Source: a virus
Virus record (IMG/VR): IMGVR_UViG_3300030108_005940
Coordinates: 60,776-124,775 of that record
DNA length: 64,000 nucleotides
Strand: one strand, 5' to 3'
In this document: in pieces, positions 1 through 64,000 of the stretch
Numbering within the stretch: the stretch's first letter is position 1
Layout: every line of letters begins with the position of its first letter
Made by a program: the position numbers and the translations under genes
Notes under the pieces: model-generated
Told to the model about the DNA's origin: nothing
Seen by the model: the letters and a program-made list of their open reading frames with translations, nothing else
Database searches by the model: none

Positions 1-350
1 TTTTGAAATTTATCACTAATTAATGATACACTCGAGCTGTATGTAGGCTGTATAATTACTTTAGCTTTTTTATACAGATGTTTGTTTTTAAAATGGTTAC
101 GATGTGTATCAATAACTACAACATTTTTTTTATCAATTAACTCTATCTGATCTTTACTAATATCTAGATCTACAATAAAAATTCTATCATAGTGATCTAG
201 AGAATTTAAAGAACCTTTAAATCTACCCGAAAAAGTAGATTCTGTAACGTCATTAATATTAAATGTCTTTGAATCACTATATAACCACTTTAGCAAAAGA
301 GTAGCTCCAGCGCCATGTAGATCAGTATCTGTCCATACTTGGATATTCAC
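1..350 (-). CDS. DHH-like phosphoesterase, 3' end outside window
   Basis: The first 116 residues are visible; the gene runs off the left edge. The start is GTG at 350, just after the helicase gene upstream on this strand. Residues 7-16 (WTDTDLHGAG region) resemble DHH motif I (D-x-D-x-x-G-A). A hydrophobic strand ending in VVVIDTHRNH resembles the DHH signature, but with Thr-His-Arg in place of Asp-His-His. DHH proteins cleave phosphodiesters in oligonucleotides or cyclic dinucleotides using Mn ions. Its place in the replication block fits nucleic-acid processing. The changed signature makes the catalytic assignment uncertain. The family call is from pattern only. Confidence 0.5.
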   Translation of the reverse strand, partial: MNIQVWTDTDLHGAGATLLLKWLYSDSKTFNINDVTESTFSGRFKGSLNSLDHYDRIFIVDLDISKDQIELIDKKNVVVIDTHRNHFKNKHLYKKAKVIIQPTYSSSVSLISDKFQ

Positions 351-373
351 TATCTTTATTTACAAGGAGTTCC

Positions 374-1681
374 TTATGATGCAAGTCCTGCTAGTGCATT
401 AAACGTATCATCACTATCATCATCAAATTCAATATCATCAGCTTCTTCAATAGTAAGGGTAGAATAGTTAATTCGCATTGCTTGAGTATTTCCACGCGGA
501 CCATAACGGTTTTTCATCATCCCAAGTCTTATTATTCCTAATTCCCTATCTTCTTCATTTTGATATATTGAACAAATAACATCAGCAGTAGCTGCAAGAC
601 CAATTGATTCAGATATAGTAGCAAGATCTGGGTTATCTTGATCAAACCCTGATCTATTCAACTGCGTTGCAGATATAATAGGACATTCAAACAAGTAACT
701 CATAGCACGAACTTGTTCAGTTACATGCTTTATTCTCTCGTAAGAATTATTACCCATGCTTGAATGCATTAAGTTAAGATAATCTAAAACTATAGCATCT
801 AACTCTATACCTTGTTCTTTAAACTTCTTAATAAACCCCTTTAACTGACTCGGTGTAATAGTTGACGGGGGAAATTCTTTAATAAAGATCTTACCTTTTT
901 CATCTTTAATTGCTTGTTTAATTGCAGGTGTATTACCTGCTAACTCTTTCATAGGTACTTTAGTTACATTAGTACAAATCCGTCTAGCATAAAGAAGCTC
1001 TGACATCTCTAATGTAACAAGTAGGACATTTTTACCTTCTTTAGCAATATTATGCGCAATGTTTCCTAAGAATATGGATTTACCTATATTTGTCTCACCT
1101 GCAAAAACATATAACGATTTTCCAGCTTCTAAAAAGCCTCCCCCTAAATTATTATCTAACCATTCCCATTTACTCGGTATATGTCTTTCAACAGAATTAA
1201 TATCATCAATAAGTGCATTAATATTGCCATACAAATCTAACCCAAGATCTGTTACTAGACTAATATTACAAGAAGTTTCAAATTTATCTAATACATCCGA
1301 TGTATCCACTTTACCTTTTGATACATCCTCTGCTACATTTAACATTGTATGATAAACAGCCTTCTCTTTAAGGAACTGTTCAGTATTTTCATACAGCTCA
1401 TCTTTATCTAGATTTTTATCTATATCATTAAATGAAGTAACTAGATCTTTAAAGGAACTTTTTTGTTCATCAGATACCAAATAAGACTTAATTTCAGTTG
1501 TAGTAGGTAGCTTATTTCGTTTTTCAGAGAAATCTTTAACAATAGTAAAAATGCTCGCTATAGCTTTATTCTTAAAATAATCAGGTTTAACAAAGTCAGC
1601 AATAGAAGCAAGATAAGTTCCATCTGTTAGTGACTTATAAATCAGTACATTTTCAAAATAATCTAAGTCTAATTTACTCAC
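374..1681 (-). CDS. 41: DnaB-like replicative helicase (T4 gp41)
   Basis: A 435-residue hexameric helicase of the RecA fold that unwinds DNA ahead of the phage replisome. The N-terminal ~150 residues are helical, as in DnaB/gp41. The C-terminal domain shows Walker A (GETNIGKS, about residue 195), a Walker B strand ending in VLDYLNLM (about 300), and a following SATQLNR segment matching the DnaB motif H3 region. The length is close to T4 gp41 (475). It lies in the minus-strand replication block with a DHH-like gene just downstream. A short acidic tail (DDIEFDDDSDD) near the C-terminus may contact partner proteins. Confidence 0.9.
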   Translation of the reverse strand: MSKLDLDYFENVLIYKSLTDGTYLASIADFVKPDYFKNKAIASIFTIVKDFSEKRNKLPTTTEIKSYLVSDEQKSSFKDLVTSFNDIDKNLDKDELYENTEQFLKEKAVYHTMLNVAEDVSKGKVDTSDVLDKFETSCNISLVTDLGLDLYGNINALIDDINSVERHIPSKWEWLDNNLGGGFLEAGKSLYVFAGETNIGKSIFLGNIAHNIAKEGKNVLLVTLEMSELLYARRICTNVTKVPMKELAGNTPAIKQAIKDEKGKIFIKEFPPSTITPSQLKGFIKKFKEQGIELDAIVLDYLNLMHSSMGNNSYERIKHVTEQVRAMSYLFECPIISATQLNRSGFDQDNPDLATISESIGLAATADVICSIYQNEEDRELGIIRLGMMKNRYGPRGNTQAMRINYSTLTIEEADDIEFDDDSDDTFNALAGLAS

Positions 1682-1702
1682 TCTTTAATATGGTATTATA
1701 GT

Positions 1703-2353
1703 TTACTTTGTTTTCCACTTATTAAGAAACCACTCTTGCCCTTGATTAAACTCTGGTGTAAACGATTGAAGTCCTGGTGAAGCGTGTGTTATTAAAATAT
1801 CTCCTACACCTAATTTAAAGCCGGCTTTATGACACTGCATCGAATAATCTAAGTCATAAAAATGCCATTTTGAAGGGCAACTTTCATCAAATCGAATCTT
1901 TTCAAACACCTTTCTTTTAATTGCAAGAAAAACACCATCTAATAATACAACACGTTTAGGGTATGATCCAAAAGCGGTCATGTGTTTTTTATCTTTACTA
2001 CCATGTGCAACAGCTCCAAATAAATTTCCGGAAGCAAAGCCACCACCCATTAAATGCCAAAGAGCAGGTGATTGTAATTTTACTTCAGTTGTACCAGCGC
2101 AGCCTACTACATCAAATTTTTTAAAAAGATCATGTAGTTTTTGTTCTGAAAAATTTTCTAATATTACGTCATCGTGTACTAGTATCAAGTTTTCAACATT
2201 TTCTTCTATAGCAAAATCAATAGCTTTATTGTATATTTTATGTAATGAGTCTTTATTGTTTTCTTTAAAAACAATTTGCTCGCTATGCGTAGTTTTATAC
2301 AAAATTGTATCTGTTTCTGTACCTGCAGTTGCAGAAAATATCATTGTGTTCAT
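1703..2353 (-). CDS. GT-A glycosyltransferase (StrF-like family 2)
   Basis: A 216-residue protein with a single GT-A type domain. The strand LILVHDDVI (about residue 60) supplies the DxD-like metal and nucleotide-sugar site. A later VLLDGVFLAIKR segment and WHFYDLDYSMQCHKAGF are typical of the acceptor side of family 2 / StrF-like transferases. No membrane segment is seen, so it should be cytosolic. It overlaps the amidotransferase gene upstream by 4 nt (ATGA type), so the two are probably translated together. The substrate is unknown; DNA base glucosylation or surface sugar transfer are both possible. Confidence 0.7.
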   Translation of the reverse strand: MNTMIFSATAGTETDTILYKTTHSEQIVFKENNKDSLHKIYNKAIDFAIEENVENLILVHDDVILENFSEQKLHDLFKKFDVVGCAGTTEVKLQSPALWHLMGGGFASGNLFGAVAHGSKDKKHMTAFGSYPKRVVLLDGVFLAIKRKVFEKIRFDESCPSKWHFYDLDYSMQCHKAGFKLGVGDILITHASPGLQSFTPEFNQGQEWFLNKWKTK

Positions 2354-3024
2354 ATAAACGAAAACGGTGAGTCGTGCATAAATGTACTAGCTTTATTCCA
2401 TCTTTTTGTTTTATTATTTAACTTCATAATAACTCCTTCCGGGAGTTCTTCAAATCCACATCCACTCATAGTTGAATAATCACCCTTTTTATTATAGTGT
2501 AAAATAGAACCATTACGAGCAATAAATACTTCATTCGTATCACAGAAAACTATACTTAGCGCATATGTACCAGATAATAACTCTAAAGTTTGTTTAATTA
2601 TTTTAATAGGTAAAACACGTTTATCATCTTTAAGAGATTTTTGCGTAAAATGTTCTAATATATTAACAATAACAGCTGTATCAACGCTATTTTCTATAAA
2701 ACTACAATATTGTTTTTTAAGTTTCTTATGATTAGTTAAAACTCCATTATGACTTACCAACCAAGATAGAGATTCAAAAGGGTGTGATGTGTCGTATGTC
2801 CAAGCTCGTGCTGCTGAAGTAGGTGCCTGAACGTGTCCTAAATGATAATCTGAATATGGTTGGTATGTATATTTATCAAAATCAATATTACCTTTTTTCT
2901 TGCGTATATATTGATCATCTTCTGCTAAACTAATAATACTGCTAGCAAAATTACCTCTTTTTTTATTAGCCTCATATAATACTTCAAACATAGAAGTATC
3001 AAAAGAACCAAAAATAGCACACAT
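2350..3024 (-). CDS. class II glutamine amidotransferase (Ntn-type)
   Basis: The 224-residue protein begins Met-Cys-Ala-Ile-Phe-Gly. Removal of Met exposes Cys2, the N-terminal nucleophile of class II amidotransferases. SHNGVL (residues 91-96) and VDTAVI (Asp115) are the glutamine-binding and oxyanion segments of this family. Only the glutaminase domain is present; no synthetase or isomerase domain follows, so ammonia must go to a partner protein. queC lies about 2 kb upstream on the same strand, and fused Gat-QueC enzymes are known in Crenarchaeota and phage 9g, so QueC is a candidate partner (inference). Sugar amination is the alternative. Confidence 0.8.
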   Translation of the reverse strand: MCAIFGSFDTSMFEVLYEANKKRGNFASSIISLAEDDQYIRKKKGNIDFDKYTYQPYSDYHLGHVQAPTSAARAWTYDTSHPFESLSWLVSHNGVLTNHKKLKKQYCSFIENSVDTAVIVNILEHFTQKSLKDDKRVLPIKIIKQTLELLSGTYALSIVFCDTNEVFIARNGSILHYNKKGDYSTMSGCGFEELPEGVIMKLNNKTKRWNKASTFMHDSPFSFI

Positions 3025-3053
3025 ACTATATGTTATAATATTTTATACGATAA

Positions 3054-3506
3054 TCAATCTTCCCAATCAAACTTAAACCCTTCTTCCCACATATAAGAGT
3101 TATCTACATACCTACTCATAATGCCATCCGGTCCTTCAGCTCTTGTACGTTCAAGAATTCTACGCATACGTAAAACCCATTGCGACGGTTCACCAATACT
3201 TTCTCTATTTTCTTTAGGTATTCTCCAAAACAGATCGATAGTTCCATATCTTTTATCCTTAGCAAGAGTATTATCTGGGTAATCAATACCATCAATAGTA
3301 TACCACTTCTTTTGCTTCTTTTTGGTTTTTTCAATCCCCATTACCTTAAGAGTTTTTTTACCTAAGCCCTTTACCTTAAAAAGATCATCATTATTCCTAA
3401 AGGGTCTAAAACTTACTATACGTTTAGCTGTCGTTCTGCCTACTCCAGGTAAGCTACGTAGCTCTTTATCATTCATCTTATTAAAATCCTTATAATTCAG
3501 CTTCAT
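3054..3506 (-). CDS. helix-hairpin-helix DNA-binding protein
   Basis: A 150-residue basic protein. Residues 15-58 hold two helix-hairpin-helix units (LPGVGRTTAKRI and VKGLGKKTLKVMGI), as in ComEA and UvrC tails, which bind the DNA backbone without sequence specificity. The C-terminal ~90 residues, with YTIDGIDYPDN and a WVLRMRRILERT helix, are not recognised. There are no visible nuclease residues. It is transcribed away from the late gene starting at 3524, from which it is separated by only 17 nt. A role in recombination or DNA processing is inferred from the domain alone. Confidence 0.7.
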   Translation of the reverse strand: MKLNYKDFNKMNDKELRSLPGVGRTTAKRIVSFRPFRNNDDLFKVKGLGKKTLKVMGIEKTKKKQKKWYTIDGIDYPDNTLAKDKRYGTIDLFWRIPKENRESIGEPSQWVLRMRRILERTRAEGPDGIMSRYVDNSYMWEEGFKFDWED

Positions 3507-3509
3507 AGG

Positions 3510-3517
3510 TATAAATA
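3510..3517 (+). promoter_or_regulatory. T4-type late promoter box TATAAATA
   Basis: An exact TATAAATA ends 6 nt before the ATG at 3524. With T4 geometry (box centred about 10 bp upstream of the start site), transcription would begin at or 1 nt before the ATG, with no room for a Shine-Dalgarno site. Confidence 0.7.
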
Positions 3518-3523
3518 TATTAT

Positions 3524-5035
3524 ATGAGTTCCTTTGACTATACCGATAATTTTAACGGCTTTAATGATTTATTCAACAGGGTAGATTTACTTAACGAAGC
3601 TAAAAAATCTCCTTATGAAAAGTACCACCCTTCCTTCGGTGGTGTTACTAAAGATTTAAGATCTGCTGGTTTTAGTTCTGCTCCATTAGATACAATTAAT
3701 TTTATTAGGACAGCGTTGTATAATTTAGAATTAATTAGTGATGAAGAACTTGCAGCTGCTAAAAAAGGAGCTGGATTTGCTGCTAAAAAGAAAAATCTTT
3801 TAGCTTTGCTGGATGCTAAAGAAGATGTCATTGAAGCAAATAAAGATAAAATAGCAGAAGAGATTAAAGATGGTTTAGCTCGTTATATCAATAGAGCGAC
3901 CGTTGATAGAGGTAAAGAAGAAAAATATGCAGCACAAAAAGCTGCTTTAGAGTTAGCTAAAGATATTAAAGCAGGTGAAGATATGGGAGACGCTGTTGAA
4001 GATGCTGTTGGTCAGATGAGTGAAGGTGAAAAAGAGCTAGCACAGAGTATTGAAATTGCTAAGACAGATCCGACTACGTTTATTGAAATTAAAATTAGGG
4101 ATGCAGATAAGATAGAAGAAGTTGGAAGTATTGTTACTAAGTATGCTAACGAAGATGGGTTGGATATAAGCGGTGATACTGTACAGTTTTCGGTTGATCC
4201 GGATACACCACTAGCTGCAGCAGTTACAAAGCATGGAGTTGATAGAATTGAAGCAGCTCTTAAGAGGGATGTGGATGCAATTAGTGATAGTGTTGTTGTA
4301 GTTATGTCACCTGAGGAAGATTACGAGCAAGATTTATATGGTACAGAAGGTGCAGAGAGTTATGCTGCTAACGAAGAGGGTAATGGAATTACTGAAGTAG
4401 AAGATGCAGAAGATCTTAGTGCTAAGAAAGCTAGAGCAGGAAAAGATATCGGAAAACCTGGAAAGAATTTTGCTAAAATAGCAAAAAGCGCAGGCAAAAA
4501 GTATGGTTCAAAGGAAGCAGGTGATAGAGTAGCGGGAGCTGTGCTAGCTAAGATGAGAGGTAATTACGAAGGTGAAGAAGTAATGGTTGGTGCAGAAGTT
4601 ATGTGGGACGGTCTACAAAAAAGCGGAGTAGTAGATGAGGTGGATTTTGAAAACAACGTTGCGATTGTAGTAGATCAAGATGGAGAAGATCATGTTGTAC
4701 GGTTAGGTGACTTTGATGTTATTAATTCGGTTGAAGATAATGAACTTGATGATTTCTTAACTCATGAACACCCTGAAGAACATATGCCTGATGATTATGA
4801 AGAGGTATTAGATGCTCTTGTTGATGATGATAAAAAGAAGCATGCAATGAAGAAGCTTAACGGTGAAGATGAAGAAGAACTTCAAGTTGAAAATACTACT
4901 GCAGCTTACTTAACTGAACAAAAGGAAAGTGATAAGCGTAATAAAAAGACAGTAGTTAAAAATCAATCATTCAAAGAAAGATACGAGCCTAAAACATCTT
5001 GGCAGTTAGAAGAGCTTAGAAAATACGGTCTTTAA
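3524..5035 (+). CDS. acidic putative internal virion protein with capsid-targeting-like leader
   Basis: A 503-residue Glu/Asp/Ala/Lys-rich protein of unknown function. The first 26 residues are rich in Phe/Asn/Leu and end in Leu-Leu-Asn-Glu-Ala, an (L/I)-x-E site of the kind cut by T4 gp21. The middle is helical and low complexity. Around residues 315-345 is a segment GKPGKNFAKIAKSAGKKYG, a pattern that recurs in marine T4-like phage proteins. It is followed by a small beta segment (EVMWDGLQKSGVVDEVDF) like a KOW/SH3 barrel. It is a lone plus-strand gene in the minus-strand replication block, with its own late promoter. Packaging in the head is inferred. Confidence 0.55.
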   Translation: MSSFDYTDNFNGFNDLFNRVDLLNEAKKSPYEKYHPSFGGVTKDLRSAGFSSAPLDTINFIRTALYNLELISDEELAAAKKGAGFAAKKKNLLALLDAKEDVIEANKDKIAEEIKDGLARYINRATVDRGKEEKYAAQKAALELAKDIKAGEDMGDAVEDAVGQMSEGEKELAQSIEIAKTDPTTFIEIKIRDADKIEEVGSIVTKYANEDGLDISGDTVQFSVDPDTPLAAAVTKHGVDRIEAALKRDVDAISDSVVVVMSPEEDYEQDLYGTEGAESYAANEEGNGITEVEDAEDLSAKKARAGKDIGKPGKNFAKIAKSAGKKYGSKEAGDRVAGAVLAKMRGNYEGEEVMVGAEVMWDGLQKSGVVDEVDFENNVAIVVDQDGEDHVVRLGDFDVINSVEDNELDDFLTHEHPEEHMPDDYEEVLDALVDDDKKKHAMKKLNGEDEEELQVENTTAAYLTEQKESDKRNKKTVVKNQSFKERYEPKTSWQLEELRKYGL

Positions 5036-5787
5036 GCACATTTTTTACATTTGTTCTCATCATATAGTTTATCTATTTTATCTTGTTGAACATATGCTAT
5101 TGGATCTCTATAACCTGCACTTACAAAACCTTTTACTCTCATACTACTTGACGGGGTAGTAGCATCTGCTAGTTTATCTTCTCTATCAGAATAACAAGTC
5201 CAAGTATCTCCAAACTTTACGCCTAATCGAATACCTTCTTTAATAATTTCTTCTTTCGACATATCTAATAACGGCGCTTCTACTTTAATTCTATTCTCTC
5301 TATTAAGATCGGTTACATTATTAATAGTATCAACAAACTCTTCACTACCGTCCCAGTAACCAGCAAGCGAATCAACTTGTGCTGCTCCATACCATACAGT
5401 ATCGGCACCTACACTTTCTGCATAAGCAGAGCAAATAGATAAAAACATTAAGTTTCTAAACGGTACGTAAGATACAGGCTGCGCATCACCTGCCATTTCA
5501 CTAATATCTGGGTTGTCGATATCGTTATTAGTTAAAGATGAAGTTGGAGCTATATCCTTAATATATTTTACATCTAAAACTTTATTAGTCACCTTTACGT
5601 TAAACCACCCAGAAAATTGTTCATTAACATTTCTAATTTGTTTATCAACACAAGATAATTCTCGTTTATGCCTTTGACCATAATCAAAGGTTATTGTATG
5701 TATTTCATTATAGCCTCTATCTTGTGCCATATACAAAAGCACAGATGAGTCCATTCCTCCACTAAGTGTTAGTACTAGCTTTTTCAT
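5032..5787 (-). CDS. queC: QueC, 7-cyano-7-deazaguanine (preQ0) synthase
   Basis: A 251-residue member of the adenine nucleotide alpha hydrolase fold that converts 7-carboxy-7-deazaguanine, ATP and ammonia to preQ0. The PP-loop SGGMDSS is at residues 9-15. FDYGQRH (34-40) and SYVPFRN (106-112) are QueC signatures. The zinc site looks reduced: Cys198, Cys247 and Cys250 are present, but the usual final CxxCxxC becomes Cys-Lys-Lys-Cys-Ala-stop, and about 48 residues separate the first Cys from the pair. It overlaps uvsX by 26 nt and the converging gene 3524-5035 by 4 nt. folE2, queD and queE are also in the window. Confidence 0.9.
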   Translation of the reverse strand: MKKLVLTLSGGMDSSVLLYMAQDRGYNEIHTITFDYGQRHKRELSCVDKQIRNVNEQFSGWFNVKVTNKVLDVKYIKDIAPTSSLTNNDIDNPDISEMAGDAQPVSYVPFRNLMFLSICSAYAESVGADTVWYGAAQVDSLAGYWDGSEEFVDTINNVTDLNRENRIKVEAPLLDMSKEEIIKEGIRLGVKFGDTWTCYSDREDKLADATTPSSSMRVKGFVSAGYRDPIAYVQQDKIDKLYDENKCKKCA

Positions 5788-6892
5788 TATTAATTAAATC
5801 ATCTAACGAATCAATTTCATCTGGAGTATCGTCTTCGTTATTACTATAAGACCATTCATTCTTAATCCGTTCTTCTACTTTAGGTAGAATAGTTTCTTCC
5901 CAGAGTTTAGTATCCTTTCTCCAATTCTTATAATAACCTAACTTAGTACCATCTTCAAGCTGATATGTAGCTCCAGTTTGAACAACAGCACCAACACCAA
6001 CAGCTAGGTCAACTAAACCGTAATATCTATCAAGTCCAGAAGAGAAAGAAAGGTACATTTCACCTTCTAGATATTGTTTAATGAATCTATTTTTACGAGT
6101 TAACGCTCTAATAATAATACCAGAGTATTTCTTTTGACCAACCGCTAACTCACCATCAACAGTCTTTCCTCCATCTGATTTCATAGGCTTACGAGCTAAC
6201 TGAACTGTTACAGATGGGAGATAAACACATGATTTACCACCAGGCATATTTTTTTCTATAGAAGGAAACAAAGCAGTAGGGTCATCATAGACATGATTAG
6301 TACATAAAATGGTAGTTTGAGTTACTGAACCTAAATTAGTACAGGTTTGCATTAAAGTTTTCATAGCTCGTGCCTTTGTACCCATATCTGATGAAGTACT
6401 ATCTTTACTCATACGACTAAGCTCGAGTTCAGATTGAAGATTTGCAAGAGAGTCAATAGCTACAATGAACTTACCCTCAAGTCCTTTTTCTTTAACTGAA
6501 GTAAGGAACTTATACAGTGAATTTCTAGCTTGCTCAATACTTGTACAAGGAACATACTTTACTTTACTAATATCTAAACCTAATCTTTCAGCTCCATCCG
6601 GATCAATGGCGTTCTCTGTATCAAATATCACCGGAATGAGGCCATCTTCTTGAGCTTTTGCTAATATTTTTTGAACAAATAAAGACTTACCAGTCATAGA
6701 TTCGCCAGCTAACATAGTTACTCTACCTTTTGGTATACCACCGTTAATTGATCCAGAAATAATAGCGTTTAATACGTAAGAACCAGTATCGATCCACTCA
6801 CCAACACGACTAAGGGTATTACTATTTAAATAAGTAGCAAACGGGTTAACTTTATCTATATCATCTAATGCACTAGCAATGTCTTTATCCAT
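5762..6892 (-). CDS. uvsX: UvsX, RecA-like recombinase
   Basis: A 376-residue strand-exchange ATPase that forms filaments on ssDNA in recombination-dependent replication. Walker A GESMTGKS is at residues 63-70; FIVAIDSLANL (about 142-152) is Walker B. The MGTKARAMKTLM and TILCTNHVYDD segments match UvsX/RecA. The acidic C-terminal tail (NNEDDTPDEIDSLDD) matches the regulatory tail of T4 UvsX. The length is close to T4 UvsX (391). The 3' end overlaps queC, so the two are likely co-transcribed. Its partners UvsY and UvsW are at 15644-17472. Confidence 0.93.
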   Translation of the reverse strand: MDKDIASALDDIDKVNPFATYLNSNTLSRVGEWIDTGSYVLNAIISGSINGGIPKGRVTMLAGESMTGKSLFVQKILAKAQEDGLIPVIFDTENAIDPDGAERLGLDISKVKYVPCTSIEQARNSLYKFLTSVKEKGLEGKFIVAIDSLANLQSELELSRMSKDSTSSDMGTKARAMKTLMQTCTNLGSVTQTTILCTNHVYDDPTALFPSIEKNMPGGKSCVYLPSVTVQLARKPMKSDGGKTVDGELAVGQKKYSGIIIRALTRKNRFIKQYLEGEMYLSFSSGLDRYYGLVDLAVGVGAVVQTGATYQLEDGTKLGYYKNWRKDTKLWEETILPKVEERIKNEWSYSNNEDDTPDEIDSLDDLINNEKASTNT

Positions 6893-6900
6893 ATATACGA

Positions 6901-7218
6901 TTATATTTTCGTATATATGTTTTTCAACTGTCTAATTTGCTCTAATAGATGTAAAACATTGGTTCCGCGAATTTTATCTGTTTGTATTGTCATGGGGTAG
7001 TTTAATTCTGTATCAATTCGAATACCCTCTACATCACATTCCGGTGTAACCATATCATCTACAAAGTCATATAAGCCATGGCTTTTAAGATTTTTATAAT
7101 GATAATCTATTAAAGGTTTACTAGTCTCAACCACTACATCTACTTCTGCTACCATTGTTAAATATCTAAAATATAACCCTTCATTTGTAGTTAAATCAGC
7201 TATAACAATTAAATTCAC
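6901..7218 (-). CDS. conserved hypothetical protein, 105 aa
   Basis: A 105-residue protein with alternating hydrophobic strands (LIVIADL, VDVVVET) and a VDDMVTPE segment. It could be a small alpha/beta fold reminiscent of the HAD or DNA-polymerase-accessory class, but no family is recognised. The start is GTG at 7218; the ATG two bases upstream reads straight into a TGA. A TATAAATA box sits exactly 5 nt before the GTG. It lies 8 nt upstream of uvsX and could be transcribed with it. Function unknown. Confidence 0.6.
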   Translation of the reverse strand: MNLIVIADLTTNEGLYFRYLTMVAEVDVVVETSKPLIDYHYKNLKSHGLYDFVDDMVTPECDVEGIRIDTELNYPMTIQTDKIRGTNVLHLLEQIRQLKNIYTKI

Positions 7219-7223
7219 ATAAT

Positions 7224-7231
7224 TATTTATA
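7224..7231 (-). promoter_or_regulatory. late promoter box TATAAATA (minus strand)
   Basis: An exact TATAAATA on the minus strand ends 5 nt before the GTG start at 7218. This spacing supports GTG as the true start and predicts a leaderless transcript. Confidence 0.6.
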
Positions 7232-7250
7232 GATTATAATCGGAGATAAA

Positions 7251-7282
7251 AAAAGCCTCGGTAATTAATTACCGAGGCTTTT
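7251..7282 (-). terminator. intrinsic terminator after hsp20
   Basis: A perfect 32-nt inverted repeat with arms AAAAGCCTCGGTAATT / AATTACCGAGGCTTTT. On the minus strand it is followed by a run of seven T (to 7248). It lies 18 nt after the hsp20 stop codon and separates hsp20 from the 6901-7218 gene. Half of the stem is GC-rich, unlike the surrounding DNA. Confidence 0.85.
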
Positions 7283-7300
7283 AGGTTAAGTTTTATATTA

Positions 7301-7711
7301 TTAAACAGTATACGTTTTAATATACTCTTCTTTTTTCCTACGTGGAACATCTACTTCAAGAACTCCATTAACGTAAGTAAAATTAATCTTATTAAGATCA
7401 AATTCTCTTCCTACTGAAAACGACCTATTATAGGTTTGTTCTTTTTCACCATCATGGGCTTTTACTTTACGCTTAGCTTTAATATAAACTTCGCGTTGAT
7501 CTGTGTCTGTAGAAAGATCTAGATCTTCTTTTGTAACACCTGGTAGGTCAATTTGAACGCTTAATGTATCTTCGTCAGATGCAAAACGAACTTGATCTCC
7601 AGTTTTATATACTTCTTCCAGTTGGTGGAAGACTGGTGTTAAGTTAAAGAAGCCATCAAAGGCTCTTTCAATTTCTGCGATTGGGTTGTGTGTGTATTTA
7701 GTTAGTTTCAT
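7301..7711 (-). CDS. Hsp20 small heat-shock protein
   Basis: A 136-residue alpha-crystallin-domain chaperone. The N-terminal amphipathic segment (FDGFFNLTP) precedes an alpha-crystallin core at about 42-130, with IDLPGVTKEDLDLS and the closing FTYVNGVLEVDVPRR, which is the conserved G-x-L edge strand. A C-terminal I-x-[IV]-like motif is weak (IKTYTV). Such genes are common in marine T4-like phages and hold unfolded proteins during infection. It has its own late promoter box (7720-7727) and a strong terminator, so it appears to be a single-gene transcription unit. Confidence 0.9.
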   Translation of the reverse strand: MKLTKYTHNPIAEIERAFDGFFNLTPVFHQLEEVYKTGDQVRFASDEDTLSVQIDLPGVTKEDLDLSTDTDQREVYIKAKRKVKAHDGEKEQTYNRSFSVGREFDLNKINFTYVNGVLEVDVPRRKKEEYIKTYTV

Positions 7712-7719
7712 AGTAAAAT

Positions 7720-7727
7720 TATTTATT
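7720..7727 (-). promoter_or_regulatory. late promoter box AATAAATA (minus strand)
   Basis: AATAAATA on the minus strand ends 8 nt before the hsp20 ATG at 7711. It differs from the T4 consensus only at the first base. Confidence 0.5.
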
Positions 7728-7751
7728 ACACTACCACGCCTTTAACCACTA

Positions 7752-8153
7752 CTAGGTAGCAGCAACAACGGGTGTTTCTTCCTCTTCGTCATCAAATAAT
7801 TGAATGACTTCCGGTTCGGTTTGAGCTGTACCTTCTTGAATTGGTGGAGCGGGGTTGTTAATATTTTCATACTGCTGAATAATACGCTCATCTAGCTCAA
7901 TGTCAGACGTACTAATTGCGGATTTTGAAAACGTCCAATTATTTTTATCTTTGTCTTTAAGGAACTCCATAAAGATATAAGGAAAGGATTGAACTTGAAG
8001 TTGACCAGATTGTTGATCTGGCTGTACATGAATAATTACTGGATTATAAAGAGTAATTTCGTCTTTGGTATTTTTAACAACTCTACCGACAACGGTTCTA
8101 CCGATATGATCAACAATAGTACTAATTGGTTTTTCTTTTGGTTTATCTGCCAT
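7752..8153 (-). CDS. hypothetical protein with beta-rich core and acidic tail
   Basis: A 133-residue protein. Residues 12-68 look like a small beta barrel (TVVGRVVKNTKDEITLYNP, then QLQVQSFPYIFMEFL), similar in layout to Sm/SH3-like nucleic-acid proteins. The tail is Pro/Gln/Glu-rich and ends with FDDEEEETPVV, as in phage proteins that contact polymerase or clamp. No family is recognised with confidence. It sits between hsp20 and the 8194-8505 gene on the replication strand. Function unknown. Confidence 0.6.
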   Translation of the reverse strand: MADKPKEKPISTIVDHIGRTVVGRVVKNTKDEITLYNPVIIHVQPDQQSGQLQVQSFPYIFMEFLKDKDKNNWTFSKSAISTSDIELDERIIQQYENINNPAPPIQEGTAQTEPEVIQLFDDEEEETPVVAAT

Positions 8154-8193
8154 AATATTATTTTAATTAAAAATTTTAATAATCAACTGCTTT

Positions 8194-8505
8194 CTACTGA
8201 TAAGTTAAAGTATTTGCAATTTTTTTTGCTTCCTCAAGCGCTTCTTTAGCTTGTTTAGATAGATAAGTAGATTTATCTTGAGCATGGTGGAGTGCATCTC
8301 TTAAAATAAAAACTGACCTACGTATCTTTTCAATTTCAGCTGAATTAATAGTTCCTTGTCCACTATCTGTACCGACAATTATATTTCTTAAAATAGCTAA
8401 TGTTTCTAAAATACCTCTCGCTTTACCTCTATTATAAGCTGGGTGCGCGTTTTTAGTATTATCATCTTCTGGTCTGTCTGTGTATCCACCGGGTTGTAAT
8501 GCCAT
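8194..8505 (-). CDS. hypothetical helical protein, 103 aa
   Basis: A 103-residue, mostly helical protein. The N-terminal 30 residues are Pro/Gly/Asn-rich and probably disordered (ALQPGGYTDRPEDDNTKN). They are followed by three amphipathic helices (GILETLAILRNIIVG, IEKIRRSVFILRDALHHA, AKEALEEAKKIANTL). It lies only 8 nt upstream of the gp43 stop region's partner gene order on the minus strand, immediately downstream of the polymerase gene. It may be co-expressed with polymerase. No family is recognised. Confidence 0.6.
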   Translation of the reverse strand: MALQPGGYTDRPEDDNTKNAHPAYNRGKARGILETLAILRNIIVGTDSGQGTINSAEIEKIRRSVFILRDALHHAQDKSTYLSKQAKEALEEAKKIANTLTYQ

Positions 8506-8513
8506 GTGTCTAT

Positions 8514-11087
8514 TTAGGCGAACAGGTCAAATAATTCAACTTGTACATTTTCAGCTGGTTTGCGAATATTCCAACCAACACAATCATAAAAACGCTCTAT
8601 ACCTTGAAAGAGAATCTTTTCAAACATTTTATCATAATCGATTTTAAAAACGTCCTTAAATTCTTTCGGGTAGTCATACTTAAAACCAATACTATCTAAC
8701 CCATACTTGTTAGGTTTTTCAACATACATATATCTCACTTTATCACCTGAGCTTAAATCCTCGTACCTATTTCCAGTATTAAGCTTATCTAATAGTAAAT
8801 TATAAAAATATGCTGACTTAACATGTATAGGCATACTCTTTACAGTATTAAATTCATTACATTGAGTAGCGTATTTTTCATATCCTTTAACTCCCATCAC
8901 AAAAGCTAATTCTTCCGGATTCAAACTTTTAAATATATCATAAGTTTCATTAAGAACTTTGTTAGTTTTCGTCAAAGATTGAGTACTAAGCATAGTTTCA
9001 ATTATCTTTTTTGCATAAGGCTTAATTGCATTAGGCATAGTTGTTCTTACTACCTCAACTCCAGTATATTTGAATTTATTTTCTTTAATACCCTCGTCGT
9101 CCAATATATGCATTACATATCTTTTCTTCTGTAAGAACACACCTACATCGGCAATACACTCTCGTTTAAATACAAAACGACTATCTAATGATAATAGTGA
9201 CTTCTTAGCCCACTCATCAACTCCTTTGTTGAGATAATCTTCAATCTCTTGAATTTTGTTATGTGTATCTTGATGTACATCGCTACCATCTAAAAAGTTT
9301 AAGCCCTTATCAACAAGAGGAGTAATAGATACATAGGAAGAATCCGTATCGTTATATACAATACAACCTTCCAGTTCTCTATCTGATATATCCGGAACTT
9401 CATTTCTGATAAATTCCTTGATAAGCTCATTTGAATATTTAATAACTGCTTGACCGGTTAACGTTACAGAAGAAGCAATATCATCATCTCCAATAGGAGC
9501 ATTTTTATTACCCATATAACCATAACATGAGTTAATAAGAATCTTAATCACCATTTGCGATGTATTAAGTCTTTCTACTTCGTATTTTGCATCAATATAT
9601 TCCGGAGTATTCTTTTTAAGTTTTTTAAGCTTAGTTTTAGCCTTAAACAGATCTTCTTTAATTTTAACGCGTTGATTATAATAATATTCTAAAAACTCGG
9701 GTATTATGCCTTTTTTCTTTTGCGTAAAAAGGAAGCCGGCTTTAGATAAGGAACATTGCTCATCTTTTAGAAATTTTACAAATGCTGGTTTATCTAATTC
9801 AAACACCTTACCACTAACATGCTGTATTAATACCTTTTTATCTGTTGTAGTTTCAACTCTACCTACTTTAGTTTCAGGGGATGTATTTAAAGATATCATC
9901 ACATTAGGGTACAGTGAGTTAGCATCAAACGATACTACGTGATTCTTAAACCCTTGCTTAGGTTCTGCAACGTATGCTCCCGGGTTTTTACCTGTATCAG
10001 CATTACGTAAAAATGTAGCAATTACCTCACCTCGTTGCCTTCCTCTAATACATAGAGCCCCGTTAATAACCTGGATGGTTCCCATCGCACCTTCAAGAGT
10101 AGTTAAACCAACATAGGATAATTTACGCAATAGGGGTACATACTGAAGCTTTTCTTCTAGACGGACGAGAAGATTAACGTCTTGAATATTATAGTCAATA
10201 AATGTATCCCAGTCTTCTTCAGATAAGGTAGCAAGATTTGTATCTCCATAATCAATTTTACGTTGACCGAGTTCTACTTCACCAATAGCATCTAATTTAT
10301 ATGATTCTCTAAGTTTTAAGCAAAACCTTTTATATACGTCGAGATAATCTAGACAAGCTACACCATCAATATAATATCGTTTTTGATCTTGACCGAATTT
10401 ACCTTTAATTGATCTAAAATGCACTCTACCAAGCGGTGATAATCGATTAACATAATCTTCACCAAGTATACGTTCAATTCTATTAATAATATAAGGTATA
10501 TCAAAAAACTCTGAGTTCCAACCGCTAAGAATATCTGGATAATCACTTTCTAAATATTCAATAAACTTAATAAACATCTCACGTTCATTCTCACAATAAA
10601 CATAATTTAGATTACTAGCTCCTTTACCGTTATATGGTTTAATACCAAACGTATGAAATTTTTTAGTAAAGTTATCATAACAAGTTATTACGTTTACAGT
10701 ATGAGTTGGATCTTCCGGATTAGGAAAAGAGTCAGGCGAATAAGTCTCAATATCAAGTAAACATGTTTTTAATGGGTGTGTACTAAATTCAGCTGCTTCA
10801 TTTTGCTCCCAATATAAGTCGAGTAAAAACTGCTGCGCAGGAGGCATATTTTCAAATACACGCTTAACATTAGATTCACGAACAAATCGCGATCGATCAT
10901 AACTAGTATTAAACTTACGCTTCTTTAGCTTAGTACCATATATAGATGTTTTATCACCACCGTTATTTTCGAGATATAAATACGGCTCAAAAGAACATTC
11001 ATGCATTACCCGCTTACCATCTGTATCCCAAGTAAATAAATTTACGCAGCGATTACGACCATTATATACTACATTACGATAAGACAT
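8514..11087 (-). CDS. 43: family B DNA polymerase (T4 gp43)
   Basis: An 857-residue replicative polymerase with 3'-5' proofreading. Exonuclease motifs are LLDIETYS (ExoI), GWNSEFFDIPYI (ExoII) and YNIQDVNLLVRL (ExoIII). Polymerase motifs are SFDANSLYPNVM (motif A), KILINSCYGYMGNK (motif B) and YNDTDSSYVSI (motif C, with the DTDS catalytic pair). The C-terminal end VQVELFDLFA resembles a clamp-binding peptide (Q-x-x-L/E-x-F). The length is near T4 gp43 (898), and no split or intein is seen. A perfect 22-bp palindrome abuts the start codon and may control expression. Confidence 0.97.
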   Translation of the reverse strand: MSYRNVVYNGRNRCVNLFTWDTDGKRVMHECSFEPYLYLENNGGDKTSIYGTKLKKRKFNTSYDRSRFVRESNVKRVFENMPPAQQFLLDLYWEQNEAAEFSTHPLKTCLLDIETYSPDSFPNPEDPTHTVNVITCYDNFTKKFHTFGIKPYNGKGASNLNYVYCENEREMFIKFIEYLESDYPDILSGWNSEFFDIPYIINRIERILGEDYVNRLSPLGRVHFRSIKGKFGQDQKRYYIDGVACLDYLDVYKRFCLKLRESYKLDAIGEVELGQRKIDYGDTNLATLSEEDWDTFIDYNIQDVNLLVRLEEKLQYVPLLRKLSYVGLTTLEGAMGTIQVINGALCIRGRQRGEVIATFLRNADTGKNPGAYVAEPKQGFKNHVVSFDANSLYPNVMISLNTSPETKVGRVETTTDKKVLIQHVSGKVFELDKPAFVKFLKDEQCSLSKAGFLFTQKKKGIIPEFLEYYYNQRVKIKEDLFKAKTKLKKLKKNTPEYIDAKYEVERLNTSQMVIKILINSCYGYMGNKNAPIGDDDIASSVTLTGQAVIKYSNELIKEFIRNEVPDISDRELEGCIVYNDTDSSYVSITPLVDKGLNFLDGSDVHQDTHNKIQEIEDYLNKGVDEWAKKSLLSLDSRFVFKRECIADVGVFLQKKRYVMHILDDEGIKENKFKYTGVEVVRTTMPNAIKPYAKKIIETMLSTQSLTKTNKVLNETYDIFKSLNPEELAFVMGVKGYEKYATQCNEFNTVKSMPIHVKSAYFYNLLLDKLNTGNRYEDLSSGDKVRYMYVEKPNKYGLDSIGFKYDYPKEFKDVFKIDYDKMFEKILFQGIERFYDCVGWNIRKPAENVQVELFDLFA

Positions 11088-11109
11088 CTATCTTATTATA
11101 ATAAGATAG
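11088..11109. promoter_or_regulatory. perfect palindrome abutting the gp43 start codon
   Basis: A perfect 22-bp inverted repeat with arms CTATCTTATTA / TAATAAGATAG. It lies directly before the ATG at 11087 and between the glycosyltransferase stop and gp43. In RNA it can fold as a 9-bp stem with a UAUA loop touching the AUG. T4 gp43 represses its own translation by binding a hairpin at its ribosome-binding site, so an equivalent operator is plausible. A TATAAT element is embedded in it (11095-11100 on the minus strand), so it could instead be a promoter. Confidence 0.55.
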
Positions 11110-11112
11110 TTC

Positions 11113-12339
11113 CTAATTCCACTGTTTTAAATGTACTCGATCAGTACTTCCCCATGGAGTAGTTAGTACCTCTAAATGTGATCCAATATTTTGGTCTAAC
11201 TCTAAGATTCTCTTTTCACCTATAGCCCTTAACTTATGTACGTTTTGAAAATACTTGTTTTTCTTTTTGTAGTTTAGTATTTTCGCAATTTTTTCTTCAA
11301 ATTCATTTATGTTACTAAAACGTAAATTTAATGGAGTATTGCTATATGTTTCCATGTCCTGACATAAACAAGGTATACCCAAGATACAAGCTTCAATATA
11401 TTTAATATCAGACTTAGCTCTGTTAAAATCATTTACCTGTAATGGCGCTACCATAAGTTGTGCATTAAGATTCGATATAAATTGCGGGTACCTTAAAAGA
11501 GTCTGCCATGGGTAAAATTCAATTTTTCTCTGTTGAACTAGATCTTGTAATTGTGGTGGAAATGCTCCAACGAAAATCCATTGATACTTATTAACGGTTT
11601 GTCTAATGAAGTCTCTTACTTCGGATAAATCGTCTTTACCCCCGGTCTTATTATCAACATCATAATGAGCTCCAGATCCTGTATAAAGTATGCGAGGCTT
11701 TCTTTTATTTTCTTCGTATGCTCTGCGACGTGCATTAGGATTAAATAACTGACCCATCCACCCGTTTGGAATAAAATTTGGAACAACAGTTATCTTTTCT
11801 TGACCGGTCTTTTCTTGATATAACTTTCTCATAAAGTCACATGTAACAGTAACTTCATCTACTAAATTAATTATATCAATACAATTTTGACGAACTTCAT
11901 CTGTGTCAAATGCAAATTTAAATTTATTATAATCAGGTATTACTTCTCTAAATACAACATCATCTACCTCGTATACAATCTTAAATCCATGCTCTTGTTG
12001 TACTTGTTTTAAAAACTGTATAAACTTCTTTTGCGGTGCTGATGCTTGTCTCTGTACCTTAATACATTTTACACCTGTATACCATTTCGGATCAGTAACC
12101 ATGGCTGTAGTAGATTGAGACATACCAGCGCCACTAGCATTTATAACAGCTTCAGGCCATAATATTCGCCAATGACCACAACCAGAATAATCTGCTAGAT
12201 AATTAACAAACCTAGGTAATGTAGCCTCTCTCGGTACTGGTGCTGAGCCTGGTCCATGTACTACTGGTTTATGTAATTGTGGTGTTGGAGCTCCTATTGG
12301 AGAAGCAAACGGTTGTGGGTATGGAGATGCACCAATCAT
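11113..12339 (-). CDS. GT-B glycosyltransferase (GT4-like)
   Basis: A 408-residue protein with the two-Rossmann GT-B layout. The N-terminal half has FKIVYEVDDVVF and a predicted donor-side start at KPRILYTGSGAHYD (about residue 210). The C-terminal half carries AQLMVAPLQVNDFNRAKSDIKYIEACILGIPCLC, the E-x7-E type segment of GT4 enzymes. The N-terminal 40 residues are Pro-rich and probably flexible. No membrane span is seen. A glycosyltransferase next to gp43 is a recurring arrangement in marine T4-like phages. The acceptor is unknown; DNA or a host envelope sugar are possible. Confidence 0.75.
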   Translation of the reverse strand: MIGASPYPQPFASPIGAPTPQLHKPVVHGPGSAPVPREATLPRFVNYLADYSGCGHWRILWPEAVINASGAGMSQSTTAMVTDPKWYTGVKCIKVQRQASAPQKKFIQFLKQVQQEHGFKIVYEVDDVVFREVIPDYNKFKFAFDTDEVRQNCIDIINLVDEVTVTCDFMRKLYQEKTGQEKITVVPNFIPNGWMGQLFNPNARRRAYEENKRKPRILYTGSGAHYDVDNKTGGKDDLSEVRDFIRQTVNKYQWIFVGAFPPQLQDLVQQRKIEFYPWQTLLRYPQFISNLNAQLMVAPLQVNDFNRAKSDIKYIEACILGIPCLCQDMETYSNTPLNLRFSNINEFEEKIAKILNYKKKNKYFQNVHKLRAIGEKRILELDQNIGSHLEVLTTPWGSTDRVHLKQWN

Positions 12340-12356
12340 ATTATGTATTATATAGT

Positions 12357-14171
12357 TTAAAGTTCCGTATAATCTACCCGAGTTGTTATACCGTTTTCTT
12401 TTTCAAGGTATATTACATCCCCGGTTACAGCTTTAATTGATTCTTTTCGATGTGATATAACAATAGAACATTCATCTAATTCTTCTACCCTATCCTGTAA
12501 AATATGGGTAATTAATTCAATACCCTTTTCATCAAATGATGAATCAAATAACTCATCGTAAATTGCTATGTTGTATTGTACCCCGCCTTGTAGCCTTCTT
12601 ATATCAGAAAATGTAAACAAGCATGCAAGATCGATCGACTTTCTTTCTGCGCCTGAAAAATTAAAATAAGAACATACTTTATTTTTTTCGTTTAATATTT
12701 CTTCTTCAAAATACTCATTAAAAATACAAATAGAATTAGAATCAAGTCTTTTAAGATAATGTAATAATTTACTATTAAGTAATTCGAGTAGTTTATTAAC
12801 TATATAAGATTTTACCCCTTCTTCAGATACAACATACTTTACTATATCCAACTTAGCTAATTCATCTCTATATTTTTTAACTTTCTTTTCTAGCTTATCT
12901 ACACGTTGTTTTGTTTCTACAATAAGTGAATCAAAATCAGTATCTGTAGATTCAATAGCTTTTAAGTCACTTTCGAGCTCTTCTTGCCATTTATCTAACT
13001 GTTCTATTCGTTGTTCTATATTCTTTTTATTTTGCTCTTGTAACTTTGCTTCCGATATTTTATTTTGACATTGGCTAATAGCCTTTAAGAACCTGTCTTT
13101 TCTTACTCTTAATTCCTTAAGCCCATCAGAGTAGTTTTTGATACCGTCAATTGCCTCATGAATATATTCTTTAAGATTTTCTTTTTCTTTAGCTATTAAT
13201 TCAGCATCGTGCTCTTCCATAGGTCGAAGACATACTGGACACTTTTCTTCTTCGGTACCCATCTTCTTATATCTTTCTTTTCTTTCAGCAGCTAAAGCCT
13301 TATTACGTGCAACAGATTCTAAGTTAGTTTCAATTTTTAAATCGTAATCTGAAACAGCATCTTCTAGAGAAGATATCTGGGTTTTAACTTTAACAACATC
13401 TATTTCTTCAATTTCATTAAGTTCTTTTTTGAGATTTTCTTTTTCTTCGGTATTATCTTCTTGACGACCAAGGTATTTTTCTTTTTTATTTTTTCTTGTT
13501 TCCAAGATTCGTTGTTTTTGATCTTCATAATTTTTATATGCTTTATCTATTTCTTCTAACTTAGTTAGCTGTGTATCATGCTCACGTGAGATTTCATTAT
13601 ATTCGTTTCTCAAAGCTGTTAACATTGTACTAAAAACCTCCATACCAAAAATATCCTCAATAAACTTTCGCTTTTCAATTTTATTTTTAGCCATAAAAGG
13701 AACTGCATTATTTACCGTCATAATTACACAGTTTTGAAAGATAGAAGGTGATGCACTTAATACACTATTAATATAAGCGGTAGTATTCTTGATACTATCA
13801 CGTGTTCTATCAACACCATCTTTAAAAATTAAAACTTTTGAAGGAGATAAAGTTCGAATAATCTTATAATTGTTTTTACCTCGAGGTGAATCTAATTCAA
13901 AGTCTAATTCAATATGAGTTTTACCATTAGTAAGATTATTAGGTATTAAGTCTTTTTTTAACTCACGCAACGTTTCACCAAATATAGCAAAATATAAAGC
14001 ATCTGCTATTGTACTTTTACCAATAGCGTTTCTACGATCAGGTTTGTCTTTATTTTTACCAGTTATAACATGTAGACCTTTACTGAATTCTACAGTAACA
14101 GGATCTTCACCTACAGATAAAAAATTTACTATGCTAAGTTTCTTAAAGTTTACTTTTTTCATATAAACCAA
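12357..14171 (-). CDS. 46: gp46 recombination nuclease subunit (SbcC/Rad50-like ATPase)
   Basis: A 604-residue SMC-type ATPase. Together with gp47 it resects DNA ends to start recombination-dependent replication. The N-terminal half-site has the P-loop region KPDRRNAIGKSTIADALYFAIFG. Long coiled coils flank a zinc hook CPVCLRP (about residue 300). The C-terminal part has the ABC signature-like FSGAERKSIDLA and Walker B YDELFDSSFD. It overlaps gp47 by 29 nt, as expected for a stoichiometric complex. The coiled coil is short, as in T4 (gp46, 560 residues). Confidence 0.95.
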   Translation of the reverse strand: MVYMKKVNFKKLSIVNFLSVGEDPVTVEFSKGLHVITGKNKDKPDRRNAIGKSTIADALYFAIFGETLRELKKDLIPNNLTNGKTHIELDFELDSPRGKNNYKIIRTLSPSKVLIFKDGVDRTRDSIKNTTAYINSVLSASPSIFQNCVIMTVNNAVPFMAKNKIEKRKFIEDIFGMEVFSTMLTALRNEYNEISREHDTQLTKLEEIDKAYKNYEDQKQRILETRKNKKEKYLGRQEDNTEEKENLKKELNEIEEIDVVKVKTQISSLEDAVSDYDLKIETNLESVARNKALAAERKERYKKMGTEEEKCPVCLRPMEEHDAELIAKEKENLKEYIHEAIDGIKNYSDGLKELRVRKDRFLKAISQCQNKISEAKLQEQNKKNIEQRIEQLDKWQEELESDLKAIESTDTDFDSLIVETKQRVDKLEKKVKKYRDELAKLDIVKYVVSEEGVKSYIVNKLLELLNSKLLHYLKRLDSNSICIFNEYFEEEILNEKNKVCSYFNFSGAERKSIDLACLFTFSDIRRLQGGVQYNIAIYDELFDSSFDEKGIELITHILQDRVEELDECSIVISHRKESIKAVTGDVIYLEKENGITTRVDYTEL

Positions 14172-15192
14172 GAGTATATTTGATTATCTCTTTTTTATTC
14201 TTAATTTCAAGTAGATTTACAAACTCTTCAATTGCCTGTGGTATATCAATACCAGATAAATCTTCTTTATTATCTGTATCATCAATTAAACGGTTAAAAT
14301 TTATATCATAATCTACAGTTAACGCTTCTGGCTTAAGTAAGGTTAACTTTTTAATTAATATATCCATATCTGCTTGTGATATGTTCATATCGACTTTAAG
14401 TCGTGCTATATTACCAGCAAAATCGTTTATAATTTTGTTAGTAATTGACCCTTCGTGTACAAGTTCACTAAGAGGTACTTTTTTATATGATGGTGATATA
14501 TTATTAGGTGTAAAATTATACTGTAGAGTATCAAAATCTAAAATATAATAACCCTTACCGTTACCTGCGTCACCGAAGTCCATTTGAAACGGGTTACCTA
14601 CGTATAATATTGTACCTTTACCAAATTTTTTTTCATGTCTAGTATGAAAATGACCAGAAATTATTAATGGACTCTTCTTAAGCAAGTCTTTTACTTTAAG
14701 TCCCTCTTCACAAACCTTATAAGAGTTCATCTTGAAAGTTTCTATCTCAAAATGACCAAAGATAACGTCACTTTCAGGTACATCTTTTATGTTTGTATTC
14801 CAAGGGCAGAATGTAATGGTCCGATCAAAAGCTTCAATCGTATCAAAGGTATCTAATATAGTTACATTTTTACGTTTTTTAAATATTGATAATGAATTAA
14901 CATCTGTTCTATGCTTATAATATATGTCATGGTTACCGGTAATTGCAATAATATTAAAATCACATAGGATATCTAATATATCTGCAGAAACCTGTAATGT
15001 ATTAACTGATATCTCACTTCTATTATGATGCCAATCACCACAGAAGATTATATCTTTGATATTTTTTCTCTTACACTCTTCTTTAAACCAGTGAGCCCAT
15101 TCAATAGCATAACCGTGCCAGTCAGAACTATTCGAATGAACACCTAAATGAAGATCAGAAAAAATAGCAACCTTTGGCTTATTGATCTTCAA
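14143..15192 (-). CDS. 47: gp47 recombination nuclease subunit (SbcD/Mre11-like)
   Basis: A 349-residue metallophosphoesterase. Motifs in order: FSDLHLGVHS (I), FCGDWHHNR (II), ITGNHDIYY (III), and SGHFHTRHE with downstream YVGNPFQMDFGD (IV-V). These bind two Mn ions for exo/endonuclease action with gp46. The length equals T4 gp47 (339) within 10 residues. It overlaps both neighbours (gp46 by 29 nt, gp55 by 14 nt), so the three genes form a translationally coupled unit. Confidence 0.95.
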   Translation of the reverse strand: MKINKPKVAIFSDLHLGVHSNSSDWHGYAIEWAHWFKEECKRKNIKDIIFCGDWHHNRSEISVNTLQVSADILDILCDFNIIAITGNHDIYYKHRTDVNSLSIFKKRKNVTILDTFDTIEAFDRTITFCPWNTNIKDVPESDVIFGHFEIETFKMNSYKVCEEGLKVKDLLKKSPLIISGHFHTRHEKKFGKGTILYVGNPFQMDFGDAGNGKGYYILDFDTLQYNFTPNNISPSYKKVPLSELVHEGSITNKIINDFAGNIARLKVDMNISQADMDILIKKLTLLKPEALTVDYDINFNRLIDDTDNKEDLSGIDIPQAIEEFVNLLEIKNKKEIIKYTLGLYEKSKL

Positions 15193-15619
15193 ATAAATTT
15201 TCCTCGTCTGGGGGTTTTACATAAACATGCCCGTGTGTATTTTCTGGATTAGACATAAAATCTTCATAAACGCGTTCTCTATACTTAGTAACAGCTTCAT
15301 GATGCTTCTTTTCTTTTTTTATACGGTTAATAAATGCATGATATGCTATTGTAGTAAAATATGAAAAGGGGTTAGTTGCTTTATCAAAATTAAACTTTTT
15401 ATGCTTTAAAGCAGAATACATTTTAATGAGAGCATCTCCTATCATATCATCTTTATATGTATAATTGATAAAAGATGCATTATAGCTTAAGCCATATGCA
15501 ATCTTTTTAATGTTTTCAGCTAAATCATCAGTAAGAATATCTGAATCATAGTATTTTCTTAAAGACTCTTTAAAGACTTTCGGTTCTATATAATATGGTT
15601 TTTTCTCTTTTGCGGCCAT
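15179..15619 (-). CDS. 55: gp55 late-transcription sigma factor
   Basis: A 146-residue divergent sigma factor that directs host RNA polymerase to TATAAATA late promoters. The region 2-like core is seen in YKDDMIGDALIKMYSALKH and NPFSYFTTIAYHAFINRIKKEKK. There is no region 4, as in T4 gp55 (185 residues). The acidic C-terminal end (PPDEENLFEDQ) fits the T4 gp55 clamp-binding tail. The late boxes found throughout this window are its expected targets. A TATAAT element lies 7 nt before the ATG (15627-15632 on the minus strand). Confidence 0.85.
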   Translation of the reverse strand: MAAKEKKPYYIEPKVFKESLRKYYDSDILTDDLAENIKKIAYGLSYNASFINYTYKDDMIGDALIKMYSALKHKKFNFDKATNPFSYFTTIAYHAFINRIKKEKKHHEAVTKYRERVYEDFMSNPENTHGHVYVKPPDEENLFEDQ

Positions 15620-15643
15620 TTGTTAAATTATAATATAAAAATT

Positions 15644-17077
15644 CTATTTTTCAACAATATTAGTTTCTGTGTATTTTATCTTCTCTGTTTCGTAAATTTC
15701 TTTACGCTTTACACAATGACGTAAACCATATCTTAGCTTATCACATATATCAAATATAATAAGCTTGTTTTTTGAAGCATGTTTACGTAATCCACGACCT
15801 ACTGACTGAACTGTACGTATAAACGACTTTCCTCCTGCAGCAAATATAATATTATGTATATTTTTGATATTAACTCCAGTCGAAAATATAGAACTCATTG
15901 CTACACATATAACATTATCATCTTTTTCCATTATCCTCTTTATATCTTCGCGTGTTTCTACTTCTACTTCACCTCTTATAAAGTAAATTTGCTTATTTTT
16001 ACATTGTGTCAGATATTCAGATAGATTTACTCCGTGAGAGATATGATTAACAAGTATAAGGGTGTTATTCTCAAGCTTAGAGCATAATTTAGTAATAAAG
16101 TCGTTTCTAAAATGACTTTCGTAGATATAATCTAGCTCTTCTCTATAAGCATTATCAGAAAGATAACGTGGAGGTGTGTTATACTCGAGATTTAACACCT
16201 TTACATTAACATTTGCTAAGTAATCTTCTAATCTAAGTTCATAACTCGATTTTTCATATATAACTGGACCTAATTTACCTATAATTGACCATTTATCTAG
16301 GTTATTCTCTGGAAGTGTACCTGTAAACCCATACTTGTTATGTGTTTTTATCTTAGATACAATTTTACTAATTTTATTTGATGATTTTATCTTATGACAC
16401 TCATCAACAATTAGTAAATCTACATATTTTAACCAATCACTACTATCAAATTGACTCTGAACTATACCTATATTACAAATTATTACATTAGCAGTTAAGT
16501 CTGGTTTAGTTTTACCTGTCCATTTAGTTAATTTGAAGGTAGTACCACAGTTTAAAAACTCATCATATGTTTGAGATACCAATCCTAAATCAGGTACTAA
16601 CATAATACACTTAAAAGTATCTTTATCTTTACTATCTCTGAAGTAATTTTCAATAAGAGCGGCAGTCGTAAACGTTTTACCAGCACCTGTACCTAATACA
16701 CACGTACCTCTACCTAATTTTAGTGCTTTTTTAACAACATCTTCTTGATACTCCCTTAGATTAAATGTAAAATTTTTAAATAATTCTATATTCTTACCAA
16801 CTTTTAATATTTTTTGAAGCTTTTCACTAACTTCAATATCTACTTTAACTTGCTCCTTAATAAGATATTGTCTTATTTCCCAATATAAACCTATTTCACA
16901 AGCACCTGTACCTGTTATTGCATATTTTCTTCTAGCTGCAAAGCGACCTCTATATCTCGCAAAACGAGCTCCATCATTCTCTACACTAAAATGCTCTCTT
17001 ATACGATCAAATAGATCTTTATCTTCAGATCTAAATTGTATCTTACGCGTACTTGAGTTATAATCAAAAGTTAACAT
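15644..17077 (-). CDS. uvsW: UvsW, SF2 helicase
   Basis: A 477-residue RNA-DNA/branch-migration helicase that ends origin replication and processes recombination forks. The N-terminal ~110 residues form the UvsW substrate domain (FARYRGRFAARRKYAITGTGACEIG region). Then come FNLREYQEDVV (Q-like motif), Walker A LGTGAGKT, DECH box (VDECHKI), motif III GFTGTLPE, and motif VI QSVGRGLRKH. The length is close to T4 UvsW (503). The next gene upstream, uvsY-like, abuts it by 1 nt. The order uvsY-uvsW-55 matches other T4-like phages. Confidence 0.93.
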   Translation of the reverse strand: MLTFDYNSSTRKIQFRSEDKDLFDRIREHFSVENDGARFARYRGRFAARRKYAITGTGACEIGLYWEIRQYLIKEQVKVDIEVSEKLQKILKVGKNIELFKNFTFNLREYQEDVVKKALKLGRGTCVLGTGAGKTFTTAALIENYFRDSKDKDTFKCIMLVPDLGLVSQTYDEFLNCGTTFKLTKWTGKTKPDLTANVIICNIGIVQSQFDSSDWLKYVDLLIVDECHKIKSSNKISKIVSKIKTHNKYGFTGTLPENNLDKWSIIGKLGPVIYEKSSYELRLEDYLANVNVKVLNLEYNTPPRYLSDNAYREELDYIYESHFRNDFITKLCSKLENNTLILVNHISHGVNLSEYLTQCKNKQIYFIRGEVEVETREDIKRIMEKDDNVICVAMSSIFSTGVNIKNIHNIIFAAGGKSFIRTVQSVGRGLRKHASKNKLIIFDICDKLRYGLRHCVKRKEIYETEKIKYTETNIVEK

Positions 17078-17472
17078 TATAGTTGCTCCATCTTATTAAT
17101 ATCAACGATGTTTTTTATCTCCCAATGCATATTACTAAAGATTTTTTCAACCTTTTCAAGATATTCAATAATAGCATCTAATTCCCCTATATTATCATTA
17201 AGATCAGCTATTGATTCATGCTTTTCTGCTGCTGACTCTGCTGCTGATTGTGTAATTCTTACTGGGGAATCAGTAATAACTTTTTTAACTACCTCTTTTT
17301 TAAGTTTTTTCTTTTTACTAATAAAAACATTACGTTTAACTTTTGCATCCATAAGTCTTGCTACCCAGAAATGCTTTCGAGCAGGTAGTCTCATTTGAGC
17401 TTCTTTTAGATTAAAATCATCAAGTACAAAATCTTGACCAATTTCATCGATGTACTTTTTTAGCAATTCCAT
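17077..17472 (-). CDS. uvsY: UvsY-like recombination mediator
   Basis: A 131-residue helical protein adjacent to uvsW, where T4-like phages carry uvsY (T4 UvsY, 137 residues). It is basic in the middle (KVKRNVFISKKKKLKKEVVKK) and ends with a helix LEKVEKIFSNMHWEIKNIVDI, resembling the C-terminal UvsY motif. UvsY loads UvsX onto gp32-coated ssDNA. The assignment rests on position, size and this weak C-terminal pattern; the family diverges rapidly. It overlaps uvsW by 1 nt. Confidence 0.6.
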   Translation of the reverse strand: MELLKKYIDEIGQDFVLDDFNLKEAQMRLPARKHFWVARLMDAKVKRNVFISKKKKLKKEVVKKVITDSPVRITQSAAESAAEKHESIADLNDNIGELDAIIEYLEKVEKIFSNMHWEIKNIVDINKMEQL

Positions 17473-17480
17473 CTTTATAT

Positions 17481-17488
17481 TATAAATA
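17481..17488 (+). promoter_or_regulatory. late promoter box TATAAATA
   Basis: An exact TATAAATA ends 8 nt before the ATG at 17497. It is the first promoter of the plus-strand cassette and is divergent from the uvsY-like gene. Confidence 0.65.
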
Positions 17489-17496
17489 TAATTACA

Positions 17497-17907
17497 ATGG
17501 AATCAACAGGTAGATTTGAACAGCTATTTTTAAAAATATTAAAAGAGGATATAGATTCTAGTGCATTTGGTGATGGTCCTTCAATGCATGATATATATAC
17601 TCCAAGCGAACCTAATTCAAAAGATGGGTATGCACCTGGTGATGCAAGAATACCTAAAATTTTAGGTAAAGGTAAAATTCAAACTCGTAAAGGTTTAGCT
17701 GGTAAAAAGAAGAGAGATAAAAATAAAGGAATTAATTATTTAACTGGGGAAGAGAATGAAGAAGATTTACCGGAAGAAGATGCAGAAAAGAAAAAAGCAG
17801 ATAGATGTAAGCGTAAAGCTGATTCTGTATATGGAAAAAAGACTTCAGCATATAAATCAGGAGCTATAGTAAGATGCAGAAGTGGTAAAATATGGAAAAA
17901 GAAATGA
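17497..17907 (+). CDS. Lys-rich putative packaged protein with targeting-like leader
   Basis: A 136-residue basic protein. The first 17 residues form an amphipathic helix (RFEQLFLKILKED) with Leu15-Lys16-Glu17, a fit to the gp21 (L/I)-x-E cleavage rule. The body is charged and low in hydrophobics. The C-terminal region, ADRCKRKADSVYGKKTSAYKS then GAIVRCRSGKIWKKK, is a Cys/Lys module seen in many marine T4-like phages, close to DUF5872-type sequences. It could bind DNA in the capsid. The next gene starts within its stop codon. Function inferred only. Confidence 0.6.
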   Translation: MESTGRFEQLFLKILKEDIDSSAFGDGPSMHDIYTPSEPNSKDGYAPGDARIPKILGKGKIQTRKGLAGKKKRDKNKGINYLTGEENEEDLPEEDAEKKKADRCKRKADSVYGKKTSAYKSGAIVRCRSGKIWKKK

Positions 17908-18338
17908 GTATGTCACAAAGAGAAATTCTTGAAGCTAGTGACTCACTACGTCAGTGGTTTGATAGAGGTGGTACTGATCCTAAAACTGGTAAAAAGTTTA
18001 AAGGTTGGGTAAATTGTAAGACCGGAGGACCCTGTGGTCGTAAATCTAAAAAATCTGGTGGTAGCTACCCGGCTTGTCGTCCAACTAAAGCAGCTTGTAA
18101 AAGTATTAAAGGTAAGATGTACAAGAAGAAAGGACCGAAGCGTGTTAACTGGAAGAATAAAAAGAAAAAGAGTGAAAATGCTGAAGATGTACATAAGCCT
18201 GTTAAGCCTGGTATCTTAAAGAGTCGACTAGGTAAACTATCTTGTAGTAAAGTAAGAGGTGCAAAAGGTAAACTTAAAAATAAGGGTACACATTATGCAA
18301 AAGCTCTACAGCGTTATTTAAATTATCACTGTCAGTAA
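17904..18338 (+). CDS. Cys/Lys-rich DUF5872-like protein
   Basis: About 144 residues, very basic. I prefer the ATG at 17904, which forms an ATGA overlap with the previous stop; an in-frame ATG at 17892 is also possible. The early segment MSMSQREILEAS holds Ile-Leu-Glu-Ala, a possible gp21 site. Residues 20-65 have WVNCKTGGPCGRKSKK and YPACRPTKAAC, the W-V-x-x-K-T-G-x-P-C-G pattern of DUF5872-like proteins. A second module (KSRLGKLSCSKVRGAKGK to LNYHCQ) closes the protein. The conserved Cys may bind zinc. A nucleic-acid role is inferred from charge. Confidence 0.6.
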   Translation: MSMSQREILEASDSLRQWFDRGGTDPKTGKKFKGWVNCKTGGPCGRKSKKSGGSYPACRPTKAACKSIKGKMYKKKGPKRVNWKNKKKKSENAEDVHKPVKPGILKSRLGKLSCSKVRGAKGKLKNKGTHYAKALQRYLNYHCQ

Positions 18339-18344
18339 TAAATA
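18337..18344 (+). promoter_or_regulatory. late promoter box AATAAATA
   Basis: AATAAATA overlaps the preceding stop codon and ends 5 nt before the ATG at 18350. Confidence 0.5.
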
Positions 18345-18349
18345 ATATT

Positions 18350-18814
18350 ATGCAATTCGACGAACTAGTAAAACACCTCTTAAAAGAAAACTGGAAACGA
18401 GGAACCTCAAAGTCTCCTAAGGGTAAATCATTTGATATGTCGAGAGGAGGAGCTCCTAGCAATGTAGATGCTGCAAGTGACGGTTCTGGTGGTAGGTATA
18501 GACGTACACGACCTCCAAGCGCACCATCTAAGAAGACACACGGTGAGATGGAAGAAGAACCAGAAGAAGATGCTGAAAAGGTAGACAAAGATCGTATGAA
18601 GTGTAATAGTCCTCGTCGTACTTCAGGTGGTTCTAAGAAATTCGTTGTTAAAGCTTGTAAAGATGGTAAAGAAAAGATTGTACGCTTTGGGGATCCGAAT
18701 ATGAAGATCAAAAAGAGCAATCCAAAGCGTAGAAAGTCATTCCGCGCACGTCATAAGTGTGATCAGAAGAAAGATAAGTTCTCTGCTGGTTACTGGTCTT
18801 GTAAAAAGTGGTAG
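18350..18814 (+). CDS. basic putative packaged protein with targeting-like leader
   Basis: A 154-residue protein. The leader MQFDELVKHLLKENW is amphipathic and contains Leu11-Lys12-Glu13, a gp21-type site. The middle is Gly/Ser/Arg-rich and disordered, then acidic (EMEEEPEEDAEK). The C-terminal 50 residues (IVRFGDPNMKIKKSNPKRRK, then RARHKCDQKKDKFSAGYWSCKKW) form a Cys-bearing module that I recognise as widespread in marine T4-like phages but without a known function. It is the third Lys/Cys-rich protein in a row, suggesting a set of DNA-associated head proteins. Confidence 0.6.
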   Translation: MQFDELVKHLLKENWKRGTSKSPKGKSFDMSRGGAPSNVDAASDGSGGRYRRTRPPSAPSKKTHGEMEEEPEEDAEKVDKDRMKCNSPRRTSGGSKKFVVKACKDGKEKIVRFGDPNMKIKKSNPKRRKSFRARHKCDQKKDKFSAGYWSCKKW

Positions 18815-19206
18815 ATTTGGGTCATTGGGAGGGGGTTCTAGAAGAAAGTACGGACCTACCTTACGGTTTCATTTATAAGATAACTAATCTTACTAATGAC
18901 AAGAAGTATATTGGTAAAAAACAGTGCCAGTCAATAAGAAAGCGTCCCCCTTTGAAGGGTAAAAAGAATAAACGTCATGAAAGAATAGAAACTGACTGGA
19001 AGACTTACACATCTTCATCAAATGAGCTTAATAAAGACTTAGAACAGTTAGGAAAGGATAATTTTAAGTTTGAAATACTTAGATGGTGTGATTCCAAGTG
19101 GGAGTTGAGTTATTACGAAGCTAGATTACAATTTAAAGAAGAAGTATTGCTACGTAATGACTACTATAACGGAATCATCAATGTCAGAATCGGAGGACGT
19201 AAGTGA
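18808..19206 (+). CDS. GIY-YIG-like nuclease domain protein
   Basis: A 132-residue protein starting at GTG 18808, overlapping the previous stop. GFIYKITNLTNDKKYIGKK (residues 20-38) is a GIY-YIG-like strand pair (Y-x-Y-K-I-T-N ... K-Y-I-G). DWKTYTSSSNELNKDL and YEARLQFKEEVL follow the order seen in phage GIY-YIG proteins. These enzymes make single- or double-strand DNA cuts with a metal ion. Before the domain, Leu11-Glu12-Glu13-Ser fits a gp21 site. The presence of the catalytic Arg and Glu should be confirmed by alignment. Confidence 0.6.
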   Translation: MVDLGHWEGVLEESTDLPYGFIYKITNLTNDKKYIGKKQCQSIRKRPPLKGKKNKRHERIETDWKTYTSSSNELNKDLEQLGKDNFKFEILRWCDSKWELSYYEARLQFKEEVLLRNDYYNGIINVRIGGRK

Positions 19207-19651
19207 TCCTATACGTGGTTTTGAGTTTATTAACCTTAACAAGTGTTTAGCAAGGTCTTTTAACCAATATTTGTTGTATATTACTGAAAACGAGCTTAAA
19301 TTAACAAGAAAAGATAAGAATAAGCTTGGTATACACTTTATTATTAAAGAAATAGTTAAGGTTTGCTCTAAAACTAGTAACAGAAAGTGGTTTTATTATA
19401 AGACCAATATTAAAACAATAGAATATACCCTAGTAAAGCGTATTTTTAATGCACTACCTACTAATATTACATACAGTAAAGAAGATTTTACTACATTCTT
19501 AGATGAAAGAGACTATATCTCTTTTAATAAAAAAGACAAATCAGCAGTTTCATTTTATAAGTTTAGATTATTTCTTAGAAGGTACGAATTACAACAGATT
19601 GAAAGTGAGTTTCTATCTAATATAAATATAAAACTCTCACTACTTCCATAA
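19157..19651 (+). CDS. hypothetical helical protein, up to 164 aa
   Basis: A basic, mostly helical protein of unknown function, with Lys/Phe/Tyr-rich segments (KWFYYKTNIKTIEYTLVKRIF, FYKFRLFLRRYELQQIE). It overlaps the GIY-YIG gene. The first ATG is at 19157; an in-frame ATG at 19181 (MSESEDVSDP) gives a shorter overlap and is equally likely. There is no Shine-Dalgarno site to decide. No domain is recognised. The position between two cassette members suggests the same expression time. Confidence 0.55.
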   Translation: MTTITESSMSESEDVSDPIRGFEFINLNKCLARSFNQYLLYITENELKLTRKDKNKLGIHFIIKEIVKVCSKTSNRKWFYYKTNIKTIEYTLVKRIFNALPTNITYSKEDFTTFLDERDYISFNKKDKSAVSFYKFRLFLRRYELQQIESEFLSNINIKLSLLP

Positions 19652-19654
19652 ATA
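19647..19654 (+). promoter_or_regulatory. late promoter box CATAAATA
   Basis: CATAAATA ends 5 nt before the ATG at 19660 and overlaps the previous stop codon. Confidence 0.55.
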
Positions 19655-19659
19655 TATAC

Positions 19660-20028
19660 ATGAGTAAGTTTCTTAAGCTGATCGATGAAAATAGACCAGG
19701 TATTAATAGTGAGTATGTAATTTCCATTCAAGGACCTGCTGAGTTTGAAAATATTAACGTTTCAGGAGATGAATTTACATACGATTTACATGAAAAGATA
19801 AAAGCTGTAGTTGAAGGTAGAGCTGATATTATAGTTCATGAAGAAGATCAAGAAGGTATTTTGTCGGACAAAGAAAGAGATGCTTTGAAGGTTGCTTCTG
19901 AGTTAGTAAAGGAACCTAAAAAGAGTGCATTTGGTAGGGATCCTAAAAAGGCTCTTCAAAAATCCCTTGGTAAAATGTATAAAGGAATATCAAAAAGAGT
20001 GAATGATGTAGCTAAAGATTTATCATGA
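19660..20028 (+). CDS. small putative packaged protein with targeting-like leader
   Basis: A 122-residue protein. The leader MSKFLKLIDENRP matches the Met-Lys-x-Phe-type start shared by several genes here and contains Ile8-Asp9-Glu10, a gp21-type site. The middle is a short alpha/beta stretch (YVISIQGPAEFENINVSGDEF). The C-terminal 50 residues are basic and helical (KKALQKSLGKMYKGISKRVND). No family is recognised. The stop overlaps the next start by 4 nt, so translation is probably coupled. Confidence 0.55.
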   Translation: MSKFLKLIDENRPGINSEYVISIQGPAEFENINVSGDEFTYDLHEKIKAVVEGRADIIVHEEDQEGILSDKERDALKVASELVKEPKKSAFGRDPKKALQKSLGKMYKGISKRVNDVAKDLS

Positions 20029-20366
20029 AAAAAACATTAAAATTAATAGAACAACAATTAGCTTTACTTGAGCAGGATGCAGTTGAAGAGGTAGATGTTG
20101 ATGTTGAAATAGATGATGCAACTAATGTTGCGGATATACCAAAATCACCTCGAGGTATTACCCCAGAGGGTGAGGTATATGTAGCTGATTTGTTAACAAA
20201 CGCTTTTATATACGCACCAAGCATGGACGATATTAATATTGCTGCAGAATCAAATAAGGTGTTTGGAAGAACAGAACCTAGAAAAGTTATCGAGACAATC
20301 GAAAGGTTAGTTGAATTTTCTGATGAAACTGTTGAGCAAGAACTTGAAGATTTAGACGCACAATAA
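20025..20366 (+). CDS. small acidic putative packaged protein with targeting-like leader
   Basis: A 113-residue acidic protein. The leader MKKTLKLIEQQLALLEQDA is an amphipathic helix with Leu-Leu-Glu at residues 14-16. It is followed by an acidic linker (VEEVDVDVEIDD) and a helical domain with SPRGITPEGEVYVADLLTNAF. No enzyme motif is seen. It lies between two cassette genes with an ATGA overlap upstream and a 1-nt gap downstream. Function unknown; virion location is inferred from the leader. Confidence 0.55.
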   Translation: MKKTLKLIEQQLALLEQDAVEEVDVDVEIDDATNVADIPKSPRGITPEGEVYVADLLTNAFIYAPSMDDINIAAESNKVFGRTEPRKVIETIERLVEFSDETVEQELEDLDAQ

Positions 20367-20367
20367 T

Positions 20368-21522
20368 ATGCAGTGGTCATTGGAAGATATCTATAAGAAG
20401 CAGGTACGGGGTAAAATTCCTGTGCGTAAACATCTACGAGTGTTAGGCGAAGATAATCAACAACAATTATTTAGACAATTGACTGGTGGTCAACGTAAAG
20501 GTGAAGAAGTTACGGTTTCACAAAAAGATCAAGAATCTGGTAAATATGATGTTGAGATAGGAGAGACGTTGACATTAACAGATGAAGATGTAGAAAATTT
20601 TAATTTATTATCTGATACCGATAAGCAAAAAATTAAAAAAATGTTAGATAGTAAAAATTTTGCTGGTCTATCTAGAAGCGCACTACACGGTGAAAGTGAA
20701 AAATATAAAAACCAGGCATATGAAATATTATTAAAAAGCGGTGAATTAACCGGAGATCAATTAGAAAGTGTTTTGAGAGATATTCAAGCTGGAAAAGCAG
20801 TAAACGTTAATAAATTAGTAACACCCGGTAATTATAAGATACGTGATATATTTACTTCAGATGAATCTTTAACAGCTTTTAATTTATTACGTAATATTGG
20901 CTCTGGTGATTTACAAAAAGGACCTGGAGAGGTTGCTTTAGATTTAATGTCTCCGGATATTAACCTTTCTACAAAAGGAGACATTGACATTAATGGTGAA
21001 CTGTATGAGTTAAAATTAAATGGAGGTCGTATAAGTGATAAAGCTGGACCAGATCCAAAGAAGATGAAAGATTTAATTGAATCTTATATAGGACCATTTG
21101 ATTTAGGTCAGCAAGTTTTAAATATAGAAAACTTTATTAAATTATTAAACGAAAGAGCTAAAACCAACCCCGATATTAATTTTAAAGAATTAGCTTATAG
21201 GGTATTTTCCTCTATCCTTGATGAAGAGCATTCAATTTCTATAGCAAATTTATTTGAAACTGTACCTTTGAACTTTGATAAAATTAATAATGAAGTAATT
21301 AAACAGAGTTTTAACTGGTATAAAGATACTAAAGCAGGGACAGATGGTGAGTGGGATAAGCTTATAGGTATTAACACAGCAACTGCTGTACCTGGAGTTG
21401 CAGTTGTATCAACAGGAGAAGAATTTACAAAAGTGCCGCAGAAAAAACTTAACATTAATATTATTCGATCTGGGTCCGGTACCAGAGAAAATTATATAGA
21501 TTTTTACCCTAAAATTGGATGA
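20368..21522 (+). CDS. PD-(D/E)XK-like nuclease candidate
   Basis: A 384-residue protein starting MQWSLEDIYKKQVRGKIPVR, an N-terminus that recurs in marine T4-like phages. Leu26-Gly27-Glu28 could be a gp21 site. GPGEVALDLM (Glu188), KGDIDING (Asp205 and Asp207) and YELKLNGG (Glu214-x-Lys216) give the E...D...E-x-K order of PD-(D/E)XK nucleases. This fold cuts DNA with Mg ions in restriction, repair and packaging enzymes. The C-terminal 150 residues are not recognised. It overlaps the ligase-like gene by 4 nt. Nuclease activity is a prediction from motif spacing. Confidence 0.5.
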   Translation: MQWSLEDIYKKQVRGKIPVRKHLRVLGEDNQQQLFRQLTGGQRKGEEVTVSQKDQESGKYDVEIGETLTLTDEDVENFNLLSDTDKQKIKKMLDSKNFAGLSRSALHGESEKYKNQAYEILLKSGELTGDQLESVLRDIQAGKAVNVNKLVTPGNYKIRDIFTSDESLTAFNLLRNIGSGDLQKGPGEVALDLMSPDINLSTKGDIDINGELYELKLNGGRISDKAGPDPKKMKDLIESYIGPFDLGQQVLNIENFIKLLNERAKTNPDINFKELAYRVFSSILDEEHSISIANLFETVPLNFDKINNEVIKQSFNWYKDTKAGTDGEWDKLIGINTATAVPGVAVVSTGEEFTKVPQKKLNINIIRSGSGTRENYIDFYPKIG

Positions 21523-22727
21523 AAAAATTTAAATTATATTTTGAAGATTACTTAGAGCTTCTAGAAGAAGCTAAAGCTAATACTCACTTAACACATCTTG
21601 AAGAATTAATTCTTACCAAGGGAGCTGGGGGATATGATCAAGCTAAAGGCTTTTTAGTTAATTTACTAGGTCATCTACAAGGAAAGAGTAAGAGAAAGAT
21701 CGGTACTACGGTAAAATGGGATGGAGCGCCTGCTATTTTTGCAGGTAAACATCCAGAAACTGGTAAATTTTTTGTTGGTACTAAATCTATCTTTAATAGA
21801 GAGCCTAAAATTAACTATACTGAGCAAGATATTGAAGTTAACCATGGACACGCTCCTGGTTTAGCAGATAAACTTAAAAAGGCTTTAAAATATCTACCTA
21901 AATTAGGTATTAAAAACATTGTACAAGGGGACTTTATGTTTGATTCTTCTTCTGTAAAGAAAGAAAACATCGATGGTGAGGTACATTACACTTTTCAACC
22001 AAATACAATTAAGTATGCTGTAGAAGCTGACTCAGATTTAGGTAAGCAAATAGCTAACTCTGTGTTTGGTATTATATTTCACACTGAATATGATGGTTTA
22101 GATAGTCCTGCATCATTTGGTGCCAAGGTAAACAAATTAAAGAAGGTACCAGGTGTATGGTTTGATGATGCTTTCTTTAAAGATGATACAGGGGTAGTAA
22201 ATTTAACTAAAGATGAAGTAAAGCAGGTTAGAGATTTAATAAAAACTGCTGATTCTATCAAAATAGATTACAAAGACTTACCTTCAGATCTTCTCAACCC
22301 TTATATTAATACGGAGATTCGAGAAGGTAAGTTCTTAAATGATCCAGAAGAGTCTTATAGGAACTTTATTGATTGGTATACATCTAGAATTAAAAAAGAA
22401 ATAGATAAGAGAAAATCTGTACGAGGTAAGCAAAGATTAGAAGAAACACTTAAGCAAAAAACGGCTCAGTTTGAAGCTCAAAAAGATGATATAGTTAATT
22501 TGTTTAAAGTAAGTAGTTTACTATCACAAGCTAAACAAATCTTTATTAACAAGTATAATAATGCTGTATATAATACAAAGCACTTTATCGATGAAGGTGA
22601 AGGTGTATTGAGAGTTACTTCTCCGGAGGGATATGTAGCAGTTGATAGGGATGGTAATGCTGTTAAGCTTGTTAACCGGTTAGATTTTAGTTCAGCTAAC
22701 TTTCAAAAAGATAAGCCCGGGTCATGA
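21519..22727 (+). CDS. ligase-like nucleotidyltransferase (DUF6267-like) with targeting leader
   Basis: A 402-residue protein. The leader MKKFKLYFEDYLELLEEA closely resembles the T4 capsid-targeting peptide and has Leu15-Glu16-Glu17 before Ala18. THLEELILTKG follows. TTVKWDGAPAIFAG (Lys66-x-Asp-Gly69) is motif I of the covalent nucleotidyltransferases (DNA/RNA ligases, capping enzymes); FFVGTKSIFNR and VQGDFMFD could be motifs Ia-III. The C-terminal third is helical and Lys-rich. RNA or DNA joining, or protein/RNA nucleotidylation, is predicted. It overlaps both neighbours by 4 nt. Confidence 0.65.
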   Translation: MKKFKLYFEDYLELLEEAKANTHLTHLEELILTKGAGGYDQAKGFLVNLLGHLQGKSKRKIGTTVKWDGAPAIFAGKHPETGKFFVGTKSIFNREPKINYTEQDIEVNHGHAPGLADKLKKALKYLPKLGIKNIVQGDFMFDSSSVKKENIDGEVHYTFQPNTIKYAVEADSDLGKQIANSVFGIIFHTEYDGLDSPASFGAKVNKLKKVPGVWFDDAFFKDDTGVVNLTKDEVKQVRDLIKTADSIKIDYKDLPSDLLNPYINTEIREGKFLNDPEESYRNFIDWYTSRIKKEIDKRKSVRGKQRLEETLKQKTAQFEAQKDDIVNLFKVSSLLSQAKQIFINKYNNAVYNTKHFIDEGEGVLRVTSPEGYVAVDRDGNAVKLVNRLDFSSANFQKDKPGS

Positions 22728-23263
22728 GGACATTTAAGGAGTATTTCGAAGATATGGAGACGAGAGTGGATAGAATCGCTCTACTCCCGGGTGGTTTTAA
22801 ACCTCCAACAAAGGGTCATTTTAATGCTTTGAGGTATTTACTTGATGATGCTGATCGTGGTGTTGTATTTATTGGTGGTAAGGAGCGTGAAGGTATTACA
22901 CCTGAGCAATCTGAGCAAATATGGAACATATATACAAAGTATGTTGATAAGCCTGTTGAAGTTGTATATGTACCTAATCCAGTAAGAGCTGTATATGATT
23001 TTGCTGATAATAATTTAGACAAGACTTTGCTCGTTGGCGCTGGTGAAAAGGACGAAGATGTTAAACGTTATAAATATTTTTTAGATAATGTTGAAAAATA
23101 CCCCTACGTTAATGTAGTAAAGATACCTATGCAAGAAGAAGGTATATCAGGTAGTGATACTAGAAAAATGATACAACAAGATATAGATGATGCATTAGAT
23201 TATTTTGTACCTGATAATGTATCCATTGAAGATAGAGATCAAATAAAAGCTATACTAGCATAA
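22724..23263 (+). CDS. HxGH-type nucleotidyltransferase with targeting leader
   Basis: A 179-residue enzyme. Residues 1-12 (MRTFKEYFEDME) are a T4-like capsid-targeting leader, though without a clean (L/I)-x-E site. LLPGGFKPPTKGHFNAL (20-36) is the nucleotide-binding (T/H)xGH signature, and GISGSDTRKMI near the C-terminus is the ISxTxxR motif. This superfamily includes NMN adenylyltransferase, pantetheine-phosphate adenylyltransferase and cytidylyltransferases. Phages such as KVP40 carry NadM-like enzymes for NAD synthesis. The substrate cannot be read from sequence. It overlaps the ligase-like gene by 4 nt. Confidence 0.75.
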   Translation: MRTFKEYFEDMETRVDRIALLPGGFKPPTKGHFNALRYLLDDADRGVVFIGGKEREGITPEQSEQIWNIYTKYVDKPVEVVYVPNPVRAVYDFADNNLDKTLLVGAGEKDEDVKRYKYFLDNVEKYPYVNVVKIPMQEEGISGSDTRKMIQQDIDDALDYFVPDNVSIEDRDQIKAILA

Positions 23264-23266
23264 ATA
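23259..23266 (+). promoter_or_regulatory. late promoter box CATAAATA
   Basis: CATAAATA overlaps the preceding stop codon and ends 5 nt before the ATG at 23272. Confidence 0.55.
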
Positions 23267-23271
23267 ATAAT

Positions 23272-23706
23272 ATGAGAGATAAGAAGCGTAAAGAATTAGC
23301 TATGCTTGAAGAAGCCTATACAAAGGTTAATGAAAATTTAGGACCAGCAGCTCTTACTGCTTCAGTACCAGGTGTAAGTCAAATGCCTTTAGTAGTTGCA
23401 CAAGAACCTGTTGAAGACGAAAGTTGTGGTGAATATGATCAATCAGAAATTGATATGGCGGGTAGAGATTTACTTAAAGCACAAGAGTACGCAGCTAAGT
23501 TAACCGCTATGGTACAGCAGGTTCCAGGTTTAGATGGATGGGTTTCCGCTAAGATAACAAAAGCTTCAGATTATCTTTCCTCTGTATACCATTTTCTCGA
23601 TTATGAGTTACGCGAAAAACCACAAGAAGTTGTTGTAGATGTAGAGGAGATTGAAGCTCCAGTAGACGTCTTTAATGTTGGGTATGAAGAAGCAGAAACC
23701 ACTTGA
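23272..23706 (+). CDS. conserved T4-like phage protein with targeting-like leader
   Basis: A 144-residue protein. The basic leader ends at Leu12-Glu13-Glu14-Ala15, a good gp21-type site. Residues 60-115 (LLKAQEYAAKLTAMVQQVPGLDGWVSAKITKASDYLSSVYHFLDYE, quoted here only in part as GWVSAKITKASDYLSSVYH) are a helical module I recognise from many marine T4-like phages, without a known role. The C-terminus is acidic and Val-rich. It has its own late promoter box and is likely a head-internal or head-associated protein. Confidence 0.6.
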   Translation: MRDKKRKELAMLEEAYTKVNENLGPAALTASVPGVSQMPLVVAQEPVEDESCGEYDQSEIDMAGRDLLKAQEYAAKLTAMVQQVPGLDGWVSAKITKASDYLSSVYHFLDYELREKPQEVVVDVEEIEAPVDVFNVGYEEAETT

Positions 23707-23713
23707 CCTGATT

Positions 23714-23721
23714 CATAAATA
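23714..23721 (+). promoter_or_regulatory. late promoter box CATAAATA
   Basis: CATAAATA ends 9 nt before the ATG at 23731, in the only intergenic space between the two genes. Confidence 0.55.
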
Positions 23722-23730
23722 GCAGTTGTT

Positions 23731-24171
23731 ATGAAGAAGTTTAACCAATTTTTTATAGAAAAACAAGTCTTAGGATTAATAGAATTCTTTGATGTGGATG
23801 GTGTTGGTAAAATTCCTTCAAAGCTTGATTCCGGTAATGGTGCATATAACGTTATACATGGTGAAGATATACAAATACAGGGTAATAAAGTATTGTTTAG
23901 AACAGTAAATAACAAACACCTTATAAAAGATAAAATAGACGATATTGTTATTAACGTAGGTGCAGGTAATACAGAAGAAAGACCTGTAGTTAACTTCGAT
24001 CTTAAAATAGGTAATAAAGAGTTTAAAGATATTCCTTTCTCAGTTGGTAATAGAGAGAGTAACTTATTTAAAATATTAGTAAGTAAAGAATTTATTGAAA
24101 AGGAACTCGATGCTCTTATTGACGTGAGTCAGGAAAATATTGCAGGTAAAGATATTGAAGCTAATTACTAA
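23731..24171 (+). CDS. retropepsin-like aspartic protease candidate with targeting leader
   Basis: A 146-residue protein. The leader MKKFNQFFIEKQVLGLIE is very close to the T4 peptide pattern and has Phe-Ile-Glu (8-10) and Leu-Ile-Glu (16-18). IPSKLDSGNGAYNVIHG (28-44) resembles the D-[ST]-G catalytic loop (Asp33-Ser34-Gly35) of retropepsins and RimK-associated proteases (K-L-D-T-G-A). VNFDLKIGNKEFKDIPFSV and NRESNLFKILVSKEFI follow the strand order of that fold. The Asn in place of Ala after the DSG is unusual. It would act as a dimer. It ends in a 4-nt overlap with the converging gene. Confidence 0.5.
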   Translation: MKKFNQFFIEKQVLGLIEFFDVDGVGKIPSKLDSGNGAYNVIHGEDIQIQGNKVLFRTVNNKHLIKDKIDDIVINVGAGNTEERPVVNFDLKIGNKEFKDIPFSVGNRESNLFKILVSKEFIEKELDALIDVSQENIAGKDIEANY

Positions 24172-24698
24172 AACCAAGTAGGTTTCCAGCGTAATGTCCA
24201 AGTAGCAAAGTCTTTATCATGACGAATATACTCTCTATATTTGTCAATTGTAGAAAGATTATCAAAACCTTCTACTTTTCTACAATCGCAATCATTGCTG
24301 ATAGCTAAAGCATAATCGGTTAAACCAGTTTTACTCATAATTGTATTATGAATATTTTGACCACACCACTCAATAAACGTTTTTGTAAAATGCTCTTTAG
24401 ATTCAGGCCACCTATACATACGTTCAGTAAACATTTCCAGCGTATGGTCAACTAACCATATAAAGTTATCTTTAGTTTCTCTTGCCCATATAGAACATTG
24501 ATGGTTGAAATAACCTTTACCTCTTCTTCGAGGTTTTCCTGTTGAAGTTCTAGGAGTAGAAGGATGATCTAACACTTCTTGAGGAAATGCATGTGCTAAC
24601 ATAATAGCTCCTTCAATTTGCATCTTTGATCTTACATGTTGATCACATAAATTATAAGTAGAGACGATAGGGTCGTCATCCGTTACAAAAATATTCAT
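24168..24698 (-). CDS. conserved phage protein (MNIF-x-x-D-x-DP type)
   Basis: A 176-residue protein. The N-terminus NIFVTDDDPIVSTYNLCDQH and the C-terminal TWTLRWKPTWF follow a pattern I recognise from many large phages (start MNIF...D-x-DP, early Cys-Asp-x-His-Val). No function can be assigned. There are several conserved His, Cys and Trp. It lies immediately downstream of folE2 on the same strand (22 nt), so a link with deazaguanine metabolism or DNA modification is possible but not shown. Confidence 0.6.
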   Translation of the reverse strand: MNIFVTDDDPIVSTYNLCDQHVRSKMQIEGAIMLAHAFPQEVLDHPSTPRTSTGKPRRRGKGYFNHQCSIWARETKDNFIWLVDHTLEMFTERMYRWPESKEHFTKTFIEWCGQNIHNTIMSKTGLTDYALAISNDCDCRKVEGFDNLSTIDKYREYIRHDKDFATWTLRWKPTWF

Positions 24699-24720
24699 TC
24701 CTTTATTGTAGAAATGTTCC

Positions 24721-25770
24721 TTATCTTAATCCAGTAGATTCAAAAACATCTCTAGTAACACCAGCTTTAAAACCACCTTCAATACCTTTTACAATAACCG
24801 ATACAGCATTGTGACTATGTAAGCTTTCGTTATGAGAAGCAACGATCTTAAAGTCTAAAATACGAGATTCATTAGTAAGTTTTTCATAAAGCAATCTAAC
24901 TGCATCTTCTACAAACTTTAAATAAGCACCATTCTTTTCAGCAAATGCTTGCTCATCTTCCCTCTTAACCATAACTTGAGTCTCAGTCTGTAAAGCCGCT
25001 AGGCATAACTCTTGAATATCTTCAATCCAAAGCATATCTTCAAATCTAACACTAACACGAGCAACACTTCTTTGACTATGAGGTACAGTAGCTCTATTAC
25101 GATATTTTTCAGCATGCTCACTTAACTCAAAGCTGCAAGGGCAAGCAGAAGAATAAACAAAATCAAAATGAATATACTTTTTAAATTGACCATCTTTAGT
25201 TAAATCACCTTCAAATACTACATCATAATACTGATAACCTTCTAAACCACTACGTAAACTATTTTGCTTAATAGGGTAAGATATTTTAAGCATTATTCTA
25301 GAATCAAAGCACTTAAGATTATTTTTATAAGTTTCTAAAACATCTTTAATTTTATCTATACTAAACGTTTCATCTTTATGATCATAAAAACTTCTCATAA
25401 TACGTGACATATTAATACCTTTCTTATGAGCTTCTAAACTAACACTACCTGTTACACTTGTTTCAAGTTCAATAGTTTTACCATTTCTTTTCTTGTATGT
25501 TAAAGGTAATTTAAAATTATGTATACCAACTTGTTGAATAGGAACTGCTGCTCCTTGAATTAAACTAGAAGGTCCGTTCTGAAGATCAGGTAATGAAGAA
25601 ATATATTTTTTATTAGCGTTAACTTTATCATCATAAACTCTAATAGGAGGAAAATAACTCTTGCTATATTCCTCGCCCATTAACTCTTTTGCAATAATAT
25701 CCTTTTCACCAGTTAGTTCATCATCTTCACCTAACCATTCATAATTAGTATCTTCTTTACTTTTACTCAT
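24721..25770 (-). CDS. folE2: FolE2, GTP cyclohydrolase I type IB
   Basis: A 349-residue enzyme that converts GTP to 7,8-dihydroneopterin triphosphate, the first step to preQ0 (and folate). HKKGINMSRIMRSFYD and YSSACPCSFELSEH (with the catalytic/metal Cys) are GCYH-IB signatures, and RVSVRFEDMLWIEDI plus VASHNESLHSHNAVSV complete the T-fold. The N-terminal 60 residues are a phage-type extension. Type IB enzymes use several metals and do not need zinc. It has an early-type promoter just upstream. Partners QueD, QueE and QueC are in the window. Confidence 0.9.
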   Translation of the reverse strand: MSKSKEDTNYEWLGEDDELTGEKDIIAKELMGEEYSKSYFPPIRVYDDKVNANKKYISSLPDLQNGPSSLIQGAAVPIQQVGIHNFKLPLTYKKRNGKTIELETSVTGSVSLEAHKKGINMSRIMRSFYDHKDETFSIDKIKDVLETYKNNLKCFDSRIMLKISYPIKQNSLRSGLEGYQYYDVVFEGDLTKDGQFKKYIHFDFVYSSACPCSFELSEHAEKYRNRATVPHSQRSVARVSVRFEDMLWIEDIQELCLAALQTETQVMVKREDEQAFAEKNGAYLKFVEDAVRLLYEKLTNESRILDFKIVASHNESLHSHNAVSVIVKGIEGGFKAGVTRDVFESTGLR

Positions 25771-25780
25771 GTATATTATT

Positions 25781-25807
25781 ATTATAGTTACAATATTTCT
25801 ATTTCAA
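25781..25807 (-). promoter_or_regulatory. sigma70-like early promoter for folE2
   Basis: On the minus strand TTGAAA (25802-25807) and TATAAT (25781-25786) are separated by 15 nt; the -10 box ends 10 nt before the folE2 ATG. The spacer is 2 nt shorter than ideal. Confidence 0.45.
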
Positions 25808-25809
25808 GA

Positions 25810-25816
25810 CTAAATA
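25810..25816 (+). promoter_or_regulatory. late promoter box CTAAATA
   Basis: CTAAATA ends 6 nt before the ATG at 25823. It diverges from the folE2 promoter in the same 52-nt gap. Confidence 0.5.
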
Positions 25817-25822
25817 TTGTAG

Positions 25823-26542
25823 ATGAGTAAACAATCTCAAAAAAAATTATTAAATGAAGGGTTTGGCTCTTTACTTAGAAAGAGCTTAGCTAGCGCTGCA
25901 CGGGGTGCTGCAGCTGCCGGAGGCGCTTTAAAAAGTGCATCAGATGCCGGGGTTAAGGCTAGTGTAGGGGGTATTGTACAAGGTGCTAAAGCTGGGTATG
26001 AAAAAGAAAAAGAGGCACAAAAAAAAGCAGTTGGTAAAGATGCTAAATTAAAAAGCTATATAGAGGATTTAGCTTTATTACCTATAGGTTCCTTTCGAGG
26101 TTCCGGTGATATAAGAGTTATAGATGTAGCTGAGTTGGATTATGATGATGAAACTGGTGAAGAAAAGAAAGGACAAATATTTAGTAAACCTTTAGTAGTT
26201 AAATGGGATAAGGATGATAGAGCATGGTCTACAGTTAGGTCACCAAAAGGTGAAGAGCAACCAGATATAAAAAAGAAGAAGAAAAAGAAAACTAAAGAAA
26301 AAGTTGCCGTATTTAAACCTAATGTAGGTCAAGAGGTGTTAGTTCGTACAACAAAAGTGCCTACAGGTGAACCCGGAATCGTTAAGCAACTTAACCCAAA
26401 CGGCCGTATAACAGTAGCTACTGCAGGTAACAAAGCTGGTTATGCTTTTAATCCAAAAAATGTATTACCTAACCCTAGAGTTAAAAATGAAAATAGTTCC
26501 CAAAGAATTCTGCTGAGACAGTTGACTTTGCTTATAGACTAA
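25823..26542 (+). CDS. putative internal head protein with targeting-like leader
   Basis: A 239-residue protein. MSKQSQKKLLNEGFGSLLRK carries Leu10-Asn11-Glu12-Gly13, a gp21-type site and a start I recognise from marine T4-like phages. An Ala/Gly-rich helical segment (residues 24-58) follows, then a beta-rich region with LALLPIGSFRGSGDIRVID, a poly-Lys stretch (KKKKKKKTKEK), and a KOW-like barrel (GQEVLVRTTKVPTGEPGIVK). The leader and basic composition suggest a DNA-associated head protein. It is a single-gene late unit between two early genes. Confidence 0.55.
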   Translation: MSKQSQKKLLNEGFGSLLRKSLASAARGAAAAGGALKSASDAGVKASVGGIVQGAKAGYEKEKEAQKKAVGKDAKLKSYIEDLALLPIGSFRGSGDIRVIDVAELDYDDETGEEKKGQIFSKPLVVKWDKDDRAWSTVRSPKGEEQPDIKKKKKKKTKEKVAVFKPNVGQEVLVRTTKVPTGEPGIVKQLNPNGRITVATAGNKAGYAFNPKNVLPNPRVKNENSSQRILLRQLTLLID

Positions 26543-26593
26543 TTAATTAACCGAGACTGGACGAGGGAGAGCCTTTTAAAATTACTAGTATAG

Positions 26594-26621
26594 TTGATTT
26601 TTTTTCCTATCACATTATAAT
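26594..26621 (+). promoter_or_regulatory. sigma70-like early promoter for queD
   Basis: TTGATT (26594-26599) and TATAAT (26616-26621) are separated by 16 nt; the -10 box ends 6 nt before the queD ATG at 26628. The mRNA would have almost no leader. Confidence 0.5.
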
Positions 26622-26627
26622 TATATT

Positions 26628-27251
26628 ATGACTTATACATCTTCGAAAGTAATTGAACTTGGCTCTACTGCCTTTCGCCAGCCTAACTCAGACTCACATT
26701 GCAGATTTATTCATGGATATCAACTAAAAGCAGAACTAACGTTTGGTTGCAATAATCTAGATAAAAATAATTGGGTATTTGACTTTGGTGCTCTTAAAGA
26801 ACTTAAAACAATATTTAATAATCAATTTGATCATACTTTAGTTGTTGCAGGTGATGATCCTAAATTAGATCTTCTAACAGCGTTAAATGAAGCAGGTGTT
26901 GCAGATCTTCGAATTATGGATGGTGGTGTTGGAATTGAAAAATTTGCTGAGTGGTGTTTTAAGACTGCAGATACATACGTTGAAGAGACAACAGAAGGTA
27001 GAGTCTGGGTTGAAAACGTAACAGTATTTGAACATGGTAGTAATTTTGCATCAGTTAGTAAACCAATTGAAAAAGAAACTATTTTTTTAGACGAAGAAGG
27101 AACTAAAACAGTTGTACAACCAGAGGAAGATACAACACCTACACCACAAACACCTTTACAACAAATTCCTAAACCCAAACAAGGAGCTGTTGTAGGCAAT
27201 AAACCTACGCAAGGTAAAGGTAATTGGTTTGAAGGTACTACTTGGGGTTAA
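26628..27251 (+). CDS. queD: QueD, 6-carboxytetrahydropterin synthase
   Basis: A 207-residue T-fold enzyme of the PTPS family that turns dihydroneopterin triphosphate into 6-carboxytetrahydropterin. SHCRFIHGYQLKAEL (24-38) holds the catalytic Cys and zinc His; WVFDFGALKEL, FDHTLVV and VTVFEHGSNFAS are further family marks. The canonical HGH pair reads HGY, and the upstream zinc His is not obvious, as in other phage members of this subfamily. The C-terminal ~50 residues (Pro/Thr/Lys-rich) are extra. It follows an early-type promoter and converges with phoH. Confidence 0.85.
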   Translation: MTYTSSKVIELGSTAFRQPNSDSHCRFIHGYQLKAELTFGCNNLDKNNWVFDFGALKELKTIFNNQFDHTLVVAGDDPKLDLLTALNEAGVADLRIMDGGVGIEKFAEWCFKTADTYVEETTEGRVWVENVTVFEHGSNFASVSKPIEKETIFLDEEGTKTVVQPEEDTTPTPQTPLQQIPKPKQGAVVGNKPTQGKGNWFEGTTWG

Positions 27252-27976
27252 GTACCTAATATAGAGCAAATAAATCTCAGTATCTTACTTCTAGAAATTT
27301 CTGAATTACCAAATTTAAAAGAAAATATATCATTTTCTACACATTTATCATTGTTAAATGAGTTAAATATTTCTTTGTATCCGGATTTATTAACATCAGC
27401 TTGATTGCAGTCCCCAATAACTACATATCTAGAATCCCTTCCAAATCTTGTTAATATTGTTGTAAGCTCTTTTCTAGATAAATTTTGTGCTTCATCAACA
27501 ATTACTAATGTTTTGTTAAAGGTTAAACCTCTAACAAAGTTAACTGGTATAGCTTCAATAGTTCCTTGTTTTTTTAAATTAGAACAAACACCATAACCAG
27601 CAATTTCAGTAACTTTTTCATCTAGAGGTATGGCATATGGAGAAAATTTATCATCAATTTCCCCCGGTAAAGCTCCAAGACTTTTTTCAGCTGATTCAGC
27701 TATAGAGCGAATATATACTAGTTTATTAAACTCCTCATTACGTATCATCTGTAAACCAGCATAGACTGCAATATATGTCTTCATACTACCAGCTGGTCCA
27801 TCCACGAAGGCCATTTTTGTATCTTTATTTCGTATACAATCATAAAACAATTTATGGGCCGGATTAAAATAAAACGGTCGCTTTATCTTAAACGAAAATA
27901 AATGGTTATGTTCAAATGCTTCCGCAAGCTCTAACTCAGAGCTTGCCCGACGTTTACGTGCGGTCTTAACACTCAT
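27248..27976 (-). CDS. phoH: PhoH-like ATPase
   Basis: A 242-residue P-loop ATPase. Walker A is DGPAGSMKT (about residue 60), Walker B is LVIVDEAQNL, and VIGDCNQAD is the sensor motif; all match PhoH. RKELTTILTRFGRDSRYVV is also typical. PhoH is very common in marine phages; its role is unclear, with RNA helicase or ribonuclease activity shown for some bacterial homologues. The gene converges with queD (4-nt overlap of stops) and has a CTAAATA box upstream. Confidence 0.92.
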   Translation of the reverse strand: MSVKTARKRRASSELELAEAFEHNHLFSFKIKRPFYFNPAHKLFYDCIRNKDTKMAFVDGPAGSMKTYIAVYAGLQMIRNEEFNKLVYIRSIAESAEKSLGALPGEIDDKFSPYAIPLDEKVTEIAGYGVCSNLKKQGTIEAIPVNFVRGLTFNKTLVIVDEAQNLSRKELTTILTRFGRDSRYVVIGDCNQADVNKSGYKEIFNSFNNDKCVENDIFSFKFGNSEISRSKILRFICSILGT

Positions 27977-27985
27977 ATATATTAT

Positions 27986-27992
27986 TATTTAG
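27986..27992 (-). promoter_or_regulatory. late-type box CTAAATA (minus strand) before phoH
   Basis: CTAAATA on the minus strand ends 9 nt before the phoH ATG at 27976. It is the only candidate in this gap. Confidence 0.4.
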
Positions 27993-28027
27993 TTGAAAAA
28001 CCACGCGCAACTCATATAATTTAATAT

Positions 28028-28786
28028 ATGTCTATAGATTGTGATAAAGAAACCTTATTAGTATCAGATGATAAAGCATTCTATACTCTTGAAGGTGAAG
28101 GTGAATATGTAGGGATGCCTTCGGTATTTTTTAGATTATCAATGTGCAATTTAACATGTCAGGGCTTTGCATCAGAAGATTCACCTCATGGTTGTGATTC
28201 ATTTATATCTTGGTCTGTTAAAAATAAAATGACATTTAATGAAATCTTTCAATATTTCGAAGATCATAATCTTGTTGATAAGTTAAAAGCTGGAGCTATA
28301 TTTAAAATTACCGGTGGTGAACCGATGGTACAGCAAAAAGGCTTACTTAAATTTATGGAAGCTTTTATTAAGAAGTATGAGTTTGGTCCTATTATTGATT
28401 TCGAAACTAATGCTACTATTAAGCCAGATGAAAAGTGGGTTAATCTTTATAGAGCTACTTTTACAACATCACCTAAATTAACTACTAATGGAGATCCAGA
28501 GAAAAGGACGTATAAACCTGAAGTACTAAAATGGCATAGAGATGTAGGCTCAGGATTTAAGTTCGTTATTTCACAGTCTGAAGATATTGATGAAATATGG
28601 CGTAAGTATGTTGAAGATGGTGATGTAAATATACCTAAACAAAGAGTGTGGTTTATGCCATGTAGTGGTAGTAGAGAGGAGCATGTTAATAAAGCTCCTG
28701 CTGTTGCAGAGTATGCTAAGGCAATGAACGTTAACTTTTCACCACGTCTACACTTACTGCTCTGGGATATGGCTTTAAAGGTTTAA
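28028..28786 (+). CDS. queE: QueE, 7-carboxy-7-deazaguanine synthase (radical SAM)
   Basis: A 252-residue radical SAM enzyme that makes the deazapurine ring of preQ0 from 6-carboxytetrahydropterin. TLEGEGEYVGMPSVFFRL (20-37) is the QueE start. Cluster cysteines are Cys40, Cys44 and Cys56 (CX3CX11C, then Asp-Ser), a spacing unlike the common CX3CX2C. KITGGEPMVQ (about 100) is the SAM-binding GGE motif; DFETNAT and SPKLTTNGD also match. It opens the long plus-strand gene series, 16 nt before the P-loop gene. Confidence 0.88.
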   Translation: MSIDCDKETLLVSDDKAFYTLEGEGEYVGMPSVFFRLSMCNLTCQGFASEDSPHGCDSFISWSVKNKMTFNEIFQYFEDHNLVDKLKAGAIFKITGGEPMVQQKGLLKFMEAFIKKYEFGPIIDFETNATIKPDEKWVNLYRATFTTSPKLTTNGDPEKRTYKPEVLKWHRDVGSGFKFVISQSEDIDEIWRKYVEDGDVNIPKQRVWFMPCSGSREEHVNKAPAVAEYAKAMNVNFSPRLHLLLWDMALKV

Positions 28787-28801
28787 CGACATATATATAG
28801 T

Positions 28802-29524
28802 ATGAGAATTGCATTTTCAGGGACAGGGAATAGTGGTAAAACAACACTTGTAAAAAGTTTTTTATATACATGGGATAATTATATAACCCCAAAAAAGACT
28901 TATAGGGAAGTTTTACAAGAAGAAAATTTACCTCATTCTTCAAACACTACTACTGATACACAAGAAAAAATATTGAACTTTATGATTGATCAAGTTCAAT
29001 CTGCAGATAAAGACAGTAATATTATATATGATAGATGTCCATTAGATAATATTGTTTATTCTTTATGGTGTAATGAAAAGAAGATTGATGGTTTTTCCAA
29101 TTCATATATTCAAGAGCAAATTGAACTTATGAAAGAGTCAATGAGATTTTTAGATATTATATTTTTATGTAGATTTGATGAATCACAGTCTATTGAAGAT
29201 GATGGAGTAAGAGATATTGATAAAAATTTTATAACAGAGATTGATAATATATTTCATTCAATGTATTTACAATATTCTCAAAACCCTGAATCAGATGTGT
29301 TTTTTCCAAAGGGTGATTCACCTTGTATAATTGAATTACCTCACAAAGGACAAGAGAGAATAGATCTTATACAGCAATATATTACTGCAGAAGGTGGTAT
29401 GTATGGAGATGATGAATCAATTTTTAATAATATAGATGAATTAGAGCAGTTAGTAACTCAACAAAAAATGGCTTTAGATCAAGAAGAGAAAGAAAGAGAA
29501 CTATACAAGAAGTTTGGGTTATGA
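28802..29524 (+). CDS. P-loop NTPase (AAA_28/NadR-like)
   Basis: A 240-residue protein with Walker A FSGTGNSGKTT (residues 5-15), a Walker B-like IIYDRCPLDNIVY (about 74-86) and a lid-like GVRDIDKNF. The layout resembles nucleoside/nucleotide kinases and the NadR ATPase. The C-terminal ~50 residues are charged and probably coiled (LEQLVTQQKMALDQEEKERE). The substrate is unknown. It overlaps the next glycosyltransferase by 4 nt and so heads the surface-sugar operon. Confidence 0.65.
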   Translation: MRIAFSGTGNSGKTTLVKSFLYTWDNYITPKKTYREVLQEENLPHSSNTTTDTQEKILNFMIDQVQSADKDSNIIYDRCPLDNIVYSLWCNEKKIDGFSNSYIQEQIELMKESMRFLDIIFLCRFDESQSIEDDGVRDIDKNFITEIDNIFHSMYLQYSQNPESDVFFPKGDSPCIIELPHKGQERIDLIQQYITAEGGMYGDDESIFNNIDELEQLVTQQKMALDQEEKERELYKKFGL

Positions 29525-30303
29525 GTGAAAAGATAGGTGTAGGAATTATTACATGTAATCGTCCAGAATTCTTTAAAAAATGTAGAGAATCAATTAAAGA
29601 AGAGTGGTGTGATAGTATTGTTGTTGTAAATGATGGTAAAGGCCCTCTTTATAATAGCAGAGCAGCGGTTATACAAACAAAAGGTGGTGAAGGTGTTGGT
29701 AAGGCAAAAAACATTGCAATTGAATATCTATTAGAAGAAGGTTGCAATTATGTTATTTTAGTTGAAGATGATATGATGTTTAAAGATAACCTATTTAAAC
29801 AATATATTAAAGCTTATAAGGAGACAGGTATACATCACTTTATGTTTGCTTATCACGGACCGGCAAATAAAGCTGGAATAAGTGGTGGTAAGCCTGTTCC
29901 ACGTAAGCTTATTGATTATAATAACATTCAAATTGCTTTAAACCAACATTGTGTAGGTGCTGTTTGTTTTTACACAAAAGAGTGCTTAGAAGATGTAGGT
30001 ATATATGATGAAAATTATACTAACGCGTTTGAGCATGTAGACCACTCTTATCAATTAGCTAAAAAGAAATATTGTACCCCGTATTGGTGGTGGCCAGATA
30101 TTAGTAATAGTCTTGATTATGTTGAAGAACAAGCTTGCTCAGAGAATAGTTCTGCTATTAGACCGAGAAAAGACTGGCAATCTAATATTCAAGATGCATG
30201 GAGTAAATTTACAGATAAACATGGAGTGGGTCCTACATCAGTACCTGATACTGAGATAGATGCAGTTATAAAAACCTTAAAAGAAATTAAAAATGTCAAA
30301 TAG
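29521..30303 (+). CDS. family 2 glycosyltransferase (GT-A)
   Basis: A 260-residue GT-A enzyme. VGIITCNRPEFFKKC (6-20) is the nucleotide-binding start, and YVILVEDDMMF (about 78-88) gives the D-x-D motif. FEHVDHSYQLAKKKY is the acceptor-side ED-like loop. No membrane segment is seen. It probably transfers one sugar in building an oligosaccharide. It overlaps both neighbours (4 nt upstream, 11 nt downstream). Confidence 0.8.
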   Translation: MSEKIGVGIITCNRPEFFKKCRESIKEEWCDSIVVVNDGKGPLYNSRAAVIQTKGGEGVGKAKNIAIEYLLEEGCNYVILVEDDMMFKDNLFKQYIKAYKETGIHHFMFAYHGPANKAGISGGKPVPRKLIDYNNIQIALNQHCVGAVCFYTKECLEDVGIYDENYTNAFEHVDHSYQLAKKKYCTPYWWWPDISNSLDYVEEQACSENSSAIRPRKDWQSNIQDAWSKFTDKHGVGPTSVPDTEIDAVIKTLKEIKNVK

Positions 30304-30724
30304 AAAATACTTACCAACGTTTGCAGAGTTAATTGATAGAATGACAATCTGTCAATTAAAGTCAATCTTTATTCCACAAAATAAAGAAGCTTATGATAAA
30401 GAAATAAATGATATTAAGCACGATATCGATGAAATTATTAAAGAAAAAGATGTTAACTTAACAGCAGAGCTAATAAGAGCTATTAGTATAGTTATGCTTT
30501 CCAATAGATATATTTGGGAGAATGAAAGTAAGGTACGAAGCAGTGCAGATGATAATGAAGCTCTGTTACTTAAATTAACCCATTCAATTAATGGTGTAAG
30601 AAATACAGCTAAAAATGTTATTTCAAACGAACTTGGTGAAAGAGTTGATCTTAAAACTGATTGTTTGGCTGCTGAACTTAAATCTGATTTACAAAACTGG
30701 GATATTTTTAAAGATGAAAATTAA
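30293..30724 (+). CDS. conserved protein of polysaccharide clusters
   Basis: A 143-residue helical protein. YLPTFAELIDRMTICQLKSIF (residues 6-26) and LTHSINGVRNTAKNVI are segments I recognise from proteins found with glycosyltransferases in bacterial and phage surface-sugar clusters; the function is unknown. No membrane span is seen. It overlaps both neighbours by 11 nt, so it is part of the operon. Confidence 0.55.
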   Translation: MSNRKYLPTFAELIDRMTICQLKSIFIPQNKEAYDKEINDIKHDIDEIIKEKDVNLTAELIRAISIVMLSNRYIWENESKVRSSADDNEALLLKLTHSINGVRNTAKNVISNELGERVDLKTDCLAAELKSDLQNWDIFKDEN

Positions 30725-31019
30725 AGATTATTATAAACATTATTTATCTTTACATCAAAATAAAATTTGTAGAAGGTTGCATGTATTAGGTCAAGTAATG
30801 ACAATATTATACTTAATATTAGTTATATATTTATTAACAATAAGCTTATTCTTTCTACCGTTGGTGTTGTTATTACCATTTATTGTGTACCCGTTTGCTT
30901 GGTCTGGTCACTTTTTTTTTGAAAAGAACAAACCCGCAGCTTTTAAACATCCAATAAAAGCTAAAGTATGTGATTGGATTATGTTATTTGATATTATTAG
31001 AGGGAAGGTAAAATTTTAA
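30714..31019 (+). CDS. Mpo1/DUF962-like small membrane protein
   Basis: A 101-residue protein. I place the start at ATG 30714; a longer in-frame start at 30615 would overlap the previous gene deeply. KDYYKHYLSLHQNKICRRLH (4-23) and YPFAWSGHFFFEKNKPAAFKHP (65-86, His-rich) match the Mpo1-like/DUF962 family, whose yeast member is an Fe-dependent dioxygenase of 2-hydroxy fatty acids. Between them is a hydrophobic segment of about 40 residues, likely two membrane passes. It could modify lipid at the host membrane. Confidence 0.7.
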   Translation: MKIKDYYKHYLSLHQNKICRRLHVLGQVMTILYLILVIYLLTISLFFLPLVLLLPFIVYPFAWSGHFFFEKNKPAAFKHPIKAKVCDWIMLFDIIRGKVKF

Positions 31020-31543
31020 TGACACAATTTAATATAAATGAAATTAAAGGACTAACTCTATTTACTCCGGAGCTTTATAAGGATGAGAGGGGTCATAATT
31101 TTGAGTCTTACGATAGTTTAAAGTTTAAAGAAGAAATTTCATCAGATAAATATTTGCAGGTTAGTTTTAAAGACAAAGAGTTTGTACTAGATACGTTTTC
31201 AAAATCCAGGTGGCCAGTATTTAGAGGGTTACATGGAGATAATAAGACATGGAAACTTATTTCTTGTTTATACGGTAAAATATATCTTGTTGTAGCACAA
31301 CCATCAACAAAAAAATGGGCAGAATTTTATTTAGATAATAAAACAAGACAGCAAGTATTAGTACCGGCTGATTGCGTTAATGGACATTATTGTATCAGTC
31401 ACGAGTGTCTATTTAGTTATAAAATGACTGAACACTATGAAGGCGCAGATAATCAATATACTGTTAAATGGCATGATAAAAGCTATAATTTTAACTGGCC
31501 ATTCGATCTAAACAAAGCTATAATATCTAATAGAGATAATTAA
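31019..31543 (+). CDS. RmlC-like sugar epimerase
   Basis: A 174-residue cupin-fold enzyme of the dTDP-4-dehydrorhamnose 3,5-epimerase family. KDERGHNFES (21-30), VFRGLHGDNKTWKLISCLYG (64-83, with RGLH) and VPADCVNGHYCIS are the family's core marks. It acts on nucleotide-linked 4-keto-6-deoxy sugars. The partner dehydratase and glucose-1-phosphate thymidylyltransferase are not in the window, so a host precursor or genes elsewhere must supply substrate. Start and previous stop share one base (TAATG). Confidence 0.8.
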   Translation: MTQFNINEIKGLTLFTPELYKDERGHNFESYDSLKFKEEISSDKYLQVSFKDKEFVLDTFSKSRWPVFRGLHGDNKTWKLISCLYGKIYLVVAQPSTKKWAEFYLDNKTRQQVLVPADCVNGHYCISHECLFSYKMTEHYEGADNQYTVKWHDKSYNFNWPFDLNKAIISNRDN

Positions 31544-31546
31544 TTT

Positions 31547-32491
31547 ATGAAATCAAAAAGAGTATTAATTACCGGAGGTGCAGGTTACTTAGGAAGTATA
31601 TTGGTAGGTTCATTACTGGATAAAAAATATAAGGTAACCGTTATTGATAATCTTACATACAAGCAACAAAGCTTAACTTCGTATTGCTATAATAAGGACT
31701 TTACCTTTATTAAAGGCGATATTAGAAATATTACAACATTAGTTAATTTAAAAGATTTTGATATTATAATTCCACTAGCTGCAATCGTAGGCATGCCAGC
31801 ATGTGATAATAATCCTGAGTTAGCTACTGAAGTTAATTTAGAACAAATTATTACAATTGTTGAAAAAACTTCTAAAGATCAACAATTAATAATTCCTAAT
31901 ACTAACTCTCAATACGGTTCCTCAGAAAATATTATTACTGAAGAGAGTCCGTTTAAACCTCTCTCACATTATGCAAAAACTAAATGTCATGCAGAAACTG
32001 CTGTAATAGATAGTGATCGATCTGGAGTTGCTTTAAGATTAGCAACTGTATTTGGTTTATCACCACGTATGAGATTAGACCTTCTTGTAAATGATTTTGT
32101 TTACCGCGCGGTTACAGATAAATTATTAGTACTTTTTCAGTCTTCTTTTAAGAGAAATTATATACATGTAAGAGATATAGCTAATACCTTCTTATTTGTA
32201 ATAGAAAATTATGATAAATGTGTAGGAGAACCATTTAATGTTGGTTTATCTACAGCAAATTTAAGTAAATTAGAGCTAGCGCAATCTATTAAAAAATATA
32301 TACCCGAGTTAGTTATAATAGAAGAAGAGTTTACTGAAGATTTTGATAAACGAAACTATATTGTATCAAATGAAAAGCTAGAAAATTTAGGATGGAGACC
32401 TAAATTTACAATAGAAGATGGTATTGTTGAACTTATTAAAGGTTATGAGTTAATTACCACGTTTAAAAATAAAGATTTTACAAATTTATAA
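31547..32491 (+). CDS. NAD-dependent epimerase/dehydratase (extended SDR)
   Basis: A 314-residue extended SDR enzyme acting on nucleotide sugars. ITGGAGYLGSILVGSLL (residues 7-23) is the NAD-binding G-x-x-G-x-x-G loop; VIDNLTYKQQ follows, and HYAKTKCHAE supplies the catalytic Tyr-x-x-x-Lys. YIHVRDIANTF is the sugar-binding mark. It could be an epimerase or a 4-reductase for the deoxysugar made by the neighbouring genes. Confidence 0.85.
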   Translation: MKSKRVLITGGAGYLGSILVGSLLDKKYKVTVIDNLTYKQQSLTSYCYNKDFTFIKGDIRNITTLVNLKDFDIIIPLAAIVGMPACDNNPELATEVNLEQIITIVEKTSKDQQLIIPNTNSQYGSSENIITEESPFKPLSHYAKTKCHAETAVIDSDRSGVALRLATVFGLSPRMRLDLLVNDFVYRAVTDKLLVLFQSSFKRNYIHVRDIANTFLFVIENYDKCVGEPFNVGLSTANLSKLELAQSIKKYIPELVIIEEEFTEDFDKRNYIVSNEKLENLGWRPKFTIEDGIVELIKGYELITTFKNKDFTNL

Positions 32492-34026
32492 TGGATGTAC
32501 TGTTTATAACACCAGGTAATACAAAGGGTATATATCAAGACTTAGCAACAACGTATGCGGCTATTGAACCACCAACCTGGGCTTTATTATTAGCTGAATC
32601 GTGCAGATCTATTGGATATAAAGTAGCAATATGTGATGCAAATGCTGAGCAATTAAATGCTGATGATGTTCTCGAAAGAGTTAAGGAACTTAAACCGCGG
32701 TTAGTTTGTTTTGTTGTATATGGTCAAAATGTTAATGCTGGTACAGTTAATATGTCAGGCTCTGTATACCTTTCTAACCATTTAAAAGCTAATAATATTA
32801 AAACACCAATTGCTTATGTCGGATCACATGTACAAGCTTTACCAATTAAAGCATTACGTGACGAACCTTCGATAGATTTTTGTTTTACTAACGAAGGTGT
32901 TTATGCTTTAAGAAATATTTTATCTTTAGATGAGATTGATATAAACAATTTAGAAGATATTAAAGGAATTGCTTGGAGAAAGAATGGCGAACCTACATTT
33001 AATCAATCCGAAGCAGTTGTTCCGCGAGATAGAATGGATATTGACTTACCAGGTTATGCTTGGGACCTTTTACCATATAAAGATAAGCCGCTTGACTTAT
33101 ATAGAGCACCAATGTGGCATGCTGAATATGATGAAGAAAAAAGATCTCCGTATGCTGCAATACAAACTTCTTTAGGTTGTCAATTTGGATGTAACTTCTG
33201 CATGATAAACATTTTAAATCGAAATGATGAAGAGGAAGTAGGTGTAGCTGGTAATTATAGCTTAATGAGACATTGGTCTCCGGAGTTTATTATTAATGAA
33301 TTTGATAAACTAGCTGAATTAGGCGTTTATACTATAAAAATAACAGATGAGTTATTTTTGTTTAATAAAAAATATTATGAACCTCTTTGCAAAGCTTTAA
33401 GTGAGCGCCCATATGTAGACAAATTAACAATGTGGGCTTATTCACGGATCGATACTGTGAGAAGACCTGATTTACTTAAGACTGTTAGAGCTGCTGGTAT
33501 CAAATGGTTAGCTTTAGGTATTGAAAGCGGTGAAAAAGAAGTAAGATTAGAAGTAGCAAAAGGTAAGTTTGAAGAAGTAGATATAGAAAAGGTAGTTAGA
33601 CAAATACACGAAGCTGATATTAACGTAATGGGTAATTTTATCTTTGGTTTACCGGGTGATACTCAAGCGTCTATGCGTAAAACTCTTGATTTAAGTAAAA
33701 GATTATGTACAATGGGATGGAATGCTTATGCTGCAATGCCTCTACCAGGTAGTCAGTTATATAAAGATGCATTAGATAAAGGATATAGTTTACCAAAGAC
33801 ATATGAAGACTATTCTTTCTTTGGATATAATACCTTACCGTCACCGACAGATAAATGTACTGCAGGTGAGATTCTAAAATTTAGAGATGATGCTTATAAT
33901 GAATATCATAATTACAAACCTTTTTTAAATCTTGTAAAAGAAAAATATGGTCAAAAGCAAGTAGATAATATTAAAGAGATGACAAAAGTAAAACTTAAAA
34001 GAAAATTATATAGTGATGCTAACTAG
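32491..34026 (+). CDS. B12-binding radical SAM enzyme
   Basis: A 511-residue protein. The N-terminal ~150 residues form a cobalamin-binding Rossmann domain (VCFVVYGQNVNA...). SLGCQFGCNFCMIN (about 228-241) is the CX3CX2C cluster motif, and the SAM barrel follows (LALGIESGEKEVR, FIFGLPGDTQASM). Class B enzymes do methyl transfers and rearrangements, including on sugars. There is a 14-nt overlap with the next gene. Substrate unknown. Confidence 0.85.
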   Translation: MDVLFITPGNTKGIYQDLATTYAAIEPPTWALLLAESCRSIGYKVAICDANAEQLNADDVLERVKELKPRLVCFVVYGQNVNAGTVNMSGSVYLSNHLKANNIKTPIAYVGSHVQALPIKALRDEPSIDFCFTNEGVYALRNILSLDEIDINNLEDIKGIAWRKNGEPTFNQSEAVVPRDRMDIDLPGYAWDLLPYKDKPLDLYRAPMWHAEYDEEKRSPYAAIQTSLGCQFGCNFCMINILNRNDEEEVGVAGNYSLMRHWSPEFIINEFDKLAELGVYTIKITDELFLFNKKYYEPLCKALSERPYVDKLTMWAYSRIDTVRRPDLLKTVRAAGIKWLALGIESGEKEVRLEVAKGKFEEVDIEKVVRQIHEADINVMGNFIFGLPGDTQASMRKTLDLSKRLCTMGWNAYAAMPLPGSQLYKDALDKGYSLPKTYEDYSFFGYNTLPSPTDKCTAGEILKFRDDAYNEYHNYKPFLNLVKEKYGQKQVDNIKEMTKVKLKRKLYSDAN

Positions 34027-34618
34027 TAAAGATTTAATTAATTTTGAAGAAGATATAGCTGAAGAGTTTAATAATTCAAAAATTAAAGCTCCTGTACATC
34101 TTTATTCAGGTAACGAAGATGAATGTATTAAAATATTTAAAGATATAAACAAAGATGATTGGGTATTATGTACTTGGAGAAGTCATTATCAATGTTTACT
34201 TAAAGGTGTACCGCCAGAACAAGTTAAATCAGAGATTATGTCAGGTCGCTCTATATCTTTAAACTTTCCAGAATATAGAGTATTTTCTTCAGCTATCGTT
34301 ACCGGTATATTACCTATAAGTGTCGGTCTGGCGTTAGATATTAAACGAAGTGGCGGTACAAATAAAGTATATTGCTTTGTTGGTGATATGACTGCTTTAA
34401 CAGGCTCTTTTGATGAGTGTTTAAGATACTCAAAAGCCCATGACTTACCTATTAAATTTATTATTGAGGACAACGGTAAGTCTGTCTGTACTGACACAAA
34501 AGAAGTTTGGTGTGCAAAAGATCACCCATACGATGGAATTAATGATGACTATGTATATCATTATACATATGAAACTAAATGGCCGCATGCTGGTGCTGGT
34601 CAACGTGTACAATTTTAA
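34013..34618 (+). CDS. TPP enzyme, E1-alpha/transketolase N-terminal subunit
   Basis: A 201-residue TPP-binding subunit. WVLCTWRSHYQCLLKGVPPEQ (50-70) resembles the E1-alpha start, and CFVGDMTALTGSFDECLRYS (about 126-145) with FIIEDNGKS is the TPP/Mg motif GDG-x-N adapted as GDM...EDN. It lacks the pyrimidine half, which is the next gene. A two-subunit E1-like enzyme next to a deoxysugar dehydratase recalls AviB1/AviB2 and YerE, which add a two-carbon unit to a sugar. Confidence 0.75.
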   Translation: MMLTSKDLINFEEDIAEEFNNSKIKAPVHLYSGNEDECIKIFKDINKDDWVLCTWRSHYQCLLKGVPPEQVKSEIMSGRSISLNFPEYRVFSSAIVTGILPISVGLALDIKRSGGTNKVYCFVGDMTALTGSFDECLRYSKAHDLPIKFIIEDNGKSVCTDTKEVWCAKDHPYDGINDDYVYHYTYETKWPHAGAGQRVQF

Positions 34619-34620
34619 AT

Positions 34621-35151
34621 ATGAAATATTTTGATGAATTAAAACGATCTATGGAGATGCTGGCTGAGCATCCTAAGACTTTATTTTTAGGTCAAGCTGT
34701 TGAGTGCGCTGGTACAGGGATGACTAATACACTTAAAGATGTATCAAATGAAAAAAAACTTGAATTACCGGTATGTGAAGATTTACAAATGGGTATGACA
34801 AATGGAATTGCTCTTGCAGGTAAAATACCGGTAAGTATATTTCCAAGATGGAATTTTTTACTGTTAGGTACAAATCAGATTGTAAATCATTTGGATAAAT
34901 TTCCAATGATATCAGATTTTAAAACTAAAGCTATTATTAGAACAGGAGTTGGATCAGTAAGACCTTTACATCCTCATCATCAACATACAGGTGATTATAC
35001 GGAAGCATTTTCCAGCATGTGTAAAAATATAGAAGTTATTCGTCTAGATGAACCAGAGGATATCTTTCCTGCATATACAAAAGCGTTGCTTCGCGAAGAT
35101 GGAAAATCGACTATACTAGTAGAGTGGGGTGATTACTATAACGAAAAATGA
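34621..35151 (+). CDS. TPP enzyme, E1-beta/transketolase C-terminal subunit
   Basis: A 176-residue partner of the preceding gene, starting at the ATG at 34621, 2 nt after its stop. It carries the pyrimidine-binding domain (LPVCEDLQMGMTNGIALAGK with the conserved Glu, residues 46-65) and RTGVGSVRPLHPHHQHTGD. Together the two make one transketolase/E1-type enzyme of about 377 residues, shorter than any normal transketolase because the C-terminal domain is missing. It overlaps the DegT-like gene by 4 nt. Confidence 0.75.
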   Translation: MKYFDELKRSMEMLAEHPKTLFLGQAVECAGTGMTNTLKDVSNEKKLELPVCEDLQMGMTNGIALAGKIPVSIFPRWNFLLLGTNQIVNHLDKFPMISDFKTKAIIRTGVGSVRPLHPHHQHTGDYTEAFSSMCKNIEVIRLDEPEDIFPAYTKALLREDGKSTILVEWGDYYNEK

Positions 35152-36359
35152 ATTATAATATACCATTAATGTCAGATAATATAACTCGTGAAGATGTTAA
35201 CGAGTTAGTAAATTTTTTACAGCAAGATCCAATTCCAAGACTAACTAACGGTCCAAAAGTAGAAGAATTTGAAGCAAAGTGGTCAGAATGGTTGGGTGTA
35301 AAACATAGCGTATTTGTAAACTCTGGTTCAAGTGCAAATTATATGACTATGCAACTTTTACAATATAAGTATGGTCCTTGTGAAGTTATAGTTCCACCGC
35401 TTACTTGGGTTTCAGATGTTGCTAGTGTTTTAAACACTGGACATAACCCTGTGTTTGTAGATATAAATTTATCTAATTTAAGCTTTGATATTCAAAAACT
35501 AAAACAAGCTATTACTACAAGAACAAAAGCTATATTTCTAACGCATGTATTAGGTCTAAACGGTCTTACTGATGAACTTATACAACTTTGCAAAGAACAC
35601 GATCTTCTATTAATAGAAGATGTATGCGAGTCACATGGAGCTACTTTTAAAAATAAAAAAGCTGGTTCAATAGGCGATGTTAGTAATTTTAGTTTTTACT
35701 TTGCACACCACCTGTCTACGATTGAAGGAGGAATGGTGTGTACTGATAACGATGAATTTTATGATATCTTGAGATTTAGTCGCTCCCATGGTATGGTTAG
35801 AGAGTGTAAGAGTGAAGACTTTAAACAACAAGTTAAACTTGATCACCCCGACTTAAATCCGGATTTTATATTTCTATCACCAGCGTATAATTTTAGAAGT
35901 ACAGAACTTAACGCAGTTTTAGGTTTATCGCAAATTAAATCTCTTGATAGTAATAATGATATACGTCGCGATAATTTCGAATATTTTTTATCTAAATTAG
36001 ATTCAACAAAATATGTTACTACTTTAGATACTAAAGGTCAAAGTAATTATGCTTTTATTGTTATAATGAAAGAAGCTGATATAACGCAACGTAATAAAGT
36101 CGAAAGTATGCTTAAATCAAATAATATAGAATTTAGACGTGGTTTATCTGGTGGTGGTAATCAACTTAGACAGCCATATATTAGTAGACATGCGGAAAAA
36201 ATAGGTAGGTCATGGCAAGTAGGAATGACTGATCAAGCATTACAGCAAAGCTTTGCAAATATTGAGCACGTGCATAATTATAGTTGGTACATCGGTAATT
36301 ATCCTTCATTAGAAAGGGAAAAAATTACTAATCTTATAACACTGCTTAATAATGTCTAA
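35148..36359 (+). CDS. ColD/E1-type sugar 3-dehydratase (DegT fold) candidate
   Basis: A 403-residue DegT/DnrJ/EryC1/StrS-fold protein. VNSGSSANYMTM (58-69) binds the cofactor phosphate, and IEDVCESHGA (156-165) contacts the pyridine nitrogen. At the Schiff-base position the sequence is FYFAHHLSTIEGGM: His187/His188 replace the usual Lys. That change marks the PMP-dependent 3-dehydratases ColD and E1 (DdhC/AscC), which make 3,6-dideoxy sugars. The catalytic His is seen; the substrate is inferred. Confidence 0.8.
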   Translation: MNYNIPLMSDNITREDVNELVNFLQQDPIPRLTNGPKVEEFEAKWSEWLGVKHSVFVNSGSSANYMTMQLLQYKYGPCEVIVPPLTWVSDVASVLNTGHNPVFVDINLSNLSFDIQKLKQAITTRTKAIFLTHVLGLNGLTDELIQLCKEHDLLLIEDVCESHGATFKNKKAGSIGDVSNFSFYFAHHLSTIEGGMVCTDNDEFYDILRFSRSHGMVRECKSEDFKQQVKLDHPDLNPDFIFLSPAYNFRSTELNAVLGLSQIKSLDSNNDIRRDNFEYFLSKLDSTKYVTTLDTKGQSNYAFIVIMKEADITQRNKVESMLKSNNIEFRRGLSGGGNQLRQPYISRHAEKIGRSWQVGMTDQALQQSFANIEHVHNYSWYIGNYPSLEREKITNLITLLNNV

Positions 36360-37296
36360 TAACAAATATCTTATTATATATAACATATGTGAAATCGGTA
36401 AGAGAAATTTTGAGTGGTATAGTAAGTGTATTAATAATTTACTTAAACTTAATCATAAAAAATTTCATGTAGCAGTAAGTGGTTGTAGAGTTTCACAGCA
36501 AACAAAAGATCAGCTTTATAACGAATTTAAAAATAAAGTAACATTTTGCTATACAGAAAATTTTCTTTCTGTTAATATAACTTTTAATTTGACTGTTTTA
36601 AAATGTGTTGAAAGATTTAACGAATTTACCGGTTATGTGTATATTGACTCAGGGGTAAATACAGAGGATAATTTTAATCTACTAAATGAAATAGATGAAA
36701 GAGTTGAAACTAAAAAGTTTAGTATGATTAGTTTTCAAACTGATACAGACCACGGTCATCATTGGTTTAAAAAAGATCATGTTAATAACCCTTATATTAA
36801 AGAAGAAGATTTTATAATGCCTGTAGGTAAATGCTGTAATTTACACGTTTCATATTTTTCAAATGATTTATTAAAAACTTTTGGAAAACTTATACCAGAT
36901 ATATTTAACGCATATTGTACAGAGTCAGTATTTTCTTTTTTAAATGCTAGTATACAAAAGCAATGGGTAATTATTAAAGATATAATTCTTACTCATATTA
37001 AAGAAAAAGATGGAGCTACTCTCAGTTATGATCATGTAGGACCTCGTCAAGTACCATGGAATAATTTATATGGTTGTGCTGATATGGAAAAAATAGTAAA
37101 AGATCCTAAAGCTTATGAAGTTGGGTTGGGTTATGAAGAGTTAGGAGAAGTTTTAATACATAATGCAGACTTATATACATCAGAAGGACATGTTAAGAAC
37201 AATACTTTGAAAGATTATATTAAAGAAAAACTCTTTCTTTCGAAGGATCAGTTAGATTATAACCACATTTTACATTCATTTATACCAGCAAAATGA
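36352..37296 (+). CDS. putative glycosyltransferase
   Basis: A 314-residue protein with a GT-A-like opening (YLIIYNICEIGKRNFEWYSKC) and a YVYIDSGVNTEDN strand that may give the metal site. The middle has HGHHWFKKD and the C-terminal half has no known motif. It fits an atypical glycosyltransferase from its place between DegT-like and family 2 glycosyltransferase genes (overlaps 8 and 4 nt). Sequence support is weak. Confidence 0.5.
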   Translation: MSNNKYLIIYNICEIGKRNFEWYSKCINNLLKLNHKKFHVAVSGCRVSQQTKDQLYNEFKNKVTFCYTENFLSVNITFNLTVLKCVERFNEFTGYVYIDSGVNTEDNFNLLNEIDERVETKKFSMISFQTDTDHGHHWFKKDHVNNPYIKEEDFIMPVGKCCNLHVSYFSNDLLKTFGKLIPDIFNAYCTESVFSFLNASIQKQWVIIKDIILTHIKEKDGATLSYDHVGPRQVPWNNLYGCADMEKIVKDPKAYEVGLGYEELGEVLIHNADLYTSEGHVKNNTLKDYIKEKLFLSKDQLDYNHILHSFIPAK

Positions 37297-38054
37297 TATC
37301 AATAATTATACCTACTAAGAATAGAGTTGAAAATCTTAAGAAGGTTTTAAAGACTTTAAATGATAATACATTACAGCCAAAACAGGTTGAAGTTATATTT
37401 TATGTTGATAGTGATGATAATGATACTATCGACTTTATAAAATCTGGAAATATTAATACACACTTAGATAAAATACCCGGAACAGCTATTGTTAATAAGG
37501 ATAAGCCAAAATTAGCTGATATGTATAACCGTGCTTTTAGTAAATGTAGAGGTGATATTATAATGTACTCAGCAGATGATGTACACTTTAAAACTAAAAA
37601 TTGGGATATTTTAATAGCTGAAGAATTTAATCGTTATTCAGATAAGGTATGTTTGGTATTTGGACCAGATGGTATGCAACCTAACGGTACTCTAGCCACT
37701 CATGGGTTTTTAAGTAGAAGAGCAATTGAGCAAGTTGGTTATGTGCACCCGGTAGGAATGGGTTATAATTATTCAGATAACTGGTTAACTTACATATATA
37801 GAAAGTTAGGCCGATTATGTTACACACCGGTATATTTTGAGCATTGTCATTGGGGATCTGGAAAAGCAGAATATGATCAAACCTATAAAACGGGTTCAGA
37901 TGCCCCGCATGATGATAGTATTGATTTATGGAGAGGTAGTTTAGAACAAAGAACTAAAGATATTAATATACTTAAACAGATTATTACATCTGGTCCTTTA
38001 GGAAATTCGAATAAAGAAAATATTAAAACTATATATAACTTAGAAACAGATTAA
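37293..38054 (+). CDS. family 2 glycosyltransferase
   Basis: A 253-residue GT-A enzyme. SIIIPTKNRVENLKKVLKTL (3-22) is the classic GT2 start, and DIIMYSADDVHF (about 88-99) supplies the D-D-V metal motif. NWLTYIYRKLGR follows. It overlaps the previous gene by 4 nt and is followed after 1 nt by the kinase gene. The donor is probably a nucleotide sugar; the acceptor is unknown. Confidence 0.85.
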   Translation: MISIIIPTKNRVENLKKVLKTLNDNTLQPKQVEVIFYVDSDDNDTIDFIKSGNINTHLDKIPGTAIVNKDKPKLADMYNRAFSKCRGDIIMYSADDVHFKTKNWDILIAEEFNRYSDKVCLVFGPDGMQPNGTLATHGFLSRRAIEQVGYVHPVGMGYNYSDNWLTYIYRKLGRLCYTPVYFEHCHWGSGKAEYDQTYKTGSDAPHDDSIDLWRGSLEQRTKDINILKQIITSGPLGNSNKENIKTIYNLETD

Positions 38055-38055
38055 T

Positions 38056-38808
38056 ATGAAACCTATATTATTACTTGGCGATTCTTGTATAGATAAATTT
38101 GTATATTGTAAATGTGAACGTCTTTGCCCAGAGGCACCGGTGCCCTTATTAGACATATTACATGTTGAAGAAAATAGAGGAATGGCAGGTAATGTGCATA
38201 ATAATTTATTAGCTTTAAAATGTGAAGCAGAGTTTTACACAAATTTAAATTATAAAAATATAGTTAAAACAAGATATGTAGATCATAAAACCAATCATAT
38301 GTTTATTCGTATAGATACAAAAGCAGAATTAAATACAGCATATAAGGATTATAGCGCGCAAATTAATTTAGAAGATTATTCTGCTGTGGTGATTTCAGAT
38401 TATGATAAAGGTTTTATTACAGAGGAAGAAATAGAATTTATTTCTTACAATCACCCTATTACATTTTTAGATACAAAAAAAATTATAGGCGACTGGGCAA
38501 AAAATATTAAATTTATTAAAATTAATAGAAAGGAATTTAAAGAATCAGAAAAAAGCCTTACAAATAAAAAGAATATTATAACGACACTAGGTTCAGGAGG
38601 AGCTATATATAGAGGTATACAATACGATGTTAAAGATGTAGAGATAAAAGATCTTTCTGGTGCTGGTGATACTTTTTTAGCTGGTTTAGTATGTAAATAT
38701 TTAAGAACTAACAATATTGAAGAGAGTATAAATTTTGCAAATGAATGCGCTACTGATGTAGTGCAGAAGCAAGGTGTAACTGTAATTAGCAAATATTTCG
38801 CTTTATGA
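38056..38808 (+). CDS. HldE N-domain-like sugar kinase (PfkB family)
   Basis: A 250-residue PfkB-fold kinase. GDSCIDKFVYCKCERLCPEA (8-27) with PVPLLDI matches the start of HldE/RfaE, where G-D-x-x-x-D and S-P-E-A-P-V are fixed. GMAGNVHNN corresponds to the G-G-A-A-N-V loop. DLSGAGDTFLAGL (about 202-214) is the catalytic motif with Asp. It is about 60 residues shorter than HldE's kinase domain. The other half (cytidylyltransferase) is at 43765, so the bifunctional enzyme is split. It likely phosphorylates a heptose phosphate. Confidence 0.8.
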   Translation: MKPILLLGDSCIDKFVYCKCERLCPEAPVPLLDILHVEENRGMAGNVHNNLLALKCEAEFYTNLNYKNIVKTRYVDHKTNHMFIRIDTKAELNTAYKDYSAQINLEDYSAVVISDYDKGFITEEEIEFISYNHPITFLDTKKIIGDWAKNIKFIKINRKEFKESEKSLTNKKNIITTLGSGGAIYRGIQYDVKDVEIKDLSGAGDTFLAGLVCKYLRTNNIEESINFANECATDVVQKQGVTVISKYFAL

Positions 38809-39728
38809 AATTATATAGATATCCTCAAGCGTCACCTCATAATATTGATGACGGTCCATATCGTAATTGTATACCGTTAGGTATAGATGGTCTGACACAA
38901 CATTGTACAATTGTTAATAATCCTAATGAAGCAGATTATTTTCATATTGGTCAAATTCGTGAAGATAGTAATATAAAATTATACGAATCTGATGGTAGTG
39001 AGTTTGAATTTTTTAAAGGTAATGAACATAAACATATTGTAGATATGGAAGGTGAAGGAGGTTGGGAGATACCAGAGTGGCTTCGTAAGTGTATCTTAAC
39101 GACTATGGGGCCTTTAAAGAGGTTTGATTATTATAAACTTTTTACAAGACCTTGTTTTTCCTCTTTAATGATGGACTGTTTAAAAGATGAACGTGTTTTT
39201 GATTTTCCAAAAAAATCCGGTTTTGGTTTTAGGGGATGTATTAATCACCCTACAAGACAAGTATTATTTGAAGCATTGAAAGAACCAACATTAAATGAAA
39301 ACCGTGTACGTCGCGAAGCTTATATGACAGCTGGGTGGTTTGGACCTGCTCCATCCCGATCTGAACCTCATTTAATTTTTGAAGAGCTTATGCTAAAACA
39401 TCCCTTATCTCTTTGTCCACGTGGAGCAGGTATAGCATCTACACGTGTATGGGAAACATGCGCGTATGGTAGAGTACCAGTAATTGTTTCAAATGAAGAT
39501 TTTTATCAAGTAGGTGAAGATCAATATGACACGTCATTTATGTTTAAAGTAATTGGTGATATGTCACCAAAAGATATGGCAAATGAATTAACTGCAATAT
39601 ATAATACAAGTATAGATGAATTAAAACAACGTGGAGACTTAGCAAAAAAGTACTTTAATGACGTATTAAAAGAATACTTTAAAGACCCGACGTTGTTCTT
39701 TATAAACTGGTTAAATAAAAATGCTTAA
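38805..39728 (+). CDS. exostosin-like glycosyltransferase (GT47-type)
   Basis: A 307-residue protein. SLCPRGAGIASTRVWETCAYGRVPVIVS (about 205-232) matches the exostosin motif (P-x-G-x-x-x-x-x-R-x-x-E-x-x-x-x-G-x-I-P-V). The C-terminal part continues with a nucleotide-binding fold. The first 100 residues are less conserved. Sugar transfer to a growing glycan is expected. It overlaps the kinase gene by 4 nt and the radical SAM gene by 8 nt. Confidence 0.75.
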   Translation: MKLYRYPQASPHNIDDGPYRNCIPLGIDGLTQHCTIVNNPNEADYFHIGQIREDSNIKLYESDGSEFEFFKGNEHKHIVDMEGEGGWEIPEWLRKCILTTMGPLKRFDYYKLFTRPCFSSLMMDCLKDERVFDFPKKSGFGFRGCINHPTRQVLFEALKEPTLNENRVRREAYMTAGWFGPAPSRSEPHLIFEELMLKHPLSLCPRGAGIASTRVWETCAYGRVPVIVSNEDFYQVGEDQYDTSFMFKVIGDMSPKDMANELTAIYNTSIDELKQRGDLAKKYFNDVLKEYFKDPTLFFINWLNKNA

Positions 39729-40944
39729 TAAAGAAGAAATACTAACATCAGGTAAAATATTTAACCCTGCAGCTAAAATTTATGCAAATGCAGATAGGGT
39801 AATAGATTATTTAGATGATAAAAACCCGGCCCCAGTTCTAGTAGAGATAGATCCGAGTAATACATGTAATCATGGATGTTACTTTTGTATATCTTCCTAT
39901 ATACATTTACCTGAATCGAAAAATCTTGAAACATATGATAAGACAGTTATGCCTAGAGATATATTGTTAGGAGCATGTAAAGATTTTGTTGATATGGGTG
40001 TGAGGGCCATTAACTGGACAGGAGGCGGCGAACCAACAATTAATAAACACTTAAAAGAAGCAATTGCATACATTGGTGAAAATTCAGATATTAAAATGGG
40101 TATTTTTACTAATGGTACATTGCTTGATAGATGGGATATGTTTGAAACAATGGTTGATAACATGACATGGGTAAGATTCTCTATTGATGCCGGTACACCG
40201 GAAACTTATAACAATATTAGACGTGCTAAAGGTAATCAAGGTTGGGATAAGATGGTGAGCAACTTAAATAAGTTGATTAAAGTTAACAAGGATAAGGGTA
40301 AAAAAATTGGCATTGGTGTTGGTTTTGTTATCACACCTGACACGTGTCATGAGGTTGTAGACTTTGCAAAATTCTTTGCAGATGTAGATGTAGATTATTG
40401 TCAATATAAACCTGAAATTGTAAATCGAGAGAGAGAAGACGGTGTACAAAGAGATTTAGATTTTTGGAATAAAAATGTAGAGCCTCAGCTAGATGCCGCT
40501 AAAGAAATTCTTGGGCATAAATTTCAAATTAATGGGTATAAATTAAGCGACTTAATAGAAGATAGGTCTTTATTCGGTCGTAGGTATAAAAAATGTATGG
40601 GATCTCAAGTGCAGCCCTGTGTAGGAGCTGATGGAAATGTTTACGTGTGTACTAATCACCGTGGATATAAGCAATATAGCTATGGATCTTTACATGAAAA
40701 ATCCTTTAAAGAGGTCTGGGACGATGTACAAGAGAGACAACGTATAATGCATCAAATAGATAACGTTGAATGCTTTAAAAATTGTACACAACTATGTAAG
40801 CCTCATGAGAGTAATAAAGCTGTATGGGATATACATGAAGCTTATAATAGTGTTGAAGGTGAGGCAAGAGATGCAGTCAAAAAAGAACTACTCGAGCTAC
40901 AAGAAGAAATTAAAGAGAATATAATTCATAGTGAATTTATATGA
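39721..40944 (+). CDS. radical SAM/SPASM enzyme
   Basis: A 407-residue enzyme. SNTCNHGCYFCISSY (about 47-61) is the CX3CX2C cluster motif, INWTGGGEPTINKH is the SAM-binding GGE motif, and IFTNGTLLD follows. The C-terminal part has several Cys (KKCMGSQVQPCVGADGNVYVC and a CFKNCTQLCKPH set) of a SPASM auxiliary-cluster domain. Such enzymes modify peptides or sugars. It is the second radical SAM gene of the operon. Substrate unknown. Confidence 0.85.
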   Translation: MLNKEEILTSGKIFNPAAKIYANADRVIDYLDDKNPAPVLVEIDPSNTCNHGCYFCISSYIHLPESKNLETYDKTVMPRDILLGACKDFVDMGVRAINWTGGGEPTINKHLKEAIAYIGENSDIKMGIFTNGTLLDRWDMFETMVDNMTWVRFSIDAGTPETYNNIRRAKGNQGWDKMVSNLNKLIKVNKDKGKKIGIGVGFVITPDTCHEVVDFAKFFADVDVDYCQYKPEIVNREREDGVQRDLDFWNKNVEPQLDAAKEILGHKFQINGYKLSDLIEDRSLFGRRYKKCMGSQVQPCVGADGNVYVCTNHRGYKQYSYGSLHEKSFKEVWDDVQERQRIMHQIDNVECFKNCTQLCKPHESNKAVWDIHEAYNSVEGEARDAVKKELLELQEEIKENIIHSEFI

Positions 40945-41462
40945 TTGTATTGCAAAATGGTAATGGGCAACTTGGTAAAGAGTTAGAATATAAAATTAGA
41001 TATATTAGCCCAGGGTTTAGATTATCACCAGAAGTCGTTTTCATATACCATACCTGGGATATGAGAGATAAAAATGATAAAAAAGCTCAGAAAAATTGCT
41101 ATAAACAGTTTAAAAAATTTGTAGATACAAACAAAGAGCATAAAATAATTTTTACGTCTACTTATTCAGAGCAAAATAATTTTTACAATTTTTATAAGCA
41201 AAAAGCAGGGGGATATTTATTAGCAAATCACAAACAAGGTAAAGTAATTAAGCTTCCTGTTTTATTAGGAAAGGGTGTATGTCAAGATTTAAAAGAAAAT
41301 AAATGTGAACCTTACGGTGTTATAGAGTTGATGTCGCTTCATGAAGCTGCAGATGAAATTTTACGAATAGCTTTCGAAGATACTAACAATAAAGAATTTC
41401 GTTTGCATGGCACTCAAATACCAGCTAAGTTTGTACAAGAATTATTGCAATTTAATATTTAG
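40941..41462 (+). CDS. degenerate SDR/RmlD-like protein
   Basis: A 173-residue protein. MIVLQNGNGQLGKELEYKIR resembles the RmlD nucleotide-binding start (G-x-x-G-Q-L-G), but the rest of the cofactor-binding half is shortened. IIFTSTYSEQNNFYNFYKQK recalls the Ser...Tyr-x-x-x-Lys active site, though spacing differs. It closes the operon after a 4-nt overlap. It may be a reductase or a non-catalytic partner of the epimerases. Confidence 0.4.
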   Translation: MIVLQNGNGQLGKELEYKIRYISPGFRLSPEVVFIYHTWDMRDKNDKKAQKNCYKQFKKFVDTNKEHKIIFTSTYSEQNNFYNFYKQKAGGYLLANHKQGKVIKLPVLLGKGVCQDLKENKCEPYGVIELMSLHEAADEILRIAFEDTNNKEFRLHGTQIPAKFVQELLQFNI

Positions 41463-41477
41463 ATATTATTATATATT

Positions 41478-42002
41478 ATGGCTGATTTTTCTAAATTTGA
41501 TTCTTCTGTTATAACAGATTTTACTCCATATGTAACTGATATACCAAATTTTCCGATCCCAGGTGTTACATTTAAAGATATACAGCCATTATTAGCCGAT
41601 CCCAAGGCTTTTAGACAAGCAATATTTGAAATGTTTGTTAAATTTGAAACATATATGGATTATTGGGTAGGTATTGATTCGAGGGGATTTATTTTTGCCT
41701 CGGCATTATCGCAATATTCTAATAAAGGGTTGAAGCTTATTAGAAAAAAAGATAAACTTCCTCCACCGGTAGAATCAAAAACTTATGATCTTGAATACGG
41801 TAATGATACGATTCAAATGCAACCTGGTAAAGGTAAAGTTATTATAGTTGATGATGTTTATGCTACAGGTGGAACCATGGATGCTGCAGAAGAGTTATGC
41901 AAACAAGCCGGTTATGAGGTGTTAGGTAAATTAGTTTTTATTGACTTAGCTTTTTTACACGGTTCAACTGATGTTAGGAGTGTTATAAAATATGATAGTT
42001 GA
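41478..42002 (+). CDS. apt: adenine phosphoribosyltransferase
   Basis: A 174-residue enzyme making AMP from adenine and PRPP. Residues 21-36 (DIPNFPIPGVTFKDIQ) are the APRT N-terminal hood. GIDSRGFIFASALSQ (66-80) and VIIVDDVYATGGTMDAAEEL (about 119-138, the PRPP-binding loop) are full matches. It may recycle adenine released by host DNA or SAM breakdown. It lies 15 nt after the operon's last gene. The gap before it is AT-rich, without a TATAAATA box. Confidence 0.93.
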   Translation: MADFSKFDSSVITDFTPYVTDIPNFPIPGVTFKDIQPLLADPKAFRQAIFEMFVKFETYMDYWVGIDSRGFIFASALSQYSNKGLKLIRKKDKLPPPVESKTYDLEYGNDTIQMQPGKGKVIIVDDVYATGGTMDAAEELCKQAGYEVLGKLVFIDLAFLHGSTDVRSVIKYDS

Positions 42003-42041
42003 GTTTATATTATTCTCAGTATAATATTATATAATAAATTT

Positions 42042-42491
42042 ATGAAAAAAATAACACTTATATATGCAAGTATGACAGGTAACGCTGAGTTTGTAGCAGA
42101 CAACGCTAAGAGTGCACTAGAGGATGCTGGTCATACTGTTAATGAGTTCTGCTTAGATGATAATGAGGAAATTAATTTTTTACATCAAGAAGCAGATTGT
42201 ATTGTAGGAATAACTAGTACATGGGGTGAGGGTGAACCACCAGATGAAGCTGTACCTTTTTTTGAAAGTTTACGAAATTCTGAGCCACTAGGTATAGATA
42301 AATCTATTGCTGTTCTTGGCCTAGGAGATAGTTCATATGATATTTTTTGTGGTTGTGGAAAAGAGCTAGAAAGAGAACTTATAAGACATGGTGGTACACC
42401 ATTATTAGAAAGAGTCGATTGTGATATTGATTACGAAGAAGATGCAGATAATTGGGTAGAGAGTTTAGTTGAAAAAATAAATGAGGCCTGA
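42042..42491 (+). CDS. flavodoxin-like protein
   Basis: A 149-residue FMN-binding electron carrier. YASMTGNAEFVADNAK (8-23) is the phosphate loop, STWGEGEPPDEAVPFF is the 60s loop, and VLGLGDSSYDIFCGCGKELE (about 90-109) is the 90s loop. It is close to the flavodoxin domain of sulfite reductase/nitric oxide synthase reductases. It could feed electrons to the radical SAM enzymes (QueE and the two in the sugar operon), which need reductant. It overlaps the cupin gene by 11 nt. Confidence 0.88.
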   Translation: MKKITLIYASMTGNAEFVADNAKSALEDAGHTVNEFCLDDNEEINFLHQEADCIVGITSTWGEGEPPDEAVPFFESLRNSEPLGIDKSIAVLGLGDSSYDIFCGCGKELERELIRHGGTPLLERVDCDIDYEEDADNWVESLVEKINEA

Positions 42492-42864
42492 AATTATACA
42501 GTATAAAGACCACCCTAAGGGATGGGGCAACGAAAGGTGGATAGTAAATAAAGAAAAATATTGTCTAAAGATTTTATCATTTAAAAAAAATAGCTCTTTT
42601 TCAATGCACTACCATATTGAAAAAGAAGAAACGTGGTATGTAGCTAAAGGTAGATTGGAGCTGTCATACTATAATTTAACAAACGCGAATCGTGTTACAA
42701 AAACTATTAATGAAGGAATGGTTGTTGATATTAAGCCTAATATTCCACATAAACTAAAAGCATTAGAAGATTCTGAAATTATAGAAGTAAGTACACAACA
42801 CTTTGAACATGATAGTTACAGAGTAGAGCCTGGGGATAGTCAAAAAAATGAAACTACTAATTGA
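42481..42864 (+). CDS. cupin-domain protein
   Basis: A 127-residue single-cupin protein. SFSMHYHIEKEETWYVAKGRLELSY holds the H-x-H...E metal set, and DIKPNIPHKLKALED the second motif's His. The arrangement resembles the C-terminal cupin of mannose-6-phosphate isomerase/GDP-mannose pyrophosphorylase and sugar-isomerase cupins. A sugar isomerase or a small-molecule sensor are possible. It overlaps flavodoxin and HAD genes. Confidence 0.7.
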   Translation: MRPEIIQYKDHPKGWGNERWIVNKEKYCLKILSFKKNSSFSMHYHIEKEETWYVAKGRLELSYYNLTNANRVTKTINEGMVVDIKPNIPHKLKALEDSEIIEVSTQHFEHDSYRVEPGDSQKNETTN

Positions 42865-43162
42865 TATAGATAACACAATTTGTGAGACAAAGTCATCAGA
42901 CTACTTAAATTCAACTCCGTGTAAATCTTTAATTGAGCATTTTAATAATCTATATGATAATGGATCTCATATTACATACTATACAGCTAGAGGTGGTAAT
43001 TCCGGAAAAGACTGGACATATGTAACTGCTAACCAGCTTAATGAATGGGGTGTAAAGTATAATAAGCTCATGATGCATAAACCATCGTATGATTTATGGA
43101 TTGATGATAAGTGCATAAACATTGAAGACTATATAAAAAATAACAATATAGTTGAAAGCTAG
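42848..43162 (+). CDS. small HAD-fold phosphatase-like protein
   Basis: A 104-residue protein with HAD motif I LLIDIDNTICE (residues 3-13), motif II YYTARGG (58-64) and a motif IV-like LWIDDKCINIED. The capless size and the T-A-R-G-G segment match the capsule-biosynthesis HAD group. It would hydrolyse a small phosphorylated sugar, perhaps for the adjacent sugar genes. It overlaps the cupin gene by 17 nt. Confidence 0.75.
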   Translation: MKLLIDIDNTICETKSSDYLNSTPCKSLIEHFNNLYDNGSHITYYTARGGNSGKDWTYVTANQLNEWGVKYNKLMMHKPSYDLWIDDKCINIEDYIKNNNIVES

Positions 43163-43186
43163 TATATATTATATATAATACGTTAT

Positions 43187-43768
43187 ATGATTATCGAACA
43201 AGGTGTATATGATGGTAAGTTAATTCATGAGAGATTTGCTTATAAATTTTTTCGTAAGGATGTTGCCGGTGAAGGTAATATTGTAGCGTTTAGGGCTCCG
43301 ATGTATGTGGAAGATGCTTTAATTGATCTAGAAGATTCGCTAGAAAATGACTTTATACATAGTCAGGATGCAGTTAATTTTTGTTGGGAGATTCCTGGCT
43401 TGTGTCCTCTAGGTGCTGTATCATTTCAGAGATTATTTAATACAGGAGTTGCTAATATTTTATCTGGTTTTATTAATAAGGGAATTATGGTTGATGGTGA
43501 TGATCTATTAGTTCAAGATGAGTTCCTTGGAACTGATAAGCAAGTAAGAGAATCTGGTAAAGTAAGTGTATCTATTACGTATTCTAAAGATAATGTAGCA
43601 TTAGGTCATACTGGTATTAATGTTGTAGCAGGAGATAAGGCACCTCCTTTTGCTTATTCATCCAACTTAACAGCAAAGCAAATTAAAACATTTAGCAAGA
43701 CTGTTATTGATTACTTTAATACCGAAGTAAGAGATCAGTTCGTTGCTACGACAAAAATTATTGTATGA
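43187..43768 (+). CDS. DUF366-like protein
   Basis: A 193-residue protein. ERFAYKFFRKDVAGEGNIVAF and APMYVEDALIDLEDSLENDFI resemble the DUF366/COG2029 pattern (K-F-F-R ... G-N-I-V ... E-D-x-x), a family proposed to share the biotin/lipoate ligase fold. GLCPLGAVSFQRLFNTG follows. The activity is unknown. It overlaps the cytidylyltransferase by 4 nt. Confidence 0.45.
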   Translation: MIIEQGVYDGKLIHERFAYKFFRKDVAGEGNIVAFRAPMYVEDALIDLEDSLENDFIHSQDAVNFCWEIPGLCPLGAVSFQRLFNTGVANILSGFINKGIMVDGDDLLVQDEFLGTDKQVRESGKVSVSITYSKDNVALGHTGINVVAGDKAPPFAYSSNLTAKQIKTFSKTVIDYFNTEVRDQFVATTKIIV

Positions 43769-44169
43769 AAAAAATATTTACGAATGGTTGTTTTGATATT
43801 TTACATGTCGGTCATTTACAACTATTTGAATATGCAAAAAGTTTCGGTTACCTTTACGTTGGTGTCGATTCAGATGACAAAGTAAAGAAAGATAAGGGTG
43901 AAGATAGACCCTATAATAAATTATCTGATAGAATAAAAATGCTTCAATCGCTACGTTTTGTAGATGAAGTTCGTAGTTTTGATAGTTCCCAGGGTTTACG
44001 AGATTTAATTAAAGAAATTAACCCCGATATAATGATAATAGGTTCCGATTGGCGAGGTAAACCTGTCATTGGACAGGAACATGCAAAGGAACTTAAATTT
44101 TTTGAAAGAATTAAAGGGTATTCTACAACTGGTATATTAGAATATGACTACTATCGTTTACGTAAATAA
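43765..44169 (+). CDS. HldE C-domain-like cytidylyl/adenylyltransferase
   Basis: A 134-residue nucleotidyltransferase. TNGCFDILHVGHLQLFEYAK (6-25) has the G-C-F-D...H-x-G-H signature of HldE C-domain and glycerol-3-phosphate cytidylyltransferase. DDKVKKDKGEDRPYNKLSDR is the K-x-x-x-R-P...R segment, and YSTTGIL is the ISTT-like loop. With the kinase at 38056 it would complete the HldE pair that makes ADP-heptose-type sugar nucleotides. Confidence 0.88.
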   Translation: MKKIFTNGCFDILHVGHLQLFEYAKSFGYLYVGVDSDDKVKKDKGEDRPYNKLSDRIKMLQSLRFVDEVRSFDSSQGLRDLIKEINPDIMIIGSDWRGKPVIGQEHAKELKFFERIKGYSTTGILEYDYYRLRK

Positions 44170-44543
44170 TGAACTTTTTTAAATTACAAAATAAATTATT
44201 TTATTCTAGAAAAGATGATGCAGGTGTTTTAGACACTGAAGGAGAACAAAACTTTATTCCTTTTCTATTTAATAGGTGGTTATCATTCTATAATAATGAT
44301 ATGTGTGTTTTTACAAATGAAACGCTAAATAAATTTAGTACTATTTTTGAAGATAAACAACAAGCATATAGAATGTATTATTATCTCATTCCACGTTTAA
44401 AATGGAAAAGAATTAACTATATTAAAAAGAAGAAGAAGGATAAAGAAGAAGAAGTTGATATCAGTATAATTGCTAAGAATAAAAATATATCAAAGCGTGA
44501 ATTATTACAATATGTTGAATTAAATAAAAAGTTAGCTAAATAG
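44169..44543 (+). CDS. 62: gp62-like clamp-loader subunit
   Basis: A 124-residue protein. FIPFLFNRWLSFYNNDMCVFT (about 31-51) matches the Y-x-P-F-x-x-N-R-x-L-S pattern of marine T4-like gp62, and YYLIPRLKWKRINYIKKKKK with the C-terminal SKRELLQYVELNKKL follows it. The protein is shorter than T4 gp62 (187). gp62 helps gp44 load the gp45 clamp, which also activates late transcription. gp44 and gp45 lie outside the window. Confidence 0.6.
   Translation: MNFFKLQNKLFYSRKDDAGVLDTEGEQNFIPFLFNRWLSFYNNDMCVFTNETLNKFSTIFEDKQQAYRMYYYLIPRLKWKRINYIKKKKKDKEEEVDISIIAKNKNISKRELLQYVELNKKLAK
44536..44542 (+). promoter_or_regulatory. late promoter box CTAAATA
   Basis: CTAAATA overlaps the gp62-like stop codon and ends 5 nt before the ATG at 44548. 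Confidence 0.45.
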
Positions 44544-44547
44544 CTAT

Positions 44548-44964
44548 ATGGCGACAGCTAGCATAGATAATTTGGCACCTACTAGAAGTTTAATTGATTT
44601 ATCTGATCCTGATAAAGGTGATTTTGGAATAGATGATTATGAGTTAAGTTTTATTTTTGATGATATTCTTCTTATAGAATATGTAGATGAAACAGAACAA
44701 GGTGAGGTAGAACGTAATGGTATTTTAGTACCAACTAACGCATTAACAAAAGCTTGGCGAAAAGGAAAAGTAATTTTAGCAGGTCCTGATGTAAAATATA
44801 CCAAAGAAGGTGATATAGTTATTTTTCCAAATAATATGGGAGTAACTATTTCAGGTGTTTTAATAGAGGGCAAGGGTAAGATTAAAAAAGGTATATTTTT
44901 AAACGAAGAGAGGATGTTTGGTATTTGTAAATTACAAGATGTTAATACAGAAAGCAGCTCTTGA
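44548..44964 (+). CDS. GroES-like co-chaperonin (T4 gp31 type)
   Basis: A 138-residue protein with a GroES-like beta barrel at about residues 30-130. ILLIEYVDETEQGEVERNGILV leads into the mobile-loop region, and WRKGKVILAGPDVKYTKEGDIVIFP is the signature G-x-V...G-D-x-V-x-F. T4 gp31 replaces GroES so that host GroEL can fold gp23. Its late promoter box fits use at capsid assembly time. The N-terminal 25 residues are extra. Confidence 0.7.
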   Translation: MATASIDNLAPTRSLIDLSDPDKGDFGIDDYELSFIFDDILLIEYVDETEQGEVERNGILVPTNALTKAWRKGKVILAGPDVKYTKEGDIVIFPNNMGVTISGVLIEGKGKIKKGIFLNEERMFGICKLQDVNTESSS

Positions 44965-45316
44965 TTCAATTCTTTTGGATAATGTTTGTGAAATAAGATT
45001 CCCACGTAGAATAATTAAAAAGGGTCAAGCCGCTACGAGGAGAATGATTTGCACAAAATCTCTATCTTTATTAAACTCTGTTAATGGAAGAGTTTCTTTA
45101 AATTATTTTCCACCAAAAGGCCCTCCAAAAGCATACCTCGGTCCGGATAATTTAGCTGTTGCTTGGGATATATTAATGCAAGACTACCGAAACATTAATA
45201 TGAACCAATGTGACTTAATACAAAAAATACCCGCAAACGATGATTTTTGGATTTATTTTAATGAAAATTTATATCCAATGTCTCCAGAGCAGAAATTTAA
45301 TTTTATGAATTCATGA
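44939..45316 (+). CDS. small SH3-like (DUF2693-type) protein
   Basis: About 125 residues from the ATG at 44939; an in-frame ATG at 44918 would overlap the GroES-like gene more. MLIQKAALDSILLDNVCEIRF recalls the start of marine T4-like DUF2693 proteins, and RRMICTKSLSLLNSVNGRVSL fits the small barrel. It may bind nucleic acid. It is coupled to the previous gene by 26 nt of overlap and to the next by ATGA. Confidence 0.5.
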   Translation: MLIQKAALDSILLDNVCEIRFPRRIIKKGQAATRRMICTKSLSLLNSVNGRVSLNYFPPKGPPKAYLGPDNLAVAWDILMQDYRNINMNQCDLIQKIPANDDFWIYFNENLYPMSPEQKFNFMNS

Positions 45317-45663
45317 ATGTAAGCTTAGAAAAAGTAACAGATTTTTTAAAACCGTTCTTATTACAGAATATAATAATAAAAACGGATAAAAAAGTGTTAA
45401 AACGTGGTAAGCTTAAAATCTTTCAAATTAAACAATATTATATTAATTTCACCCTGGAATATAAAAACTCAATAAAATCATATGAGATTCCGTATCCATA
45501 TAAATTGGATTGGGATGAAACAACAGCAATTCTTAACTACCACCTAAGCTCTTTTATACCAGTGAGACAATTAACTCGAGCAAAATTTTTAGATAGCTCT
45601 TCAAAGTCTAAATTATATGATAACTTAGTGTATATATTGCCTTCTGATGAAGGTATTGTATAA
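45313..45663 (+). CDS. hypothetical protein, 116 aa
   Basis: A 116-residue basic protein with alternating beta strands (NIIIKTDKKVLKRGKLKIFQIKQYYINFTL, quoted in part as VLKRGKLKIFQIKQYY) and a DWDETTAILNYHLSSF helix. No family is recognised. It overlaps the previous gene by 4 nt and ends 6 nt before the helicase. Function unknown. Confidence 0.55.
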   Translation: MNVSLEKVTDFLKPFLLQNIIIKTDKKVLKRGKLKIFQIKQYYINFTLEYKNSIKSYEIPYPYKLDWDETTAILNYHLSSFIPVRQLTRAKFLDSSSKSKLYDNLVYILPSDEGIV

Positions 45664-45669
45664 TTAAGT

Positions 45670-47310
45670 GTGGTAGGTGGTCTGTTAGAAAAATTTCCAG
45701 AGGGTTATACTCCAAACTCTTCTCAGGTAAAGCTTTTAAAAAATATTGATCAAGCTTTTAAAGATGGTCATAAGTTTGTTGTGTGTAATGCTCCAACCGG
45801 TTCAGGTAAAAGCTTTATATCAAAAACTCTTGCGAATGATTCAAGCGAACCATCTGAAGACTTTAAAGATTTAATAACCTCATATACAGCGTTTAAAATT
45901 GATCAAACAGGGTTTTTTACACACGAAGATGAATGTATGGAGCAAGCTACAGCAGGATGTTTTGCACTAACAATAACTAAGGCTTTACAAGATCAATATA
46001 AGAGCTTATTTAAAGGTACTACTATTCTTAAAGGTAAGAGTAATTACATCAGCACAATTGATAGAGATATTGACGTTGAGATGGAATCGTTAATTATGCC
46101 TAAAAATATATTAGAAGATCATAGAAGAAGGCATAAATGTCCGTATCATAATGATAGGAGAGATGCTTTAATAAATCGATTTGCAGCTTTAAATTATAAT
46201 ATGTTTTTTTCTTTACCCAATCATGTAAAGAAACGACAATATTTAATTTGTGATGAAGCTGCAGAATTAGAAGATCAATTAGTAAAAGAGTTTTCTTGTA
46301 CTATTAACTTCGAAATGTTGAGTAAGATGGATATATTAGTAAGACCGTTTTATTCAAAAAATAATTCCAATGTTGTCAAGTGGATTAACAATCTATTATT
46401 AGATTTAAGTGATAAAATAGAAGAAGTTCGTGATACAATTAATAATAGTAACAACTCTAATAATAAAAAATTCTTAGTTGAGATTAGAAGACAAATAGTT
46501 AGTTTACGAAATTTACACTCTAAACTTTCTTTAATTATTGAAACATGGAATGAAAGTGAATATCTTTTTGAAACAAATAAAGAAGGTATAACGTTTATGC
46601 CGTTAAAGGTAAATAATCTTTCTAGCCACTTATTTAGATATGCTGATAAAGTTATATTAATGTCTGCTACTATTATTGATCCTAAAAACTTTTGCAAGAG
46701 TTTAGGTATAGATAAGTTTAAATATGTTGAAGCTGAATCATCTTTTAATGCTAAAGATTCACCTATATATTGCAATACAAAAGTTAAGTTAAACTATCAT
46801 AACTTAAAACGTAGCTTACCGAAAGTAGTAGATCAAATAAAACAAATTTGTGAGCATCATAAAGATGATAAAGGTATAATACATACACATAATAATACGA
46901 TTACATCTTTTCTGGCAAATAAAATAAATGGTTCAAGATTTTTAATTAGAGAGCCTGGTGTACGTAATGAAGAACTATTAGAACAACATTTATATAATAA
47001 TAAACCAACAGTATTAATATCACCTTCTATGTCACATGGTGTCGATTTAAAAGATGATTTAGCGCGCTTTCAAATTATTGTTAAAGCACCATACTTACCA
47101 ACAAAAGATAAAAGAATTGATAGACTTATGAATGATGATTTTGATTGGTATTCAAACAAAATGCTATGCTCATTAATTCAATCATGCGGACGTGGTGTTC
47201 GGTCAAAAAAAGACTATTGTACAACCTATATATTAGATGGTGCTATTGTTGAAAGTGTTGTAAAAAACAAGCATAAGTTACCGAAATATTTCATCGATAG
47301 GTTTTTGTAA
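45670..47310 (+). CDS. DinG/XPD-like SF2 helicase
   Basis: A 546-residue helicase starting at GTG. NAPTGSGKSFISKTL (about 39-53) is Walker A, LICDEAAELEDQ is the DEAH-like box, VILMSATIIDP is motif III, and SPSMSHGVDLKDD plus LIQSCGRGVRSKKD are motifs V-VI. The D-E-A-H order and SHGVD motif fit DinG/XPD rather than UvsW. An iron-sulfur Cys cluster is not obvious. Likely used in DNA repair or replication restart. Confidence 0.82.
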   Translation: MVGGLLEKFPEGYTPNSSQVKLLKNIDQAFKDGHKFVVCNAPTGSGKSFISKTLANDSSEPSEDFKDLITSYTAFKIDQTGFFTHEDECMEQATAGCFALTITKALQDQYKSLFKGTTILKGKSNYISTIDRDIDVEMESLIMPKNILEDHRRRHKCPYHNDRRDALINRFAALNYNMFFSLPNHVKKRQYLICDEAAELEDQLVKEFSCTINFEMLSKMDILVRPFYSKNNSNVVKWINNLLLDLSDKIEEVRDTINNSNNSNNKKFLVEIRRQIVSLRNLHSKLSLIIETWNESEYLFETNKEGITFMPLKVNNLSSHLFRYADKVILMSATIIDPKNFCKSLGIDKFKYVEAESSFNAKDSPIYCNTKVKLNYHNLKRSLPKVVDQIKQICEHHKDDKGIIHTHNNTITSFLANKINGSRFLIREPGVRNEELLEQHLYNNKPTVLISPSMSHGVDLKDDLARFQIIVKAPYLPTKDKRIDRLMNDDFDWYSNKMLCSLIQSCGRGVRSKKDYCTTYILDGAIVESVVKNKHKLPKYFIDRFL

Positions 47311-47316
47311 TAAATA
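47309..47316 (+). promoter_or_regulatory. late promoter box AATAAATA
   Basis: AATAAATA overlaps the helicase stop codon and ends 11 nt before the ATG at 47328, the longest spacing seen here. Confidence 0.45.
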
Positions 47317-47327
47317 TATAAGTACAT

Positions 47328-48530
47328 ATGAAGAACCGAGCATTTCATTTTGAAATTAAAAATCTTTTAACGCAATTTATTGCAGCGTTTGATGATACGG
47401 TTATTAGTAGATATAATAAAAATAGAGAAAAAAAGAGTAACATTGAAGTTAGATATGTATTTGCACCCAAACAACGGGTCATGTATGATATTGTAAACAA
47501 GGCTCAAAACTTAACCCTACCGGTTGTAGCAATTAATTTAACGAGTATATCTCGAGATAACGACAGAGTATTTAATAAACTAGCTCCAACATATATACCT
47601 GCACAGAATCAAGATGACCCTAAATCATCTGCAAATTTTTTAATGCCTGTACCTGTTAATTTAGAGATTAATATGTCAATACTTGGTAGGTATATGCAAG
47701 ATGTAGATCAAATTATATCTAATTTTGTACCGTATAATAATCCCTATATTATTCTTTCATGGAAAGTACCAGAAGATTTTGGAGCAGGGTATGATCAAGA
47801 AATAAGAAGTGAAGTGTTGTGGGATGGTAATTTATCTTACACAACACCGACAGATACTACATATAGTGATAAATTTAGAATTACCGTTGATACAACATTT
47901 ACTATCAAAGGTTGGTTGTTTCCAGAGCAAAAAGATACATCGGGTAATATCTATAAAATAGATAATAACTTCTTAGCTGTAAATCTTGCAAACAGAATTT
48001 ATTCACCCCTTGATAATAATGAAGTTGTAAGCAACACAACTTATACACAACAAGAATATGGAGCGCTATCAAGTTATGATACAGGTATACCAGATGCATA
48101 TTCTGAAACTGTTACAATTTCAGCTATACCCGAAATAACTAATTTATACTACACAACAACTGGTACATTTACACAGCTTTATCAAACAACAGTAGATCTT
48201 CTTTCTTCACATCCTAATAACTTCATACTGTATGGTAAGAGATTTAATTATAATAATGAGTTCTTCTTAAGCGCTACTGATATGGGGGGCCCAATACCAA
48301 ACAATCCTTTTTATTCAAATTATCAACAAATTACTTCTGCAAAGTCAGCTACAATTAGCGGATATAAGCTTGGTGAATCGTTTTATGAGGTTGTTAACGA
48401 TAACATATTAAATATTTTCTTACCTACATCAACATTAAGCGCTGCCGGTAATTTTACTTTCGTAACAGCTAATGAAGCTGGATGGGGTTCTTCTTATCCA
48501 GCCACTAGCTCTATCCTTAACATAACATAA
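47328..48530 (+). CDS. tail sheath stabiliser-like protein (T4 gp15 type)
   Basis: A 400-residue virion protein. RYVFAPKQRVMYDIVNKA with LTLPVVAINLTSISRD (about 41-80) resembles gp15-type proteins (Y-x-P-K-x-R ... L-P-x-x-x), which cap the tail and join head and tail. It is longer than T4 gp15 (272) because of an extra Thr/Tyr/Asn-rich C-terminal half. It sits directly before the portal gene. gp15 and gp3 are hard to separate by eye, so the number is uncertain. Confidence 0.55.
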   Translation: MKNRAFHFEIKNLLTQFIAAFDDTVISRYNKNREKKSNIEVRYVFAPKQRVMYDIVNKAQNLTLPVVAINLTSISRDNDRVFNKLAPTYIPAQNQDDPKSSANFLMPVPVNLEINMSILGRYMQDVDQIISNFVPYNNPYIILSWKVPEDFGAGYDQEIRSEVLWDGNLSYTTPTDTTYSDKFRITVDTTFTIKGWLFPEQKDTSGNIYKIDNNFLAVNLANRIYSPLDNNEVVSNTTYTQQEYGALSSYDTGIPDAYSETVTISAIPEITNLYYTTTGTFTQLYQTTVDLLSSHPNNFILYGKRFNYNNEFFLSATDMGGPIPNNPFYSNYQQITSAKSATISGYKLGESFYEVVNDNILNIFLPTSTLSAAGNFTFVTANEAGWGSSYPATSSILNIT

Positions 48531-48533
48531 ATA
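48526..48533 (+). promoter_or_regulatory. late promoter box CATAAATA
   Basis: CATAAATA overlaps the previous stop codon and ends 8 nt before the portal ATG at 48542. Confidence 0.55.
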
Positions 48534-48541
48534 TATACAAG

Positions 48542-50356
48542 ATGCCAGGACAAGGACCATCAACTAGCCCAAATCAAAATCGTTCATATGTAACCAACGA
48601 CGGTCGTGCTTCGACTTTCGGTAGAAACTTAGTTCAATACATACAAAACAGATTACCATACGCAACTGACGGGCGTGGAGAAAATGATGCATTAAATCCA
48701 AAGTATAAATTTTTTGCAAAAGCAGGTATGAGAAGAGCTGAAGCTCTTGCAAAATCTTCTGTATCTTCTTCTAACCCCTTTAACAATATACCTATTGGAG
48801 ACTTTGCAAAAGATTCTTCTTTTGGTGATGTCATGTATGCAAACATACAAGACGATAAAGCAGGTAGATTGAGAGACTATAGAATAATGGCTGCTTACTC
48901 TGAAGTATCTGATGCTTTAGATGAAATATGTGATGAGACAATTAACCCAGATGAATCTGGTTGGATTACAAAGTTACAGTTAAAAGATATAGATTTAACA
49001 ATTGATGAAAAAGAAGAACTTGAAAAGCAATTTCATAGATATATAGAATACTACGATTTAAAGAATAGAGGGTGGCAATACTTTAGACAGTTAATGGTTG
49101 AAGGTGAAGTCTTTTTTGAGCAAATTATTCATGAAGGGTATGTTAAGGATGGTGTACTCGGGGTGATAAATTTACCAGCAGAGATTATAGATCCTGTTTA
49201 CAATAACATACAAAATATGCTTGTTAAAGGTTATATTTATAGAAAGCCTATTTTTAGTCCTGAGCACCCTGAGAAGGTTGAAAAGATTGAATTTATACCA
49301 ATGGATCAAAACCAGATAATGTATGTAAACTCTGGTGTATATAACGAAACAAAAAACTTTGTAATTCCATTTTTAGAAAATGCTAGACGACCTTACAGAC
49401 AATTATCTTTAATTGAAGATGCAATTGTAATTTATCGTTTAGTTAGAGCTCCTGAAAGATTAGTTTTTAATGTTGATGTTGGTAACATGGCTCCGCCAAA
49501 AGCAGAAGCATATTTACGCAAGTTAATTCAAAATTACTGGTCTAGAAAAACATTTGATATTGATCAAAATGATATTGTTAAAAAATTTAATCCACAATCA
49601 ATGCTTGATGCATTTTGGTTCGCTAGACGTCAAGGATCTGAAGGAACTACTGTATCTCAGTTAGCCGGTGGTGCTAATTTGGGGGAGCTTTCAGACTTAA
49701 TGTATTTCATTAAGAAACTTTATAGAGCTCTTAAAGTACCTTCAATGAGATTAGATCCAAACGATCAAGCTTCAGCTGATGGATCAACGATATTACGTGA
49801 AGAATTAAAGTTTGCTAGATTTATTATGAGACAACAGCAAAGGTTTGCTGCTGGTCTCAAAAAAGGTTATATTACACACTTAACCCTAATGGGTATATTT
49901 GAAAAATTAGAACTTAATGAACAAAATATTGAAATCGATTTTAATGTTCCGACTAATTTTTACGAATTAAGAGAAAATCAAAGACTAGAGTTAAAGTCTA
50001 ATAATTATAATAATTTAGCTTCAAACGAATTTGTATCTGCTACTTACGCGCAAAAGAAATATCTCGGTTGGCGTGATAAAGACATACTTGCTAATAGAGA
50101 GTTTTTAAGAAAAGATGCTGAGTTACAATGGGAGATATCACAAATTACTGCAGCCGGGCCTGCTTGGAAAGAACAAGCATTGGCAGGCGAGCTAGCCGAG
50201 GGCGAAGCAGCTGTCGGAGGTGAAGGAGCTGGGGTAGGCGGAGGAGGCTCTGGTGGTATACCAGAATTTGGTGGAGGACCAGCTGATGTAGATGCACCAG
50301 AGGAGGTTGATGTAGAAGCTGAAGTTGATACAGTAGAAACAGAAGAACCTACCTAA
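48542..50356 (+). CDS. 20: portal vertex protein (gp20)
   Basis: A 604-residue dodecameric portal through which DNA is packed. SEVSDALDEICDETINPDESG (about 118-138), LIEDAIVIYRLVRAPERLVFNVDVGNM (about 295-321) and KKLYRALKVPSMRLDPND are gp20 signatures. The length is above T4 gp20 (524), owing to a Gly/Ala/Glu-rich tail (about 60 residues) that is probably disordered. It starts head assembly with gp22 and gp40. Its end overlaps the converging gene 50349-50768 by 8 nt. Confidence 0.93.
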   Translation: MPGQGPSTSPNQNRSYVTNDGRASTFGRNLVQYIQNRLPYATDGRGENDALNPKYKFFAKAGMRRAEALAKSSVSSSNPFNNIPIGDFAKDSSFGDVMYANIQDDKAGRLRDYRIMAAYSEVSDALDEICDETINPDESGWITKLQLKDIDLTIDEKEELEKQFHRYIEYYDLKNRGWQYFRQLMVEGEVFFEQIIHEGYVKDGVLGVINLPAEIIDPVYNNIQNMLVKGYIYRKPIFSPEHPEKVEKIEFIPMDQNQIMYVNSGVYNETKNFVIPFLENARRPYRQLSLIEDAIVIYRLVRAPERLVFNVDVGNMAPPKAEAYLRKLIQNYWSRKTFDIDQNDIVKKFNPQSMLDAFWFARRQGSEGTTVSQLAGGANLGELSDLMYFIKKLYRALKVPSMRLDPNDQASADGSTILREELKFARFIMRQQQRFAAGLKKGYITHLTLMGIFEKLELNEQNIEIDFNVPTNFYELRENQRLELKSNNYNNLASNEFVSATYAQKKYLGWRDKDILANREFLRKDAELQWEISQITAAGPAWKEQALAGELAEGEAAVGGEGAGVGGGGSGGIPEFGGGPADVDAPEEVDVEAEVDTVETEEPT

Positions 50357-50768
50357 CAGGGTTACTGCTAAAGAATTGTGTTCTATAATGTACTATACCC
50401 GCGCTGCCTGCTTTTGCTGATACTTGATTAACATTTGTAAGACCTCTCACTACAGTCTCGTGGTTATTAGGTATTTGAATTACATGGTCTGCTCTTACCG
50501 TTCCGTAATTACCACTTGTATCTACAAAAATTTCTAAAACTCCTCCAGTAGTATTATATATAACAACCTCTGAACACGGCTGACCTACTTTAACTGCAAC
50601 TGCAGGTGCTGTATTTGTATTACTACCAAAAGGAGCAGGTGCATTTGGATCTTGCCCAGATAGCTGTACTATCGATGTAGGAACATGTCTTGAAAAGGAA
50701 AAACACTGATTTTGGTTATAATACGTGCTTGTGTCTTGCTGATTACTTTTAGGTGGTGATGTCGCCAT
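50349..50768 (-). CDS. putative virion surface protein on the minus strand
   Basis: A 139-residue Ser/Thr/Asn/Val-rich protein with beta strands (SEVVIYNTTGGVLEIFVDT, HVIQIPNNHETVVRGL). No family is recognised. It lies alone on the minus strand inside the plus-strand head genes, with its own late-type box that mirrors the one for the neck gene. Composition suggests a decoration or adhesin-like virion protein. It overlaps the portal gene's end by 8 nt. Confidence 0.5.
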   Translation of the reverse strand: MATSPPKSNQQDTSTYYNQNQCFSFSRHVPTSIVQLSGQDPNAPAPFGSNTNTAPAVAVKVGQPCSEVVIYNTTGGVLEIFVDTSGNYGTVRADHVIQIPNNHETVVRGLTNVNQVSAKAGSAGIVHYRTQFFSSNPVR

Positions 50769-50772
50769 ATAT

Positions 50773-50794
50773 TTATTTATTCGCGAATAAATAA
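50773..50794. promoter_or_regulatory. palindrome holding two divergent late promoter boxes
   Basis: A perfect 22-bp palindrome (TTATTTATTCG / CGAATAAATAA). Each arm holds one AATAAATA box: 50774-50781 on the minus strand and 50786-50793 on the plus strand. Each box ends exactly 5 nt before its start codon (50768 minus, 50799 plus), and the two starts are symmetric about its centre. Confidence 0.7.
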
Positions 50795-50798
50795 TTTT

Positions 50799-51992
50799 AT
50801 GGCACTTGCATGTACAATTCAGCCCCTTTCGGCTTTTCTCTCAACAAACTTAAACTCTAAAATAGAAACATATGATAGATTAGGTGATAGGATTAAAAGA
50901 TCTTTAGGATTCCCTTTAGTTTCATTAGAAATTCATACCGATCAACTTAGAGAAAATATACAAATCGCAGTTGAATATTTTACAAAATATGCTGGTTATA
51001 CGCAAGAGTTTTTAATATTTGATTCCAGAATGTATGAAGAGAATAAAGGAATACGTTTAGATTTACTTTATACATTAGCAAATACTGATTTAGATACAAA
51101 TAGAAAATTAACAGCTGGTAATAATCCAATAGGACCTGGCCCTGAATTTTATGGATCTAGATCTCCCTACACTAGTGCGTTTGGTGAAACGCTTTTTGTT
51201 GCAACTTCAACTTTAAGTGGTAGTGTGTTTTCTAGTTCAGTTGAACTATCTTCAACATTTTCGTATGAAATGAGTGGTACGAGCCCGGGTATTAAAGAGT
51301 TAGAATTATTTGACCATGCTTTATTTTCACAAATTTCTTCTTTCAATCAAAGCCTAACTGCACACTTTAAACAAACTCAGAAAAACACTCTTACTTTTCA
51401 AGGATCTGCATCCGATGCTATATTTTATCAAAATGTTTTTGATTATGATATTATGGACTACCGTAAGGTAATCGATGTATCTGATTTTGAGGAAGGTTCA
51501 AATACCGGTATTAACACGTTATTTACTCTCGAACAGACCCTAGCGCAACAAACCTATTTTAGTTATGCATTAGGTAATTATGGATTTGATCTTGTATCAT
51601 GGTATACCTTAAAGGAGTGGATGGACACCCGAGAAAAAATGTTAGCAACAAGACGTGATGTAAAATTTGATTCACGTACTCAGTATATGCAAATGTACCC
51701 ACAACCTGATGGTAATCGATTTTACGGAGTAATATCTTGTTATTTAGAAAGAGCAATTAGAGATGTTATTATGGAGCAATGGATATATGAATATGCATTA
51801 GCTTTATCACAAATAACTATAGGACGTGTCAGGGGTAAATTTGGCAATGTACAATTATTAGGTGGTGGGGCATTAAATTACGATATGCTCCAAGAAGGTT
51901 TACAACGAAAAACTGAACTTGAAGGAGAATTGCTCCAAGGCGCTTCACCTGGTCTAGGTGATAATGACCCTCCAATGTTCTTTGTTGGGTGA
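50799..51992 (+). CDS. 13: neck protein (gp13-like)
   Basis: A 397-residue virion protein. RLGDRIKRSLGFPLVSLEI and LRENIQIAVEYFTKYAGYT (about 27-70) match the start of marine T4-like gp13 (I-K-R-x-L-G-x-P ... E). The end has ALALSQITIGRVRGKFGNVQLLGGG, another family mark. gp13 completes the head after packaging and joins it to the tail. The length is above T4 gp13 (309) because of a Ser/Thr-rich insert. Confidence 0.65.
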   Translation: MALACTIQPLSAFLSTNLNSKIETYDRLGDRIKRSLGFPLVSLEIHTDQLRENIQIAVEYFTKYAGYTQEFLIFDSRMYEENKGIRLDLLYTLANTDLDTNRKLTAGNNPIGPGPEFYGSRSPYTSAFGETLFVATSTLSGSVFSSSVELSSTFSYEMSGTSPGIKELELFDHALFSQISSFNQSLTAHFKQTQKNTLTFQGSASDAIFYQNVFDYDIMDYRKVIDVSDFEEGSNTGINTLFTLEQTLAQQTYFSYALGNYGFDLVSWYTLKEWMDTREKMLATRRDVKFDSRTQYMQMYPQPDGNRFYGVISCYLERAIRDVIMEQWIYEYALALSQITIGRVRGKFGNVQLLGGGALNYDMLQEGLQRKTELEGELLQGASPGLGDNDPPMFFVG

Positions 51993-52429
51993 TGAATAAA
52001 TGGCGTCAAGGTACCTTTATACCTAAAAATATACATAAGTTTATTGGTAGCAAAGCAATATACCGCTCTGGTTTAGAGTTAAAATTTTTCCGTTTTTGTG
52101 ATGATAACCCTAACGTAATTAAATGGGGTAGTGAAAATGTTGTTATACCTTATACAAGTCCTATAGATCATAGAGTACATAGATATTACGTTGATAATTA
52201 TATTGAAATTAAAGAAGGTACTGTAACAAAAAAATATCTCGTTGAAATTAAACCTTCAAAACAAACAAAACCACCTACAGTTAAATATAAAAAGAAAAAG
52301 CATTTAATTTATGAGCAACGAGCGTTTGTTATAAATCAAGCAAAATGGTCTGCAGCTAGAGAATATTGTAAAAAAATAGGAGGTTCTTTCATTATTTTAA
52401 CAGAAAAAGAGCTTATTTCGAACAAATGA
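51992..52429 (+). CDS. 4: head completion protein gp4 (nuclease-fold)
   Basis: A 145-residue protein starting at the ATG at 51992, sharing one base with the previous stop; a GTG at 51989 is in frame but less likely. YRSGLELKFFRFCDDNPNVIKW (about 26-47), YVDNYIEI and KKYLVEIKPSKQTKPP give the E...D...E-x-K order of a PD-(D/E)XK fold, as in T4 gp4/gp50. It may trim DNA at the portal after packaging. Length matches T4 gp4 (150). Confidence 0.85.
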   Translation: MNKWRQGTFIPKNIHKFIGSKAIYRSGLELKFFRFCDDNPNVIKWGSENVVIPYTSPIDHRVHRYYVDNYIEIKEGTVTKKYLVEIKPSKQTKPPTVKYKKKKHLIYEQRAFVINQAKWSAAREYCKKIGGSFIILTEKELISNK

Positions 52430-52436
52430 ATAAATA
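52429..52436 (+). promoter_or_regulatory. late promoter box AATAAATA
   Basis: AATAAATA overlaps the gp4 stop codon and ends 5 nt before the gp21 ATG at 52442. Confidence 0.5.
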
Positions 52437-52441
52437 ATTGT

Positions 52442-53107
52442 ATGTCATTAAAGCTTAACTTGGTTGTAGAAAAACCTGATGTGAACGATGAGTTCGAATA
52501 CATTGAAGAAGAAGTAGATAGAAACTCACCTTCGAATTTATATATAAAAGGTCCTTATATGATGGCTGAAGGGGTAAATAGAAATAATCGTTTATACCCT
52601 CTAGATGAATTACAAAGAGAAACACAACGTTATATTGAGGAAATGGTTACACCAGGCCGTGCAATGGGAGAGCTAAATCACCCAACATCAGCAGATGTAG
52701 ATCTAGAAAGAGCGTGTCATATGGTAACAGAGTTAACCCAAGATGGAAATGTATTTTATGGTAAGTCAAAAGTATTATCTACGCCGTGTGGTCAAATAGT
52801 TAGATCTTTAATAAATGACGGTGTAAAAGTAGGTATGTCTTCACGAGCTTTAGGCACACTTGAAGAGAGTAGTGAGCATAGTACCGTTAAAAATATGAAA
52901 TTAGTTGCTATTGATTGTGTAGCAGATCCATCATATCCAAAAGCTTTTGTTAATGGTATATTAGAATCTAAACAATGGGTATTGGTTGATGATAATAAAT
53001 ACGAAGAAGTTTATGAAAATTTTGAAAAATCACTACAAAAACTACCAAAAAAAGACATTGATTTGTTTTTACGTAACAGAATCCTTAGCTTTATTAAATC
53101 AATATAA
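52442..53107 (+). CDS. 21: prohead protease gp21
   Basis: A 221-residue S78-type serine protease. GPYMMAEGVNRNNRLYP (about 36-52), GELNHP (His catalytic, about 80) and VGMSSRALG (Ser catalytic, about 137) are the family marks. In T4 it cuts head proteins after (L/I)-x-E and then itself. Targets fitting this rule in the window include gp22, gp23 and the leaders of the 17497-26542 cassette. Confidence 0.93.
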   Translation: MSLKLNLVVEKPDVNDEFEYIEEEVDRNSPSNLYIKGPYMMAEGVNRNNRLYPLDELQRETQRYIEEMVTPGRAMGELNHPTSADVDLERACHMVTELTQDGNVFYGKSKVLSTPCGQIVRSLINDGVKVGMSSRALGTLEESSEHSTVKNMKLVAIDCVADPSYPKAFVNGILESKQWVLVDDNKYEEVYENFEKSLQKLPKKDIDLFLRNRILSFIKSI

Positions 53108-53113
53108 TAAATA
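53106..53113 (+). promoter_or_regulatory. late promoter box AATAAATA
   Basis: AATAAATA overlaps the gp21 stop codon and ends 5 nt before the ATG at 53119. Confidence 0.5.
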
Positions 53114-53118
53114 ATAAT

Positions 53119-53265
53119 ATGGCTAAAGATAAATTAAAGATTAGTAAGTTTATCCACCACGTTTCTGATAAAAATTATGCTCAGGCACATAAATATTTAA
53201 AGAGCGTCATTGAGGATAAAATTGCAAAAAAAATTAATAACGCAACCGATAAACCACTCTTTTAA
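53119..53265 (+). CDS. small prohead core protein candidate, 48 aa
   Basis: A 48-residue gene too short for simple ORF thresholds. It reads MAKDKLKISKFIHHVSDKNY, continues with AHKYLKSVIEDKIAKKIN, and ends KPLF-stop. It is basic and helical. It lies between gp21 and gp22, where T4-like phages place small core genes (T4 gp67/68 are also next to 21). It has its own late box exactly 5 nt upstream and a stop 2 nt before gp22, which supports it as real. Confidence 0.7.
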   Translation: MAKDKLKISKFIHHVSDKNYAQAHKYLKSVIEDKIAKKINNATDKPLF

Positions 53266-53267
53266 TT

Positions 53268-54122
53268 ATGAATAAGAAAGCATTACCTGAACAAGCAGAA
53301 GAAGTACTTACTGAAGAGTCAGTACAAGCTATAGAATCTGCCATTGGAGAAAAAATTCAGCTATCAGTAGAAGCTGCATTAACTAATCAAGATGAGCTTT
53401 ATGCTGAAAAACTTGAAGAGTTAGTTAGCGCGATTGATAAAGATCATACTGATAAACTTAAAAGAGTTGTAGAAGCTGTAGATATTAATAATGCAAATAA
53501 GCTTATTACTGTAGTTAAGCGTTATGAAAAAGAACTCAATGGAAGCGCTAGTAAGTTTAAAACAACATTAGTAGAGAGTATTTCAGACTATTTAGATGAA
53601 TACATAGAAGAAGCTGTACCAACACAAGCTATTGAAGAAGCAACTAAGAATAGAACTGCAAGAGAAGTTCTTTCTAACTTAAGAAAAGTGCTTGCTGTAG
53701 ATTCATCCCTAATGAGTGAGTCTGTTAAAGAAGCTGTTGTTGATGGTAAGACACAAATTGATAAATTAACTGCTGATCTTAACATTCTTAAAAAAGAAAA
53801 TAATCTTCTTAAAGAAGCGTATGGAAAACAAACTGCTAATTTATTATTAGAAACAAAAACAGCTGGTCTTCCACAAAGTAAAAAAGATTATCTTGTTAAA
53901 ATTTTAGGTGATAAATCACCAAAGTTTATTGAAGAGAACTTTAACTACACAGTTACGTTATTTAATAAAAAAGAAAAAGAAAGACTTTCTGTACTTAAAG
54001 AAGAGGCATACAAAACACGTAAGGTCAAAACAGATGCCCCGGTACAAAAAACAATCACAGAGGAGAAAAAATCCAAACCTTCTAACCCTTATCTTGAGGA
54101 GTTAGAGAGGTCACACAAATAA
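53268..54122 (+). CDS. 22: prohead core scaffold (gp22)
   Basis: A 284-residue Glu/Lys-rich, almost wholly helical scaffold with coiled-coil segments (LEELVSAIDKDHTDKLKRVVEAVD region). Its place between gp21 and gp23 and its composition identify gp22 (T4, 269 residues). LTEES near the N-terminus and other L-x-E sites would let gp21 degrade it after assembly. It lies 2 nt after the small core gene. Confidence 0.85.
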   Translation: MNKKALPEQAEEVLTEESVQAIESAIGEKIQLSVEAALTNQDELYAEKLEELVSAIDKDHTDKLKRVVEAVDINNANKLITVVKRYEKELNGSASKFKTTLVESISDYLDEYIEEAVPTQAIEEATKNRTAREVLSNLRKVLAVDSSLMSESVKEAVVDGKTQIDKLTADLNILKKENNLLKEAYGKQTANLLLETKTAGLPQSKKDYLVKILGDKSPKFIEENFNYTVTLFNKKEKERLSVLKEEAYKTRKVKTDAPVQKTITEEKKSKPSNPYLEELERSHK

Positions 54123-54140
54123 TTTCACCCCTGAACAACG

Positions 54141-54204
54141 AGGTGCTAGCCACCTGAGTAACTTGGGACTAGATCCCATGAGGTAAAATGAAAGGAAACG
54201 TCTA
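54141..54204 (+). promoter_or_regulatory. structured leader with strong Shine-Dalgarno site for gp23
   Basis: Two 5-bp hairpins, AGGTG-CTAGC-CACCT (54141-54155) and TGGGA-CTAGA-TCCCA (54164-54178), both with a CTAG loop. AGGT at 54181-54184 can also pair with ACCT (152-155), so two foldings compete. AAAGGAAA (54191-54198) gives a Shine-Dalgarno site about 8 nt before the ATG. A degenerate late box CACAAATA (54114-54121) would give a leader near 78 nt. Confidence 0.5.
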
Positions 54205-55737
54205 ATGAATAAACCACAATCATTTATTGATAGAGATAGGGCAGATACACTTCTTGAGAAGTGGGCACCTGTTCTTGATTATTCATCCGATAGTGTTAAG
54301 GCTATTGATGACGACCACACTCGCTTGAATACTGCTATTCTTCTTGAGAACCAAGAGCAATGGTGTATTGAGGAGAGTTCTTCTGTTGGTGGAGGTTCTT
54401 TCGGAAAAGGTGCTACTATGTCGAGTTTATACAACCCGTCACAAGGTACCATCAATTCTGGAGATAACTACGCCGCAGGTGATGCTCGTCTTCCAAAAGT
54501 TCTTATTCCAATGATTCGTCGTACGTTCCCCGAGCTTATCACAAATGAGATTGTTGGCGTGCAGCCTATGTCTGGTCCTGTTGGACTTGCATTCGCACTT
54601 CGTTATGCTTATCAGAATGAATACCTTGGCTTTGGTGTCGATGGTACTGATAAGAACGGCGCCCTCACCGGTCCTGGTAACCCTCCTAACACCCCTGCAG
54701 GTGCAGCTTCTGGCGCACGTACTGGTGGTGCTGGAAATAACTACACTGGTGTAGACGGTCTTAATGCTGACGAGCTTGGATACCAACTTCTTGATACAAG
54801 ATTTACCGGTGCTTCTTCTTACGGCTTGTCCGGAGATGATTCTAACTGGTCTTTCGCTGATCAAGATCGAGGTGTCGCTCAAATTCTTTCCGCATTTGAG
54901 ATTACTGGTAACATTCCTCAGGTTGAGGTTAAGTTCGAGAAGACCGCTGTTGAGGCCGGCACACGCCGCCTTGGTGCACGTTGGTCCGTCGAGCTTGAGC
55001 AAGACCTTAAGAACATGAACGGTATCGATATTGATGCTGAAATCACGAACGCTATGTCGTACGAGATTCAAGCTGAGATCGACCGTGAAATGCTCATGAG
55101 AATGATCCAGGCTTCTCTTAATGCTGGAGCTAACAGAGGATTCTCCTTCTGGTCACCTGCTTCTGCAGACGGCCGTTGGATGGTTGAGCGTAATAGGGAC
55201 TTCTATCAGCGTATCATCATTGAAGCTAACCGCATTGCTGTGCGTAACAGGCGTGGGGCTGCAAACTTTATTGTTTGTACTCCTCGTGTTGCCGCCATTC
55301 TTGAAATGCTCCCTGAATTCCAGTGGGTACCCGTTCAAGGTGACGTAAATACACAACCTGTTGGTATTGCTAAGGTTGGTTCACTTGGTGGAAGATTCAA
55401 CGTTTACCGTGATACTCGTACAGAGGTTCAGAACTCTAACATCTATGATGAGCAAACTTACACAACGAATGGTGCTACACGTACCGACGCTATTGAGTAT
55501 GCTCTTCTCGGATACAAAGGTCCTGAATTCTACGATACTGGTATCATTTACTGTCCTTACATTCCTGTCATGGTTCAGAGAACTATTGGTCCTAACGACT
55601 TCGCACCACGTGTTGGCTTGCTTACTCGTTATGGTGTTGTTGACAACATCTTCGGAGCAAATCTCTACTATCATGTCATTCTTGTTCAGGGACTCGGTAC
55701 TGCGTTCACTCCAGCTTCTCAGTCGGTGTACTTCTAA
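54205..55737 (+). CDS. 23: major capsid protein (gp23)
   Basis: A 510-residue HK97-fold capsid protein. The N-terminal ~57 residues are a delta region ending at Cys-Ile-Glu-Glu-Ser (Ile55-x-Glu57), the expected gp21 cut, as at T4 residue 65. FPELITNEIVGVQPMSGPVG (about 109-128), RWSVELEQDLKNMNGIDID and the C-terminal YHVILVQGLG are gp23 marks. Codons are visibly richer in C and G at third positions than neighbours, consistent with very high expression. It has a strong Shine-Dalgarno site, unlike nearby genes. Confidence 0.97.
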   Translation: MNKPQSFIDRDRADTLLEKWAPVLDYSSDSVKAIDDDHTRLNTAILLENQEQWCIEESSSVGGGSFGKGATMSSLYNPSQGTINSGDNYAAGDARLPKVLIPMIRRTFPELITNEIVGVQPMSGPVGLAFALRYAYQNEYLGFGVDGTDKNGALTGPGNPPNTPAGAASGARTGGAGNNYTGVDGLNADELGYQLLDTRFTGASSYGLSGDDSNWSFADQDRGVAQILSAFEITGNIPQVEVKFEKTAVEAGTRRLGARWSVELEQDLKNMNGIDIDAEITNAMSYEIQAEIDREMLMRMIQASLNAGANRGFSFWSPASADGRWMVERNRDFYQRIIIEANRIAVRNRRGAANFIVCTPRVAAILEMLPEFQWVPVQGDVNTQPVGIAKVGSLGGRFNVYRDTRTEVQNSNIYDEQTYTTNGATRTDAIEYALLGYKGPEFYDTGIIYCPYIPVMVQRTIGPNDFAPRVGLLTRYGVVDNIFGANLYYHVILVQGLGTAFTPASQSVYF

Positions 55738-55784
55738 TATTAGAACGTCGCTGATTAAGCAGCAGTCGAGAGACATAATCACAA

Positions 55785-55816
55785 AACAGCAGAGCGAAAG
55801 CTCTGCTGTTTTTTTT
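55785..55816 (+). terminator. strong intrinsic terminator after gp23
   Basis: Stem AACAGCAGAGC (55785-55795) pairs with GCTCTGCTGTT (55800-55810) through a GAAA tetraloop, followed by a run of T (55809-55816). It lies 48 nt after the gp23 stop and is the clearest terminator in the window. Confidence 0.92.
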
Positions 55817-55847
55817 GTTTATTCCTCTTAACTATTTTACAAGCAGA

Positions 55848-55854
55848 CTAAATA
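55848..55854 (+). promoter_or_regulatory. late promoter box CTAAATA
   Basis: CTAAATA ends 5 nt before the ATG at 55860, downstream of the gp23 terminator. Confidence 0.55.
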
Positions 55855-55859
55855 TTAAT

Positions 55860-56345
55860 ATGTCATCAATGAATTTTTTTAACCTTTCATCGTTTACACA
55901 CGGTCTTTATAACTTAAGTGGGGGCGAATTTAGCAACACAGGAATACAACTTCCACACTATTTAAATAACTCGCCACTGGCAAATGGTCGAGGTGGAGAC
56001 TTTGGATTAAGTGCGTTAGATAATTCAGTTCAATTATTAAATACAGGAAGAATTGGAGATTCACCAGTAATTGGACTTTTATTTAACTATAAAGGAGGCG
56101 ATGGTAGTTCACCAAATAGCGCTCCTGTTACTGCTAGAACAATGAGATCACCAGATCATGCTACACATAATACACACATTAGAGTAGATTCAGATTACCA
56201 TAATAATACCTTTGCATTAGTCGCTCTTAATGGAATGACCGTTACCTATACTGCTAAAGCCGGTACCATGCTACCAGTTGCTTCAGGTTTTAATCTAGTA
56301 GTTGGTCCAGATATGCGAAGAAAAGTACAAATGGGATACATTTAA
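55860..56345 (+). CDS. putative head decoration protein, paralogue A
   Basis: A 161-residue beta-rich protein. I place the start at ATG 55860, just after the late box; a longer frame opens at 55815 inside the terminator. GRGGDFGLSALDNSVQLL (about 45-62) and GFNLVVGPDMRRKVQMGYI (end) are shared with the next gene, so the two are tandem paralogues. Ser/Gly/Asn-rich composition and the place after gp23 suggest a capsid decoration or vertex protein, but no known family is recognised. Confidence 0.6.
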   Translation: MSSMNFFNLSSFTHGLYNLSGGEFSNTGIQLPHYLNNSPLANGRGGDFGLSALDNSVQLLNTGRIGDSPVIGLLFNYKGGDGSSPNSAPVTARTMRSPDHATHNTHIRVDSDYHNNTFALVALNGMTVTYTAKAGTMLPVASGFNLVVGPDMRRKVQMGYI

Positions 56346-56347
56346 GA

Positions 56348-56354
56348 CTAAATA
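56348..56354 (+). promoter_or_regulatory. late promoter box CTAAATA
   Basis: CTAAATA ends 5 nt before the ATG at 56360 and starts just after the previous stop. The two tandem paralogues thus share the same box and spacing. Confidence 0.55.
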
Positions 56355-56359
56355 TTTAT

Positions 56360-56854
56360 ATGGCAGATTACGAATACACATATGATACAGGTTTATACTT
56401 TACCGCAGATTTAGGTGGTGATACCGGTCCGGACCCTATAAATAATTCACCACGAGCAGATGGACGTGGAGGAATGTTTAGTTTAAGTGCTTTAAACAAT
56501 TCATTTGTTTTGCTTTCTGGTGGAGCCATTACCGTTGATGGGGTTGATAGAGAAGTAGCTGGAGTGCTATTTACTTACCTGCCAGAAGCTTCAGCTGCAC
56601 CACTACAATTAGACTACCATTGTACAAATCCAGAAGACGGTGAGTTTACTTCTTGTAGATTTAGAGCTGCATGGTCGTTATTTAATCTTAATAAAGGCTA
56701 CGATGGTCACACTATTGCTCTCGTTTGTGAAGATAACTTTACTGTTACATATCAAATTGCTCACGCCTCACGTACAGTAACTCCTGTTCTCTGTGGGTAT
56801 AATCTCGCAGTAGGACCTAACTTACGTCGTAAAGTAGCACTAGGTTACGCTTAA
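56360..56854 (+). CDS. putative head decoration protein, paralogue B
   Basis: A 164-residue protein sharing NNSPRADGRGGMFSLSALNN (about 29-48) and GYNLAVGPNLRRKVALGYA (C-terminus) with the preceding gene; the middles differ. A Cys pair appears that paralogue A lacks. The ends are conserved and the loop-like middle varies, as in proteins with a fixed fold and a variable exposed surface. Function unknown. The gene is followed by about 55 nt that hold no clear terminator. Confidence 0.6.
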   Translation: MADYEYTYDTGLYFTADLGGDTGPDPINNSPRADGRGGMFSLSALNNSFVLLSGGAITVDGVDREVAGVLFTYLPEASAAPLQLDYHCTNPEDGEFTSCRFRAAWSLFNLNKGYDGHTIALVCEDNFTVTYQIAHASRTVTPVLCGYNLAVGPNLRRKVALGYA

Positions 56855-56909
56855 TTGAATACTAACGTGTTCTCCCTTAATCTCACGGGGTTATAGTATA
56901 TATTTATAG

Positions 56910-57152
56910 CTATATACCATCATCAACTTCTTCTTCTTGTATCTCGTTATATAAGATATAATGATCTTGCTTATTACTATCCCAATATGCTGAAGCTGTA
57001 GCATAATCACTAAAATAATGCTCTTCTAAAAAGTTATCTGAGACTCTAAACCCGTTATTATCTATTGTATATTCTACAAGATCTACGTAGTAACCACTAA
57101 GAGGAGGTCTAAGAGGGTCACACCTTGTTATATTCCAATCGTATTCTTTCAT
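56910..57152 (-). CDS. hypothetical protein, 80 aa
   Basis: An 80-residue acidic protein rich in Tyr, Asp and Glu (VEYTIDNNGFRVSDNFLEEH, EIQEEEVDDGI). No family is recognised. Its start overlaps the stop of the LamG-like gene upstream by 1 nt, so it closes the minus-strand adhesin group. Possibly a small chaperone or a fibre-associated protein; this is speculation from position. Confidence 0.5.
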   Translation of the reverse strand: MKEYDWNITRCDPLRPPLSGYYVDLVEYTIDNNGFRVSDNFLEEHYFSDYATASAYWDSNKQDHYILYNEIQEEEVDDGI

Positions 57153-58021
57153 TAGCTTATATTATAATAGTCCATTATATTTTTTTCTATAGCAGTTCGT
57201 AGAGAACTGCAGTCACCATCAAAAACTAGACATTCAGTAATTCGCCCATCAAGAGCATATGTTGTAGCGTTGTTTAACCCACCGAGACCGTATGAACCTG
57301 AACTGTTTTTTTCAACACGAGTAAAGCTACCTAAAGACGTACCATCAATAAAGGGCTGATAATTACCTTGTACTGACCCAGCAATGGCAGTAAATAAATG
57401 AGGATCAGTATCACCGGTTTGCTGAACCCGATTCCATGTACCTGCGTAACCAAAGTTTAAGCCATCATAGTATTGAGTTGGAGCATACCACCTAGCACCG
57501 TTAGTTGTTGTACCTAAGGAAAGCATAACCTCTTGTGGGTTAGGATCCACAGTATCAAACTCACCAACAACAAATGAACTACAATCACCTATTCTTATAT
57601 TAGGAAGAGCTGTATCTAAACGTAAATAATCATTAGCACCATCAAAGTCTAATGCAGGTAACCCGTTTAAAGTGTTTATACTTCCACCATTAACAATAAC
57701 CGGCATACTATACCGTGAAGTTTGTGTCGCGTCATTTCCATTACCACTTTGATCGTAGAGTGTTTTTACCCTAACTCGACCGTTACTTGTATCACCTGCT
57801 GCAAATGTTGTTAAGGTACCATCTGCAATCTCATCTGGAGTAAAGCCTTGCGTAGCGCCGCTTGAATCTAAATACCCCAAAAATACATCACCATTATAGT
57901 TTCTGTTCAAATATCTAAAGCTATACATTCCATAAGCTGCAAATTCATAATCTGTAATATTAGGATGTATATCCATTAATAACTGCCTTGTAGATGAAAT
58001 TATACCAGATTTATTTCTCAT
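57152..58021 (-). CDS. ConA-like lectin / arabinofuranosidase-like adhesin
   Basis: A 289-residue protein. VKTLYDQSGNGNDATQ (about 85-100) is the mark of the arabinofuranosidase-B-like concanavalin A fold, and PALDFDGANDYLRLD and FVVGEFDTVDPN follow it. The C-terminal GRITECLVFDGDCSSLRTAI matches LamG-type endings. It may bind or cut host glycans as part of the tail fibre. It lies 3 nt after the large fibre gene. Confidence 0.7.
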   Translation of the reverse strand: MRNKSGIISSTRQLLMDIHPNITDYEFAAYGMYSFRYLNRNYNGDVFLGYLDSSGATQGFTPDEIADGTLTTFAAGDTSNGRVRVKTLYDQSGNGNDATQTSRYSMPVIVNGGSINTLNGLPALDFDGANDYLRLDTALPNIRIGDCSSFVVGEFDTVDPNPQEVMLSLGTTTNGARWYAPTQYYDGLNFGYAGTWNRVQQTGDTDPHLFTAIAGSVQGNYQPFIDGTSLGSFTRVEKNSSGSYGLGGLNNATTYALDGRITECLVFDGDCSSLRTAIEKNIMDYYNIS

Positions 58022-58024
58022 AAT

Positions 58025-61000
58025 TTATGCTGTTAAGTCACCAGCAACTAACCAAGTGTCTGTTGCAATTTTAGTTAATACAGCTGAACTGTATTGGACA
58101 CGAGTTTTTAGTTCATTATCAGCTGCATACAACGTTACTCCTGAACCTGCAGCTATAGTAACTTGTCCTGCTCCTTTCTGTACAATTGTAACCTCAGCAC
58201 CAATAGGAAAAGCTACTGAGCTGTTTGGCGGTACAGTTAAAGTAATAGCACTTCCATTATCAAGAGTAAGTAACCTACCATGGTCTCCTATTACTAAAGT
58301 TTTAGCTGTAGCTGTATTTATAGCTAATTGAGTATTTTGCCTCACCATTCCATTAATATCGAAAACTGAGTTTGTAAAATCCATTGTAGCGAAAGTTGCC
58401 TTACCTGACCCCCCATTACCGCAAAATACAGTACAGCAATATGCGGCACCGCTTTCAATTTTTATATGACCATTTCCGGTTTGAACCATGTACAAGTCTC
58501 CGTATTGCACTAAACATGAACAATCACCAAATTTTAAACCATAACCTGAACCTTGGTTTAATTGAATACTACCGCCACATATATGTAATTTATCATCTGC
58601 TGTAGAAGAACCAATTGCAACATTACCCCCATCTTTAATAAAGATACCATTACTTGCATCATCAGTCACATAAAGACCACCGCTATCTATTGCTCTTATT
58701 TGATCTGTATATACAGACTTGCCTTGACCGAGATATACATTACCTAATGCGCTTATGTTTCCTGCAACAGTTAATTTTTCACCCGGGTCATCTTCACCAA
58801 TACCAAGATTACAACAAATATAATTATCACCATTAGCATGCAGCTGTACTTGGGCAGTCTGACCATCTTTGTACATAACCATAACACCAGAATCGTTACT
58901 ATCAACGTATAAATTATGTGTTATTGAATCATCACTATCTTCTCTAATAAAAATACCATTAGTATTAGTACCGGTGTGTATATCTAATGTTGCACCAGGA
59001 GATGTTGTACCTATACCAATATTACCTCCGGATGCAACATGCATTCTTGTTGCACCGCCTACACATAATTGTACATCACAGAAACCATTACCTACTGTCC
59101 CACCATCACTTGGACCTAAAACCAAATCTTCATTATAAGCCATTACCACTCCAGTGTCGACTACTAGACATTTATTAAAATAAATTTTAGCTCTATCAGT
59201 TTGAATATGAGCATACGACCCATTTGCAGAACCAATTTCAAGATACCCGGTATCACTCTGTGAACGTAATAAGGTTTGATTAGTTATTGTAAGACAATTA
59301 CCAGGATTAGGTCCTATCTTTAAGCAATTATTAGAGCTTATTTCACCAGAAACAGTAAGCTCTACCGGTGGTGGCGTCGAATTCATAGTCCCAATACCAA
59401 CTTTACCTTTTAAGTAAGTACCGGCAACATCATCATTACCAAGCACAACACTATTATTACCACAACCACAAGCGCAGAAACCAATTACAGTTTCGTTTAC
59501 TGGAGTACCAGCTAATGATCTTGTACAAGCTCCTAAATATGTACTGTTATCAGGTGATGTTACTGCACTAGAACCGTTATTTTCAAATCTTCCAGCTGCA
59601 TAACCTACAGCTGCGTTACAGTCTCCATCAGTATTATTACAGAGAGAATATAAACCAATAGATGTATTATAATGACCGGTTGTATTGGATCTTGAAGAAT
59701 TAAAACCTACTGCAGTATTATTATTACCGGTAGTATTCGAATACAGCGCATGAGTTCCTATTCCAACATTTTGATAACCGCATGTATTTGTTCTAAGCGC
59801 TTGGTAACCTAAAGCTTCATTATATACACCAGCTGTTGTACAGCGTAAAGCATCAAGACCAACAGCTGTATTAGCATTCGAATTAGCTGCTAACAACGCT
59901 CTAAAACCTACAGCTGTATTACTTGCTGCAGATATTGCACCCTTTAATGTTTCATATCCAACAGCTGTGTTATAACCCCGGCAAAGAACGTTTGTAAGCG
60001 CGCAGGTTCCAATAGCAACATTACATCCACCGGTAATAACACTCTTAAGGGATGAGGGTCCAATAGCTATATTATGTGTTCCTATCGTATTAGAATGTAG
60101 AGTATTAGATCCAATGGCTATATTACAACATCCTGTTGTATTGTTTGTTAGTCCAAGATAACCTAAACTAACATTATCCCTTCCAATTGTATTATCCATT
60201 AGATTTCTATAACCAGCACTAAAGTTATAGTCACCTGATGTACTATAGTACATACTTTGCCAACCTATACTAGTATTATGTGAACCACATATGTTTGTAT
60301 ACAATGCGTTGTAACCTAGAGCAACGTTACAATTTCCATTTCGATTATAAAACATTGCCTGATATCCAATAGCAACATTACTGCTCCCGCTGTTGCTATA
60401 AGGATGACCGCCGGAGTGAGCCATGGCTCCTATAGCAACATTATTTAACCCGGTTGCATTATAAAGTAGGGCACTGGGACCTATACCAACATTATAATTT
60501 CCGGTTGTATTATTTTCGAGAGATTTAAATGCTATCGCGACGTTACAACAACCAGTTGTATTATCATGTAGTGCACACCCACCAATACCGATATTATTAC
60601 TAGCAGTAGTATTTTTGCATAAAGGTCTATATCCTATAGCTATATTATTTGTACCGTGGGTATTTGCTTTAAGAGGTTCACGTCCTATCCCAATATTATA
60701 AAATCCTCCAGTATTATTGTAGAGAGCATGATAGCCGATAGCTTCATTATGATAACCGGTTGAATTATAATACAAAGTGCATGCTCCAATCGCATTATTA
60801 AATACACCGGTAGTATTAGTATATAGAGCATTTGTACCAACACCTACGTTCTGACAAGCAGTACCGGTGTTGTTGTTTAATACAAAGTGACCTATACCAA
60901 CATTACACCCGGCTTCTGTATTTTTCCATAAAGTTTGACGCCCTAATGCTATATTACCCCCACCGGTAGTATTATCATCTAAAGCTTGTCGACCTATAGC

Positions 61001-62671
61001 TATATTATAATCACCCGAAGTATTACCAAATAAAGTTCTATAACCTATAGCGGTATTATAAGTACCCGCTATATTACTACATAAAGCCTCAGTACCAAAA
61101 GCATTATTTTTATCTCCTGTTGTATTGCTACATAAAGCATACTGTCCAACAGCGGTGTTATTAACAGCGCATGTATTACTTACTAAGGCACAAGATCCTA
61201 CAGCTACGTTACACGCTCCTCCCAAATTTGCATACAAGGCTTTAGATCCTACAGCTACATTATAGTTACTAGTTTCATTAGATTTTAAAGCTTCACAACC
61301 AATAGCAACGTTGCAATCACCTGTTGTATTATAATATGCAGCTCCGCAACCAACTGCAACATTACGTAATCCTGATGTGTTGCTAAATAATGCGCCTTCT
61401 CCAACAGCGGTGTTTTGATAACCTTCAGCGTTTGAAAACATAGACTGTAATCCAATTGCTGTGTTTTGAGTACCAGCTCCTGTATTAGTATGTAAAGCTT
61501 GCAACCCAACAGCTGTGTTTGAACCTGTTGTATTATTTTGAAGTGCACCAGCTCCAACAGCAACGTTATAATCTCCTGTAGAGTTTGTTAACAACGCCCT
61601 ATAACCTATAGCTGTATTTAAATTAGCCCCGCTACCCATAAGTAACATAGCCTTGGTACCCATGACTGTATTACCGGTAACAGTACTACAATAACCACTT
61701 AAAGCACTAACACTACCTGCTATTGTAAGTTCAGCAGATAGCGGATTAGTTGTCATTATACCAACTTTACCATGATTTGTAGCTGTTATTCTTGTAGCAG
61801 CTCCAGCACCTAAAAGTAATTTGTTTGAATCGTGGTTATATATAACATACCCTCTATATACTTCATCTCCTGATGTACCATCAGCAAAATATAAATTACC
61901 AGTATCAGCATTATCAGAATATATAGTAATGCCATGACATCCGGTTCCACTACCAACTACTAATGTATTAGCTGAATCACTCAAGCTACTCTGATCCTGA
62001 GTACGAATACCAACTTTATCGCTAGTATCTATAAACAACGATGTAGTAGTACCATTATCAGTACTAAACTCCATGTCAACACCATTAGCATAAAAATTTA
62101 AATCACCCCCTGTTCGACTAATAGAAGAATTTTCACCGCCTATACAAATTGCTGCTTCACCTGAACCCCTTGATTCTAAACATATATGAGCACCAGAAGC
62201 ACCATCATCTACAACTAAGCTAGTTGTAGCATCAGTACCTTTAATACAGACAATATCAGAGCAAAATTTTGCATCTCCTATTACCTCTAGTTTAGAGGTA
62301 GGTGTACCAGTACCAATGCCGACGTTACCTGCGGAAGTAACCAGGGTATTTGTACCGTATGTACCTATAGTAACTACGTCTGTTACACAAGAATTTACAT
62401 TTATTATCGGAAGTCCAGATGCATCATTAACAGAAAAAATATCTCCTGTAAGACTATCTGTTACACCTAATAATTGGCCACCGTCACCTACAACAGAAAA
62501 ACGAGAAGCACCAGTTAAACCACCATAATGACTTTCAATTTCTAACCCGGATTTATCTATTTGGGAAAACTGTATACCGCCACTTGAAATTTTAGGCACA
62601 GTTGACCCACCAGCTGTCTCTTCATTGAAGTAGATTGCCCCTGATGCTGGAGTTATAAGTACGTTTGCCAT
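58025..62671 (-). CDS. giant repetitive tail fibre/adhesin
   Basis: A 1548-residue fibre. The N-terminal ~340 residues hold Ser/Gly/Asp-rich beta segments (VGIGTGTPTSKLEVIGD, VGIMTTNPLSAELTIAG; the V-G-I-G-T...L-x-V pattern of fibre shafts). Residues about 350-1028 are about 40 repeats of 17 residues. The C-terminal ~500 return to shaft-like motifs (IGIGTTSPGATLDIHTG) and end with a beta domain. The repeat core, N-x-A-I-G-x-x-A-L-x-x-N-T-T-G, resembles trimeric adhesin heads. Cys is unusually frequent. No chaperone/peptidase domain is seen at the end. Confidence 0.85.
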   Translation of the reverse strand: MANVLITPASGAIYFNEETAGGSTVPKISSGGIQFSQIDKSGLEIESHYGGLTGASRFSVVGDGGQLLGVTDSLTGDIFSVNDASGLPIINVNSCVTDVVTIGTYGTNTLVTSAGNVGIGTGTPTSKLEVIGDAKFCSDIVCIKGTDATTSLVVDDGASGAHICLESRGSGEAAICIGGENSSISRTGGDLNFYANGVDMEFSTDNGTTTSLFIDTSDKVGIRTQDQSSLSDSANTLVVGSGTGCHGITIYSDNADTGNLYFADGTSGDEVYRGYVIYNHDSNKLLLGAGAATRITATNHGKVGIMTTNPLSAELTIAGSVSALSGYCSTVTGNTVMGTKAMLLMGSGANLNTAIGYRALLTNSTGDYNVAVGAGALQNNTTGSNTAVGLQALHTNTGAGTQNTAIGLQSMFSNAEGYQNTAVGEGALFSNTSGLRNVAVGCGAAYYNTTGDCNVAIGCEALKSNETSNYNVAVGSKALYANLGGACNVAVGSCALVSNTCAVNNTAVGQYALCSNTTGDKNNAFGTEALCSNIAGTYNTAIGYRTLFGNTSGDYNIAIGRQALDDNTTGGGNIALGRQTLWKNTEAGCNVGIGHFVLNNNTGTACQNVGVGTNALYTNTTGVFNNAIGACTLYYNSTGYHNEAIGYHALYNNTGGFYNIGIGREPLKANTHGTNNIAIGYRPLCKNTTASNNIGIGGCALHDNTTGCCNVAIAFKSLENNTTGNYNVGIGPSALLYNATGLNNVAIGAMAHSGGHPYSNSGSSNVAIGYQAMFYNRNGNCNVALGYNALYTNICGSHNTSIGWQSMYYSTSGDYNFSAGYRNLMDNTIGRDNVSLGYLGLTNNTTGCCNIAIGSNTLHSNTIGTHNIAIGPSSLKSVITGGCNVAIGTCALTNVLCRGYNTAVGYETLKGAISAASNTAVGFRALLAANSNANTAVGLDALRCTTAGVYNEALGYQALRTNTCGYQNVGIGTHALYSNTTGNNNTAVGFNSSRSNTTGHYNTSIGLYSLCNNTDGDCNAAVGYAAGRFENNGSSAVTSPDNSTYLGACTRSLAGTPVNETVIGFCACGCGNNSVVLGNDDVAGTYLKGKVGIGTMNSTPPPVELTVSGEISSNNCLKIGPNPGNCLTITNQTLLRSQSDTGYLEIGSANGSYAHIQTDRAKIYFNKCLVVDTGVVMAYNEDLVLGPSDGGTVGNGFCDVQLCVGGATRMHVASGGNIGIGTTSPGATLDIHTGTNTNGIFIREDSDDSITHNLYVDSNDSGVMVMYKDGQTAQVQLHANGDNYICCNLGIGEDDPGEKLTVAGNISALGNVYLGQGKSVYTDQIRAIDSGGLYVTDDASNGIFIKDGGNVAIGSSTADDKLHICGGSIQLNQGSGYGLKFGDCSCLVQYGDLYMVQTGNGHIKIESGAAYCCTVFCGNGGSGKATFATMDFTNSVFDINGMVRQNTQLAINTATAKTLVIGDHGRLLTLDNGSAITLTVPPNSSVAFPIGAEVTIVQKGAGQVTIAAGSGVTLYAADNELKTRVQYSSAVLTKIATDTWLVAGDLTA
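59590..61625 (-). repeat. about 40 tandem 51-nt units in the fibre gene
   Basis: Each unit encodes 17 residues of the type x-N-[TVI]-A-[IV]-G-x-x-A-L-x-x-N-T-T-G-x. I count 40 units; units 3, 15 and 24 are lengthened and unit 34 is one residue short. The units differ at most third positions, so the array is old and diverged rather than recently amplified. Confidence 0.85.
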
Positions 62672-62678
62672 CTATATA

Positions 62679-62686
62679 TATTTATA
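62679..62686 (-). promoter_or_regulatory. late promoter box TATAAATA (minus strand)
   Basis: An exact TATAAATA on the minus strand ends 7 nt before the fibre ATG at 62671. Confidence 0.6.
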
Positions 62687-62696
62687 CGTTAAATTT

Positions 62697-63503
62697 TTAT
62701 CCAATATTTTGGTTTGTTCCAAATCTATCCTTAGTTGCGTTATAATTTTGTAAAATTTCTTCTGCTGTTAATGTCCTTTCATAGTACATATAACAATTAG
62801 CTCTCATTGTAGGAGGACCGTATCCACCGCTCCAGCTTCCCCAGGTTGCCATATCATTACCAGATGGAGCAGCAAAAGATGCACTAGCAGTAGATTCCCC
62901 ATCAAATAACCCATTAAAATATAATTTAGTTTTATAGGTACCTCCAGGTATATCCTCATCTGTTGTAGCCATACAAAGCCACTGCTGTGGATCGTTGAAT
63001 TCTGTTGTCACACGGGAATAAGAACCAGTAGTACCAGAATTAGGATATCTTAAAAACCCTCTCGCACTACTTGTCCCCCCGGGGGATAAATAAAAAGAAG
63101 TTTTAGATTGAAAACCTCCACCGTAAATGTTGTCTGTTCGTTGGCTACTGTTACCATACGGAAAATTAAACCAGCAGAAGAATGTATAATTATTTACATT
63201 AGTTCTTGTATAGGCTTCGTTAGATAACCAACCCGGGTCTTCATTTGTATCTGTAACACCATCTTGATTATATAACCATAATCCCGTTTGCTCATGTCTT
63301 GTAAAAGACATTTCCGGACATGCATCTGTGTCATATACTCTTAAATAATCATCTGCATGATCACTCTCTGTCGCTAAGTTATATAACTTAGTATTTTCAT
63401 CAATAGCAACAGTTGGGTTTGGGAGGCATCTGGGATTATTTACATCATAATACCATACTAACCCTTCTGTTACTATTCTAGCTGTATTATGTGAAACACT
63501 CAT
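62697..63503 (-). CDS. LamG/ConA-like adhesin
   Basis: A 268-residue jelly-roll protein. The N-terminus (VTEGLVWYYDVNNPRC) is a common start of phage LamG proteins. YTFFCWFNFPYG, WLCMATTDEDIPGG and the closing MYYERTLTAEEILQNYNATK are LamG_3-like marks. It probably binds a host glycan. Its start overlaps the stop of the next upstream gene by 3 bases. Confidence 0.75.
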   Translation of the reverse strand: MSVSHNTARIVTEGLVWYYDVNNPRCLPNPTVAIDENTKLYNLATESDHADDYLRVYDTDACPEMSFTRHEQTGLWLYNQDGVTDTNEDPGWLSNEAYTRTNVNNYTFFCWFNFPYGNSSQRTDNIYGGGFQSKTSFYLSPGGTSSARGFLRYPNSGTTGSYSRVTTEFNDPQQWLCMATTDEDIPGGTYKTKLYFNGLFDGESTASASFAAPSGNDMATWGSWSGGYGPPTMRANCYMYYERTLTAEEILQNYNATKDRFGTNQNIG

Positions 63504-64000
63504 CCTGTTGTAAAACTAGCCCCTCTAGAGGTTCGTCCTTTGTATATGTTATATGTATATCTAACTTCATCGTCTGTCAACTTTCTATCATAAACTGCTA
63601 TAGCTTCGTTATAAGCATGTCTATAATCTGAACCACCAGGGGGAATAAAAGTAGTCATATGACTTAAAGAAGAACCAGAACTTGTTTGACCTAAATTACC
63701 TGTTAAATTAACAGCACTTCCTGCCTTAGTATCGTTTACCCATAGTTGTGAAGCTCCTGGAGCTGCACATTGTAAAGTTAATAAATATGTCCCTCCAGGG
63801 CTTAATATTGCGGTATTTGTAATATTAGTCCACCCGCTTGCATCTCCTGCAGTTTGATTACCATACCATCTAAATTTTAACTGAGAACCGTTTCCAAGAT
63901 AGTTTCCAAAATGGTATAATATAAAACTAGCATTATTAGCATATGAACTATTCCATTTACTTACAGGATGTTCAGCATAACCGGTATGTGAGCGTAATAC
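63500..64000 (-). CDS. LamG-like adhesin, 5' end outside window
   Basis: The C-terminal ~166 residues are visible and open to the window edge. The end reads NEAIAVYDRKLTDDEVRYTY then a short tail ending SFTTG-stop; this is the same LamG closing pattern (V-Y-D-R-x-L-T-x-x-E) as in the neighbour. QLWVNDTKAGSAVNLTG is the jelly-roll middle. It is the third ConA-like gene of the adhesion group. Confidence 0.7.
   Translation of the reverse strand, partial: VLRSHTGYAEHPVSKWNSSYANNASFILYHFGNYLGNGSQLKFRWYGNQTAGDASGWTNITNTAILSPGGTYLLTLQCAAPGASQLWVNDTKAGSAVNLTGNLGQTSSGSSLSHMTTFIPPGGSDYRHAYNEAIAVYDRKLTDDEVRYTYNIYKGRTSRGASFTTG

Follow-up and report, generated by a model that had tools for sequence, protein, structure and literature searches.

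A cassette of late genes with leaders like the T4 capsid-targeting sequence in a marine relative of phage T4

We analysed a 64,000-nt window (positions 60,776 to 124,775) of the 154.6 kb virus record IMGVR_UViG_3300030108_005940. This marine relative of phage T4 carries a block of late genes whose proteins begin with the kind of N-terminal leader that sends proteins into the phage head, probably so that they are delivered into the host with the DNA. One of them, 17497, copies part of the phage's own capsid protein gp23, as does the product of the uncharacterised T4 gene 61.1. Genes are named by start position, coordinates are those of the window, and a slash marks a predicted or candidate cleavage site.

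Leaders, predicted cleavage sites and late promoter motifs of the cassette

First, we checked whether the leaders are real. An earlier note had listed eleven genes (ten in the cassette and 3524) with short amphipathic leaders on unrelated bodies, most of them followed by an [LI]xE site. This observation holds and was understated. All listed ORFs exist with the reported N-termini, where 17904 is the in-frame ATG inside the 17892 ORF. The reported [LI]xE sites are present, while 22724 has none in its first 30 residues, which the note's "most" allows. The note missed 20368, which also has a leader (28 aa, ending VLGE). Within the interval, 18808 (GIY-YIG, SegE-like) and 19157 have no leader. Table 1 lists the features.

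Table 1. Cassette genes and related features
Position	Strand	Feature	Supporting observation
17497..17907	+	gp61.1-like protein: leader MESTGRFEQLFLKILKE, then a copy of the mature gp23 N-arm (residues 18-56, about 17548-17664), then a basic RCxSGKIWKKK module	arm match to own gp23, score 94-98, shuffle p 5e-4; reciprocal hits gp23/17497 in relatives; TATAAATA upstream
17904..18338	+	small basic Cys-rich protein, leader SMSQREILE/A	body 92-96% identical in relatives that carry unrelated leaders (L019, L016, L036, L044)
18350..18814	+	small basic protein, leader MQFDELVKHLLKE	relatives have MITFEQFYTELLQE/A, MTTEFDALFEHLLTE/A, MKSFKYYFFE/A; phrog_7595 1e-18
19660..20028	+	leader MSKFLKLIDENRPG	leader kept in relatives, body diverges
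20025..20366	+	acidic protein, leader MKKTLKLIEQQLALLE	pI 4.1
20368..21522	+	leader MQWSLEDIYKKQVRGKIPVRKHLRVLGE, then a strongly diverged PD-(D/E)XK-like body (GxGE...KGD...ExK)	leader 86% versus body 17% identity between the two body groups; PDB fold hit HinP1I not significant, E 0.63
21519..22727	+	DUF6267 with ligase motif KWDG; leader MKKFKLYFED-YLELLEE/A	PF19782 3.8e-99 starting at residue 21; site kept in 38/44 distinct relatives
22724..23263	+	NMNAT/cytidylyltransferase-like; leader MRTFKEYFED (Asp at 10: in T4 IPIII targets but is not cut)	phrog_3041 1e-3; PDB PPAT match begins at residue 17, E 0.004
23272..23706	+	acidic protein, leader MRDKKRKELAMLEE/A	
23731..24171	+	PF05618-like protease domain; leader MKKFNQFFIE	PF05618 1.3e-4, below cut-off; PDB 9g58 1.2e-3; leader kept in relatives
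25823..26542	+	basic protein, leader MSKQSQKKLLNE/GFGS	leader kept in relatives, body diverges
3524..5035	+	possible outlier member	late promoter, LLNE/A at residue 25, no relatives found
52442..53107	+	gp21 prohead protease	Peptidase_S77 1.9e-32
54205..55737	+	gp23; predicted cut after Glu57 (WCIEE/S, codon 54373-54375); the arm copied by 17497 follows	PF07068 1.6e-89; site region aligned in 24 gp23s

Next, we evaluated whether the leaders are more frequent than expected by chance. To this end, the pattern M..[FY]..[FYLI][ILVF].[ED] was taken from T4 IPIII before the cassette was inspected. It is found in 4 of 13 cassette genes (19660, 21519, 22724 and 23731; the others have variant leaders) but in only 1 of 139 other genes of the record. 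The interior rate of the pattern is 0.001 per site, i.e., 0.013 occurrences are expected in 13 genes. In the 60-80 kb region of T4 the same pattern picks only ipII and ipIII among 39 genes, while it picks 2/59 genes in S-CREM2 and 1/57 in S-SCSM1, all three of which were detected in virions. An [LI]xE site within residues 5-34 is observed for 11/13 cassette genes versus 44/139 others (Fisher 2.7e-4), and the stricter [LI]xE[AGS] for 5/13 versus 12/139 (Fisher 0.007). The motif alone is frequent (0.25 per 30 aa). Furthermore, the weakest sites have D, N, Q, F or K at P1' (17497, 18350, 19660, 20025, 23731) and may not be cut, and MRTFKEYFE(D) and MKKFNQFFIE have Tyr/Phe at P3. In T4, residues 4 and 7 of the leader govern targeting, residues 8 and 10 govern processing, and Asp at position 10 targets without processing (PMC9026906). 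The cognate protease gp21 is encoded in the window, and the phage's own gp23 is predicted to be cut at the same type of site (IEE/S; IEE/[AS] among gp23s).

We also compared promoters. All seven transcription-unit heads of the cassette carry a T4-type late promoter motif (7/7), compared to 3/17 replication, 1/27 metabolic and 16/33 virion genes and 1.4% of random positions.

Exchange at the predicted cleavage site and proteins detected in cyanophage virions

We then studied relatives of the individual genes, which show modularity at the [LI]xE site. That is, 17904 keeps its body under unrelated leaders, while 20368 keeps its leader over strongly diverged nuclease-like bodies. The latter bodies were first read as unrelated, but their alignment revealed a shared PD-(D/E)XK-like core, such that only a constant leader over a strongly diverged body can be claimed. 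The E...GD...ExK core is kept in 18 variants, and a Pfam search of ten variants gave only one weak hit. In many relatives, DUF6267 (21519) is fused behind a nucleotidyltransferase. Here, the site before DUF6267 is found in 20/20 fusions, and four of the five conserved sites of the fusions lie in the leader or at module boundaries. The KWDGAPA motif of DUF6267 is invariant; ligases are among its top fold hits, but with E 0.2 or worse, i.e., not significant. A near-identity search for the cassette in phage records and a PADLOC search both returned nothing.

Cyanophage nucleotidyltransferases already detected in purified virions carry textbook T4 leaders (MKNFSSFLTE/A, MKSFLQFLKE/A, MKKFSAFLNE/A). 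The respective detections stem from mass spectrometry of homologues in cyanophages (PMC3037559; PMC10665884; PMC9602691) and from record annotation, although the authors of cyanophage proteomes note that the enzymes might be contaminants (PMC10665884; PMC9602691). In P-HM2 and S-PM2 the DUF6267 protein has no leader as annotated, so packaging is not universal for that family. That the leaders are merely ordinary amphipathic helices, arisen by chance or serving membrane or complex binding, with coincidental [LI]xE sites, is very unlikely. While the motif is common and part of the leaders do not fit the T4 pattern, the leader and site statistics, the exchange exactly at the site, the late class and the virion-detected cyanophage homologues with the same leaders speak against it.

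A copy of the gp23 arm in 17497 and T4 gp61.1

Beyond the note's claims, we find that 17497 copies the mature N-terminal arm of gp23. Equivalents occur in cyanophages, two of them detected in virions (PMC10665884; record annotation), and in T4 itself, where gp61.1 consists of the leader MKTFKEFIKE, a gp23-arm copy (shuffle p 2e-4) and a lysine tail. Among marine and cyanophage pairs, 12 of 13 are significant; the S-PM2 candidate p150 is rejected as an arm copy (p 0.46). Where arms differ strongly, the copy tracks its own phage's gp23 (cross-phage score matrix, diagonal 98/103/100/95/82), while the gp23 arms of Straboviridae are too alike to discriminate own from other. In T4, other Straboviridae and cyanophages the gene is located next to gene 61, but 17497 lies next to a uvsY-like ORF (identity from sequence reading). 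A literature search for gp61.1 returned papers whose abstracts do not concern it, and otherwise a DOI and a percentage containing 61.1.

The copy might be a gene-conversion relic without function, or a decoy substrate that tunes gp21 rather than a docking element. It includes the cut-site context (LKE in 17497, IKE in gp61.1) and tracks the own gp23, as gene conversion would give. We consider this unlikely, since the copy is present in more than a thousand T4-like records next to gene 61 as well as in cyanophage and marine clades, with the two virion detections, and is kept while the rest of the protein changes.

Interpretation and relation to known systems

Given these independent lines of evidence, we are fairly confident that the cassette is a T4-type internal-protein kit; the note's reading of these genes as capsid-targeted cargo is thus supported. 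In this view, late transcripts make about twelve precursors whose leaders bind the prohead core and carry them into the assembling head. Subsequently, gp21 would cut many of them after [LI]-x-E, and the mature proteins would stay with the DNA and presumably be delivered into the host at infection. The cargo would include an NMNAT-like nucleotidyltransferase, a KxDG ligase-like protein (DUF6267), a hypervariable PD-(D/E)XK-like nuclease, a PF05618-type protease domain and several small basic or acidic proteins, such that the note's "enzyme kit" fits only part of the set. 17497 would most likely use its arm copy to dock on the inside of the gp23 lattice, where the neighbouring subunit's arm normally sits. 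The sequences show the leaders, sites, promoters, exchange and arm copy, while the packaging of these proteins by this uncultured phage (which is likely, but supported only by proxy through cyanophage homologues and neighbours detected by mass spectrometry), the cleavage of each site, injection, docking and enzyme function in the host are inferred.

It is doubtful, but possible, that the packaged proteins are structural core or DNA-condensing components rather than injected effectors, of which only a minority act in the host. Several members are small and very basic (17497, 17904, 18350, 25823: pI 9.5-10.4) or very acidic (20025, 23272: pI 4.1-4.3), like T4 core proteins, and the arm copy suggests a head role. 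In contrast, the enzyme-like bodies (DUF6267, NMNAT-like, nuclease-like) and the hypervariable 20368 body look like host-facing cargo, and T4 internal proteins with such leaders are injected anti-restriction proteins (PMC12373910).

A further reading remains tentative, i.e., that T4-like phages use a second, capsid-mimicking packaging signal. Here, the arm copy of the gp61.1/17497 family would dock cargo or DNA to the inner face of the shell, and some relatives would in addition make cargo as a polyprotein that gp21 cuts into separate modules inside the prohead. If true, this would be of considerable interest. The results give sequence rules for finding packaged proteins in uncultured T4-like phages and offer an explanation for enzymes repeatedly found in cyanophage virions. 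They also propose a testable role for T4 gene 61.1 as an internal head protein that imitates the capsid protein's own arm.

Finally, we compared the cassette with the closest known systems. Ejection proteins of the giant phages SPN3US and phiKZ likewise comprise many prohead proteins with propeptides removed after a Glu, but with a different protease branch and head, and no gp23-arm copy is considered there. The cyanophage virion cytidylyltransferase/NMNAT family (T4-GC190; S-SM1_190, S-SCSM1_91, S-CREM2 gp154) has a T4-type leader, is detected in virions and lies next to DUF6267 in S-SM1, as in the window. However, its similarity to 22724 is only weak (23% identity, E 4e-4), and no link to a targeting leader was found in the literature consulted. 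With the T4 internal proteins IPI, IPII and IPIII the cassette shares short leaders with aromatic/hydrophobic residues at 4 and 7/8 and Glu or Asp at 10, the presence of gp21, unrelated bodies behind similar leaders and late genes. It differs in being a larger kit in one cassette, with enzyme-like bodies, several leader classes and, in relatives, fused forms with internal sites. T4 gp61.1, of unknown function, has the same architecture as 17497, i.e., leader, copy of the own gp23 arm and Lys-rich tail, while 17497 has another neighbourhood, a longer leader and the extra RCxSGKIWKKK module that it shares with S-CREM2 gp160.

Leaders, predicted cleavage sites and late motifs of the cassette

The window (60776-124775 of the 154,604-base virus record) belongs to a T4-like myovirus with gp20, gp21 (Peptidase_S77, 1.9e-32), a gp22-like scaffold and gp23. 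No phage record matches the cassette at near identity, and the closest cultured gp23s are cyanophage ones at about 33%. Genes are named here by their start position in the window. A slash within a sequence marks a predicted cut site.

First, we studied whether or not the genes and N-termini listed in the earlier note are present, which is the case, i.e., its observation is confirmed, although it missed gene 20368, which also carries a leader. We then took a leader pattern from T4 IPIII beforehand and scanned all 152 called genes. Here, 4 of 13 cassette genes but only 1 of 139 others fit, while the interior background is 0.001 per site. An [LI]xE motif within residues 5-34 is found in 11/13 cassette genes versus 44/139 others. 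The pattern is specific, i.e., in T4 60-80 kb it selects only ipII and ipIII out of 39 genes. T4 mutant work says that residues 4 and 7 govern targeting and residues 8 and 10 processing, and that Asp at position 10 targets without processing (PMC9026906). This fits both MKKFKLYFED, where a cut site LLEE/A follows later, and MRTFKEYFED.

Next, we evaluated the timing of expression based on the promoter motif. All seven genes that head a transcription unit (17497, 18350, 19660, 23272, 23731, 25823 and 3524) have [ACT][ACT]TAAATA in the 28 bases ending 5 bases before the start. The motif is found at 1.4% of random positions and for 1/27 metabolic, 3/17 replication and 16/33 virion genes. That is, judged by this motif, the cassette is transcribed like head genes. 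Outside the window, a gene with a late motif next to a primase-like ORF starts with MTKFERRFFKSLTEQ and is possibly a further leader-bearing protein (G000 in the table below).

Modularity at the predicted cut site and predicted cargo

To assess whether leaders and bodies behave as separate modules, we retrieved eighty relatives of 21519. For 17904, relatives keep 92-96% of the body from the residue after the site but have different leaders (SMSQREILE/ASDSLRQWF, SKFEQALESYLEE/ASDSLRQWF, SEFDRLVEHYLNE/ASDSLRQWF). For 20368, relatives keep the 28-residue leader ending in [LMI][GD]E (86% identity between body groups), while the bodies fall to 17% identity and share only a GxGE...GD...ExK core. For 21519, 38 of 44 distinct relatives have [LIV]xE[AGS] within eight residues of the DUF6267 core, where chance is 0.027 per 8-mer. 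The site is present in 20 of 20 fusions in which DUF6267 follows a nucleotidyltransferase. In 16 non-redundant fusions, only five positions carry the motif often, of which four are in the leader or at module boundaries, while the fifth is inside DUF6267. The fused form therefore reads like a cargo polyprotein for gp21, which is an inference from the sequences. In one further case (L049 in the table below), a DUF6267 open frame of 631 aa has 22724-like sequence behind it, i.e., the domain order is the reverse of the other fusions.

The gp23 propeptide of this clade is predicted to end WCIEE/[AS], which we read from the alignment and by analogy with T4. That is, the same protease would act on gp23 and on the leaders.

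Repeated leaders on different bodies are also found in another T4-like phage, Flavobacterium phage immuto_2-6A. These leaders are MKKSQLRQIIKEA, MKKSQLREIIRKEL and MKKSELVKLIKEEL and, three times, an NFDLKKFLVENKLTxNSKxLKE-like sequence. One of its bodies shares the C-terminal module of 17497.

With regard to the cargo, 22724 is NMNAT/PPAT-like, and its PDB homologues begin at residue 17, so that the leader is an addition. 21519 has an invariant KWDGAPA (ligase motif I), and folds of RNA and DNA ligases appear among the hits of the fold search but without significance. 23731 matches PF05618 weakly, while 17497, 17904, 18350 and 25823 are basic. A role of these proteins in the host can only be guessed, where counter-defence, as for T4 Ip1-3 (PMC12373910), is a reasonable guess. 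Two further gene groups of the window are included in the table: the first encodes a 7-deazaguanine (preQ0) pathway, perhaps for DNA modification, and the second resembles ADP-heptose-type synthesis.

Coordinates of additional features observed in the window and in the compared sequences
Sequence	Position	Feature
Window	5032-5787, 24721-25770, 26628-27251, 28028-28786	QueC, FolE2, QueD-like (PTPS) and a radical-SAM QueE-like gene
Window	28802-44166	Sugar and nucleotide-sugar cluster with PfkB kinase, cytidylyltransferase, phosphoribosyltransferase-like, DegT aminotransferase and glycosyltransferase genes
G000, outside the window	54024-54458	Possible leader-bearing gene
L011 (Flavobacterium phage immuto_2-6A)	9282-25919	Region with repeated leaders
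L011 (Flavobacterium phage immuto_2-6A)	18172-18642	Body sharing a module with 17497
L049	10001-11893	DUF6267 open frame with reversed domain order
L012	13506-14030	gp61.1-type protein

Related proteins detected in virions

The cassette's neighbourhood is shared with cyanophages, i.e., DUF6267 lies next to a cytidylyltransferase. We compared the N-termini of cyanophage proteins with virion data. S-SM1_190 (T4-GC190) was detected in purified virions (PMC3037559) and starts MKKFSAFLNE/AER. S-SCSM1_91 starts MKSFLQFLKE/AAE, and it as well as its neighbours 89, 90, 92, 93, 95 and 97 are labelled virion proteins in the record (PMC9602691). S-CREM2 gp154 starts MKNFSSFLTE/ADE and gp136 MQTFSMFFSE/DAG, both of which were detected (PMC10665884). 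In the two stretches with proteomes, the leader pattern selects three genes of 116, all detected. The authors of these studies discussed injection as well as contamination, but targeting leaders were not mentioned in the sections we consulted, and a literature search on capsid targeting of internal proteins in cyanophages found only a T4 review.

Given these observations, the interpretation in the earlier note that the leaders resemble those sending T4 internal proteins into the prohead is supported at the level of targeting. Its suggestion that the virion may inject an enzyme kit is plausible. The leader and site statistics, the late motifs, the exchange of leaders and bodies and the arm match described below are results of the sequence comparison, while packaging in this phage, cleavage by gp21, the polyprotein reading of the fusions, the docking of the arm copy, injection and any action in the host are inferred.

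A copy of the gp23 arm in 17497 and in T4 gp61.1

Finally, we compared 17497 with the capsid protein, which gave the most surprising part of the analysis. After its leader, 17497 matches the arm that follows the predicted cut in the phage's own gp23 (score 94-98, shuffle p 5e-4). Searching relatives with gp23 returns 17497 homologues and the reverse. Cyanophage counterparts match their own gp23 in the same way, i.e., P-HM2 shares TNVGPINTQTT, Syn9 TTGYTGGD and S-CREM2 GFTGAAAP. Two of the counterparts, S-CREM2 gp160 and S-SCSM1_97, are virion-detected or labelled so. Over 13 pairs, the matching of the copy to its own gp23 exceeds permutations (none of 20,000; cyanophages alone p 0.008, marine clade alone p 0.0065), with one failure, S-PM2. 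Our preferred reading is that the copy docks to the arm-binding site inside the shell, although this step is inference.

T4 has the same arrangement. That is, gp61.1, a protein of 54 residues without known function, is MKTFKEFIKE followed by a copy of gp23 residues about 66-93 and a lysine-rich tail. It matches 1438 phage records, and its gene lies next to the primase gene in most of those looked at. Some of these records, as well as the gp61.1-type protein of L012, are annotated as 'major head/capsid protein' or 'major capsid protein', evidently because of the arm copy. T4 gp61.1 is the counterpart of 17497.

Follow-up and report, generated by a model that had tools for sequence, protein, structure and literature searches.

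C-branched deoxysugars are found in bacterial lipopolysaccharide and in antibiotics. In a stretch of viral DNA of 64,000 nucleotides (positions 60,776 to 124,775 of IMG/VR record IMGVR_UViG_3300030108_005940; hereafter, the window), a gene for a DegT-fold enzyme with histidine in place of the PLP lysine directly follows two genes for a ThDP (TPP) enzyme, which raises the question whether a virus makes a sugar of this kind and, if so, which one. The sequence-only reading of the window proposed a yersiniose-type branched 3,6-dideoxyhexose derived from CDP- or GDP-4-keto-6-deoxyhexose. Our analysis points to a different scaffold, and we consider it plausible, if just short of probable, that the product of the cassette is a nucleotide-activated C-branched 3-deoxy-heptose. 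Among the titles listed in searches of open-licence papers, none concerns a viral pathway to a C-branched deoxysugar, and a 2025 review (PMC12247030) refers to viruses a single time, as a place still to be explored.

The Cassette and Its Phage

The whole record comprises 154.6 kb and may be a fragment or otherwise incomplete, which bears on every record-wide absence reported below. The phage encodes polymerase, portal, tail-sheath-stabiliser and major-head families, and its portal matches those of T4-like phages at about 29 %, in line with T4-like kinship. All cassette genes discussed here are on the + strand. As the earlier reading had noticed, genes for an RmlC-like epimerase, an SDR and a B12-binding radical SAM enzyme (starting at 31019, 31547 and 32491) abut one another, with gaps or overlaps of a few bases, upstream of the ThDP pair and the DegT gene. 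Further upstream is a family-2-like glycosyltransferase gene (29521..30303; PF00535, 5.5e-5). Downstream of the DegT gene come a protein without a Pfam match (36352..37296), relatives of which are found near 17 of 80 viral DegT-His genes, a family 2 glycosyltransferase (37293..38054; PF00535, 4e-9), a possible glycosyltransferase with a weak match to RXYLT1_C (38805..39728; PF24785, 1.3e-4, below cut-off), a short protein that has no match in family searches (40941..41462) and a cupin (42481..42864; PF07883, 2.2e-7).

A His-Type DegT Protein

The DegT-fold protein (35148..36359; 403 aa; PF01041, 2e-71) carries a His-His pair at residues 187-188, with His187 replacing the Schiff-base lysine. 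Its closest solved relatives are the ColD chains 2gms, 3b8x, 2r0t and 3gr9 (E from 2.6e-55 to 1.2e-53), and in the PDB alignments the first histidine of the pair falls on the column of the ColD active-site histidine, which we take to be number 188; this column contains His in 2gms, Asn in 3b8x and Lys in 2r0t, the latter two presumably being ColD His188 mutants. The pair is kept in 11 of 11 rows of the DegT family alignment. When viral contigs were scanned with this alignment, it was also present in all 80 anchors of the resulting DegT-His sample (the best 80 of at least 587 relatives), whereas the alignment shows Lys in the same column in all 80 anchors of a control built on Lys-type viral DegT proteins (the best 80 of 96). 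The histidine substitution claimed by the sequence-only reading is thus borne out, and the alignment rules out a Lys-type aminotransferase. The protein scores below the curated cut-off of the NCBIfam RfbH family PRK15407 (216.6 vs 423 bits). Because of the active-site residue and the closest relatives, assignment to the ColD/E1-type C3-dehydratases, as had been suggested, appears sound, and the protein very probably catalyzes a ColD-type deoxygenation.

A Minimal Two-Part ThDP Enzyme

The two genes preceding the DegT gene encode a PP subunit (34013..34618, with an alternative ATG at 34016; PF00676, 8.8e-15, covering positions 6-171 of 300) and a PYR subunit that lacks the C-terminal domain (34621..35151; PF02779, 2e-7). 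The PYR gene was scanned from 34579, and a start at 34621 agrees with its relatives. At 201 and 176 aa, respectively, the subunits are each about half the size of E1 alpha and E1 beta. The AlphaFold models (mean pLDDT 89.2 for PP and 84.4 for PYR) find their best fold matches in 3exe_A, an E1 alpha chain (E = 1.1e-10), and 1um9_B, an E1 beta chain (1.0e-10), in each case covering about half of the target (for PYR, 174 alignment columns on a 323-aa target); the 50 listed fold matches of the PP model are all 2-oxoacid dehydrogenase E1 alpha chains. The PYR model matches a split transketolase more weakly (3.6e-6), and well behind E1 beta is AzcB/AzcC (1.6e-5), a comparably short two-chain pair that is a decarboxylase. 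Glu53 of PYR is invariant in the relatives and aligns with a Glu of E1 beta chains, suggesting that it is likely the catalytic residue. The usual ThDP motif is GDG...N; in the PP subunit it is replaced by GDM...EDN.

The family and fold matches uphold the earlier description of an E1-alpha/beta-like TPP enzyme, and the models indicate that the pair is an unusually small enzyme of the E1 type. It shares the two-chain arrangement of E1-type PP and PYR domains with alphaKADH2-type branching enzymes, without full-length subunits or a C-terminal transketolase domain on beta. The likeness to known sugar-branching enzymes that had been drawn earlier accordingly stands in part: given the E1-type fold, the pair resembles the alpha-ketoacid-dehydrogenase type, unlike YerE, a single-chain, acetolactate-synthase-like enzyme that belongs to the decarboxylase type. 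A role as the E1 component of a pyruvate dehydrogenase complex was rejected, there being no E2 acyltransferase partner (PF00198) in the possibly incomplete record.

Co-Occurrence of DegT-His and ThDP Genes

A ThDP gene is present within the flank of 73 of the 80 DegT-His genes versus 3 of the 80 Lys-type genes, and all three of the latter loci also contain a DegT-His module. Among the ThDP-negative loci, L208, L209 and L238 lie on contigs with a minimal pair some 14 kb upstream (loci L070-L072), and at L189, L192, L226 and L227 the contig ends 1.1-1.7 kb before the DegT gene. This difference between the two samples supports the placement of the ThDP enzyme and the DegT-His protein in one pathway. 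In another control, anchored on heptose-type kinases (the best 80 of at least 579), ThDP genes were found in 9 of the 10 loci with DegT-His, the single exception being L335 (on the contig of L072, with the pair further upstream), compared with 15 of the 70 loci without it (Fisher p 4.6e-5, to be taken as a guide only given that the loci share ancestry). Thus, a ThDP enzyme nearly always accompanies DegT-His, but the converse is not true, and the 15 loci, 4 of which encode split transketolases, imply that ThDP enzymes are not exclusive to 3-deoxy-keto sugars.

The two genes could instead be functionally unrelated and lie together only because phage sugar islands accumulate genes of this sort, considering that pelagimyophage host-recognition clusters, in the accessible part of the source, are described as variable islands of marine myophages (PMC7029224) and that the loci counted here are not independent. 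We regard this explanation as very unlikely. It is at odds with the difference between the two DegT samples, which holds up when the anchors are grouped at 90 % identity (48 of 50 DegT clusters have a ThDP gene), and with the persistence of the link within heptose-kinase loci. Furthermore, DegT proteins of the SFYPAHH type in the kinase-anchored set are accompanied by ThDP in none of 6 loci, though 12 such genes also occur inside DegT-His loci.

Exchange of ThDP Types in One Slot

Four ThDP architectures fill the slot next to DegT-His, namely the minimal E1, the full E1 alpha/beta, the split transketolase and an acetolactate-synthase-like type, these names denoting the best NCBIfam match of one representative each, below the curated cut-offs, except that the minimal pair is named from the family matches of the window's own genes. 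Among the 73 positive loci, the minimal pair occurs alone in 41, the full E1 in 13, the split transketolase in 8 and the acetolactate-synthase-like type in 7, with two types together in 4; split transketolases (e.g., L179) and acetolactate-synthase-like enzymes (e.g., L197) are each present in 9 of the 80 loci. A tree of the 80 DegT anchors, built by a quick method, requires 18 or more switches of ThDP type among its 69 single-type rows (without a shuffled-label comparison), showing that the slot is retained while its occupant is exchanged. Exchange is seen even within single 90 % DegT clusters, one of which includes L179 and L180 with split transketolases next to L184 and L187 with E1, and another L236 and L239 with E1 next to L241 and L242 with the minimal pair. 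The ThDP superfamilies found in the viral slot are those that a review, in its available part, lists for the branching of keto-sugars, that is, YerE-like decarboxylases and the alpha-ketoacid dehydrogenase type, with split transketolases included as proposals (PMC12247030). Of the 14 loci that hold the full E1 alpha/beta type, 12 have a DJ-1/PfpI-like gene, which was found in none of the remaining 66.

These observations bear on two readings in which no carbon branch is formed. In the first, the ThDP enzyme acts as a transketolase that supplies sedoheptulose-7-phosphate, and the pathway ends in a 3-deoxy-heptose without a branch. The split transketolases in the slot, and the ThDP genes that accompany heptose kinases where DegT-His is missing, fit this scheme, which we nevertheless consider improbable: in the fold searches the window's pair matches E1 ahead of transketolase, ThDP tracks DegT-His more closely than it tracks the kinase alone, and the same slot holds E1 and acetolactate-synthase-like types, which are not known to make sedoheptulose-7-phosphate. 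In the second, somewhat less probable still, the pair is a simple decarboxylase of the sulfopyruvate or AzcB/AzcC imino-acid type that would provide an aldehyde or amine substituent. The AzcB/AzcC chains are equally short and do appear in the PYR fold search, but they rank far below E1 beta, and the fact that acetolactate-synthase-like and transketolase-like types can take the place of the pair suggests that C-C bonds are made. Branching by a ThDP-dependent carboligation remains our preferred reading and is, on balance, more probable than not.

Identity of the Sugar

The SDR (31547..32491; PF01370), predicted to be an NDP-heptose C4-dehydrogenase, is closest to PDB entries 6vo6/6vo8 (E = 1.3e-99, with the runner-up at 7.3e-23); we take 6vo6 to be Cj1427 of C. 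jejuni, although the PDB simply calls it 'putative sugar-nucleotide epimerase/dehydratase'. In 4,6-dehydratases, the catalytic T-x-x motif includes an acidic residue. This residue is missing from the window protein, in which the motif reads NTNSQYG; T/S-N-S-x-YG is found in 60 of 64 related Cj1427-like SDRs of DegT-His loci, and a cyanophage GMD has TSE at the corresponding motif. The RmlC-like protein, a predicted C3/C5 epimerase (31019..31543; PF00908, 1.6e-27), has its nearest PDB relatives in 7ang, 7an4, 7m14 and 8dco (1.3e-24 to 1.8e-23), and its eight best PDB chains include four named GDP-4-keto-heptose epimerases as well as 7ang, 7an4 and 7ani, identified as C. jejuni heptose epimerases in the part of the source at hand (PMC7949155).

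The PfkB kinase (38056..38808; PF00294) and the nucleotidyltransferase (43765..44169) find their best NCBIfam matches in the two domains of HldE, domain I, a heptose-7-phosphate kinase (TIGR02198, 1.6e-34), and domain II, for heptose activation (TIGR02199, 4.1e-31), both below the curated cut-offs. The HldE nucleotidyltransferase of E. coli is of the ADP type, and there is a mismatch between the HldE-like enzyme of the window and Cj1427, which takes GDP-heptose. The record, which may be incomplete, contains no SIS_2 (GmhA-type) protein, so heptose-7-phosphate must have another source. In many relatives, a GHMP kinase gene is located between PYR and DegT, and three such kinases have HddA, a heptose-7-phosphate kinase, as their best NCBIfam match, below the cut-off. 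A bacterial (SAR116) contig, L089, combines, within about 8 kb, GmhA-, HddA- and HddC-like genes (named by best match, the NCBIfam kinase, nucleotidyltransferase and GmhA scores being below the curated cut-offs) with an SDR, DegT-His and the ThDP pair. Near the 80 DegT-His genes, HddA- or HldE-type kinases were found in 76 cases, RmlC-like genes in 47 and Cj1427-like SDRs (at least 40 % identity to viral queries) in 64, with none of the latter within the flank in 16; in the kinase-anchored set, such SDRs are present in 3 of the 10 DegT-His loci versus 15 of the 70 others.

There is experimental precedent for the SDR and DegT steps that these genes suggest. As described in the accessible part of the report, Cj1427 followed by a ColD-type C3-dehydratase yields GDP-D-glycero-3-deoxy-4-keto-heptose in vitro, the two enzymes coming from different serotypes (HS:2 and HS:5, respectively), and the authors call such products novel GDP-heptose modifications (PMC10680097). 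The same type of C3-dehydratase makes a 3,6-dideoxy-heptose in C. jejuni HS:5, according to the available text of PMC10440746.

The 3,6-dideoxyhexose of the earlier reading has in its favour the very pairing of a ColD-type DegT with a ThDP enzyme and the use of GDP-4-keto-6-deoxymannose by ColD (PMC10440746, available text). Furthermore, GMD-like genes occur near 13 of the 80 DegT-His genes (7 at 37 % identity or more) versus 6 of the 80 Lys-type controls, so that some members of the family may use a 6-deoxy substrate. For the window, a 4-keto-6-deoxyhexose substrate does not hold up well: the SDR and the epimerase match heptose enzymes best, and the possibly incomplete record contains this SDR as its sole PF01370 match and no PF00483 (NTP_transferase-type) nucleotidylyltransferase, so that only the host, or genome sequence missing from the record, could supply a 4-keto-6-deoxyhexose. 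We therefore deem the branched dideoxyhexose unlikely. Plain colitose was also considered and is not favoured, with no second PF01370 SDR in the record, though cyanophages carry such a set. The sequence likeness of the SDR and the epimerase to GDP-heptose enzymes of C. jejuni makes a 3-deoxy-heptose more likely than a 3,6-dideoxyhexose, and a heptose of some kind is the probable substrate.

The B12 Radical SAM Enzyme and Helper Genes

The B12-binding radical SAM enzyme (32491..34026; PF02310, PF04055; motif CxxxCxxC) is encoded immediately 5' of the ThDP pair in many loci and near 57 of the 80 DegT-His genes. Its nearest solved relative is 6fd2, apramycin biosynthetic oxidoreductase 4 (3e-15), and it scores 70.2 bits against a cut-off of 500 for the AprD4 family NF033070, far from membership among AprD4-like diol dehydratases; it may catalyze a methylation or an AprD4-like deoxygenation. 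The window also encodes a second radical SAM enzyme, of the SPASM type (39721..40944; PF04055, PF13186), a phosphoribosyltransferase possibly involved in adenine salvage for the radical SAM step (41478..42002; PF00156) and a flavodoxin that could donate electrons to the radical SAM enzymes (42042..42491; PF00258, 4.6e-26). Phosphoribosyltransferase genes are found near 17 of the 80 DegT-His genes, and MTA/SAH-nucleosidase-like genes near 19, versus none of the 80 Lys-type controls for either. Flavodoxin occurs near only 1 of the 80, in a locus that is the twin of the window, and flavin reductase near 4, which counts against a fixed support kit for radical SAM chemistry.

Distribution

Searches of viral contigs with the PP subunit gave 83 matches, of which 80 were kept. 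The 8 matches in phage records comprise 3 phages represented twice each and 2 of an ordinary acetoin-dehydrogenase-like gene (28 % identity). In a scan of genome contigs, among the matches listed, 6 of 80 contigs reach at least 39 % identity and 74 are at 33 % or less; one of the 6 is a contig of 7.9 kb that may itself be viral. Of the 289 genomes in the class that includes the SAR116 genome, a single one, the SAR116 genome itself, has the minimal PYR (E <=1e-25), and it is likewise the only one with the DegT family (E <=1e-110). At the latter threshold, the DegT family is found in 0 of 194 genomes of the phylum of a Prochlorococcus genome, an empty result that alone proves nothing. In cyanophages P-TIM68 and S-SM2, PP and PYR are fused into one gene near a heptose-type kinase, with no DegT-His match within the stretch examined.

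A Proposed Pathway

From the observed protein families, histidine substitution, gene order and co-occurrence, we infer the substrates, order of steps, product and acceptor of the following scheme. The HldE-like kinase and nucleotidyltransferase would first phosphorylate and activate a host-supplied heptose-7-phosphate, after which the Cj1427-like SDR would oxidise C4 and the RmlC-like enzyme would epimerise C5 and/or C3. The DegT-His protein, with PMP/PLP and glutamate, would then eliminate the C3 hydroxyl through the ColD mechanism, leaving a 3-deoxy-4-keto-heptose. The E1-type ThDP pair would decarboxylate a 2-oxo acid, probably pyruvate, and the resulting acyl carbanion would be added at the C4 ketone, producing a tertiary-alcohol branch. 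The sugar or its branch might be methylated or deoxygenated by the B12 radical SAM enzyme, and the glycosyltransferases of the operon would transfer the sugar to an acceptor.

The cassette and the swapping of ThDP types hint at a system that varies surface sugars of the phage or its host. More specifically, and tentatively, they could represent a combinatorial viral sugar factory, in which a fixed 3-deoxy-4-keto-heptose scaffold and four exchangeable carboligases yield different carbon branches and hence varied glycans on virions or host surfaces; the version in the window would rely on the E1-type ThDP enzyme in its smallest form, which in these searches is mostly viral. If the proposal is correct, phages make a new class of sugar that has not been described in nature, and the exchange of ThDP enzymes within a fixed pathway amounts to a natural experiment in donor choice. 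In that case, C-C bond biocatalysis would also gain a set of interesting small two-part ThDP enzymes, and a defined product would make the purpose of the large sugar islands of marine phages testable.

Comparison with Known Systems

The window's DegT protein shares its fold, and the His in place of the Schiff-base Lys, with the ColD/E1-type C3-dehydratases of colitose and ascarylose biosynthesis and of C. jejuni HS:5, the last of which acts on 4-keto-heptose nucleotides according to the available part of PMC10440746. In the phage, the DegT is joined by a Cj1427-like SDR and a ThDP enzyme rather than by a 4,6-dehydratase and a C4-reductase. Phage-borne His-type DegT proteins (SFYFGHHMTT; 38 % identical) are also encoded in the colitose-like sets of cyanophages S-CAM7 and ACG-2014f where, unlike in the window, they adjoin a GDP-mannose 4,6-dehydratase and a fucose-synthetase-like gene; none of the four ThDP types had a match in these stretches, 10-12 kb on each side. 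The GDP-heptose modification system of C. jejuni (Cj1427 and the C3/C5 epimerases) provides the nearest solved relatives of the phage SDR and RmlC-like protein, but the phage operon adds DegT-His, the ThDP pair and the B12 radical SAM enzyme, and no separate C4-reductase was identified in it. The alphaKADH2 branching enzymes of aldgamycin, kibdelomycin (KbDH) and avilamycin are likewise two-part E1-type ThDP enzymes encoded in deoxysugar clusters, as described in the available portion of PMC12247030; the phage pair differs in being only about half the size of E1 alpha and E1 beta, lacks the C-terminal domain, is found in a heptose setting and is virus-borne. Finally, YerE (yersiniose) and the split transketolases (miharamycin, proposed) share the role proposed here, and although the enzyme of the window belongs to neither type, both have counterparts in related viruses, in the acetolactate-synthase-like enzyme of L197 and the split transketolase of L179.

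Accessory genes of the sugar islands

Among 80 viral contig loci encoding a DegT-fold protein with His-His at the Schiff-base Lys position (DegT-His; the best 80 of at least 587 relatives), a DJ-1/PfpI-like gene tracks the full-length E1 alpha/beta type of ThDP enzyme, being present in 12 of the 14 loci of this type (e.g., 4002-4559 in locus L184 and 5053-5592 in L213) versus none of the 66 others. Certain viruses, exemplified by L076 (8001-9154 and 12996-14713) and L196 (3089-7013), encode two ThDP enzymes of different architectures within the same island, as do four of these best 80 loci; such pairs are perhaps employed for two branches or two sugars. An extra His-type DegT with the SFYPAHH motif, mostly ~436-444 aa long and in most cases encoded on the opposite strand, was detected in 12 of the same best 80 loci, namely L196 (10740-12047, minus strand), L190 (15609-16922, minus strand) and ten more.

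Between them, the sugar islands of the window (41478-42491), L179 (9160-11099) and L184 (10825-11373) contain genes for flavodoxin, flavin reductase, MTA/SAH-nucleosidase-like protein and phosphoribosyltransferase, the products of which could service radical SAM enzymes. As a separate observation, SPASM radical SAM genes adjoin the minimal PP/PYR pair, another ThDP enzyme type, in archaeal and Desulfobacterales contigs (L091-L093, with L091 and L093 tested for these neighbors), and one is likewise present in the window, at 39721.

Finally, in cyanophages S-CAM7 (L327, 10091-13149) and ACG-2014f (L328, 8059-11176), the His-type DegT, annotated as aminotransferase or CDP-4-keto-6-deoxy-D-glucose-3-dehydrase, lies in a row with GDP-mannose 4,6-dehydratase(-like) and fucose-synthetase-/epimerase-like genes. 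This three-gene row resembles a colitose pathway.
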